A stretch of 35,510 nt of DNA from an uncultured Bacteroidales bacterium. GTDB lineage: Bacteria; Bacteroidota; Bacteroidia; Bacteroidales; UBA932. Positions 1 through 35,510 of this stretch are shown here, one piece after another. The stretch spans positions 1-35,510 of the forward strand of contig CAJONI010000065.1 in assembly GCA_905235995.1 (NCBI GenBank), in the 5' to 3' direction. Position 1 is the stretch's first letter, and the number at the start of each line of letters is the position of its first letter. A program made the translations under genes and the position numbers. The notes below the pieces were generated by a model that was not told the DNA's origin, did not search any database, and saw only the letters and a list, made by a program, of their open reading frames with translations.

Positions 1-1833
1 ATCTACAACGTCAACCACATGATGGGCTTCTTCTCGGTGTTCAACGCCGACGCCATCAAGAACGTGACCCTCTACAAGGGCAGCTTCCCTGCCCGCTTCG
101 GAAGCCGCCTCTCGAGCGTGGTGGACGTGCGCATGAAGGACGGCAACGACCAGGAATACCACGGCAGCGCGTCCATAGGCCTGCTCTCGGCCAAGTTCCA
201 GGTGGAAGGGCCCATCATCAAGGGCAGGACCACCTTCAACGTCTCGGCCCGGCGCACCTACTACGACGTGCTCTCCCAGCCCCTGCTGGTGCTCTACCAG
301 AAGCTCCAGGGCAGCACGGACGACTTGACCACCGGCGGCTACTATTTCTACGACATCAACGCCAAGCTGACGCACACCTTCTCCAACCGCGACAAGCTCT
401 ACGCGAGCTACTACATGGGCGACGACAGGGTGTACGCCGGGGTCAGGATGACCGACGCCGGCTCCGACTACAAGATGAACCTGGGATGGAACTGGGGCAA
501 CATCGTGGGCTCGGTGCGCTGGAACCACGTGTTCGGCCCGAAGCTGTTCGTCAATGCCACCGTCAACTACACCCAGTACCGCCACAAGCTCAGCATAGGC
601 GGCACTGAAGCCGTCTCCGGCGGCAGCGAGACCGAATTCTCGCTGGGCTACAATTCGCTCATCAACGACATCTCCGCGGCGGCGGACTTCGAGTACAATC
701 CCGCCCCTTCGCACGACATACGCTTCGGCGTGACCGGCATACGCCACGCCTTCAAGCCTTCCATCACCACGGTGAGGTACAAGGGCGAATGGTCTCCGGG
801 CGAGGGCGCCGCGGTCGACACGACCTTCGGCGACAAGAACCTCTACACGACCGAGGCCGCTGCCTACGTGGAGGACAACTGGTCGATAGCCCGCTGGCTG
901 AAGGTCAACCTGGGCCTGCGCTATTCGCTCTACGCCACCGACGGACGCACCTACCACTCCCTGGAGCCGAGGGTCAGCCTGCGCGCGCTCCTGAGCGACA
1001 ATCTCTCCCTGAAGGCCTCCTGGTCGCAGATGAGCCAGGCCGTCCACATGCTAAGCAACAGCAACATCTCCCTGCCCACCGACCTCTGGGTCCCGGCCAC
1101 CAGCCGCATCGAGCCCATGCGCTCGCGCCAGGCCGCGGCCGGCGTGTTCTACAGCCTGGGTCCGGTGGACTTCTCGCTGGAGGGCTACTGGAAGACCATG
1201 GACAATGTGCTGGAATACCGCGAAGGCGCCTCCTTCTTCGGCTCGTCGACGGGCTGGGAAGACAAGGTGGCGGTGGGACGCGGCTGGGCCTACGGAGTGG
1301 AGTTCCTGGTGCAGAAGAAGACAGGCCGGCTCACCGGCTGGATAGGCTACACCTGGTCGAAGAGCATGCGGCAGTTCGACCGCGAGGGCAACATCATCAA
1401 TTTCGGCGAACCCTTCCCCGCCAAGTACGACCGTCGCCACGACCTGAGCGCCACGGCCGCCTTCGAGCTTACCAGGAACATCGACCTGGCGGCGACCTTC
1501 GTCTTCGGAACCGGCATCTGCGGTTCGCTTGCCATGCAGACTCTCAGCGTGATCCCCGGCAACAGCTCGCAGATGGGCTACTATTTCCCGACCACCCAGG
1601 TGGACTATCTGGAAGGGCGCAACAACTACCGCATGCCTTCCTACCACCGTCTCGACCTGGGAGTAAACTTCAAGCGCGTGTTCCGCAACGGCCACAGGCG
1701 CTCCATCAACGTGAGCGTCTACAATGCCTACAACCGCAACAACCCCTTCCTGGTCTACCGCGACGGGACGGAGTTCAAGCAGCTTTCCATTTTCCCGATA
1801 ATGCCGTCGGTTTCTTACACTTATGAGTTTTAG
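1..1833 (+). CDS. TonB-dependent receptor, 3' part (5' end outside window)
   Basis: The reading frame is open from base 1, so the gene starts upstream; about 610 C-terminal residues are visible. The visible part begins inside the plug domain, with the motif LYKGSFPARFGSRLSSVVDV (residues about 25-44 of the visible part), typical of Bacteroidota TonB-dependent receptors. It continues as alternating aromatic beta-strand segments of a 22-strand outer-membrane barrel and ends in an aromatic C-terminal strand (SYTYEF) used for barrel insertion. A lipoprotein of the DUF4249 family follows 12 bases downstream, an arrangement common in Bacteroidota, where the receptor imports a ligand with energy from TonB-ExbB-ExbD. 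The substrate cannot be told from sequence. The missing N-terminus probably holds a signal peptide and a carboxypeptidase-like regulatory domain, but this is family knowledge, not seen. Confidence 0.93.
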   Translation: MYNVNHMMGFFSVFNADAIKNVTLYKGSFPARFGSRLSSVVDVRMKDGNDQEYHGSASIGLLSAKFQVEGPIIKGRTTFNVSARRTYYDVLSQPLLVLYQKLQGSTDDLTTGGYYFYDINAKLTHTFSNRDKLYASYYMGDDRVYAGVRMTDAGSDYKMNLGWNWGNIVGSVRWNHVFGPKLFVNATVNYTQYRHKLSIGGTEAVSGGSETEFSLGYNSLINDISAAADFEYNPAPSHDIRFGVTGIRHAFKPSITTVRYKGEWSPGEGAAVDTTFGDKNLYTTEAAAYVEDNWSIARWLKVNLGLRYSLYATDGRTYHSLEPRVSLRALLSDNLSLKASWSQMSQAVHMLSNSNISLPTDLWVPATSRIEPMRSRQAAAGVFYSLGPVDFSLEGYWKTMDNVLEYREGASFFGSSTGWEDKVAVGRGWAYGVEFLVQKKTGRLTGWIGYTWSKSMRQFDREGNIINFGEPFPAKYDRRHDLSATAAFELTRNIDLAATFVFGTGICGSLAMQTLSVIPGNSSQMGYYFPTTQVDYLEGRNNYRMPSYHRLDLGVNFKRVFRNGHRRSINVSVYNAYNRNNPFLVYRDGTEFKQLSIFPIMPSVSYTYEF

Positions 1834-1837
1834 GAGG
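1832..1837 (+). promoter_or_regulatory. Strong Shine-Dalgarno site before the DUF4249 gene
   Basis: AGGAGG overlaps the receptor stop codon and lies 8 bases before the ATG at 1846, which decides that start over the ATG at 1841. The 1841 ATG opens only a two-codon frame (ATG CGA TGA). Most other genes here have no such site, as expected for Bacteroidota, so this one is unusual and suggests translational coupling to the receptor. Confidence 0.6.
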
Positions 1838-1845
1838 ACAATGCG

Positions 1846-2814
1846 ATGAAGAACAAGCTTTACCTGTGTTTCGCCGCGCTGCTGCTGACTGCGCTCTGCG
1901 GCTGTGAGAAAGTCATAGAATTCAACGGCGAGGTGACCGAGCCGCGCCTGACCCTCTCCTCCCAGGCGGAGGTGGGGAAGCCCCTGACCGCCTATCTGGC
2001 GTCTTCCATCTTCTTCCTTGCCGACAACAAGGGAGGAGCAGCCTTCACCGAGGGGCTCGACACCCTGCGCGGCCAGGTGCGCTGCTTCGTGAACGGCGAG
2101 AACAGGGTACGGACCTTCAGCCTCGTGCCGGGCGTCACCCCCACGGCCCTCTGCTACGTGGCCGACGACTACGTGCCCGCCCCCGGCGACCATATACGCA
2201 TCGAGGCGGAGTTTCCGGGTTTCGACCCGGTGTGGGCCGAGACAGACATGCTGCAACTGCCTAATTTCGAGGTGGTATCCCTGGAATGGAAGCCCATGGA
2301 CATGGGCGAGGAATGGGACTGGATGGAAGAAGAAGACGGGTACACGTCCTACGATGCAAGCCTGACGCTGGCCGTAATCGACGATGCATCCTACGACAAA
2401 TACTATTTCCTGCAGCCCATAATCCAGTTCAGGAACTATTGGATGGAGGAGGATATCCTGCAGACCTGGAGCTTCACGAGCAACGACATCATCTTCCGTG
2501 AGACGGCAGGGGTCAACGAATCCCAGCTGCTGGAAAACAGCTCCAACTATTTCTCCGACAAGATGGTAAAGGGCAAGCGCTATGAGTTCACCATCTCGAT
2601 GACCTGGCTTCCCTCATGGGACGAGATCACCCATATGTGGGTGGAGGTGGCCACGGTGGACGAAGCGCTCTACTGGTATGACAAGTCGTTCATCCAGGCT
2701 TCCAGCGGGTTGAACGGGATATTCTCGGAAGGCGTATCGCTCTATTCCAACGTTAACGGGGGCTACGGTGTGTTCTGCTCGAAGACTCCGCTGTGGTTGG
2801 AAGTCGAAAGGTAG
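1846..2814 (+). CDS. DUF4249-family outer-membrane lipoprotein
   Basis: This 322-residue protein starts with a lipoprotein signal peptide: a basic start (MKNK), a hydrophobic stretch and a lipobox ending in LCGC, so the mature protein would begin at a lipidated Cys20. The text after that (CEKVIEFNGEVTEPRLTLSS) and the overall length fit the DUF4249 family, predicted beta-sandwich lipoproteins encoded directly after TonB-dependent receptors in Bacteroidota. It probably sits on the receptor as a surface or periplasmic accessory, as SusD does for SusC, but it is not a SusD homologue and its ligand is unknown. It is transcribed with the receptor and a strong Shine-Dalgarno sequence marks its start. 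An acidic patch rich in Trp, Glu and Asp lies near residues 150-170 (EEWDWMEEEDGY), which may be a loop or metal-binding site; that is inference only. Confidence 0.85.
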   Translation: MKNKLYLCFAALLLTALCGCEKVIEFNGEVTEPRLTLSSQAEVGKPLTAYLASSIFFLADNKGGAAFTEGLDTLRGQVRCFVNGENRVRTFSLVPGVTPTALCYVADDYVPAPGDHIRIEAEFPGFDPVWAETDMLQLPNFEVVSLEWKPMDMGEEWDWMEEEDGYTSYDASLTLAVIDDASYDKYYFLQPIIQFRNYWMEEDILQTWSFTSNDIIFRETAGVNESQLLENSSNYFSDKMVKGKRYEFTISMTWLPSWDEITHMWVEVATVDEALYWYDKSFIQASSGLNGIFSEGVSLYSNVNGGYGVFCSKTPLWLEVER

Positions 2815-2825
2815 GATTTTTTTGT

Positions 2826-2834
2826 TACCTTTGC
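2826..2834 (+). promoter_or_regulatory. Bacteroidetes-type -7 box before the glycosyltransferase/ftsY operon
   Basis: TACCTTTGC matches the TAnnTTTG -7 consensus. It lies 25-26 bases before the ATG at 2860. No convincing -33 TTTG is present at the usual 19-21 base spacing. It would start transcription of the glycosyltransferase, ftsY, pheT, ubiA run. Confidence 0.6.
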
Positions 2835-2859
2835 AGGATAGCATAAATCAGCGGAGCTT

Positions 2860-3594
2860 ATGGACAAGAAAGTCATCATCATTCCGACCTACAATGAGAA
2901 GGAAAACATCGAAAAGATGATCCGGGCGCTGCGTGCCCTCGAAGGCGACTACCACATCCTGATCATCGACGACGGCTCGCCCGACGGCACCGCCGCCATA
3001 GTCAAGGAGCTCCAGAAGGAGTTCCCCGCGCAGCTTCACATCATCGAGCGCGCCGGCAAGCAGGGCCTCGGCACCGCCTACCTGACGGGCTTCCGCTGGG
3101 CGCTCGAGCACGGCTACGACTATATCTTCGAGATGGACGCCGACTTCTCCCACAAGCCCTCCGACGTGCCCCGGCTCTACGCCGCATGCGCAGAGGGCGG
3201 CGCCGACATGGCCATCGGCTCGCGCTACTGCAACGGCATCAGCGTGATCAACTGGCCCATAGGCCGGGTCATCATGTCGTACTACGCTTCGGCCTACGTA
3301 CGCACGGTGCTGCGGATGAAGGTCTACGACACCACCGCAGGTTTCAAGTGCTATTCCCGCAAAGTTCTGGAAGCCATCGATTTCGACCGCATCAAGATGC
3401 ACGGCTACGGTTTCCAGATCGAAATGAAATACAACGCCTGGAAGCTCGGCTTCAAGATCGCCGAGGTGCCCATCATCTTCGAGGACCGCAAGGAAGGTAC
3501 TTCCAAGATGAGTTCCTCCATCTTCGGCGAGGCCTTCTGGGGCGTGCTGAAGCTCCGTTTCCGCAAGATACGTCCGCGCAGGGAGGCAAAGTAG
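2860..3594 (+). CDS. Polyprenol-phosphate mannosyltransferase-like GT2 glycosyltransferase
   Basis: A 244-residue family 2 glycosyltransferase. The N-terminal IIPTYNEKENI motif and DDGSPDG (Asp37, Asp38, Asp42) bind the nucleotide sugar. The DAD motif at residues 93-95 within EMDADFSHKP is the metal-binding DxD. The C-terminal part carries EGTSKMS, the R/K-rich segment typical of dolichol-phosphate mannose synthases. Length and motifs match the soluble, single-domain DPM1 type, without the C-terminal membrane domain of ArnC or GtrB. It should transfer a sugar, probably mannose from GDP-mannose, to undecaprenyl phosphate at the inner face of the inner membrane, for protein or glycan glycosylation. 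The exact sugar is inferred from the family. It opens a run with ftsY (6-base gap) and pheT. In Bacteroidota such genes are often annotated as polyprenol monophosphomannose synthase. Confidence 0.88.
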   Translation: MDKKVIIIPTYNEKENIEKMIRALRALEGDYHILIIDDGSPDGTAAIVKELQKEFPAQLHIIERAGKQGLGTAYLTGFRWALEHGYDYIFEMDADFSHKPSDVPRLYAACAEGGADMAIGSRYCNGISVINWPIGRVIMSYYASAYVRTVLRMKVYDTTAGFKCYSRKVLEAIDFDRIKMHGYGFQIEMKYNAWKLGFKIAEVPIIFEDRKEGTSKMSSSIFGEAFWGVLKLRFRKIRPRREAK

Positions 3595-3600
3595 CAGGCC

Positions 3601-4554
3601 ATGGGACTTTTCAACTGGAAGAAGAAGGATCCGGCCGAAGAGAGCGCCCTCGACAGCGGGCTTGAGAAGACGAAGCGTTCGCTTTTCGAGAAGCTCTCCT
3701 ATGCCGTTGCCGGCAAGAGCGTGGTCGACGACGAGGTGCTCGACTCGCTGGAAGAGGTGCTCATCGCCTCCGACGTGGGTGTGGAGACCACCCAGAACAT
3801 TATCGAACGCCTTGAGGAGCGCGTGGCCCGCGACAAGTATCTCCATGCGGAGGAAGTGAACCGCTATCTCTGCGAGGAGATCACGGCCCTGCTCGACCGG
3901 GCCGCCGACGGCCGCAGCTCCGAACCCTTCGACTTCACGAAGAAGCCCTATGTCATCCTGGTGGTGGGCGTCAACGGAGTGGGCAAGACCACGACCATAG
4001 GCAAGCTCGCCGCTCAGCTCAAGGCGCAGGGCAAGAAGGTAGTGATAGGCGCAGCCGACACCTTCCGCGCCGCGGCCGTCGACCAGCTGGTGGTCTGGGC
4101 CGAACGCGCCGGGGTCGACATAGTCAAGCAGGAGATGGGCTCCGACCCCGCCTCCGTGGCCTACGACGCGGTGAAGAGCGCAGTGGCCAAGGGCGCCGAC
4201 GTGGTGATAATCGACACCGCCGGCCGCCTGCACAACAAGGTGAACCTGATGAACGAGCTGACCAAGATACGCAACGTCATGCGCAAGGTGGTCCCCGACG
4301 CGCCTCACGAGGTGCTGCTGGTGATCGACGGCTCTACCGGCCAGAACGGCTTCCTGCAGGCCAGGGAGTTCGTCAAGGCCACCGACGTCACGGCCCTGGC
4401 CGTCACCAAGCTCGACGGCTCTGCCAAGGGCGGGGTGGTGATAGGCATCAGCGACCAGTTCAGGATCCCCATCAAGTTCATAGGCGTCGGCGAGAGGATC
4501 GACGACCTCAAGCTGTTTGACAAGAAAGAATTCGTAGAATCATTGTTTGAATAA
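3601..4554 (+). CDS. ftsY: Signal recognition particle receptor FtsY
   Basis: A 317-residue SRP-family GTPase. The N domain (about residues 20-100) is helical and the G domain follows. The P-loop GVNGVGKT is at residues 123-130, the [11 protein letters not shown] motif specific to SRP GTPases lies just after it, DTAGR is at 205-209 and the TKLDG guanine-specificity motif at 269-273. The acidic A domain of E. coli FtsY is nearly absent: only a short charged N-terminus ([10 protein letters not shown]) is present, normal for Bacteroidota. The protein docks the ribosome-SRP complex at the inner membrane and, through reciprocal GTP hydrolysis with Ffh, hands nascent membrane proteins to SecYEG. 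It starts 6 bases after the glycosyltransferase stop and is followed by pheT after 14 bases. Confidence 0.97.
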
Positions 4555-4568
4555 GATTTGAATAGGAT

Positions 4569-7028
4569 ATGACTGTATCGTTCAACTGGCTGAAAGATTA
4601 TCTGAAGTTTGACCTTACGGCGGAACAGGTCGCCGCCGCCCTCACCTCGACCGGACTGGAAGTGGAACATGTGGAGACCGTGGAGCAGATTCCCGGCGGC
4701 CTCGCCGGCGTGGTAGTCGCCCGCGTAGTGGAATGCGTGGAGCATCCCGACTCCGACCATCTCCACGTCACGAAGCTCGATGTCGCAGGTCCCGAGCTGC
4801 TGCAGGTCGTCTGCGGCGCGCCCAACGTGGCGGCAGGCCAGAAAGTGCTGGTGGCCACCGTGGGGACGGAGCTCCCGGCCCCCGACGGCAGCAGTTTCAA
4901 GATCAAGCGCTCCAAGATACGCGGTGTAGAGAGCTTCGGCATGATCTGCGCCGAGGACGAGCTCGGAATAGGTAACGACCATTCCGGAATCATGGTGCTC
5001 GACCCCTCCGCCGTGCCCGGCACTCCCGCTCGCGAACAGCTTCAGCTGAAGGAAGATACGGTTTTTGAAATAGGCCTCACGCCCAACCGCGTCGACGGTT
5101 CCAGCCACATAGGCGTGGCCCGTGACCTCTACGCATGGTGCCGCCGGAACGCCGTCCCGGTGGAATGGACCCTGCCCGACGTCTCGGCTTTCCGAGGCGG
5201 GGAAGGAGAAGCGATCCCCGTGGTGGTGGAAGCGCCCGAACTGGCGCCCCGCTACATCGGCGTCACGATCTCCGGCGTGAAGGTGGGCCCTTCGCCCGAA
5301 TGGCTGAAGGAGCGCCTGCAGGCCGCAGGCCAGCGCCCCATCAACTGTATCGTGGATATCACGAACTTCGTGCTGCTGGAGATGGGCCATCCTCTCCATG
5401 CCTTCGACGTGGCTAAGATAGCCGGCCGCAAGGTGGTGGTGCGCCGAAGCACCCCCGGCTGCAAGTTCACGACCCTCGACGGAGTGGAGCGCACGCTCTC
5501 GTCCGACGACCTGGTGATCTGCGACGCGGAGAAGCCCATGTGCATCGCCGGTGTGTTCGGCGGAGAGGATTCCGGAGTGACGGAATCGACCACCGACATC
5601 TTCCTCGAGGCCGCCTGCTTCAACCCCGTGTCCATCCGCAAGACTTCCAAGCGCCTCGGCCTTAAGACCGACGCTTCGTTCCGCTACGAGAGGGGCGTCG
5701 ATCCTCTCGCCACGATGACCGCCGCCGCCCGCGCCTCCCTGCTGATCTGCGAACTGGCAGGCGGAAAGATAGTGGGACAGCCGCAGGAGTGCTGCCCCAG
5801 GCCCTTCGAGAAGCACCGCATCGAGCTCGAATACGCCCGCATGGACGCCCTCATCGGCAAGGAACTCGGAGCCGATACTTACCGCAGCATCCTTCAGGAC
5901 CTCGAGTTCGTCCTTGAGAACGAGACCGCCGCAGGCTGCACCGTTGCCGTCCCGGCCTACCGGGTCGACGTGACGCGTGAATGCGACGTGGTGGAGGAAG
6001 TGCTCCGCATCTACGGCTACAACAACATAGAACTTCCAGTGAGCATGAAGTCGTCGGTCAACACGGTTTCCCACCCTGACCCTGAGACGGTGCGCAAGAC
6101 CGTCTCCGACCTGCTCACCGACCGCGGCTTCGTGGAGATCATGAACAACTCCCTGACCCGCAGCGCATACTACGATAAGCTCGAGACCTATCCGGCCGAC
6201 GCGCTGGTGCAGGTGGTCAATCCGCTCAGCAGCGACCTGAACGTGATGCGCCAGACCCTGGTCTTCAACATGCTGGAAGTGGTGGCCCGCAACATCAACC
6301 ACCAGAACAGCAACCTGATGCTCTATGAGCTGGGCAACTGCTACTCCTTCCGCCCTAAGGCTGAGAGCGCCGACCCGCGCGCGGAGCTCGGCAGCTACCG
6401 CGAGGAGATGAGGCTCTGCATGGCTGTCACGGGCCCTGGCGCCAAGGCATGGCGCAGCGAGCTGGGTGCGGGACACTATTTCGCGCTCAAGGGCTATCTG
6501 GAGCTGCTGCTCCGCCGTTTCAAGGCCGAGCTCTATGAGCTGGAGACCGACGCGGCCCCGGCCGACCTCTTCGCAGAGGGCCTGGAATACAAGCTCCAAG
6601 GCAAGCATCTTGCCTATGCCGGAACGGTTTCAAAGCAGTTGCTCAAGACCTTCGACATCAAGCAGCCCGTCTTCCTGGCGGAGATCAGCTGGCCGGTGTT
6701 CTTCGAGCTGGTGAAGCGCGACAGGATCAAGTTCAAGGAGATGCCTCGCTTCCCCGAGGTGCGCCGCGACCTGGCCCTCCTGCTCGACGAGTCCGTTTCC
6801 TACGCGGAGCTCCGCAAGGCGGCCTTCCGTTCAGCGAAGGGTCTGCTGCGCGAGGTGAATCTCTTCGACGTGTACCGCGGCCCGAAGATCCTTCCCGGCA
6901 AGAAGCAGTATGCCATCAGCTTCATCCTCCAGGACGAGGAGAAGACGCTCACCGACGCCGCCGTGGAGGCGACTATGGCCAAGCTGCTCAAGACTTTCGA
7001 ATCCCAGTTCGGCGCAATTCTGCGCTAA
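4569..7028 (+). CDS. pheT: Phenylalanine--tRNA ligase beta subunit
   Basis: At 819 residues this matches the long bacterial PheT beta chain. Domains run in the usual order. A tRNA-binding OB fold (B1, about residues 40-155) has the CVEHPDSDHLHVTKLDV segment. The B3/B4 editing domain follows (about 210-390), with the INCIVDITNFVLLEMGHPLHAFD region. Next are B5 (about 405-475), the inactive synthetase-like core (about 480-690) and a C-terminal anticodon-binding FDX-ACB domain (about 725-819, with FPEVRRDLALLLDES). With PheS, encoded elsewhere, it forms the heterotetramer that charges tRNA-Phe and hydrolyses mischarged Tyr-tRNA-Phe. It sits between ftsY and a prenyltransferase gene; the ubiA-like ATG follows its stop by 4 bases, so the genes are probably co-transcribed. 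Confidence 0.97.
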   Translation: MTVSFNWLKDYLKFDLTAEQVAAALTSTGLEVEHVETVEQIPGGLAGVVVARVVECVEHPDSDHLHVTKLDVAGPELLQVVCGAPNVAAGQKVLVATVGTELPAPDGSSFKIKRSKIRGVESFGMICAEDELGIGNDHSGIMVLDPSAVPGTPAREQLQLKEDTVFEIGLTPNRVDGSSHIGVARDLYAWCRRNAVPVEWTLPDVSAFRGGEGEAIPVVVEAPELAPRYIGVTISGVKVGPSPEWLKERLQAAGQRPINCIVDITNFVLLEMGHPLHAFDVAKIAGRKVVVRRSTPGCKFTTLDGVERTLSSDDLVICDAEKPMCIAGVFGGEDSGVTESTTDIFLEAACFNPVSIRKTSKRLGLKTDASFRYERGVDPLATMTAAARASLLICELAGGKIVGQPQECCPRPFEKHRIELEYARMDALIGKELGADTYRSILQDLEFVLENETAAGCTVAVPAYRVDVTRECDVVEEVLRIYGYNNIELPVSMKSSVNTVSHPDPETVRKTVSDLLTDRGFVEIMNNSLTRSAYYDKLETYPADALVQVVNPLSSDLNVMRQTLVFNMLEVVARNINHQNSNLMLYELGNCYSFRPKAESADPRAELGSYREEMRLCMAVTGPGAKAWRSELGAGHYFALKGYLELLLRRFKAELYELETDAAPADLFAEGLEYKLQGKHLAYAGTVSKQLLKTFDIKQPVFLAEISWPVFFELVKRDRIKFKEMPRFPEVRRDLALLLDESVSYAELRKAAFRSAKGLLREVNLFDVYRGPKILPGKKQYAISFILQDEEKTLTDAAVEATMAKLLKTFESQFGAILR

Positions 7029-7032
7029 GGCG

Positions 7033-7905
7033 ATGGGCGGCGTGGGCTCGGCCATAGGCAAGTATGCCTCGCTGGTAAAGTTCGCGCATACGATCTTTGC
7101 CCTGCCTTTCGCGCTGGTGGCCTTCCTGCTGGCGCTGCAGGAGCCTTCAGCCCGGTTCACCTGGCTGCTTCTGCTGCAGATAATCCTCTGCATGGTTTTC
7201 GCGCGCAGCGCGGCCATGGGCTTCAACCGCTGGGTCGACCGTGAGATCGATGCGCGCAACCCGCGCACGGCCGGCCGCGACCTGCCTGCGGGCCGTATCT
7301 CGCCTCGTCAGGCGCTGATGTTCACGCTGGTAAACATTATCGGCTTCGTCGCGGTAGCGTTCACCATCAACGCTCTCTGCGGCGCGCTGTCGTTCGTGGC
7401 GCTGGTGGTGCTTCTGGGCTACAGCTACCTGAAGCGCTTCACCTGGCTGTGCCATTTCGGGGTGGGGGCGGCGCTGGCCATCGCTCCGGCCGGTGCGTTC
7501 ATCGCCGTGGCCGGATACATGACCACGGCCGCCTGCCTCTTGTCGCTGATCGTTTTCCTCTGGTCGAGCGGCTTCGACATACTCTATGCTCTTGCCGACG
7601 AGGAAATTGACCGGGAGCAGGGCCTGCATTCCATCCCGCAGCGCTTCGGCAGGACGAAGGCGATGACCATCGCCCGCTGGGTACATCTGCCGGAATTCGT
7701 ACTGGTTCCGTTCTTCCTGGTCTTCGCAGGCCTGACCGATCCCTGGGGCCTCGCCGCCGGGATCTTCTTCCTGGCCATGCTGGTCTACCAGCACGCAATA
7801 ATCTCCCCGAAGGACCTCAGCCGTCTCAACGCCGCTTTCTTTACGGCCAACGGCCTTGCATCCCTCGTCTTCTGCGTCCTGGCCTACCTTTCCGTCCTGC
7901 TCTAA
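7033..7905 (+). CDS. UbiA-family prenyltransferase, MqnP-like
   Basis: A 290-residue polytopic membrane protein with the two Asp-rich sites of the UbiA superfamily: N65, D69 and D73 in FNRWVDREIDARNPRT, and D189, D193 in YALADEEIDREQG. These bind Mg2+ and the prenyl diphosphate. The frame is open further upstream, but the ATG at 7033 is chosen because it lies 4 bases after the pheT stop and gives a family-typical N-terminus (KYASLVKFAHTIFALPFAL). The motif pattern (NPRTAGRDLPAG and EGLHSIP-like QGLHSIPQRFG) resembles the subgroup assigned to the futalosine menaquinone route (MqnP) more than MenA. It would attach the polyprenyl chain to an aromatic ring in the inner membrane; which aromatic acid is not shown by sequence. 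A methyltransferase of the same pathway (ubiE/menG) is at the far end of the window. Confidence 0.85.
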   Translation: MGGVGSAIGKYASLVKFAHTIFALPFALVAFLLALQEPSARFTWLLLLQIILCMVFARSAAMGFNRWVDREIDARNPRTAGRDLPAGRISPRQALMFTLVNIIGFVAVAFTINALCGALSFVALVVLLGYSYLKRFTWLCHFGVGAALAIAPAGAFIAVAGYMTTAACLLSLIVFLWSSGFDILYALADEEIDREQGLHSIPQRFGRTKAMTIARWVHLPEFVLVPFFLVFAGLTDPWGLAAGIFFLAMLVYQHAIISPKDLSRLNAAFFTANGLASLVFCVLAYLSVLL

Positions 7906-8360
7906 TACAGGCCGGGGATCACCTGCTCGGACCCTTCGGAGCCCGGGGCTATGGTGCTCAGGATTTCCTCGTTCTGCTTGTCGATGGTGGTGTTCTTTTC
8001 CTTGATAGAGACGATGTCGTCGACTATGTACTTGCTGTGTCCTCGCCAGGGGAGACGTCCGAAGTACTCCTTGTAGTGGAGGTCCATCACATTGCCGCTC
8101 TCGAGCATCAGCCTCTCGGCGATCTCCTTGTCGGCCACCGAGAAGAGGAAGGTGTTCGACTGGACGCCGTCGGTCTGAGTACGTATGCCCGTCTGGATGA
8201 GCTTGCCCTCGTAGGTCTTCCAGATCACACCCTTGCGGACCACGTAGTTGAGCTCGCCGCTGCGGACACCTTCGCCGAAGACGAAGTAGAAGCGGAAATA
8301 GCCGAATACGCACAGTCCCGCGACGAGGACGGCAACGATGATCCAAAGAATTTTTTTCAT
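7902..8360 (-). CDS. Membrane-anchored conserved hypothetical protein
   Basis: A 152-residue protein with an N-terminal membrane helix (about residues 4-22, ILWIIVAVLVAGLCVFGYF) and a soluble, mixed-charge remainder, predicted to face the periplasm. It contains a VVRKGVIWKTYEGKLIQ segment I associate with a Bacteroidota family often labelled hypothetical, or misnamed 6-phosphogluconate dehydrogenase; no enzyme motif is visible. It lies 23 bases after the polytopic membrane protein gene on the same strand and is probably co-transcribed with it. Its stop overlaps the ubiA-like stop tail to tail (CTAA at 7902-7905), leaving no room for a terminator between the two. Function unknown. Confidence 0.8.
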   Translation of the reverse strand: MKKILWIIVAVLVAGLCVFGYFRFYFVFGEGVRSGELNYVVRKGVIWKTYEGKLIQTGIRTQTDGVQSNTFLFSVADKEIAERLMLESGNVMDLHYKEYFGRLPWRGHSKYIVDDIVSIKEKNTTIDKQNEEILSTIAPGSEGSEQVIPGLY

Positions 8361-8383
8361 ATAGTCAATGTTTTATGGTTATA

Positions 8384-9301
8384 TCAAAGGAATAACGCCA
8401 CCCGTTCGACTATCAGTACCAGCAGCAGCACCAGTGCCAGGACCGGCATTTTTCCGTCTCGGGAATCGCCCAGCCATACGTCCAGCAGAGGGGCGGCAGG
8501 CAGCATGACGAACAGGCTTGCAGGACGGCTGCCGTCGGAGAAGAACAGCAGGGTTAGCAGCGCGAAGACGAAGGTGAGCAGTATCAGGCGCACATAGCCG
8601 TCGAAGTGGACCACTCTCAGGCTGTTGAGCTTCCGCCCGGTCTTGAACATCGCCACTGTCGTGACCAGGACTGCCAGCACGAGACGGCAGACGGTCGGGA
8701 AGGACATGCGCAAGGAAGGATTACGCAGGTCGGTCATGCCCAGCCAGAAAGCCGCCAGCCATCGACGCAGCGGTTCAAAGGAGTCCCATCCGTCGGAGAT
8801 CACCCTGGCCCCGATCCAGATGAGGAAGGGGAGGATCAGGGAGAAGAGGAAGGTGGCCCAGAAACGGGCCTTGTCGTCCGCACGGGCGACCGTGGTAACG
8901 GCCATCACCGGCGCAAGCCAGAGCATGGCGGGCTCGAGCAGGCATGCCGCCCCCAGCGCAGCGGAAGAAAGCGCCAGGATGGGCAGTGACGAGTTTCCAG
9001 TATTGAAAACCAGATAGAAGCAGAGAAACAGCGCAATCAGCAGCGATGCGGCATGGAAAGACGAAAAGGCCCAGACATTCACGTCGGCCGTGGCCAGCAG
9101 AAGATAGGCCGCGGCGGTGTTGAGAGTGCTGCCGGGCAGGATGCGCCCGCCGGTCACGGCGACCGTCACCATGGTCACGACTATCGTCGCGGCCGCCGTC
9201 AGGGCAGGTGCGGGGCAAGCATTCCATCCGCTGAGACACCAGGCCGTCAGCAATGCCAGGAGCGAGAGCAGACGCAAAAAAAGCAGGTTCTTCCGATGCA
9301 T
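8384..9301 (-). CDS. Polytopic inner-membrane protein of unknown function
   Basis: A 305-residue, strongly hydrophobic protein with about eight to ten predicted membrane helices, starting MHRKNLLFLRLLSLLALL. The frame is open upstream to 9457, but the ATG at 9301 is chosen because a -7 promoter box ends 7 bases before it and because the longer version would run across the divergent promoter. No catalytic motif stands out; the layout of many short helices and a few charged loops (ARADDKARFW, WDSFEPLRRWL) recalls integral membrane proteins of Bacteroidota placed near envelope genes. It heads a two-gene minus-strand operon with the 152-residue anchored protein and is divergent from the DUF4296 lipoprotein gene, with only 55 bases between start codons. 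Confidence 0.75.
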   Translation of the reverse strand: MHRKNLLFLRLLSLLALLTAWCLSGWNACPAPALTAAATIVVTMVTVAVTGGRILPGSTLNTAAAYLLLATADVNVWAFSSFHAASLLIALFLCFYLVFNTGNSSLPILALSSAALGAACLLEPAMLWLAPVMAVTTVARADDKARFWATFLFSLILPFLIWIGARVISDGWDSFEPLRRWLAAFWLGMTDLRNPSLRMSFPTVCRLVLAVLVTTVAMFKTGRKLNSLRVVHFDGYVRLILLTFVFALLTLLFFSDGSRPASLFVMLPAAPLLDVWLGDSRDGKMPVLALVLLLVLIVERVALFL

Positions 9302-9308
9302 TGTGGTA

Positions 9309-9316
9309 CAAAGGTA
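9309..9316 (-). promoter_or_regulatory. -7 box of the minus-strand membrane-protein operon
   Basis: Read on the minus strand this is TACCTTTG, a full match to TAnnTTTG. Only 7 bases separate it from the ATG at 9301, so the transcript would have almost no leader. Its expected -33 position falls on the opposing -7 box at 9337-9344. Confidence 0.65.
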
Positions 9317-9336
9317 GATAAATACCCAAAATTTGT

Positions 9337-9344
9337 TATCTTTG
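9337..9344 (+). promoter_or_regulatory. -7 box of the DUF4296-deoC-partner-switch operon
   Basis: TATCTTTG matches TAnnTTTG and ends 12 bases before the ATG at 9357. It is the mirror image of the minus-strand box at 9309-9316, with 20 bases between them, so the two promoters share their upstream halves. It is the only clear promoter seen for the tight gene run that reaches 17430. Confidence 0.6.
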
Positions 9345-9356
9345 AAGGTTGGAAAA

Positions 9357-9893
9357 ATGCATATGGGAGGTAAAAAATTCTTTTTTCCGCTGGCATTGGC
9401 GCTCATGACGGTCCTTTCGGGCTGCCAGGACAGGGCTCCCATCTCCAAAAAGGACATGGCTTCCCTCTTTGCAGGATTCTACACCACGGACGCCCGCATC
9501 GACGTGCTGCGCGAAGAGAACGCGCTGCCGTTCGGGGGTCTCGACTCGCTCCGGGTCTACCAGCCGCTGCTCGACAGCCTCGGCTACACCAACGTCCAGT
9601 TCCGCGAGGCCATGAACTTCTACCTCTACCATCCGGAAGATATGGAAGACATCTTCGACAGGGTGCACGCCATCCTGCAGAAGGAGTACGAAACCGCCGA
9701 ACTTGCGGCCCGCCAGGAAGCACCCGGAAAGAAAGTCATCGATGCGCCCGCAGAACCTGAAAAGCTTGAAAGGCTGGAGAGTCCCGAGAAGCCGCTGAAG
9801 AAGGAGAAACCGGAGAAGCCCGAAACGGAGCGAGGCGGACGCAAACGCATGTCAAAGAAAGATTTGAAGAAGCTCGAGGAGGAGCTCAAATGA
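9357..9893 (+). CDS. DUF4296-family lipoprotein with Lys/Glu/Pro-rich tail
   Basis: A 178-residue lipoprotein starting at ATG 9357 (ATG 9363 is also possible). A frame-compatible TTG further upstream lies inside the promoter and is rejected. The signal peptide ends in LSGC, giving lipidated Cys23. The middle (about residues 30-105, KDMASLFAGFYTTDARIDVL onward to the KEYE helix) fits DUF4296, a helical Bacteroidota domain of unknown role. Residues about 120-178 form a charged low-complexity tail with EKP-type repeats (SPEKPLKKEKPEKPE) and a basic end, probably a linker that spans the periplasm or binds anionic polymer; this is inference. Its stop overlaps the deoC start by 4 bases, so it is the first gene of that operon. 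Confidence 0.82.
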   Translation: MHMGGKKFFFPLALALMTVLSGCQDRAPISKKDMASLFAGFYTTDARIDVLREENALPFGGLDSLRVYQPLLDSLGYTNVQFREAMNFYLYHPEDMEDIFDRVHAILQKEYETAELAARQEAPGKKVIDAPAEPEKLERLESPEKPLKKEKPEKPETERGGRKRMSKKDLKKLEEELK

Positions 9894-10702
9894 ATATGAA
9901 CATCCCGCAAGACAAACTCAAGTCCATCTACGGCTCGGTCTTGGGCCAGATCGACCTCACCTCGCTCAACAGCACCGACACCCCGACAAAGATCGCGGCC
10001 ATGACCGAAAAGGTCAACCGCTTCCATGATACCTTCCCGCAGTACCCCCTGCCTGCTTCCATCTGCGTGTATCCCAATTTCGCGAAGACGGTCGCAGATA
10101 CGCTCAAGGTGGAAGGTGTCCACGTGACCGTGGTGGGCGGCTGCTTCCCCGCGTCGCAGAGCACCCTGCCCGTGAAGCTGGCGGAGTGCACCGGAGCCGT
10201 GACCGACGGTGCCGACGAAGTGGACATAGTGCTTGCCCTCAATGCCTTCCTCGACGGGAACCATGCTGAAGCCTCTCGCGAAATCGAGGAGATAGGCGCT
10301 GCGATACGTGCCATAAAGCCCTCTGTGGTTCTGAAGGTGATACTCGAGACCGGCGCACTGACCTCTCCAAAGCTCATTGAAGAAGCCTCCTGCCTGGCCA
10401 TGGAGGCCGGAGCCGACTTCATCAAGACCTCTACCGGAAAGATGCAGCCCGCGGCTACGCCCGAGGCCGCACAGCTAATGTGCGACTGCATAAAGGCCTA
10501 CCACAGGAAGACCGGCCGGATGGTCGGCTTCAAGCCCGCCGGCGGCATCTCCACCCCCGAGGACGCCGTAACCTACTGGAACATAGTGGCCGACACCCTC
10601 GGCTCAGCCTGGCTCGACAAGCGCTGGTTCCGCTTCGGAGCCAGCCGCATGGCCAACAATCTTCTCTCCGCGCTGGAGGGCCGCGAAATCCGTTACTATT
10701 GA
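9890..10702 (+). CDS. deoC: Deoxyribose-phosphate aldolase
   Basis: A 270-residue class I aldolase with a TIM-barrel fold that splits 2-deoxyribose 5-phosphate into acetaldehyde and glyceraldehyde 3-phosphate in the cytoplasm, allowing deoxynucleosides to feed glycolysis. The Schiff-base lysine is Lys179 in DFIKTSTGK, and the second essential lysine is Lys215 in GFKPAGGIST. CVYPNFAKTV and VDIVLALNAFLDG are family motifs; the latter carries the Asp at the usual active-site position. Its ATG overlaps the preceding lipoprotein stop and the next gene starts one base after its stop, so it is well inside the operon. Together with the deaminase downstream it points to nucleoside breakdown as one task of the operon's front half. 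Confidence 0.96.
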   Translation: MNMNIPQDKLKSIYGSVLGQIDLTSLNSTDTPTKIAAMTEKVNRFHDTFPQYPLPASICVYPNFAKTVADTLKVEGVHVTVVGGCFPASQSTLPVKLAECTGAVTDGADEVDIVLALNAFLDGNHAEASREIEEIGAAIRAIKPSVVLKVILETGALTSPKLIEEASCLAMEAGADFIKTSTGKMQPAATPEAAQLMCDCIKAYHRKTGRMVGFKPAGGISTPEDAVTYWNIVADTLGSAWLDKRWFRFGASRMANNLLSALEGREIRYY

Positions 10703-10703
10703 T

Positions 10704-11894
10704 ATGGGAAGCATCCTCATAAAGGAGGTGCTGCTCAACGGGCGCACCACCGACATCCTCATAGACAACGGCCGCTTCAAGAGCCTCTGCGCAGCTGCGG
10801 GGACAAAGGCCGACCAGACGCTCGACGCCTCCGGGATGGCAATCCTGCCCCCCTTCTACAATACCCACACCCACGCGGCGATGAGCCTGCTGCGCGGCTA
10901 TGCCGACGACATGCCGCTGCAGAAATGGCTGAACGACTACATCTGGCCCTTCGAGAACGGCATGAAGGCTTCCGACATACGTGAAGGGAGCCGCCTGGCT
11001 GTCCGCGAGATGATAAAGACCGGCACGGTGTTCTTCTCCGACATGTATTTCGACATCGAGGAGACCATCGCCGTGGTGCAGGAATACGGCATACGCGCCG
11101 CCATCGGGGTGACTTTCGTGGAATCGCACTCCAAGTCCCAGCAGGAGGCCAAGCTCGACATGCTCCGCGGCTGGTCGGACCCCACCGGCGGCCTGGTGAC
11201 CCTGACTGTCGCGCCCCACGCCATCTACACCGTCGGCCCCGATCTTCTGGTACGCTGCGCGGAAACCGCCAGGGAACTGGGATTGAAACTCCACATCCAT
11301 CTCTCCGAGACCAGGCAGGAGGTCGACGACTGCAAGCGGGATCACGGCACTACGCCCGTCCGCTATCTCGACTCCCTGGGCTTCCTCGGCCCCGACGTCG
11401 TCGCGGCCCACGTGGTCCATGTGGACGAGGAAGAGGCCGCCATACTGGCTGAGAGGGGAGTGACCATCTCCCACTGCCCCTGCTCGAACATGAAGCTCGC
11501 CTCCGGGATTTTCCCCTACAAGCTCCTCCGCGAAGCCGGCTGCCGCATCACCCTCGGCACTGACGGCGACTCTTCGAACAACAATCTCGACATGCGCGAG
11601 GAGATGAAATTCGCAGCCCTGCTCGCCAAGGTGAGCAGCGGCGATCCCGAGACCATGCCCGCTGAGGAAGCGCTGGAGATGGCCTCGCGCAACGGCGCCG
11701 AGGCTTTCGGCATCGACGCAGGCGAGATAGCCGAAGGCAGGGAGGCTGACGCGCTGCTCGTGCGTCTCGACGACGAACGCATGCAGCCCCTCCACAACCT
11801 CGTGTCCAACTGGGTGTACTCCGCCGGCAGCAGCTGCATCGACACCGTCATCTGCCGAGGTCGCGTTATCATGCAAAACCGTACTCTGCGATGA
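10704..11894 (+). CDS. mtaD: 5-methylthioadenosine/S-adenosylhomocysteine deaminase
   Basis: A 396-residue amidohydrolase of the SAH/MTA deaminase group. Metal ligands are visible at the usual places: H55 and H57 in NTHTHAAMSLLRG, H199 in LHIHLSET with general acid Glu202, a His in AAHVVHVD, and D287 in LGTDGDSS. The segment GYADDMPLQKWLNDYIWPFE that follows the first His pair is characteristic of MTA/SAH deaminases rather than guanine or chlorohydrolases. It converts MTA or SAH to the inosine analogue plus ammonia, a recycling route for SAM by-products. It lies one base after deoC and its stop overlaps the start of the RelA/SpoT-like gene (ATGA). A role on another purine nucleoside cannot be excluded. 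Confidence 0.9.
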   Translation: MGSILIKEVLLNGRTTDILIDNGRFKSLCAAAGTKADQTLDASGMAILPPFYNTHTHAAMSLLRGYADDMPLQKWLNDYIWPFENGMKASDIREGSRLAVREMIKTGTVFFSDMYFDIEETIAVVQEYGIRAAIGVTFVESHSKSQQEAKLDMLRGWSDPTGGLVTLTVAPHAIYTVGPDLLVRCAETARELGLKLHIHLSETRQEVDDCKRDHGTTPVRYLDSLGFLGPDVVAAHVVHVDEEEAAILAERGVTISHCPCSNMKLASGIFPYKLLREAGCRITLGTDGDSSNNNLDMREEMKFAALLAKVSSGDPETMPAEEALEMASRNGAEAFGIDAGEIAEGREADALLVRLDDERMQPLHNLVSNWVYSAGSSCIDTVICRGRVIMQNRTLR

Positions 11895-12988
11895 AGGAAA
11901 GAATTGAAGATTACGGACTCGACCTCCACTGCACGATGATGCTGCAGGAGTACCGCGACCTCGTCCCGATGTTCTCGAAGATGAAGGCTGTGGTGCTCGA
12001 GCAGCTGAGCGGCTGCCTTCAGCGCGGCGGACTGATAGTCTCCGGCCTGGAGGCGCGTGTCAAGCAGGAGGAAAGCCTGGCCGGGAAACTGGAGCTCAAG
12101 GGCCGGAAATACCGCACCCTCAGCGACCTGACCGACATAGTCGGAGCCCGTATCATCACTTTCTACAGCGACGAGGTCGACAAGATCTCAGCCATCGTCA
12201 GCGACGTGTTCGAGGTCGACTGGGAGAACTCCGTCGACAAGCGCAGGCTTCTGGGTATCGACACCTTCGGCTACATGTCGCTCCACTACATCTGCCGCAT
12301 CCCCGAGTCGCTGTACTCCGATCCGGATTACCCCGAGCTCAACCAGTATCGCTTCGAGGTGCAGATGCGCACGACCCTGCAGCACGTCTGGGCCAACATG
12401 AACCACGACACCGGCTACAAGAGCGGTTTCGAGGTGCCTCCCGAATACATACGCAGCCTTAGCCGCCTGGCAGGCCTGCTGGAGCTGGCCGACGACGAGT
12501 TCAGCCGCATCCGCCACGACCTCACCGACTATCGGAGGAAGATGGAGCAGCTGGTCCGCGACGGCAGCTTCGACGAAGTGTCGCTCAACGCCGACACCTT
12601 CCGCAACTATCTGGCGCTCGACCCGTTCCATAAGCTCAACGAAATGATCGCGGCCATCAACCAGGCGGAAGTGCAGCCGATCAGCGGCATGCCTTACCTG
12701 GAGCCTCTGCGCCGCATGGGCCTCAAGACCCTCGGCGACGTGGAACGCATGCGCAAGGAATATACCCCGAAAGCCTATAAGCTGGCCCTGCACCAGATCA
12801 GCGGCACCGACCTCGACATCATAGCCTCCACCCTGGGCCTGCAGAACATCTGCCTGGTCTTTGCGGCGGAGAAGGGCGGGGAGATGGGGGTGGTACGCTT
12901 CCTCAACGCCCTCAACGGCGAGTCGAAGTACAATGTGGACTCCGCACGACGGATCTATCAGCAGATTTGTAAGATACACGATATGTAA
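11891..12988 (+). CDS. RelA/SpoT synthetase-domain protein (single-domain alarmone synthetase-like)
   Basis: A 365-residue protein whose N-terminal half is a RelA/SpoT nucleotidyl-transfer domain and which lacks the HD hydrolase, TGS and ACT domains. The ATP-binding pattern R56-x-K58-x3-S62-x3-K66 is intact, followed by D79/D82 and R87 (LTDIVGARII), a GYMSLHY motif, the catalytic E156 in FEVQMRT, and WANMNHDTGYK. In the last motif the Glu usually preceding His is Asn171, a possible change in substrate handling. The C-terminal 165 residues are helical and unfamiliar, with an LEPLRRMGLKTLGDVERM segment resembling a helix-hairpin-helix. It may make (p)ppGpp or a related pyrophosphorylated product, or act as a toxic small alarmone synthetase; neither is shown. 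It starts inside the deaminase stop and is followed after two bases by an APH-like kinase. Confidence 0.83.
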   Translation: MKERIEDYGLDLHCTMMLQEYRDLVPMFSKMKAVVLEQLSGCLQRGGLIVSGLEARVKQEESLAGKLELKGRKYRTLSDLTDIVGARIITFYSDEVDKISAIVSDVFEVDWENSVDKRRLLGIDTFGYMSLHYICRIPESLYSDPDYPELNQYRFEVQMRTTLQHVWANMNHDTGYKSGFEVPPEYIRSLSRLAGLLELADDEFSRIRHDLTDYRRKMEQLVRDGSFDEVSLNADTFRNYLALDPFHKLNEMIAAINQAEVQPISGMPYLEPLRRMGLKTLGDVERMRKEYTPKAYKLALHQISGTDLDIIASTLGLQNICLVFAAEKGGEMGVVRFLNALNGESKYNVDSARRIYQQICKIHDM

Positions 12989-12990
12989 CC

Positions 12991-13866
12991 ATGGAGAACA
13001 ACGTCAATAATCCTTTCGGAGACCTGAAACCCGAACTTGTAGACATGGCCGACTACACCGTAAGCGGTGACGGCTACACGGCCATAAGTTATGAACACAA
13101 GGACGGAAGGCGCATGATGAAGCTCTACGCTCCCTATATGCCCCCTTCCGTGCCCATACAGGAGTTGAATCTGGCGAGGTCCATCGAGGCTCTCGGCCTC
13201 AGGGTTCCCAAGGCCATACGTCTGGTGACCGACGGCGAACGCCTGGGAGTGGAATTCGAGCGCATAGTGGGCAAGCGCTCCTTCGCCCGCGCCATCTCCC
13301 AGGAACCGGAGATGCTCGAAGTGCTTACCGCGAGGTTCGCCAAGGCGTGCCTGAAGCTGCACAGCCTTCCCTGCGACACCCAGATCTTCCATTCGGCCAA
13401 AGCTCATTTCAGGAAGATGGTGGAGGTGTCGAAGGACCTGAGCGACGATGAAAGGGCTCGTTTCCTGGCCTTCGTCGACGCTGTCCCCGATATTACGACC
13501 TGCCTGCACGGAGACATGCACATAGGCAACATCATCACTTCCGGAGGAGTTGACTATTGGATCGACCTGGCGGACTTCCGCTACGGCGACCCCCGGTTCG
13601 ACCTGGGAATGCTCTATTTCGTGTGCGTATGGAATGAGAACGAGGACATCAGCGACCGTGTCTTCCACCTCAGTCACGCACAGATGCTCAGGGTGTGGGA
13701 CGTCTTCGTGAAGAATTATTACGGCCCCGACGCCGACCGGGCTGCGGTCGACGATTCGATCAGGCCCTTCGCAGCCCTTTACATGGTACATTTCAGCAAC
13801 CGGGAACCTATGATGCCCGAAATGCGTAAATTTATAGACAACTGTTTTTCATCATCACTGTTATGA
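12991..13866 (+). CDS. Aminoglycoside-phosphotransferase-fold kinase (TIGR02172-like)
   Basis: A 291-residue protein with the APH/choline-kinase fold. The catalytic loop CLHGDMHIGN has Asp175 and Asn180, and the metal-binding aspartates are D192 and D195 in WIDLADF, followed by the GDPRFDLGML helix usual in these kinases. The N-lobe begins with a short strand-rich region (YTVSGDGYTAISYEHK) and a lysine in MMKLYAP as candidate ATP anchor. It resembles the Bacteroidota/Fibrobacter paralogous family TIGR02172. The substrate is unknown: small molecules, sugars and proteins are all known in the fold. Nothing indicates antibiotic resistance. It starts two bases after the RelA/SpoT-like gene and overlaps the RsbW-like gene by 4 bases, so it is translated with the partner-switch genes. 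Confidence 0.82.
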   Translation: MENNVNNPFGDLKPELVDMADYTVSGDGYTAISYEHKDGRRMMKLYAPYMPPSVPIQELNLARSIEALGLRVPKAIRLVTDGERLGVEFERIVGKRSFARAISQEPEMLEVLTARFAKACLKLHSLPCDTQIFHSAKAHFRKMVEVSKDLSDDERARFLAFVDAVPDITTCLHGDMHIGNIITSGGVDYWIDLADFRYGDPRFDLGMLYFVCVWNENEDISDRVFHLSHAQMLRVWDVFVKNYYGPDADRAAVDDSIRPFAALYMVHFSNREPMMPEMRKFIDNCFSSSLL

Positions 13867-14267
13867 ACAAGAGATTTGACCCCATCATCGACAAATGCGG
13901 TGAGATCATCGACTTCCTTATGGCCTCTCCTGACATGCCGAAAGACGAGGACCTTCAATTCAAGATCCGCCTCTCGGTAGAGGAGGCGGTAGAGAACGTG
14001 GTTCGTTATGCCTATGAAGGAGGCATGGGCTGGATGGAAGTCGGCACTGAGCTCGACCCTGAAGGCGTGATGCTTACCATCGTGCTCCGCGATGCCGGCG
14101 TGCCGTTCAATCCGCTCGAAAAAGCCGACCCCGACATCACTGCTTCCCTGGAGGAACGGCAGATCGGCGGTCTGGGGATATTCCTCTGCAAGCAGTTGAT
14201 GGACCATATCGAATACAAATATGAGGATGGATGCAACGTCCTCACTATGAAAAAGATCGTGGCATGA
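13863..14267 (+). CDS. RsbW-like ATP-binding protein (GHKL, anti-sigma-factor type)
   Basis: A 134-residue stand-alone GHKL ATPase of the HATPase_c_2 type. The N-box is E41-x3-N45 in EEAVENVVRYAY, the G1 box has D77 in LRDAGVPFNP, and GGLGIFLCKQLMD forms the G2 glycine loop. RsbW and SpoIIAB have this layout and phosphorylate a Ser in a STAS partner, while in their free state they hold a target protein. The STAS partner here is probably the gene at 17128 and the phosphatase is at 15205. No sigma factor gene is present nearby, so the held target is unknown. Translation is coupled on both sides by ATGA overlaps. Confidence 0.88.
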   Translation: MNKRFDPIIDKCGEIIDFLMASPDMPKDEDLQFKIRLSVEEAVENVVRYAYEGGMGWMEVGTELDPEGVMLTIVLRDAGVPFNPLEKADPDITASLEERQIGGLGIFLCKQLMDHIEYKYEDGCNVLTMKKIVA

Positions 14268-15208
14268 GGACGCGTATCTCCATTGTCCTGCTGCTGCTTC
14301 TGGTCTTGCCGGCCCGTGCCCAGGTGGTGACATTCATGCCCCATTGGGTTCCCCAGACCCAGTTTGCGGGCTACTACGTCGCACTGGAGAAGGGTTACTA
14401 CGATGAGGAAGGCCTCACGGTGGTCCTCGACCACTTCGGCGGCAACTCTTCCGAGACCTCGGTGGGCAAGCTGGCGACCGGACAGGTAGACATAGTGACC
14501 AGCCAGCTGGTGACGGCCATGGTGAGCCGCGACGCCGGCCTTCCCATGGTCAACGTGCTCCAGACCTCACAGACCAACGGTCTGATGTGCGCCGCACACT
14601 TCCCTCTCTCCAACCCGGCGGCCCTGGAAGGCCGCAAGGTGGGCCGTTGGAAAGTGGGCTACGGTGAGATCTGCGATGTGTTCTGCTACAAGAACGACCT
14701 GCATGTAAACTGGATTCCTTATATCCAGGGAATCAACCTCTTCGTTTCGGGTGCCGTCGACGCCCTGCTCTGCTACAGCTACAGCGAGTTCATCCAGCTG
14801 GAGCTTGCTACGGGCGGTATCCCCCGCGAAAATGTGATCCGCTTCGCCGACGTAGGCCTGAACTACCCTGAGGACGGACTCTACGTGACCGAGAAATACT
14901 ACAACGAGAACCGGGAGACGGTCGAGAAGTTCGTGCGTGCCTCCCGCCGCGGCTGGGAATACGCCCATGAGCATAAGGAAGAAGCCCTTGCCATCTCCAT
15001 GCGTTTCATCCAGGATTTCCGGGTCATGACCAACATAACGCTCCAGCGGCGCATGCTCGACGAAGTCCTTCGCCTGCAGATCAACCCTGCTACGGGGAAG
15101 GCCGATTTCGCCCCGGTGGACGAGGCACGTTTCCGCGACCTCGGCCGCACCCTCCTGGAATCCGGGTGCCTGAAGCATGAACCTGACTACAAAAAGTTGA
15201 TACGATGA
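14264..15208 (+). CDS. NMT1/THI5-like periplasmic binding protein without transporter partners
   Basis: A 314-residue exported protein starting at the ATG that overlaps the preceding stop (the longer upstream frame runs through the ATPase gene and is rejected). The signal peptide MRTRISIVLLLLLVLPARAQ ends in an AxA-type cleavage site. The mature N-terminus, with VPQTQFAGYYVALEKGYYDE, is the hallmark of the NMT1/THI5/SsuA family of ABC-type binding proteins, which bind pyrimidine precursors, alkanesulfonates, taurine and similar compounds. LATGQVDIVTSQLVTAM and YNENRETVEKFVRAS are further family segments. No permease or ATPase gene is near; the gene is instead wedged between the RsbW-like ATPase and the sensor phosphatase with 4-base overlaps. 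It may therefore be a ligand sensor that talks to the phosphatase's periplasmic dCache domain. The ligand is unknown. Confidence 0.86.
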   Translation: MRTRISIVLLLLLVLPARAQVVTFMPHWVPQTQFAGYYVALEKGYYDEEGLTVVLDHFGGNSSETSVGKLATGQVDIVTSQLVTAMVSRDAGLPMVNVLQTSQTNGLMCAAHFPLSNPAALEGRKVGRWKVGYGEICDVFCYKNDLHVNWIPYIQGINLFVSGAVDALLCYSYSEFIQLELATGGIPRENVIRFADVGLNYPEDGLYVTEKYYNENRETVEKFVRASRRGWEYAHEHKEEALAISMRFIQDFRVMTNITLQRRMLDEVLRLQINPATGKADFAPVDEARFRDLGRTLLESGCLKHEPDYKKLIR

Positions 15209-17103
15209 GCATCAAGACAAAATTCTCATCCAGGCTAAGTCTCTACATAGTTGGCTTCTCGGCCTTGTTGCTTATCGCCGTCATGCTGCTCTACGGCATG
15301 TTTGCAAGGAGCGCCATACAGAACGAGGCACAGGAGAACACCGAAAAGGTGCTTGACAATACCATTCTCGAGATAGAGAAGGTGATCACTGAAGTGGAGC
15401 GGGCTGTCGACAATGTGGACTGGCTGGTCATGCGCAACCTCGGTGACGAGAAATTCCTGTACGAGATCACCCGTGAGGTGGTGCTCGCCAACCCCAATAT
15501 CATAGGCAGCGCCATAGCCTTCGAACCCGGCTACTACAAGGGCAAACCATATTTCGCCCCTTACACCTTCACCAACGCGGAGACCGGGACCACCCGATCC
15601 TTCCAGATGGGAAGCGAGCAGTACGACTATCCGGTCCTCGACTGGTACCAGATTCCCAAGCTGCTCGACAGGCCCTACTGGAGCGAGCCGTATTTTGATG
15701 AAGGCGGTGGCTTCCAGCGCATGTCCACTTACTCCATGCCGCTCAGGGATGCCGAAGGACGGTTCGTCGGAGTCATCACCGCCGACATATCCCTGGAGTG
15801 GCTGTCCCACAAGGTGGCCACGCTCAAGCCTTATGAGCACTCATACACGATGCTCATAGGCCGCAACGGCACCTATATCGCCCATCCCGACAGCTCGAAG
15901 GTGCTCAACGAGACCATATTTTCCGGGCAGATGATCTCAATGGACGAACAGGCCATTGCCCAGGCCCGCGACATGCTCTCAGGCGGCAGGAACTTCATCT
16001 CCTACAAATATCAGGGCCAGGGCAGGTTCACCCTCTACGGACCGCTCAGCAACGGCTGGTGCCTTGCCATGATGTGCTTCTACTCCGACCTCTACAAGGT
16101 CCTGTCGATCATGAACTGGATCATGCTCTCAATACTTATATTAGGTATGACCGTCCTCTTCCTTGGCAGCCGCAGGATCATACGCTATGAGACCAAGCCC
16201 ATAGAGGATTTCAGCAGGGCGGCACTGTCGATAGCAGGAGGTGATTTCCAGACACATATACCGGAGGTCAAGACGGAAGACGAATTGCGCGACCTGAGAG
16301 ATTCACTGTCCTTCATGGTCCGTTCCATCAACGACTACATGGAAAGGCTCAAGAGCACCACTGCTGCCAAGGAGCGATACGAGAGTGAGCTGGGCATCGC
16401 CAGAGACATTCAGATGTCCCTGCTGCCCACCGACTTCCCCCAGATCGAAGGACTGCAGCTATGCGCCCTGGTCCATCCTGCCCGCGAAGTCGGCGGCGAT
16501 CTCTACGACTTCCACATCAACGACAATACGCTCTACTTCGCAGTGGGCGACGTGTCGGGCAAGGGGGTTCCCGCCTCCCTGTTCATGGCCATAACCCGTG
16601 CTGCGTTGCGTTTCGTAGGTGCCATGGGCATGAATATGGCGGATGTCATGTCGCGAGTCAACGACACTCTGTGCGACGGCAACGACGCGGAACTTTTCGT
16701 CACGCTTTTCATAGCCAGGCTCAACCTTGAGACAGGGGAGATGACCTATTGCAACGCGGGCCACAATCCTATCGTCCTGCTTCCTCCCGACGGCAAGGCC
16801 GAATTCCTGCATGCCAGGCCGAACCTGGCCGCAGGCCTGTTCCCGGGCTTCCCTTATCAGGAAGAGAGCATCACCATCACCCCCGGAACCAGCCTCTGTC
16901 TCTACACCGACGGCGTCACCGAGGCAGAGCGTGACGACAAGCGGCAATACGGTGAGGAGAGGCTCCTGGAATGGATGTCATCACAGCCCGGGGACCGCAG
17001 CTCCGCGGCGTTGGTCGCGAGCCTGCTCGAGTCGCTGACAGCCTTCACCGAGGGCGCCGAACAGAACGACGATATAACCATCATGACAATACGTTGGAAA
17101 TAA
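15205..17103 (+). CDS. Membrane sensor phosphatase: dCache-HAMP-SpoIIE (PPM)
   Basis: A 632-residue inner-membrane protein. Membrane helix 1 is at about residues 12-34 and helix 2 at about 299-321. Between them lies a periplasmic double-Cache sensor, recognisable by the DWYQIPKLLDRPYWSEPYFD segment and the repeat of VGVITADISLEWL. A HAMP linker and coiled coil follow (about 322-400), then a SpoIIE/RsbU-type PP2C domain (about 420-632). Metal-binding aspartates are intact: D432 in GGDLYDF, D449 in GDVSGKG, D569 in YTDGVTEAE and D622/D623 in QNDDITIM. It should dephosphorylate the STAS protein encoded 24 bases downstream when its sensor is engaged. The overlap with the binding-protein gene suggests both act in one signalling pathway. 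Confidence 0.93.
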   Translation: MSIKTKFSSRLSLYIVGFSALLLIAVMLLYGMFARSAIQNEAQENTEKVLDNTILEIEKVITEVERAVDNVDWLVMRNLGDEKFLYEITREVVLANPNIIGSAIAFEPGYYKGKPYFAPYTFTNAETGTTRSFQMGSEQYDYPVLDWYQIPKLLDRPYWSEPYFDEGGGFQRMSTYSMPLRDAEGRFVGVITADISLEWLSHKVATLKPYEHSYTMLIGRNGTYIAHPDSSKVLNETIFSGQMISMDEQAIAQARDMLSGGRNFISYKYQGQGRFTLYGPLSNGWCLAMMCFYSDLYKVLSIMNWIMLSILILGMTVLFLGSRRIIRYETKPIEDFSRAALSIAGGDFQTHIPEVKTEDELRDLRDSLSFMVRSINDYMERLKSTTAAKERYESELGIARDIQMSLLPTDFPQIEGLQLCALVHPAREVGGDLYDFHINDNTLYFAVGDVSGKGVPASLFMAITRAALRFVGAMGMNMADVMSRVNDTLCDGNDAELFVTLFIARLNLETGEMTYCNAGHNPIVLLPPDGKAEFLHARPNLAAGLFPGFPYQEESITITPGTSLCLYTDGVTEAERDDKRQYGEERLLEWMSSQPGDRSSAALVASLLESLTAFTEGAEQNDDITIMTIRWK

Positions 17104-17127
17104 TAATAACATAATCATTAAGCTACC

Positions 17128-17430
17128 ATGAACGTAACTATCAATGAAGAGGGTTCCAAGGCCCTCGTGACCCTTGAAGGTCGTCTCGACACCACCAATG
17201 CCGATCAGTTCCAGAAGGACATCACTCCGCTGATGACCGGCTCACACCAGGAAATCGATGTCGACTGCACCGGCATGGAATACACCAGCAGTCAGGGCCT
17301 TCGCATGTTCCTCATGCTCCAGAAGACCGTATCGGCCCGCGGTGCGAAGCTTGTGCTCAAGAACATGAAGCCCCAGGTGAAGGAAGTGTTCGACATCACA
17401 GGCTTTTCGCACATCATTACCATAGTGTGA
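17128..17430 (+). CDS. STAS-domain anti-sigma-factor-antagonist-like protein
   Basis: A 100-residue single STAS domain, the normal size for RsbV and SpoIIAA. The TNADQFQKDI segment and the IDVDCTGMEYTSSQGLRMFL core are typical; Ser55 in YTSSQGLR sits where the phosphorylated serine lies in RsbV/SpoIIAA. It should cycle between a phosphorylated form made by the RsbW-like ATPase (13863) and an unphosphorylated form produced by the SpoIIE phosphatase (15205), and in the latter form capture the ATPase. An alternative is that it binds another kinase or regulates a transport protein. It follows the phosphatase after 24 A/T-rich bases and closes the run. Confidence 0.9.
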   Translation: MNVTINEEGSKALVTLEGRLDTTNADQFQKDITPLMTGSHQEIDVDCTGMEYTSSQGLRMFLMLQKTVSARGAKLVLKNMKPQVKEVFDITGFSHIITIV

Positions 17431-17437
17431 TGGGCTT

Positions 17438-17454
17438 CCGCCGCTGTCGGGCGG
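17438..17454 (+). terminator. Weak hairpin after the STAS gene
   Basis: CCGCC and GGCGG form a five-pair stem around a seven-base loop eight bases after the STAS stop codon. The following bases (TCTTGTTGG) are only partly T-rich, so an intrinsic terminator is possible but weak. Confidence 0.3.
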
Positions 17455-17494
17455 TCTTGTTGGCAAAGTGTTGATAAAGTTTTTTTGCCAGGGC

Positions 17495-17525
17495 ATTGTT
17501 TTTTGCAAAGCTTGCCATATATTTG
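17495..17525 (+). promoter_or_regulatory. uraA promoter (-33 ATTG, -7 TATATTTG)
   Basis: ATTG at 17495-17498 and TATATTTG at 17518-17525 are 19 bases apart, matching the Bacteroidetes promoter layout. The -7 box ends 14 bases before the ATG at 17540, giving a short leader. TTGCCA motifs at 17485-17490 and 17512-17517 and the inverted TGGCAA at 17461-17466 flank it and may bind a regulator. Confidence 0.65.
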
Positions 17526-17539
17526 CGAAAAAATTTTCT

Positions 17540-18931
17540 ATGTCCAAATCCATCAACAACCAAGCCATCTACGACGCCCGTACGCTCGGCAAACCCAAAA
17601 TGACGTTGCTCGGTCTCCAGCATCTCTTCGCGATGTTCGGGGCAACGGTCCTGGTTCCCGTGATTACAGGGTTGTCGGTATCGGCAACCCTTCTTTTTGC
17701 CGGTATGGGAACCCTTCTGTTCCACCTCCTCACCAAATGGAAGGTACCTGCCTTCCTGGGTTCCTCCTTCGCATTCCTCGGCGGTTACGCCGCGGTGGTC
17801 CAGGTGGGCACCGAACAGGGTCTCACTGTTGCTGAATCGCTTCCTTACGCCTGCATAGGCGTGGCATGCGCAGGTCTGATGTATTTCGTGCTTGCCGGTC
17901 TCTTCGCTGCCTACGGCCCCAAGAAGGTCATGAGGTTCTTCCCTCCGGTGGTCACCGGCCCCATCATCATCGCCATCGGCCTTACGCTCTCCGGCTCCGC
18001 CATCGCCAACTGCAACACGAACTGGTGGATAGCCCTGCTGGCCATCGCCATCATCGTCGTGTGCAACATCTGGGGCAAGGGCATGGTCAGGATCGTCCCC
18101 ATCCTCATGGGTGTGCTGGGCTCCTACATCGTGGCGGCCTGCTTCGGCCTGTGCGATTTCAGCGGCGTGAAGGAAGCATCCTGGCTTGGAACTCCGTTCC
18201 ATATGCAGGACACGGCTTTCGCTGTCGTAAAGAACCCCAACTGGGGCCTCGTAGTGGCGGCCATCATCGCCATCCTGCCCATCTCGCTGGCAACGATGGT
18301 CGAGCATATCGGCGACATGTGCGCCATCTCCTCGACCACCGGCGAGAACTATCTTGAGGATCCGGGCCTGCACCGTACCCTGATGGGCGACGGCTGCGCC
18401 ACCATCCTGGCTTCGCTCTTCGGTGCCCCCGCCAACACCACCTACGGCGAGAACACCGGCGTGCTCAACCTCACCCGCGTCTTCGACCCCCGCGTGATCC
18501 GTCTGGCCGCCATCTTCGCCGTCCTGCTGAGCTTCTGCCCGAAGTTCGCCGCGCTGATCGGCGCGATGCCCGCCGCCACCATCGGAGGCGTCAGCCTGGT
18601 ACTCTACGGTATGATCTCCGCCGTGGGTGTGCGAAACCTCGTGGACAACAAGGTCGACCTCACGATTTCCCGCAACCTCATCATCGCTGCCCTCATCCTT
18701 GTGCTGGCCATCGGTATCAAGTACGGCGCCAATGACTCGATTTCCATCGGCTTCAGCTCGCTCAGCGGCCTGGCCGTCGCGGCTCTCGTGGGCATCGTCC
18801 TCAACGCGATCCTCCCTGGCAAGGACTACGAATTCGGCTCGAACCTACGCGGCGACATCACCGTCAACCTGGGCGGTTCTACCCGCAACCCCAACTGGCG
18901 CGAGGAGCATCCCGAGCATGCCAAACTTTAA
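17540..18931 (+). CDS. uraA: Uracil permease (NCS2 family, UraA type)
   Basis: A 463-residue inner-membrane nucleobase:cation symporter. The frame extends upstream to 17468, but the ATG at 17540 is chosen because the promoter -7 box lies at 17518-17525 and MSKSINNQAIYDARTLGKPK is a natural N-terminus. The TTYGENTGVLNLTRVFDP segment, with Glu304, is the substrate-binding signature of uracil permeases; xanthine/uric-acid NCS2 members have a Gln-containing motif instead. About 14 membrane segments are expected, as in UraA. It should import uracil with protons. It stands alone behind its own promoter, but a DUF5020 outer-membrane protein and a purine permease follow, making a nucleobase uptake block. 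Confidence 0.92.
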   Translation: MSKSINNQAIYDARTLGKPKMTLLGLQHLFAMFGATVLVPVITGLSVSATLLFAGMGTLLFHLLTKWKVPAFLGSSFAFLGGYAAVVQVGTEQGLTVAESLPYACIGVACAGLMYFVLAGLFAAYGPKKVMRFFPPVVTGPIIIAIGLTLSGSAIANCNTNWWIALLAIAIIVVCNIWGKGMVRIVPILMGVLGSYIVAACFGLCDFSGVKEASWLGTPFHMQDTAFAVVKNPNWGLVVAAIIAILPISLATMVEHIGDMCAISSTTGENYLEDPGLHRTLMGDGCATILASLFGAPANTTYGENTGVLNLTRVFDPRVIRLAAIFAVLLSFCPKFAALIGAMPAATIGGVSLVLYGMISAVGVRNLVDNKVDLTISRNLIIAALILVLAIGIKYGANDSISIGFSSLSGLAVAALVGIVLNAILPGKDYEFGSNLRGDITVNLGGSTRNPNWREEHPEHAKL

Positions 18932-18973
18932 CCCAAGCAACCATTTAACCCAAAACATAATCTTTCACAATCC

Positions 18974-19699
18974 ATGAAAAAGAAACTCTTTGTCGCACTG
19001 CTGCTCTGCACCGTAGCTTTCACTACGGCCAACGCTCAGACCAACATCCAGGTTTTCTACGATTTCGGCAAGGACCGCCAGCAGATCACCACGACCATTG
19101 AAGGTTTCTATACCGACAAGGGCGGTAACACTTTCTTCTTCGTCGACCACGACTTCGCACTGAAGAAATCAATGGGGGACACCCAGTCTCCTGCCGGCAC
19201 CTATATGGAAGTCGCACGCTGCCTCAACTTCTGGCAGAACAGCCCCGTGTCGTTCCTCAGCGCCCACGTTGAGTACAATGGCGGTGCATATAAGGGATAT
19301 GGCATCAACCACGCATTCCTGGCCGGTGCCGACTTTTTCCTTCACAGCAAGGACTATCGCAACACCCTCAACCTGAAGGTGCTGTATAAAGGTATCCTGA
19401 AGACGGCCCAGAGAGTGCCCATGCAGTTCACGGCCGTGTGGGGCCTGCAGGACATCTTCGGCGCGAAAGGCCTCCGCTTCAGTGGTTTCGCTGATTTCTG
19501 GTGGGAAGATCACGTGGTGACCGGCAAGGATATGTCCGCTTCGCTGTCGCACGTCGTATTCCTCTCCGAACCGCAGCTCTGGTACGATTGCGGTACCGAG
19601 CACTTCAATATCGGCGGCGAGGTTGAACTCAGCTACGATTTCGGCACGACCCGCGGTTTCCGCGCCCGTCCCTGCCTCGGTGTCAAGTGGGTCTTCTAA
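18974..19699 (+). CDS. DUF5020-family Tsx-like outer-membrane protein
   Basis: A 241-residue exported protein with a cleavable signal peptide (MKKKLFVALLLCTVAFTTANA). The mature part is made of alternating beta strands and ends in an aromatic strand (LGVKWVF), as in small outer-membrane barrels. The opening IQVFYDFGKDRQQITTTIEG and the GGNTFFFVDHDF segment fit DUF5020, which is related to the nucleoside channel Tsx. Placement between a uracil permease (42 bases upstream) and a purine permease (11 bases downstream) supports a role letting nucleosides or bases cross the outer membrane. The channel function is inferred from family and context. No clear promoter of its own is seen. Confidence 0.85.
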   Translation: MKKKLFVALLLCTVAFTTANAQTNIQVFYDFGKDRQQITTTIEGFYTDKGGNTFFFVDHDFALKKSMGDTQSPAGTYMEVARCLNFWQNSPVSFLSAHVEYNGGAYKGYGINHAFLAGADFFLHSKDYRNTLNLKVLYKGILKTAQRVPMQFTAVWGLQDIFGAKGLRFSGFADFWWEDHVVTGKDMSASLSHVVFLSEPQLWYDCGTEHFNIGGEVELSYDFGTTRGFRARPCLGVKWVF

Positions 19700-19710
19700 A
19701 AGACTGATGC

Positions 19711-21033
19711 ATGGCTGGTTTCCTCACTAAGGCTTTCGGCTTCAATCCGGAGAAACATGCCGTCCGGACCGAGTTGGTGGCGGGTCTGACGACCTTCCTC
19801 ACGATGGCCTACATCCTGGCCGTCAACCCGGCTATCTTCAGCGCGCTTCCGGGCATGCCCGGAGGCAGCGTTTTCACTGCGACCGCCCTTGCTGCCATCA
19901 TCGCTACGCTGGTGATGGCATTCTGGGCCAAGAAGCCTTTGGCGCTGGCGCCGGGCATGGGCCTGAATGCGTTCTTCGTCTACACGGTCTGCCTGACGAT
20001 GGGCCATACCTGGCAGTTCGCCCTGACGGCGGTGCTCATCGAGGGCCTGATTTTCGTAGTACTTACGCTCACCAGGGTGCGCACATGGATACTTGACGCC
20101 ATTCCCCTGAGCCTCAAGAATGCCATAGGCGCCGGCATAGGCCTGTTCATCGCCTTCATCGGCCTGCAGCATGCGGGCCTGGTGGTGGGCAGCGAAGCTA
20201 CGCTGGTGACCCTCGGTGACGTGACCAAGGGTACCGCGCTGCTCTCCGTGATAGGCATGGTGATCAGCTGCACGCTGGTGATGCTCCATGTCCGTGGCGG
20301 TATCCTCATCGGTATCCTCGCCACTGCCGTCATCGGCATGTTCATCAAGGATCCCGCGACAGGGGAGGCCATCACGCACTTCAACGGCATCATGGCCATG
20401 CCCGACAGCCTGGCTCCCACCGCTTTCCAGTTCGAGTGGCACAGAATCTTCAGCTGGGACATGCTGATAGTCGTGTTCACCTTCCTGTTCATCGACATTT
20501 TCGATACCATGGGAACGGTGATAGGCACGGCCCAGAAAGCCGGCTTCGTAGATGAGAAAGGCCACATCCAGGACGCAGAGAAGGTGTTCATGGCCGACGC
20601 CATCGGCACCATCGCCGGCGCCTGCATGGGTACCTCCACCACCACGACCTATGTCGAGAGCTCGGCGGGTGTGGGCGCCGGCGGACGCACCGGCCTGACG
20701 GCATTCGCCGTCGCGGCCTGCTTCGCCCTTGCGCTCTTCTTCTCGCCCTTGTTCCTCGCCATCCCCGGTGCCGCCACGGCTCCGTCGCTGATCATCGTCG
20801 GCATGATGATGATGCAGCCGGTCACGAGGATCGACTGGACCAACTACCGCGAGAGCATCCCCGCCTTCCTGACACTGATCATGATGCCGCTGACCTACAG
20901 CATCAGCGACGGCATCCTGATCGGCGTGATCTCCTACGTAGTACTCTACGCCCTTACCGGCAAGGCGAAGGAAATCAGTCCCACGATGTGGGTCCTCGCC
21001 GTGCTGTTTGTCCTGAGGTATATATTTGTATAA
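19711..21033 (+). CDS. Hypoxanthine/guanine/adenine permease (NCS2, AzgA type)
   Basis: A 440-residue inner-membrane protein of the AzgA/PbuG group. The start [20 protein letters not shown] and the motif [20 protein letters not shown] are diagnostic for this NCS2 subgroup, which imports purine bases with protons (hypoxanthine, guanine or adenine in characterised members). The exact base cannot be read from the sequence. It starts 11 bases after the DUF5020 gene and ends only 133 bases before purE. Its last codons contain the -7 box of the purine operon (21021-21028), so this coding end also serves as promoter DNA. Confidence 0.92.
21021..21028 (+). promoter_or_regulatory. -7 box of the purine operon, inside the permease gene end
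   Basis: TATATTTG is an exact TAnnTTTG match located within the last codons of the purine permease. Transcription would start near 21034, giving purE a leader of about 130 nt, far longer than the other leaders in this window. No clear -33 TTTG is seen at the expected spacing. Confidence 0.6.
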
Positions 21034-21047
21034 TAGTAACGATCATT

Positions 21048-21150
21048 CCGATCGGCGCGCTTGTGCGCAGCAGCGGGTGTTTTTCCGGGCCAAGGCCATT
21101 TTCTCAGGCCTTGGAACGGAAAAACAGAGCAGCGGAGCACAAGCCGTCGG
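21048..21150 (+). promoter_or_regulatory. Structured leader of the purine operon (candidate cis-regulatory RNA)
   Basis: Nested inverted repeats span nearly the whole purE leader. The inner hairpin has arms TGTTTTTCCG (21078-21087) and CGGAAAAACA (21117-21126), a 2x2 internal loop (GG/AA), arms CCAAGGCC (21090-21097) and GGCCTTGG (21107-21114), and a nine-base loop. An outer stem pairs GCTTGTGC (21059-21066) with GCACAAGC (21137-21144), and CCGA/TCGG (21048-21051/21147-21150) can extend it. Purine-rich AGCAGCGG copies face each other in the internal loop. No U-tract follows, so it is not a simple terminator. I do not recognise a known riboswitch class; the ZTP and PRPP consensus cores are not apparent. 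Confidence 0.55.
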
Positions 21151-21166
21151 CGTTAAAAGAAGAAAG

Positions 21167-21634
21167 ATGAAAGTCAGTGTCCTCATGGGGTCGAAGAGCG
21201 ACTGGGAGACGATGAAAGCCGCCTGCGAGACCCTCGAATCGTTTGGAGTCGGATATGAAAAGAAGGTGATCAGCGCACACCGCACCCCGCAGTATTTCAT
21301 GGAATACATGGCCGGCCTGCGCGACCGCGGCTTCGGCATCGTGATAGCCGGGGCAGGCGGAGCCGCCCATCTGCCCGGCATGGCCGCCGCCCTGACGACC
21401 CTGCCCGTGATAGGCATCCCCATCCGCAGCAAAGCGCTCGACGGCATGGATTCCCTGCTTTCCATCGTGCAGATGCCCAGCGGCATACCCGTGGCCACCA
21501 TGGCTATCGACGGTGCGAAGAACGCCGCTCTCTATGCCGTGGGCATACTCGCCCTGCAGGACTCCGCCCTTGCTGCAAAACTGGAAGCCTTCCGCAAGGA
21601 ACAGGCTGAAAAAGTGCTGAATACCGAATTTTAA
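21167..21634 (+). CDS. purE: N5-carboxyaminoimidazole ribonucleotide mutase (class I PurE)
   Basis: A 155-residue enzyme. The frame is open further upstream, but the ATG at 21167 is chosen since [14 protein letters not shown] is the conserved PurE N-terminus and the upstream part runs through the hairpin leader. GSKSDWE, ISAHRTP (with the catalytic His) and [11 protein letters not shown] are the class I signatures. It converts N5-CAIR to CAIR in de novo purine synthesis, forming an octamer in the cytoplasm. PurK, its usual partner, is not in the window. It is the first gene of purE-purL-purM-purN-purH-purD. Confidence 0.96.
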
Positions 21635-21644
21635 CCCATCGTCC

Positions 21645-24600
21645 ATGAGCCGTCGTCTCTTCGTCGAAAAGAAACCAGCCTTCCAGGTCGAGGCCGAAAG
21701 CCTCCGGAAGGACTTCAACGAGAATCTGGGCCTTAGCCTGCGTAAGCTCCGGCTGATCAATCTCTACGACCTGTCCGGCTTCAGCGATGAACTGCTGGAG
21801 AAATGCCGCTATACGGTCTTCGGAGAGAGAGTGTCCGACACGGTGAGCGACAGCTTCGAACCGGAGGGCTGCCGCTATCTGGCCGTGGAGTTTCTCCCGG
21901 GCCAGTTCGACCAGCGCGCCGCCTCCGCCCTGGACTGCGTTCACCTGGTCGACCCTGCAGCCGACGTGACCATCCACAGCGGCAGGCTGCTTGTTTTCGA
22001 CGACGACTTCTCCGACGAGGGGATGGATGCAGTGCGCCGCTACTTTATCAACGCGGTTGAGGCGCGCGAAAAGGACCTCTCGGTGTATGCGGGCGGGGAA
22101 GATGCTTCCGTGCGTCCTCTCGCCTCGCTCGAAGGCTTCATCGAGATGCAGGAAAGCGAACTGGCTCCTTTTTGCAAAGAATGGGGCCTGGCCATGAATG
22201 CCGACGACCTCCGCGAGGTACTGCTGCATTTCCGCAGTGAGGGCCGCAACCCCACCGAAACCGAGCTCCGCATCCTCGACACCTATTGGAGCGACCACTG
22301 CCGCCACACCACCTTCACTACCGAGCTGACCGCGATCAGCGTGGAGGATTCCTTCATCAAGCCGGCCCTGGAAGCCGGCCTGCGGCAGTTCGAGGCCATC
22401 CGCCACGAGCTGGGGCGCGACCATAAACCTCTATGCCTCATGGAACTGGCCACAATCGGCGCCCGCTACCTGAAGCACAAGGGCGTGCTGGACAACCAGG
22501 AGGATAGCGAAGAGAACAACGCCTGCAGCATAGTGATCGACGTGGACGTCGACGGGAAGCCCGAGAAGTGGCTGCTGCAGCTCAAGAACGAGACCCACAA
22601 CCATCCCACCGAGATCGAGCCGTTCGGCGGCGCCGCGACCTGCCTCGGCGGGGCCATACGCGACCCGCTCTCCGGCCGTGCCTATGTCTACCAGGCCATG
22701 CGGGTGACCGGTGCGGGCGACATCTGGAAACCTGTCGACGAGACCCTCCCCGGGAAGCTGCCGCAGAGGGTCATCAGCCGCAAGGCCGCTGCGGGCTATT
22801 CGAGCTACGGCAACCAGATAGGCCTGGCCACGACCCATGTGCGCGAGATTTTCCACGAGGGCTACACTGCCAAGAGGATGGAGGTCGGTGCGGTGGTGGG
22901 CGCAGTCCCTGCCGCGCAGGTGACGCGCGAGCGCCCTGCACCGGGCGACGTGATACTGCTGCTCGGCGGACGCACTGGCCGCGATGGCATAGGAGGCGCA
23001 ACCGGCTCATCCAAGGGACATACCGGGGCTTCGCTGACCACCTGCGGCAGCGAGGTGCAGAAGGGCAACGCTCCCGAAGAGCGCAAGCTCCAGCGGCTGT
23101 TCCGCCGTCCCGAGGTCTCGAAACTTATCAAGAAGTCCAACGACTTCGGCGCCGGCGGCGTGAGCGTGGCCATAGGCGAGCTGGCCGACGGCCTGGAGAT
23201 TCATCTCGACCGCGTGCCCGTGAAATATGCGGGCCTTAACGCCATGGAGCTCTCCATCAGCGAGTCGCAGGAACGCATGGCGGTGGTCATCGCGGCAGCC
23301 GACCTCGCCGCGTTCGAGCGCTTCTGCGCCGAAGAAAACATCGAGGTTAACCATGTGGCCGACGTGACCGACACGGGGCGCATGCAGATATACAACGGAG
23401 CGCAGCTGGTGGCCGACCTGCCCCGCAGCTTCATCGACAGCGCCGGGGCCCGGCATTTCGCCCAGGCAGCCATCCTGCCGGTTGAAGACCGCGACCCGTT
23501 CGGCATCGCAGTGGAAGGCTCCACTCTGCAGGAGCGGCTCGAATCGCTGCTCGCTTCGCCCAACGTCACTTCGCAGAAGGGCCTGATAGAGATGTTCGAC
23601 TCCACCATCGGCAGTTCCACGGTGCTGATGCCCTTCGGCGGCCGTTGGCAGGACACAGAGTCGCAGGTTTCCGTTCAGAAACTGCCCGTGTCGGGCGAGA
23701 CCGACACCGCCAGCATGATGGCTTTCGGCTACAACCCCGACCTGGCTACCTGGAGCCCGTACCATGCAGCGGCCTACGCCGTGGTTGAGGCCTGCACCAA
23801 GGTTGCGGCCGCCGGCGGAGACTGGTCCGCCATGCGTTTCTCCTACCAGGAATACTTCGAACGCATGACTGCCGACCCGCATACCTGGGGCAAGCCGCTG
23901 TCGGCCCTGCTGGGCGCCTTGCGCATGCAGACGGCGCTCGGCCTGCCTTCTATAGGCGGCAAGGACTCGATGAGCGGTACCTTCGAACAGATCCACGTGC
24001 CGCCGACGCTGATCGCCTTCGGCATCACTCCGGTAAAAGCGTCGAGGGTCATCTCGCCCGAGTTCAAGCAAAAGGGCCACCGCATCTACCTGCTGCGGCA
24101 CAAGCCGCTGGCTGACCGCATGCCCGATACCGATGCACTGAAACAACTCTGGAGCTATGTCCACGAACAGATCGGGGCCGGCCACATCGTGGCGGCCTGG
24201 GCGGTGGGTTTCGGCGGCGTAGGGGAGGCCCTCTCCAAGATGGCCTTCGGCAACCGCTTCGGCTTCGACGTGCAACTGCCTGAAGCTGAGCTCTTCCGCC
24301 TAGGTTACGGCTCTCTCGTCGTTGAGGCGACGGAAGAGCTGAAGGATCCTTGTGCGCTGCTGCTCGGCACTGTGACCGACGGCGATGTCGTGCTCAACGG
24401 CGTGCAGATGTCGCTCGCATCCCTGCGCAAAGCCTGCTTCGCCCGCTTCGCTGAAATCTACCCCGAGCGGACCCCGTTCCCCGCTCATCCCGTGCCGGAT
24501 TTCGCGGATGTTTTCTCCCGCAATGACGCGCCCGTTTATCCGGGTGACGCCATCGGGCAGCCGCTCGTGCTGCTGCCGGTCTTCCCCGGCACCAACTGCG

Positions 24601-25358
24601 ACTACGACACCGCCTCGGCTTTCCGTCGCGCCGGTGCCCGCACCCGTTTCCTGGTGTTCCGCAACCTCACTGAACAGGACGTGCTCGACTCCATAGACGC
24701 GCTCTGCCGCGGCCTGGCCGAGTGCCAGATCCTCGCCCTCTCGGGCGGCTTCTCCTCTGGAGACGAACCGGACGGAAGCGGCAAGTTCATCGCCAATGTG
24801 CTCGGTAACCCGAAGGTCGCCGCGCAGCTGCAGGCGCTGCTCGCCCGCAAGGGTCTCATCCTTGGCATCTGCAACGGTTTCCAGGCCCTGGTCAAGAGCG
24901 GCCTGCTGCCCGACGGCAAGCTGGGCGTGACGGCCACCGATCCCACGCTCTTCCGCAACGATATCAACCGGCATGTGTCACAGCTGGTTACGACGGTCGT
25001 CTCTTCGACACGCTCGCCGTGGCTCGCGGGCTTCCAGGCGGGCGAACTCCACACCGTGGCCGTGAGCCATGGCGAAGGCAAGTTCGTGGTCAGTCCCGAG
25101 CAGGCCAGGCATCTCTTCGCCAACGGCCAGGTGGCCTTCCGCTATGCCGATCCCGCGACGGGCGAACCTACGATGGAATCGCCCTGCAATCCCAACGGCT
25201 CTTCCTATGCCATCGAGGGCATCGTCAGCCCCGATGGCCTCGTCCTTGGCAAGATGGGCCACTCAGAGCGGCGAGGTGCCGACCTCTACCGCAACATTCC
25301 CTCGCAGGTGGGCGAATCGATCTTTGAAAATGCAGTGAATTACTTCAGAAAGAAATAG
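21645..25358 (+). CDS. purL: Phosphoribosylformylglycinamidine synthase, large form
   Basis: A 1237-residue single-chain FGAM synthase with its own glutaminase. The N-terminal domain begins [13 protein letters not shown], as in the clade found mainly in Clostridia and streptococci. The synthase half includes [20 protein letters not shown] (ATP/FGAR site) and [18 protein letters not shown]. The C-terminal class I glutamine amidotransferase (about residues 965-1237) has the nucleophile Cys1076 in GICNGFQ and the His1206/Glu1208 pair in KMGHSERR. It converts FGAR, glutamine and ATP to FGAM. It follows purE by 10 bases and precedes purM by 2. The protein is intact, without frameshift. Its type differs from the PurL I recall from Bacteroides. 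Confidence 0.96.
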
Positions 25359-25360
25359 TT

Positions 25361-26392
25361 ATGGCTATAGATTATGAAAAGGCGGGCGTAAGCCTGGAAG
25401 CAGGATATGAGGTGGTGAGGCGCATCAAGCAGCATGTGGCTTCGACCAGGCGTCCCGGATGGATGGGCGGCATAGGCTCCTTTGGCGGCATGTTCGACCT
25501 TGCGTCGCTGGGCTATCGCGAACCTGTACTTGTGAGCGGCACCGACGGTGTGGGCACGAAGCTCAAGATCGCCTTCGCGATGGACAGGCACGACACCATC
25601 GGCATCGACGCCGTGGCCATGTGCGTCAACGACGTGCTGGCTCAGGGCGCCGAGCCGCTGTTCTTCCTCGATTATGTGGCTGTAGGTCATAATGTTCCCG
25701 CGAAGATCGAGGCCATCGTCAGCGGAGTGGCGGAAGGCTGCCGCCAGGCCGGTTGTGCGCTGGTGGGCGGCGAGACCGCCGAGATGCCGGGCATGTATGC
25801 CGACGGAGAATACGACATCGCCGGCTTCACTGTCGGCGTGGTGGAGAAGAGCCGGCTCATCGACGGTTCGAAAGTGGCCGTGGGCGACGTGCTGGTGGGC
25901 ATCGCTTCGAGCGGTGTGCATTCCAACGGCTTCAGCCTTGTGCGCAAGATAGTGGCCGACGCAGGCCTCTCCCTGCAGGAGCGCTGCCCTGAGCTGGACG
26001 GCCGGGTACTCGGCGAGGTGCTGCTCACCCCGACGAACATCTATGTCAAGGAAGTGCTGGAAGTCATCCGGCACTGCGACGTGCACGGCGTGGCCCACAT
26101 CACGGGCGGCGGCTTCGACGAGAACATCCCGCGCATCCTGCAGCCGGGGCAGGGGATTGAGGTGGAGGAAGGTAGCTGGGAGATCCTGCCCGTATTCAAG
26201 GCCCTGGAGAAGTGGGGCGGCATCCCGCACCGGGAGATGTTCAACATCTTCAACATGGGTGTGGGCATGGTGCTGGCCCTCGATGCGGCTGAAGCCGAAG
26301 AGGCCATCTCCCTTCTTTCCAAGGCCGGCCGCAAGGCTTCCGTCATTGGCCGTGTCACTGATGTCCCCGGTGTCAATATCATCTTGAAATGA
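25361..26392 (+). CDS. purM: Phosphoribosylformylglycinamidine cyclo-ligase (AIR synthetase)
   Basis: A 343-residue PurM that closes the imidazole ring of FGAM to give AIR using ATP. Conserved segments include [19 protein letters not shown] at the start, [36 protein letters not shown] and [11 protein letters not shown]. The size and these segments match the compact PurM of Firmicutes and Proteobacteria, rather than the longer form I associate with Bacteroides. It starts 2 bases after purL and overlaps purN by 4 bases. Confidence 0.96.
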
Positions 26393-26949
26393 AGAAGATA
26401 GCGATATTTGCCAGCGGTTCCGGCACCAACTTCGAGGCCATAGCGCAGGCCTGCGCCGACGGGCGCATCGACGCCCGCGTGGCACTGCTCGTGTGTGACG
26501 TGCCGGGCGCGAAGGTGCTGGAGAGGGCTGAGCGTTTCGGCGTCCCGGCCTTCTGCTTCAGTCCCAGGTCCTACGCCAGCAAGGCGGATTTCGAGCGTGA
26601 GATCGCGGATCGCATGGACGCGCTGGGCATCGACCTGGTGTGCCTTGCGGGCTACATGCGTATCATCGGCCCGACGCTGCTTGAGCGCTATGGCGGCCGC
26701 ATCATCAACATCCATCCCGCGCTGTTGCCTGCGTTCAAGGGTGCGCACGCAGTGGAGGACGCCGTGGCCTACGGCGTGAAGGTCTACGGCATCACCATCC
26801 ACTGGGTCGACGAGACGCTTGACGGCGGGAAGATCATCGCGCAGGAAGCCTTCCCTTACGAGGGCTCCGACCCGGCCGAGGTGCACCGCATCGGCCAGAA
26901 AATCGAACATCGTCTCTATGTGGAGACAATCAATAAGTTACTGCAATGA
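26389..26949 (+). CDS. purN: Phosphoribosylglycinamide formyltransferase
   Basis: A 186-residue GAR transformylase that moves a formyl group from 10-formyltetrahydrofolate to [12 protein letters not shown] binds the substrate phosphate, the catalytic N107 and H109 lie in [13 protein letters not shown] and the third catalytic residue D141 in WVDETLDGG. Start and stop both lie in 4-base overlaps with purM and purH. Its folate cofactor comes from FolD, encoded later in the same run. Confidence 0.95.
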
Positions 26950-28475
26950 GAGCACTGATCAGCGTAAGCGACAAGACGGGCGTGGCGGCCTTCGCCGCGG
27001 CCCTTTCCTCCCTCGGCTGGGATATCATCGCCACGGGCGGCACGCAGCGCCTGCTGGAGCAGGAAGGAGTTAAGACCATAGGCATCAGCGAGGTCACGGG
27101 CTTCCCGGAAATCTGCGACGGACGTGTCAAGACCCTGCACCCGAAGGTCCACGGGGGCCTGCTGGCCCGGCGCGACCTGCCGTCGCATCTTCAGGCCCTC
27201 CGCGACAACGGCATCGAGTTCATCGACCTTGTGTGCGTAAATCTCTATCCCTTCGCCGCGACCATCGCGAAGCCGGGCGTGACGATGGAAGATGCGGTCG
27301 AGAACATCGACATCGGGGGTCCGTCGATGCTGCGCAGCGCGGCCAAGAACTGGAAGGACGTGACGGTGGTCTGCGACCCTGCCGACTACGGGCGGGTGCT
27401 CGACGAGATCCGCACCTCAGGCAACACCCAGGCTGCCACGCGGCTCGAACTCTCGGCCAAGGCCTACACGCACACGGCGCAGTACGACACTATGATCGCG
27501 CGCTACATGCGGGCCCAGGCCGGTCTTCCGGAGAAGCTTTTCCTGGAATACGACCTGAAGCAGCCGCTGCGCTACGGCGAGAATCCTCACCAGGACGCGA
27601 AGTTCTTCGCGGCCCTGAAGCCTGAGCCGTATTCCCTGGCCTTCGCCCGGCAGATTCAGGGCAAGGAGATGTCCTACAACAACATCCAGGACGCGAACGC
27701 GGCGCTGAACATCGTGCGCGACTTCGCCGAACCTTTCTGTGTGGCTCTCAAGCATATGAATCCTTGCGGAGCAGCGGTGGGGGAGACCATCGAGGCGGCC
27801 TGGCAGGCGGCCTACGAGGCCGACAAGGTGAGCATCTATGGGGGCATCGTGGCGGTCAACCGCGAGCTGACCGCGGAGGTGGCGCAGGGGATGAAGCCCA
27901 TCTTCCTGGAGATTGTCATCGCGCCTTCGTTTACTCCTGAAGCTCTTGAGATTCTCTCGTCGAAGAAGAATCTGCGGGTGCTGGAGGTGGCGATGGAACC
28001 TGTCGCTGAGGCTCCGATACAGTATGTGGGTGTCAACGGGGGAATGCTCGTACAGCGGCTCGACACTGCGGTTGAGGCCATAGTGCCGGAGATGTGCGTC
28101 ACCCGCGTCAAGCCTACCGAGGCACAACTGCGCGACATGGACTTCGGCTGGCGTATCGTCAAGCACGTGAAATCCAATGCGATAGCAGTTTTGAAAGACG
28201 GGCATACCCTTGGCGTCGGCGCCGGCCAGATGAACCGCGTAGGTTCGGCGGAGATCGCCCTGAAGGAGGCGCAGGCCGCCGGCTTCACGGAAGGCCTGGT
28301 GCTGGCCTCCGACGGATTCCTGCCCTTCGGTGACACCGTGGCCCTCGCCGCCCAATACGGCGTCACGGCCATCGTCCAGCCCGGCGGCTCCATCCGTGAC
28401 GAAGATTCCATCGCCAAAGCCGACGAACTCGGCATCACGATGCTCTTCACAGGCGTAAGGCACTTTAAACACTGA
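26946..28475 (+). CDS. purH: Bifunctional AICAR transformylase / IMP cyclohydrolase
   Basis: A 509-residue two-domain enzyme that carries out the last two steps to IMP. The N-terminal cyclohydrolase (about residues 1-190) opens with ALISVSDKTG and has KTLHPKVHGG (Lys62 to Gly71). The C-terminal AICAR transformylase carries the catalytic Lys269-His270 in LKHMNPCGAAVG. The N-terminus has the VSDKTG form common in Firmicutes and Proteobacteria, while Bacteroides PurH, as I recall, reads VYHKEG there. The gene overlaps purN by 4 bases and purD follows after 4. Confidence 0.96.
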   Translation: MRALISVSDKTGVAAFAAALSSLGWDIIATGGTQRLLEQEGVKTIGISEVTGFPEICDGRVKTLHPKVHGGLLARRDLPSHLQALRDNGIEFIDLVCVNLYPFAATIAKPGVTMEDAVENIDIGGPSMLRSAAKNWKDVTVVCDPADYGRVLDEIRTSGNTQAATRLELSAKAYTHTAQYDTMIARYMRAQAGLPEKLFLEYDLKQPLRYGENPHQDAKFFAALKPEPYSLAFARQIQGKEMSYNNIQDANAALNIVRDFAEPFCVALKHMNPCGAAVGETIEAAWQAAYEADKVSIYGGIVAVNRELTAEVAQGMKPIFLEIVIAPSFTPEALEILSSKKNLRVLEVAMEPVAEAPIQYVGVNGGMLVQRLDTAVEAIVPEMCVTRVKPTEAQLRDMDFGWRIVKHVKSNAIAVLKDGHTLGVGAGQMNRVGSAEIALKEAQAAGFTEGLVLASDGFLPFGDTVALAAQYGVTAIVQPGGSIRDEDSIAKADELGITMLFTGVRHFKH

Positions 28476-28479
28476 CTAT

Positions 28480-29754
28480 ATGCTCAAGAAAGTACTGGTT
28501 GTTGGTGGAGGCGGGCGGGAGCACGCCATCGTGGATGCGCTGGCGCGCTCGGCGCAGGTCGGTGAGATATATTGCGCGCCGGGCAACGCAGGGATTGCCG
28601 CGCAGGCGGAATGCGTGCCGCTGAAAGATACGGATGTCGAGGGACTGCTGCGTTTTGCGCAGGAGAAGATGATCGACCTTACGGTCGTGGGACCCGAGGC
28701 CGCGCTGGCCGTGGGTATCGTCGACAGGTTCAGGGAGGCGGGGCTGAAGATCTTCGGCCACACACAGGCTGCGACCGCCATCGAGTCCAGCAAGGATTTC
28801 GCCAAGCGGCTGATGGCCGGGGCCGCTGTCCCTACCGCTGCCTATCAGACGTTTACCGACTTCGATAAGGCCTGGGCCTATGTACAGGCAGGTTCTCTGC
28901 CGACGGTTATCAAGTACGACGGCCTGGCAGCAGGCAAGGGCGTGGTCGTGGCCACGACCGCGGCCGAGGCCGAAGCTGCGTTGCGCGACATGCTGCTGGA
29001 CGGCCGCTACGTGGAAGGGAAGGTGGTGATTGAGGAGTTCCTCTCCGGTCCCGAGTTCTCGCTGATGGCCTTTGTTTCCGGACGTCAGGTGCGGCCGATG
29101 GTGGCCGCGCAGGACCACAAACGTGCCTTCGACGGCGACGCCGGCCCGAATACGGGCGGAATGGGTGCCTACACGGAATCGTTTGCCACGGGCAGGAGCG
29201 GCCTTTCGTTCATCTCTGACGAAGAATATGATTTCGCTGTGACGAAGATCCTGCAGCCCGTCGCCGATGCGATGGCCGATGCCGGGACACCGCTCAGCGG
29301 TGTGCTCTACGGCGGTCTGATGAAGACCCCGGCCGGAATCAAGGTGATTGAGTTCAATGCGCGTTTCGGCGACCCTGAGACGGAGGTCGTGCTGCCGCGC
29401 CTGGAGAGCGACATCTACGAAGTGTTCGAAGCCGCTGCGGAAGGCCGCGCGCTTCCGGCGCTCAGCTGGAAAGTCGCCTCCGTGATGGGCGTGGTGATGG
29501 CCTCGAAGGGCTATCCCGGCAGCTACTCAAAAGGCGCCCCGATCGCAGTTTCGCCCGAATTTTCCGAGAGAATCTACCATATGGGCACGAAGCGTACCGA
29601 TGACGGCATGGTAACCGCCGGCGGCCGCGTCCTGATGGTCGTCTCCGAGGCTCCGACCATGAAGGAAGCCGCCCGCCGCTGCTATGCAGGCGTAGCCCAA
29701 ATCAGCTGCGACAACTTGTTTTATCGGAAAGATATCGCGAAATTTGTACTTTAG
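28480..29754 (+). CDS. purD: Phosphoribosylamine--glycine ligase
   Basis: A 424-residue ATP-grasp enzyme that joins phosphoribosylamine and glycine to form GAR. Conserved segments include the Gly-rich start VLVVGGGGREHAI, VVGPEAALAVGIVD, YDGLAAGKGVVVA and DHKRAFDGDAGPNTGGMGA (ATP-grasp core), and EFNARFGDPETEVVLPR (metal site). It is the last purine-pathway gene in the series. A palindromic repeat-like hairpin begins directly at its stop codon and separates it from folD. Confidence 0.96.
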   Translation: MLKKVLVVGGGGREHAIVDALARSAQVGEIYCAPGNAGIAAQAECVPLKDTDVEGLLRFAQEKMIDLTVVGPEAALAVGIVDRFREAGLKIFGHTQAATAIESSKDFAKRLMAGAAVPTAAYQTFTDFDKAWAYVQAGSLPTVIKYDGLAAGKGVVVATTAAEAEAALRDMLLDGRYVEGKVVIEEFLSGPEFSLMAFVSGRQVRPMVAAQDHKRAFDGDAGPNTGGMGAYTESFATGRSGLSFISDEEYDFAVTKILQPVADAMADAGTPLSGVLYGGLMKTPAGIKVIEFNARFGDPETEVVLPRLESDIYEVFEAAAEGRALPALSWKVASVMGVVMASKGYPGSYSKGAPIAVSPEFSERIYHMGTKRTDDGMVTAGGRVLMVVSEAPTMKEAARRCYAGVAQISCDNLFYRKDIAKFVL

Positions 29755-29779
29755 ATTCCGGGTCAAGCCCGGAATGACG
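29754..29779. repeat. REP-like palindromic sequence between purD and folD
   Basis: The arms ATTCCGGG (29755-29762) and CCCGGAAT (29768-29775) form an eight-pair perfect hairpin around the loop TCAAG, flanked by G and GACG. This GATTCCGGG...CCCGGAATGACG form resembles dispersed palindromic repeats known in several bacterial phyla. It follows the purD stop directly and contributes an in-frame ATG (29774) ahead of folD. Only one copy is in the window, so its repeat status is inferred. Confidence 0.5.
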
Positions 29780-29788
29780 CAAGTTAAC

Positions 29789-30637
29789 ATGGGAAAGGTC
29801 ATAGACGGAAAAGCCATTGCTGCAGGGCTGTATGAAGAGATGCAGCGGGAAGTCGTTGAACTTGAGCAGAAGTACGGCCGTCGGCCGGGCCTGACGGTCA
29901 TCATCGTCGGCGAAGACCCCGCCAGCCAGGTGTACGTGCGCAACAAGGAGATCGCTGCCAAGAAGGTCGGTTTCGTCTCCGAAGTCATCCGCATGCCCGA
30001 ACAGACTACCCAGGAAGAACTCCTGAAGGTTATCGCCCGGCTCAACGCCGACCCTACAGTCGACGGCATCCTCGTACAGCTGCCCGTCCCGAAACACATC
30101 GACAAGGACGCCGTCATCGCAGCCGTAGCCCCCGAAAAAGACGTGGACGGCTTCTTCGGCATGAAATCCGGCTTCACGATGAAGCAGGGTTACGTCGCCC
30201 CCTGCACGCCCCGCGCCTGCATCCACCTGATCAAGACCACCGGCGAGACGATAGAAGGCAGGCACGCCCTCGTCGTGGGCCGCGGAGAACTCGTCGGCAA
30301 GCCGGTGGCGACCCTGCTGCTCAATGAGAACGCCACCGTAACCATCGCCCATTCCCGCACCCGGAACCTCGGAGAAATAGCTCGCACCGCCGACATCATC
30401 ATCGCAGCCGTAGGCCGCCCGCACATCATCACCGGCGATATGGTAAAGCCAGGCGCCATCCTGATCGACGTAGGCATCAACCGTGGCGCCGACGGCAAGC
30501 TCTGCGGCGACATCGACTTCGCATCAGCCTCTGAAAAAGCAGGATGGATCACACCAGTCCCCGGCGGCGTCGGCCCCATGACCATCGCCATGCTCATGCG
30601 CAACACCCTCGACTGCTATCTGAACCGCGTGCGTTGA
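29789..30637 (+). CDS. folD: Methylenetetrahydrofolate dehydrogenase/cyclohydrolase
   Basis: A 282-residue bifunctional enzyme that turns 5,10-methylene-THF into 10-formyl-THF, the donor for PurN and PurH. The catalytic Tyr49 and Lys53 (YVRNK), the GILVQLPVP segment, the NADP-binding GRGELVGKPVATLL stretch and PVPGGVGPMT are all present. The ATG at 29789 is chosen over upstream starts because MGKVIDGKAIA aligns with the usual FolD N-terminus; the alternative 29774 lies inside the palindromic repeat. Its position at the end of the purine genes fits its role. Confidence 0.95.
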   Translation: MGKVIDGKAIAAGLYEEMQREVVELEQKYGRRPGLTVIIVGEDPASQVYVRNKEIAAKKVGFVSEVIRMPEQTTQEELLKVIARLNADPTVDGILVQLPVPKHIDKDAVIAAVAPEKDVDGFFGMKSGFTMKQGYVAPCTPRACIHLIKTTGETIEGRHALVVGRGELVGKPVATLLLNENATVTIAHSRTRNLGEIARTADIIIAAVGRPHIITGDMVKPGAILIDVGINRGADGKLCGDIDFASASEKAGWITPVPGGVGPMTIAMLMRNTLDCYLNRVR

Positions 30638-30641
30638 TTTA

Positions 30642-30671
30642 TTGGTTTTTCACATTTATTTACTATTTTTG
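30642..30671 (+). promoter_or_regulatory. Promoter of the POT transporter gene
   Basis: TTG at 30642-30644 and TATTTTTG at 30664-30671 are 19 bases apart, the normal Bacteroidetes layout, and transcription would start near 30676-30680. The -7 box ends 32 bases before the ATG at 30704. Confidence 0.65.
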
Positions 30672-30684
30672 TATAATGTGAAAA
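30647..30684. promoter_or_regulatory. Operator-like inverted repeat around the POT promoter
   Basis: TTTTCACATT (30647-30656) and AATGTGAAAA (30675-30684) are perfect ten-base inverted arms, 18 bases apart, enclosing the -7 box. The arms lie between -33 and -7 and across the start site, a natural place for a repressor dimer or tetramer. An RNA hairpin from the DNA is unlikely to matter because transcription begins inside the repeat. Confidence 0.5.
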
Positions 30685-30703
30685 CAACAACAACGTATAC
30701 GAT

Positions 30704-32401
30704 ATGAACTTTTTTGCCTATCTGTGGAACAGCAACGCTACGATGGTGCTGCTGTGCCTGATCCTCGTTATCGTGGCGGTCTTCCTGGTGTACTACCTGA
30801 ATAAGGCCAAGGAGCATCCGAAAGGCCTGGTGGCCGCGGCTTTGAGCAACATGGGCGAGCGCTTCGGCTACTATATCATGAACGCCGTGCTGCTGCTCTT
30901 CCTCGTGTCGAAATTCGGCCTTCCCGACGGCACGGCCGGCCTCATCTATTCGTTTTTCTATTTCGGCATATATATCCTCGCCCTCGTGGGCGGCCTGATC
31001 GCCGACAAGACGCAGAACTACAACCGTACGATCCAGACAGGCCTGTTCATCATGGCGGCCGGCTACGTGGCCCTTGCCATCCCGCTCTTCAGCAAGGTGG
31101 GCGGCATGGTGGCCGACGGCAACGGTGGCTGGTGGGGCATACTGATCTTCACCTGCCTGGCCCTGCTCTGCATCGCCTTCGGCAACGGCCTGTTCAAGGG
31201 CAACCTGCAGGCCCTGGTCGGCAAGCTCTACGACGAATTCGAGGCCGAAGAGGCCAAGAAAGGTCCCGAAGCCCTGAAGATCGCCAAGGACAAGCGCGAC
31301 TCCGGCTTCCAGATTTTCTACGTGTTCATCAACATCGGCGGCGTCATCGCCCCGTTCATCGCACCCATGCTCCGCAAGTGGTGGCTGGGCCGCAGCAATT
31401 TCATCTACAATGCCGACATGACCGGTCTGTGCCACAAGTTCATCGGTGGTGAGACCTCGATTGTCGAGACCCAGAAATTCATTGAGACGGCCAATGCTTC
31501 CGTGACGGACCCCGCCGTCCTCGCCAACCCGGCGCAGTTCTGCTCCGACTATGTGCAGGTGTTCAACACCGGTATCCACTGGGCCTTCATCGTTTCGGCC
31601 GTCGCTATGCTGACTTCGCTGTTTATCTTCCTGGCTACCAAGCATAAATTCCCGCAGCCCGGCAAGAAGGTCGCAGCGCAGAGCGTCGAATACACGCAGG
31701 AAGAGAAACTCGCCATGGCCAAGGAGATCAAGCAGCGCATGGCTGCCCTGTTCGCAGTGCTCGGCATCGCCATCTTCTTCTGGCTCAGTTTCCACCAGAA
31801 CGGCCAGTCGCTGATGGTCTTCGCCCGTGACTTCGTGGACTCCTCAAGGATCGCCCCCGAGATCTCGCAGGCCCTCAACCCCCTCTACGTCATCATTCTC
31901 ACCCCTATAGTGATGGGCATCTTCGCAGCCCTCGTGCGCAAGGGCAAAGGCGTATCCACGCCCCGCAAGATAGCTTACGGCATGTTCATCGCCGGCCTTG
32001 CCTACCTCTTCCTGGTAGTGCTCTCGCTGGTGAACCACTATCCTTCCGGCGACGAATTCCGCGCCATGGACTCCGTCCAGATGGCCGCGGCCGGCCTGCA
32101 TAAATCCGGCTACTGGGTGATGTTCGTCATCTACTTCTTCCTCACGGTCGCGGAACTTCTGATCTCGCCTCTGGGCCTGAGCTTTGTCTCGAAGGTTGCT
32201 CCGAGGAACATGGTCGGCCTCTGCCAGGGCCTCTGGCTGGGCGCCACCGCCATCGGCAACCTCTTCATCTTCGTCGGCCCCATCATGCTCAACGCCTGGC
32301 CGATCTGGAAGTGCTGGATGGTGTTCCTCGTCATCTGCCTTGTGTCCATGTCGATAATGCTCGGCATGGTCAAGTGGCTCGAGAAGGTCACCAAGGAATA
32401 G
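30704..32401 (+). CDS. POT-family (PTR2) proton-coupled oligopeptide transporter
   Basis: A 565-residue major facilitator superfamily protein with about 14 membrane segments. It begins with a short helix and then AALSNMGERFGYYIMNAVLLLFL, the POT signature region. The conserved ExxER motif reads N49-M-G-E52-R53, so the first Glu is Asn; Bacteroidota members with NMGERF form their own subgroup as I recall. A long insertion (about residues 225-290) lies between the two six-helix bundles, and GLSFVSKVAPRNMVGLCQGL is the second POT signature. It should import di- or tripeptides using the proton gradient. It is monocistronic behind a promoter with an inverted repeat, followed by lemA. Confidence 0.9.
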   Translation: MNFFAYLWNSNATMVLLCLILVIVAVFLVYYLNKAKEHPKGLVAAALSNMGERFGYYIMNAVLLLFLVSKFGLPDGTAGLIYSFFYFGIYILALVGGLIADKTQNYNRTIQTGLFIMAAGYVALAIPLFSKVGGMVADGNGGWWGILIFTCLALLCIAFGNGLFKGNLQALVGKLYDEFEAEEAKKGPEALKIAKDKRDSGFQIFYVFINIGGVIAPFIAPMLRKWWLGRSNFIYNADMTGLCHKFIGGETSIVETQKFIETANASVTDPAVLANPAQFCSDYVQVFNTGIHWAFIVSAVAMLTSLFIFLATKHKFPQPGKKVAAQSVEYTQEEKLAMAKEIKQRMAALFAVLGIAIFFWLSFHQNGQSLMVFARDFVDSSRIAPEISQALNPLYVIILTPIVMGIFAALVRKGKGVSTPRKIAYGMFIAGLAYLFLVVLSLVNHYPSGDEFRAMDSVQMAAAGLHKSGYWVMFVIYFFLTVAELLISPLGLSFVSKVAPRNMVGLCQGLWLGATAIGNLFIFVGPIMLNAWPIWKCWMVFLVICLVSMSIMLGMVKWLEKVTKE

Positions 32402-32446
32402 ACCGTTGAAACTGAAACCTGAACATATTTTTTAAGCACACGAACC

Positions 32447-32995
32447 ATGACAGCTATCATTATCATTGCCATCATCGTCATCCTCGTCTTATGGGTGATT
32501 TCCGTGCAGCGGAAACTCGTCAAGCAGGAAGAGATCTGCAAGAACGGGCTGAGCCAGATTGGCGTGCAGCTCGCCAGTCGCTGGGATGCGCTCAAGGCCC
32601 TTGCCGAACTGACCAAGAGCTATTCTGACCACGAATACAAGACCATCACCGATACCATCGCGCAGCGCCGTCCCATCACCGGCGCCAGCACCGCCGCCGA
32701 CGCCAACGCTCAGGAGCAGCTCTTCTCGCAGGCGATGCAGCACCTGAACGTCGTGGTGGAGAAATACCCTGAGCTCAAGGCCAACGAGACCTATATCAAG
32801 ACCATGGACAGCGTCAACACCTACCAGAACCAGGTGCGTATGAGCCAGATGGTCTACAACGATTCTGTGACGAAGTACAACCGCCTCATCCGCCAGTTCC
32901 CTGACTCCATCGTGGCCTCGATGTTCCACTTCGAAGCTCGCGAGTACCTCGAGCAGGATCAGGCAAAGGCCGAGATGCCTTCCATGAAGCTGTAG
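32447..32995 (+). CDS. LemA family protein
   Basis: A 182-residue protein with one N-terminal membrane helix (TAIIIIAIIVILVLWVI, residues about 2-18) and a helical cytoplasmic or periplasmic body. KNGLSQIGVQLASRWDALKALAEL and the C-terminal YNDSVTKYNRLIRQFP are LemA hallmarks. The biological role of LemA is poorly defined; it often occurs next to membrane or secreted Gly-rich-tail proteins, as here (7 bases before the DUF2207 gene). A weak promoter-like TTG/TATTTTTT pair at 32406-32433 has imperfect spacing and is not listed separately. Confidence 0.9.
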   Translation: MTAIIIIAIIVILVLWVISVQRKLVKQEEICKNGLSQIGVQLASRWDALKALAELTKSYSDHEYKTITDTIAQRRPITGASTAADANAQEQLFSQAMQHLNVVVEKYPELKANETYIKTMDSVNTYQNQVRMSQMVYNDSVTKYNRLIRQFPDSIVASMFHFEAREYLEQDQAKAEMPSMKL

Positions 32996-33002
32996 CCTTC
33001 GC

Positions 33003-34664
33003 ATGAGAGCGAAACTGTTGCTGGCCGCCTGGCTCTGCCTGGCGGCCATCCTTCCTGCACTGGCCGACAACCGGGTCAATGACCTCGACATCAAGGTGAT
33101 CCTGGCCGACGACGGCAGCGCCCACATCCGCGAGGTCTGGGACATGACCCTTTCGCGCGGCACCGAGGTCTATCTCGGCCGCGAGAACCTGGGCGACATG
33201 GAGATCCGCAACCTTACGGTAAGCGACGACGAGGGGAAGCGCTATATCACCGAGAGCGACTGGGACACCGACCGCGACATCGACGAAAAAGCCGGCCGCT
33301 GCGGCCTGAACTATACCCGTGACGGTGTCGAGATCTGCTGGGGCATAGGAGATTACGGCCGCCATGTCTGGACGGTCGACTATACTCTCACAAACCTGGT
33401 CAAGAGCCTTCAGGACTACGACATGATCCACTACGAGTTCGTCACCGAGAACGATTTCAAGACGGACCATGTGAAGGTGACCATTGAGAAGCCCGGCTTC
33501 GAGATGGATTCGCTTACCCTTATCTGGGGTTTCGGCTTCGGCGGCAGGATATGGCAGGAAGACGGACGGGTGGTCACTGAAAGCGATGAGACGCTTCGTC
33601 CGGGCGACGAGGTGATAGTCCTGATGCGCTTCGACAAGGGCGTCTTCGATTCCCCCAGCGTGCAGGACCGACCCTTCCGGGAGGTGCTCGACAGGGCTCT
33701 CGAAGGGGCCGGAGATACCGAGAGGCCCAAGTCGCGTTTCGAGCGGATCATAGGAGAGATATTCCTGATGCTTCAGGCGCTGTTCTACGCCCTGCTGCCT
33801 TTCGCTGCCGTCCTCTTTGCGGTTTTAGCCAGCAAGCGCAACCAGCGCCGGGCCTTCGGCAATGTGCGCATGCGCGACATCCCGTGGTCGCGTGAGATTC
33901 CCTATGGCAACAGCCTGCTGATGAACCACTACGTGCTTTCCACCGTGCCCGGGTTCAAGCTCAGGAAGCAGTCGGTGGCCTCGGCCATGATACTGCATAT
34001 GCTTCAGGAAGGCTGCCTGCAGGCAGTATCCACTCCCGACGGGAAGGTGGACCTGCACTTCAACCCAGGCGCCGACTTCTCCAGGATTTCAGCGAGCGAG
34101 AAGGACCTGTGGGACATGATGCTCGAGGCTGCGGGCGACAATGCCGTGCTCGAGGAGAAAGAATTCTCGCGCTGGGCCAGACGCCACAGCAGCCGCCTTG
34201 TGGAGTGGACCTCCGGCGTACGCGATGCCGGCCTCGAAGCCCTGCGTCGCGGAGCATACTATCAGGGTAGCAGGTATACCGATCCGGGCTGTGCCGAGAA
34301 TCGTAAGATAGTGGGATTCAAGAAATTCCTGGAAGATACCACCCTCATCAAGGAGCGCTCCACCCCGGAAGTGGCGCTCTGGCGCGAATATCTGATCTTC
34401 GCGGCGCTGGTGGGCATCGCCGACCAGGTGGCGAAGGAGCTGAAGGACATCAATCCTGTGATGTTCGAGCAATTGTACTCGGCTCCTTATCCCGACATGT
34501 ACAACATCATACGCATGACGAACGCCTATTCGAACGTATTTTCGACCTATGGCGTTCCCCGTGGCTCTTCCGGCAGCGGCTTCAACTTCGGCGGCGGGGG
34601 AGGGTTCACCTCCTTCGGCGGTGGCGGCGGCTTCTCCGGCGGCGGCCACTCCGGCGTCCGCTAG
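33003..34664 (+). CDS. DUF2207-domain membrane protein with Gly-rich tail
   Basis: A 553-residue protein. The start MRAKLLLAAWLCLAAILPALA is a signal peptide. An extracytoplasmic DUF2207 domain follows (about residues 22-230, with DLDIKVILADDGSAHIREVWD), then a membrane helix near residues 255-275 (FLMLQALFYALLPFAAVLFAVL). A large cytoplasmic region runs to about 520. The end is a Gly/Ser/Phe-rich tail (GFNFGGGGGFTSFGGGGG). This layout is common for DUF2207 proteins encoded with LemA. No enzyme motif is recognised. The stop codon overlaps the convergent ubiE stop (CTAG at 34661-34664). A run of six T bases at 34667-34672 follows, but no convincing stem precedes it. Confidence 0.88.
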   Translation: MRAKLLLAAWLCLAAILPALADNRVNDLDIKVILADDGSAHIREVWDMTLSRGTEVYLGRENLGDMEIRNLTVSDDEGKRYITESDWDTDRDIDEKAGRCGLNYTRDGVEICWGIGDYGRHVWTVDYTLTNLVKSLQDYDMIHYEFVTENDFKTDHVKVTIEKPGFEMDSLTLIWGFGFGGRIWQEDGRVVTESDETLRPGDEVIVLMRFDKGVFDSPSVQDRPFREVLDRALEGAGDTERPKSRFERIIGEIFLMLQALFYALLPFAAVLFAVLASKRNQRRAFGNVRMRDIPWSREIPYGNSLLMNHYVLSTVPGFKLRKQSVASAMILHMLQEGCLQAVSTPDGKVDLHFNPGADFSRISASEKDLWDMMLEAAGDNAVLEEKEFSRWARRHSSRLVEWTSGVRDAGLEALRRGAYYQGSRYTDPGCAENRKIVGFKKFLEDTTLIKERSTPEVALWREYLIFAALVGIADQVAKELKDINPVMFEQLYSAPYPDMYNIIRMTNAYSNVFSTYGVPRGSSGSGFNFGGGGGFTSFGGGGGFSGGGHSGVR

Positions 34665-35377
34665 TCTTTTTTCAGGGGTTTTACGGCTTCGTAGATAAGT
34701 GCGACGCCACCCGAACAGCTGAGGTAGCCGGCTTCCTGGAAGCCGGCTGCTTCGTATTCGCAGCAGAGATCTTCGTAGCAGGGAAAGGTAAGTACAGAGT
34801 CGACTAGATATCCATAGGCCTCGCCGCTTCTGACGGCCCTGCCCATCCAATGCATTGCGTTCCTGAAATAGAAGAGATAAATCGCCCGCCAGATCCGGTT
34901 TCGGGGCACAGCGAATTCGAGCACCGCCAGGCGCCCGCCCGGCTTGAGAACTCGCATTATCTCGGCCAGGCACTCCGACCTGTGATCGAAGTTACGCAGG
35001 CCGAAGGCTATGGTTACGGCGTCGAAACTTGAGTCGGGGAAGGGGATGGCATCGGCCGAGCCGAGCATGAAAGCCGGAATAGGGTCCAGTGCCGCACATT
35101 TTTCCTTGCCTATTTCCATCATTTCCGGAGAAATGTCAAGGCCGGTGACGGAGAAACCGCGCAGGGCGAGCATCTTCGTCAGGTCGCCGGTACCACATGC
35201 CAGGTCTAGTATGGCTGAGCCGGGCAGAAGCCTCCGAGACAGCCGCCGGGTGAAGCGGCGACGCCATAATCGGTCAATTCCCAGCGACATGACGTGATTC
35301 ATCCTGTCGTATTTTCCGGCGATGCTGTCGAACATTCCGGCTATCTTTTTCGAATTTTTATCTAATTTTTTCTCCAT
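34661..35377 (-). CDS. ubiE: Demethylmenaquinone methyltransferase (MenG/UbiE)
   Basis: A 238-residue SAM-dependent methyltransferase. The frame is open upstream to 35491, through the tRNA gene, but the ATG at 35377 is chosen because MEKKLDKNSKKIAGMFDSIA is a typical UbiE start and a -7 box ends 8 bases before it. Motif I DLACGTGD (residues 58-65) binds SAM, GLDISPEMM follows, and FGLRNFDHR and RVLKPGGRLAVLEF are UbiE/COQ5 family motifs. It adds the C-methyl group in the last step of menaquinone (or ubiquinone) synthesis; menaquinone is usual for Bacteroidota. The prenyltransferase at 7033 may serve the same pathway. Confidence 0.94.
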   Translation of the reverse strand: MEKKLDKNSKKIAGMFDSIAGKYDRMNHVMSLGIDRLWRRRFTRRLSRRLLPGSAILDLACGTGDLTKMLALRGFSVTGLDISPEMMEIGKEKCAALDPIPAFMLGSADAIPFPDSSFDAVTIAFGLRNFDHRSECLAEIMRVLKPGGRLAVLEFAVPRNRIWRAIYLFYFRNAMHWMGRAVRSGEAYGYLVDSVLTFPCYEDLCCEYEAAGFQEAGYLSCSGGVALIYEAVKPLKKD

Positions 35378-35384
35378 TGGGGGT

Positions 35385-35393
35385 GCAAAGTTA
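35385..35393 (-). promoter_or_regulatory. -7 box of ubiE, near-leaderless
   Basis: On the minus strand this reads TAACTTTGC, matching TAnnTTTG. About eight bases separate it from the ubiE ATG, so the transcript would begin at or just before the start codon. It lies 11 bases from the oppositely directed -7 box of tRNA-Leu. Confidence 0.65.
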
Positions 35394-35404
35394 GAAAAAA
35401 GATG

Positions 35405-35412
35405 TATATTTG
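35405..35412 (+). promoter_or_regulatory. -7 box of the tRNA-Leu gene
   Basis: TATATTTG matches TAnnTTTG and ends 14 bases before the tRNA 5' end. The expected -33 site would lie over the ubiE -7 box and start codon, so the two divergent promoters are interlocked. Confidence 0.65.
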
Positions 35413-35426
35413 CAGTCCCGTTTCCC

Positions 35427-35510
35427 GCCCAGGTGGTGAAATTGGTAGACACGCCAGCTTGAGGGGCTGGTGCCCGCTTTAGGGCGTGCAAGTTCGAGTC
35501 TTGTCCTGGG
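35427..35510 (+). tRNA. tRNA-Leu(GAG), 3' end cut by window
   Basis: A class II tRNA. The 5' acceptor strand GCCCAGG pairs with CCTGGG at the window end (last base and CCA outside). The D arm is TGGTGAAATTGGTAGACACG. The anticodon arm CCAGC/GCTGG encloses TTGAGGG, giving anticodon GAG, which reads CUC and CUU leucine codons. A long variable arm (TGCCCGCTTTAGGGCGTGC region) and the T arm with GTTCGAGTC follow. Confidence 0.95.

Follow-up and report, generated by a model that had tools for sequence, protein, structure and literature searches.

The locus at 11891-17430 of the window, a 35,510-nucleotide stretch of Bacteroidales DNA, raises the question of what a partner-switching system controls when no sigma factor accompanies it. 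A sequence-only reading had described six genes, joined by 4-base overlaps or gaps of 2-24 bases, for a RelA/SpoT synthetase-domain protein, an APH-fold kinase, an RsbW-like ATPase, a binding protein, a dCache-HAMP-SpoIIE phosphatase and a STAS protein. The six forward-strand open reading frames lie exactly there, with 2 bases between the RelA-like and APH genes, 4-base overlaps at the APH/RsbW-like, RsbW-like/NMT1 and NMT1/dCache-HAMP-SpoIIE junctions, and 24 bases before the STAS gene (Table 1). The NMT1 start at 14264 is the one that yields its overlap; the first-ATG reading frame begins at 14231. All six identities hold above the curated Pfam cut-offs (bits/cut-off: RelA_SpoT 58.1/27; APH 50.6/23.2; HATPase_c_2 79/27.4; NMT1 116.5/20.5; SpoIIE 169.1/25; HAMP 33.6/25; dCache_1 71.8/45; STAS 63.7/22.6). 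An amidohydrolase gene overlaps the relA-like gene by 4 bases, so transcription probably starts upstream of the six genes.

Table 1. Features of the locus, in window positions
Feature	Position	Strand	Basis or remark
Amidohydrolase	10704-11894		Adjoins relA-like gene upstream, 4-base overlap
RelA-like, small alarmone synthetase-like protein, 365 aa	11891..12988	+	PF04607, model, fold match
Synthetase C-terminal domain, residues 217-365, mainly helical	12539..12985	+	Separate model; no solved-fold match
APH-fold kinase, TIGR02172 family	12991..13866	+	Pfam APH, NCBIfam; HGD...N and D motif kept
RsbW-like serine kinase, HATPase_c_2, N/G1/G2 boxes	13863..14267	+	Pfam, invariant boxes, PDB match RsbW 6m36
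NMT1/THI5-type binding protein, optional member	14264..15208	+	PF09084
dCache-HAMP-SpoIIE (PP2C) sensor phosphatase; presumed STAS phosphatase, input	15205..17103	+	Pfam, kept aspartates
STAS antagonist protein; switch Ser55 codon 17290-17292	17128..17430	+	PF01740 and TIGR00377 over cut-off

The six-gene block belongs to a conserved module of gut and rumen Bacteroidales, in which a sensor-driven partner switch lies beside a synthetase of the starvation alarmone (p)ppGpp and mostly also a hydrolase, suggesting that the switch acts on this alarmone in place of a sigma factor. Bacteroidales, in which PP2C-RsbW-STAS sets are common, are not known to have a sigma-B factor. One Sigma70_r3 protein was found in the window's own genome (88% complete) and one or two in each of six related genomes, and no sigma factor was recognised by eye among the gene families recurring in at least 5 of 57 neighbourhoods of the RelA-like gene. 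A dedicated sigma-B/F-type factor as target was rejected on the Sigma70_r3 search, which covered region-3 sigma factors, and the scan of recurrent neighbours; the earlier description of a switch without a sigma factor is borne out to that extent.

The product of the first gene is a small alarmone synthetase-like protein with predicted (p)ppGpp synthesis. It combines a RelA_SpoT fold and its motif residues, without HD or TGS domains in the chain, as expected of this class. The Pfam match covers an N-terminal synthetase domain (residues 56-179), and the model (pLDDT 90.1) has structural matches in Bacillus SAS1 (5dec_A; E 1.5e-8; TM 0.85 by target) and in SAS2/RelP. The closest sequences by profile are RelP/RelQ-type structures, annotated as GTP pyrophosphokinases (60.6-64.9 bits); the match to CapRel is far weaker (18.7 bits). 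Residues R56, K58, D82, Y128, E156, Q158 and R160 are invariant across the 83 rows of the family alignment, two of them incomplete. Modelled alone, the C-terminal domain is predicted confidently (pLDDT 93.7, pTM 0.89). It gave no match among PDB sequences up to E 1, none in the PDB by Foldseek at E 0.001 (best E 1.7), and nothing over cut-off in Pfam. In a scan of 15 RelA-like proteins, the domain was detected in both module members and in none of the 13 others; it is a candidate docking or regulatory domain.

The switch proteins retain their active sites, as the sequence-only reading had proposed for the ATPase boxes, metal aspartates and switch serine. The RsbW-like protein, for which RsbW 6m36 is the best PDB sequence match, carries the N, G1 and G2 boxes of a HATPase_c_2 serine kinase, and E40-E41, N45, D77, G79, G102-G103 and G105 are invariant in 70 rows. 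Aspartates D432, D449, D569, D622 and D623 of the SpoIIE/PP2C phosphatase are kept in 59/59, and S54-S55 of the STAS protein is invariant in 73 rows. In the alignment, S55 of STAS falls on the serine next after Asp in SpoIIAA and RsbV, which we take to be the phosphoserine, and marks the protein as an antagonist with a switch serine; the preceding position, Asp in those two proteins, is Ser in all 73 rows. The invariant synthetase, RsbW and PP2C residues are taken to have the roles usual in these families. Profile searches place the RsbW-like and STAS proteins nearest to RsbW/RsbV and SpoIIAB/SpoIIAA, although for the STAS protein one STAS structure of unnamed function scores slightly higher. 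The best NCBIfam match of the phosphatase is SiaA (66 bits, residues 307-630, the HAMP-SpoIIE half), far below the cut-off of 700. No relatives of the RsbW protein were found in the viral contigs searched.

The kinase belongs to the TIGR02172 family (242.4 bits; cut-off 228.2), for which a literature search found no paper, and H173, G174, D175, N180 and D192 are each kept in 58/59. A further core part of the module, a MESH1-type alarmone hydrolase (HD), had been missed, since the window's genome has it on a different contig. Across the order (295 genomes), orthologs of the hydrolase were found in the same seven genomes as the synthetase and in no others; the co-occurrence holds even where the two are unlinked.

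Linkage was assessed over 10 kb at 57 RelA-like loci, a non-redundant set in which the synthetase has 5 kb or more of sequence to either side. The 80 loci sampled had the highest similarity among 570 or more, and linkage in the remainder may be weaker. The first count comprised 58 loci of 84, and 57 of 83 once the near-duplicate L015 was dropped; near-duplicates L038, L060 and L063 were left out of both. A switch part lies within 10 kb at 52/57 loci (STAS 52, RsbW 50, hydrolase 47, APH 44, SpoIIE/PP2C 41), and all three switch parts are present together at 41. The five loci without any switch part are L014, L034, L054, L057 and L066; the L014 genome has a triad elsewhere, at L104. None of the 12 remaining RelA_SpoT-domain loci in the seven synthetase genomes (contig ends leave some of these stretches with under 9 kb on one flank) has a STAS, RsbW, PP2C or APH match, nor has any of 12 distant RelA-like homologs (four within the order, eight outside). 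Linkage thus exceeds chance, at 52/57 module loci versus 0/12 control loci. Relatives in which the synthetase and kinase genes never adjoin switch genes, the pattern that would have spoken against the proposed grouping, were looked for, and conserved linkage was found. Of the other five genes, those for the switch parts and largely that for the kinase stay with the synthetase; the binding protein, with an NMT1 profile match at only 6/57 loci, is ruled out as a fixed member.

The module is kept through considerable rearrangement. Gene order varies among loci, APH lies on the opposite strand in several, and fusions occur between hydrolase and APH (24 HD+APH ORFs among 84 loci), phosphatase and RsbW (PP2C+RsbW), and a DAGK/YegS-type domain and RsbW (DAGK+RsbW), the last two accounting for RsbW in many loci. 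The DAGK-RsbW fusions raise a further candidate partner. Outside the module itself, every gene family is confined to 9/57 loci or fewer. At L092, a single case, the switch has apparently been replaced in place, because the relA and switch trees position this locus differently: in the former it is nested in a clade (support 0.956-0.995) whose members have switches that cluster with one another, and in the latter its switch joins (0.925) five triads of synthetase-free loci, three of them from genomes with a synthetase elsewhere (L103, L104 and L105). The mirror-tree correlation (r 0.64) was reached by 0/500 permutations, a value confounded by shared descent and hence no proof.

The RsbW profile is matched in 135/295 genomes of the order, 128 without the synthetase and seven with it, so the switch in general is not dedicated to alarmones. 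RsbW is present in 7/7 synthetase genomes, which by chance would occur with probability 0.004 if kinship is ignored. Of 11 RsbW loci without synthetase that were fetched, eight have all three switch parts; their neighbours include NMT1 (by profile) and histidine kinases, permeases, ABC transporters and NRPS (by eye). One genome in 295, without synthetase (L107), encodes a natural STAS-APH fusion adjoining a PP2C-RsbW fusion. In no other case is a switch protein fused to an enzyme that could be the module's output, and this one points to the kinase and not to the synthetase.

We put at about even the chances that the locus is a partner-switching phosphorelay with alarmone turnover, not a sigma factor, as its output. 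A more specific form is possible and is advanced tentatively: synthetase and MESH1-type hydrolase would constitute a split stringent-response enzyme under a direct phospho-switch, with STAS or RsbW docking on the C-terminal domain and an extracellular ligand setting the alarmone level. Binding, direction of control, nucleotide product and the kinase's role are inferred in the following scheme. A ligand outside the cell would bind dCache (at some loci with the help of a periplasmic binding protein) and thereby set SpoIIE phosphatase activity. The phosphatase would dephosphorylate STAS, and the RsbW-like kinase would rephosphorylate it. One partner would engage the synthetase through its C-terminal domain and alter its activity; by analogy with SiaC, HsbA and BgrV, this is more likely to be unphosphorylated STAS, or else free RsbW. 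The paired hydrolase would remove the product, and the APH-fold kinase may be a co-regulated second output or a modifier.

The sequence-only reading had named the synthetase-like protein or the kinase as the held target, and the link between switch and synthetase is indeed kept through reordering, fusions and the L092 replacement; synthetase, hydrolase and kinase are all candidates for the direct target. That reading had taken no account of the hydrolase and had counted a binding protein that is not fixed. The kinase could still be the direct target, gated by STAS or RsbW, with the alarmone pair a neighbour co-regulated under the same stress. Its presence at 44 loci, its 4-base overlap with RsbW in the window and the L107 fusion are consistent with such an arrangement. 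That fusion, however, is confined to one genome, APH is absent at 13/57 loci and inverted at several, and its in-module fusions are to the hydrolase, tying it to alarmone chemistry. APH also has paralogs: through its APH part, the STAS-APH query matched three places in the window's genome outside the window. We consider a kinase target unlikely. Distinctly unlikely is control of an unlinked process (e.g. a transporter or the cell surface), with the alarmone genes as passengers sharing an operon and a stress signal. Although the many RsbW genomes without synthetase and their varied neighbours would suit it, it is hard to square with linkage kept through reshuffling, fusions and apparent switch replacement, with the empty control loci, and with the lack of other families shared by more than 9/57 loci.

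Hydrolase antitoxins are known for toxSAS toxins, and hydrolases often accompany toxic synthetases according to a published abstract, which raises a toxin-antitoxin or phage-defence unit in which the hydrolase checks a toxic synthetase and the switch is the trigger. The shared genome distribution of hydrolase and synthetase orthologs would fit. An antitoxin gene is expected beside its toxin gene; the hydrolase lies within 10 kb at 47/57 loci and on another contig in the window's genome. This unlinked position speaks against the unit, as do the closest sequences, which are of RelP/RelQ type and not CapRel. The PADLOC candidate PDC-S33 matches synthetase residues 53-168 (2.8e-14); this reflects the shared synthetase domain only, the other five proteins having no PADLOC match, and a defence system was set aside as weak. 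We hold such a unit to be very improbable. The least probable reading is a classical switch with an unlinked sigma target (an ECF factor or RpoD among the candidates): the profile similarity of RsbW and STAS to sigma-factor regulators favours it, and the low counts of region-3 (Sigma70_r3) proteins and the by-eye scan of recurrent neighbours oppose it.

If alarmone turnover is the output, a further alarmone circuit, gated by a signal, would exist in many Bacteroidales of gut and rumen. Alarmones would then join sigma factors and c-di-GMP among the known outputs of partner switching, and one class of the PP2C-RsbW-STAS sets common in the group would gain an output. The 2011 RSH survey gives Rel, RshB and a third mark of uncertain column for its eight Bacteroidia genomes (PMC3153485). 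A literature search, with subscription papers and preprints mostly outside it, returned no paper that connects alarmone synthetases with partner switching in a single circuit; PMC10212131, which it returned, describes sigma B.

Compared with RsbU-RsbW-RsbV and SpoIIE-SpoIIAB-SpoIIAA, the locus has the same three protein types with active-site residues kept, and phosphorylation-dependent partner exchange would be expected of them; it differs in that no dedicated sigma-B/F-type factor was found and in that RsbW is often fused to the phosphatase or a DAGK/YegS-type domain. The synthetase shares its fold and motif residues with RelP/RelQ. Treponema denticola SAS likewise has a C-terminal domain, which slows synthesis, and a hydrolase is encoded in that genome; its domain is a TPR, in contrast to the one here with no solved-fold match, and the abstract describes no switch (PMC10434055). 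STAS-type control of second-messenger synthetases is described for SiaC-SiaD, HsbA-HsbD and BgrV-BgrR (PMC8457831), and the module would be the alarmone counterpart of such STAS-controlled diguanylate cyclases. In HsbA-HsbD (Pseudomonas aeruginosa) and BgrSTUWV-BgrR (Sinorhizobium), STAS phosphorylation likewise controls a diguanylate cyclase, but the messenger is c-di-GMP and not an alarmone, and HsbA has a second role with the anti-sigma factor FlgM (PMC8457831, PMC5085249). In P. aeruginosa SiaABCD, the phosphatase SiaA, to which the module phosphatase has its best NCBIfam match, and the kinase SiaB set the phosphorylation of SiaC, which controls a diguanylate cyclase (PMC8457831); both systems thus place a phosphatase, a kinase and a STAS-related protein with a nucleotide second-messenger synthetase. 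The present locus is not itself a SiaABCD system: the GGDEF output and DUF1987 SiaC are replaced by RelA_SpoT and a SpoIIAA-type STAS protein with a serine, and a paired hydrolase and an APH kinase, which the passages on SiaABCD do not mention (PMC8457831), are added.

The six-gene block proposed by the sequence-only reading was borne out by open reading frames and Pfam, with the genes as that reading described; an alarmone hydrolase partner of the synthetase had been missed. Contig C65 makes up the window; the 1.96 Mb genome it belongs to has 78 contigs and is 88% complete. Because the upstream amidohydrolase gene shares four bases with relA, the start of the operon probably lies farther upstream. 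A single terminator-like stem lies 3′ of the STAS gene, about chance level (one found, 0.5 expected). A purine context around the module would fit alarmone control; its DeoC neighbor recurs in 7 of 57 non-redundant loci.

Locations of the module and of related features
Sequence	Positions	Feature	Basis
Window	11891–17430 (+)	Synthetase, APH, RsbW-like, NMT1 binding protein, dCache-HAMP-SpoIIE phosphatase, STAS	ORFs, Pfam
Window	9890–11894; 17468–25358	DeoC, deaminase-like amidohydrolase, Xan_ur_permease	Pfam
Window	9890–11894; 17468–25358	Second permease, PurE- and PurL-like genes	By eye
Same genome, contig C3	22492–23067	Hydrolase	
Same genome, contig C33 (L103)	1–14500	Second switch set: a convergent pair of STAS genes, PP2C, dCache-PP2C-RsbW fusion	
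Relative L029	9164–9988	Y_phosphatase3-type gene immediately upstream of synthetase	Pfam
Relative L045	9155–9988	Y_phosphatase3-type gene immediately upstream of synthetase	
Relative L045	2508–3416	DAGK/YegS-type gene beside module	Pfam
Relative L051	8977–9978	DAGK/YegS-type gene beside module	Clustering
L107 (G229), genome without synthetase	11745–12995	STAS-APH fusion, adjoining dCache-PP2C-RsbW fusion	

Among 295 evenly drawn genomes of the order, 11 matched the synthetase at a threshold of 1e-8. Seven of these, including its own, were taken to hold orthologs from identities of at least 54%; the other four matches (29–34% identity) had no further module profile match within 14–20 kb. Beyond the order, 395 genomes of the phylum yielded eight distant homologs, all of which stand alone. 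At least 570 relatives turned up in a scan of GTDB contigs, and the 80 most similar were kept; the named relatives among these 80 are mostly Bacteroidales/Bacteroidia MAGs, many of them from the rumen or the gut of horses. Linkage was scored in 57 non-redundant loci of 83, each with at least 5 kb on both sides of the synthetase. Nearly all of the 80 loci are metagenome assemblies, and genes were called as longest ORFs with profile matches, making starts approximate. Within 10 kb of the synthetase lie STAS (52 loci), RsbW (50), the HD hydrolase (47), APH (44), PP2C (41), and NMT1 (6); all three switch parts are present in 41 loci, two in 9, one in 2, and none in 5. At least one switch part (52/57) and APH (44/57) mostly stay with the synthetase; the binding protein is an optional member (6/57). 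Twelve other RelA_SpoT-domain loci from the same seven genomes all lacked STAS, RsbW, PP2C, and APH matches (52/57 against 0/12, Fisher p = 7e-10, uncorrected for shared descent). Two MAGs titled Akkermansia sp. (L032, L033) share the order STAS, synthetase, HD-APH, RsbW, which would be transfer into another phylum if binning is right. The Y_phosphatase3-type family is present in 9 of 57 loci, not constantly adjacent to the synthetase.

An HD_4 protein very often adjoins the synthetase, with a median gap of 5 bases (Pfam on three examples), and closely resembles small alarmone hydrolases and MESH1 among PDB entries. Its HD and ED motif residues, of presumed function, are invariant in 34 rows. 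It often forms one chain with APH (24 ORFs). Of the 295 genomes, a stringent search recovered it from 7, and these are precisely the synthetase-bearing ones; we regard this co-occurrence as the strongest evidence that the two work as a pair. In the genome studied here the hydrolase is on another contig (C3), so the pair is retained despite the lack of linkage. The APH protein belongs to TIGR02172, with its motif intact in 58 of 59, and the RsbW boxes, SpoIIE aspartates, and STAS serine are conserved in their families.

In one lineage RsbW and the phosphatase form a fusion. Six close relatives of the window (L022–L024, L026–L028) have about 300 additional residues ahead of the RsbW domain; these are DAGK_cat and YegS_C in L023 (Pfam), the other five being judged by length. 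At 9 of 57 loci a DAGK-type cluster lies close to the synthetase, and such fusions and neighbors suggest a further lipid-kinase-like part. The STAS-APH fusion occurs in 1 of 295 genomes. Trees of the switch (RsbW, STAS, and PP2C; 84 loci) and the synthetase (83 loci) conflict at one locus, L092. Its synthetase is nested (0.956–0.995) among loci sharing one switch kind, whereas its switch clusters (0.925) with five triads taken from synthetase-free loci, three of them from genomes with a synthetase at another site. This suggests replacement of the switch in place, as one event in one MAG.

Could the switch serve something other than the synthetase? RsbW profiles match 135 of 295 genomes, against 7 for the synthetase, and of the 11 RsbW loci retrieved from synthetase-free genomes, 8 carry all three switch parts; by sequence, the switch therefore has other outputs as well. 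The second switch set on C33 adjoins a gene resembling an NRPS by eye. A fused solute-binding/permease protein and an ABC ATPase adjoin the switchless synthetase in L014 and L054 and a lone RsbW in L112 (Pfam on L054, others by eye), hinting at a shared input. A sigma factor output, which the sequence-only reading had discounted, finds no counterpart among families recurring in at least 5 of the 57 neighborhoods, where no sigma or transcription factor was recognized (module genes were identified by profile and all others by eye). The genome has one Sigma70 region 3 protein, expected to be the housekeeping factor, and two of six relatives have two each; ECF factors lie outside the scope of this region 3 search.

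The synthetase is assigned to RelA_SpoT by Pfam profile score, and its AlphaFold model (83 rows, pLDDT 90.1, pTM 0.71) matches Bacillus SAS1 and SAS2/RelP. The shared-motif residues, whose individual roles are presumed, do not vary in the family alignment. The C-terminal domain of about 145 residues folds confidently when modeled alone (pLDDT 93.7, pTM 0.89), with no PDB match at E 0.001 in Foldseek (best E 1.7). When 15 RelA-like proteins were scanned with a profile of this domain, the matches were the window protein and the ortholog at L017, each of them a profile member; the domain was not detected in the other 13. Given that it goes undetected in the unlinked RelA-like proteins tested, the domain is a natural candidate docking site for the switch, although it is retained in L014 and a few others where no switch adjoins the synthetase.

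From the conserved gene neighborhoods we infer, as the most likely mechanism, physical control of alarmone turnover by the switch, in which a switch protein would dock on this C-terminal domain. A C-terminal brake has precedent in the Treponema denticola SAS (PMC10434055). The proposed control draws by analogy on three published systems that place a diguanylate cyclase under the control of a STAS-type protein (PMC8457831).
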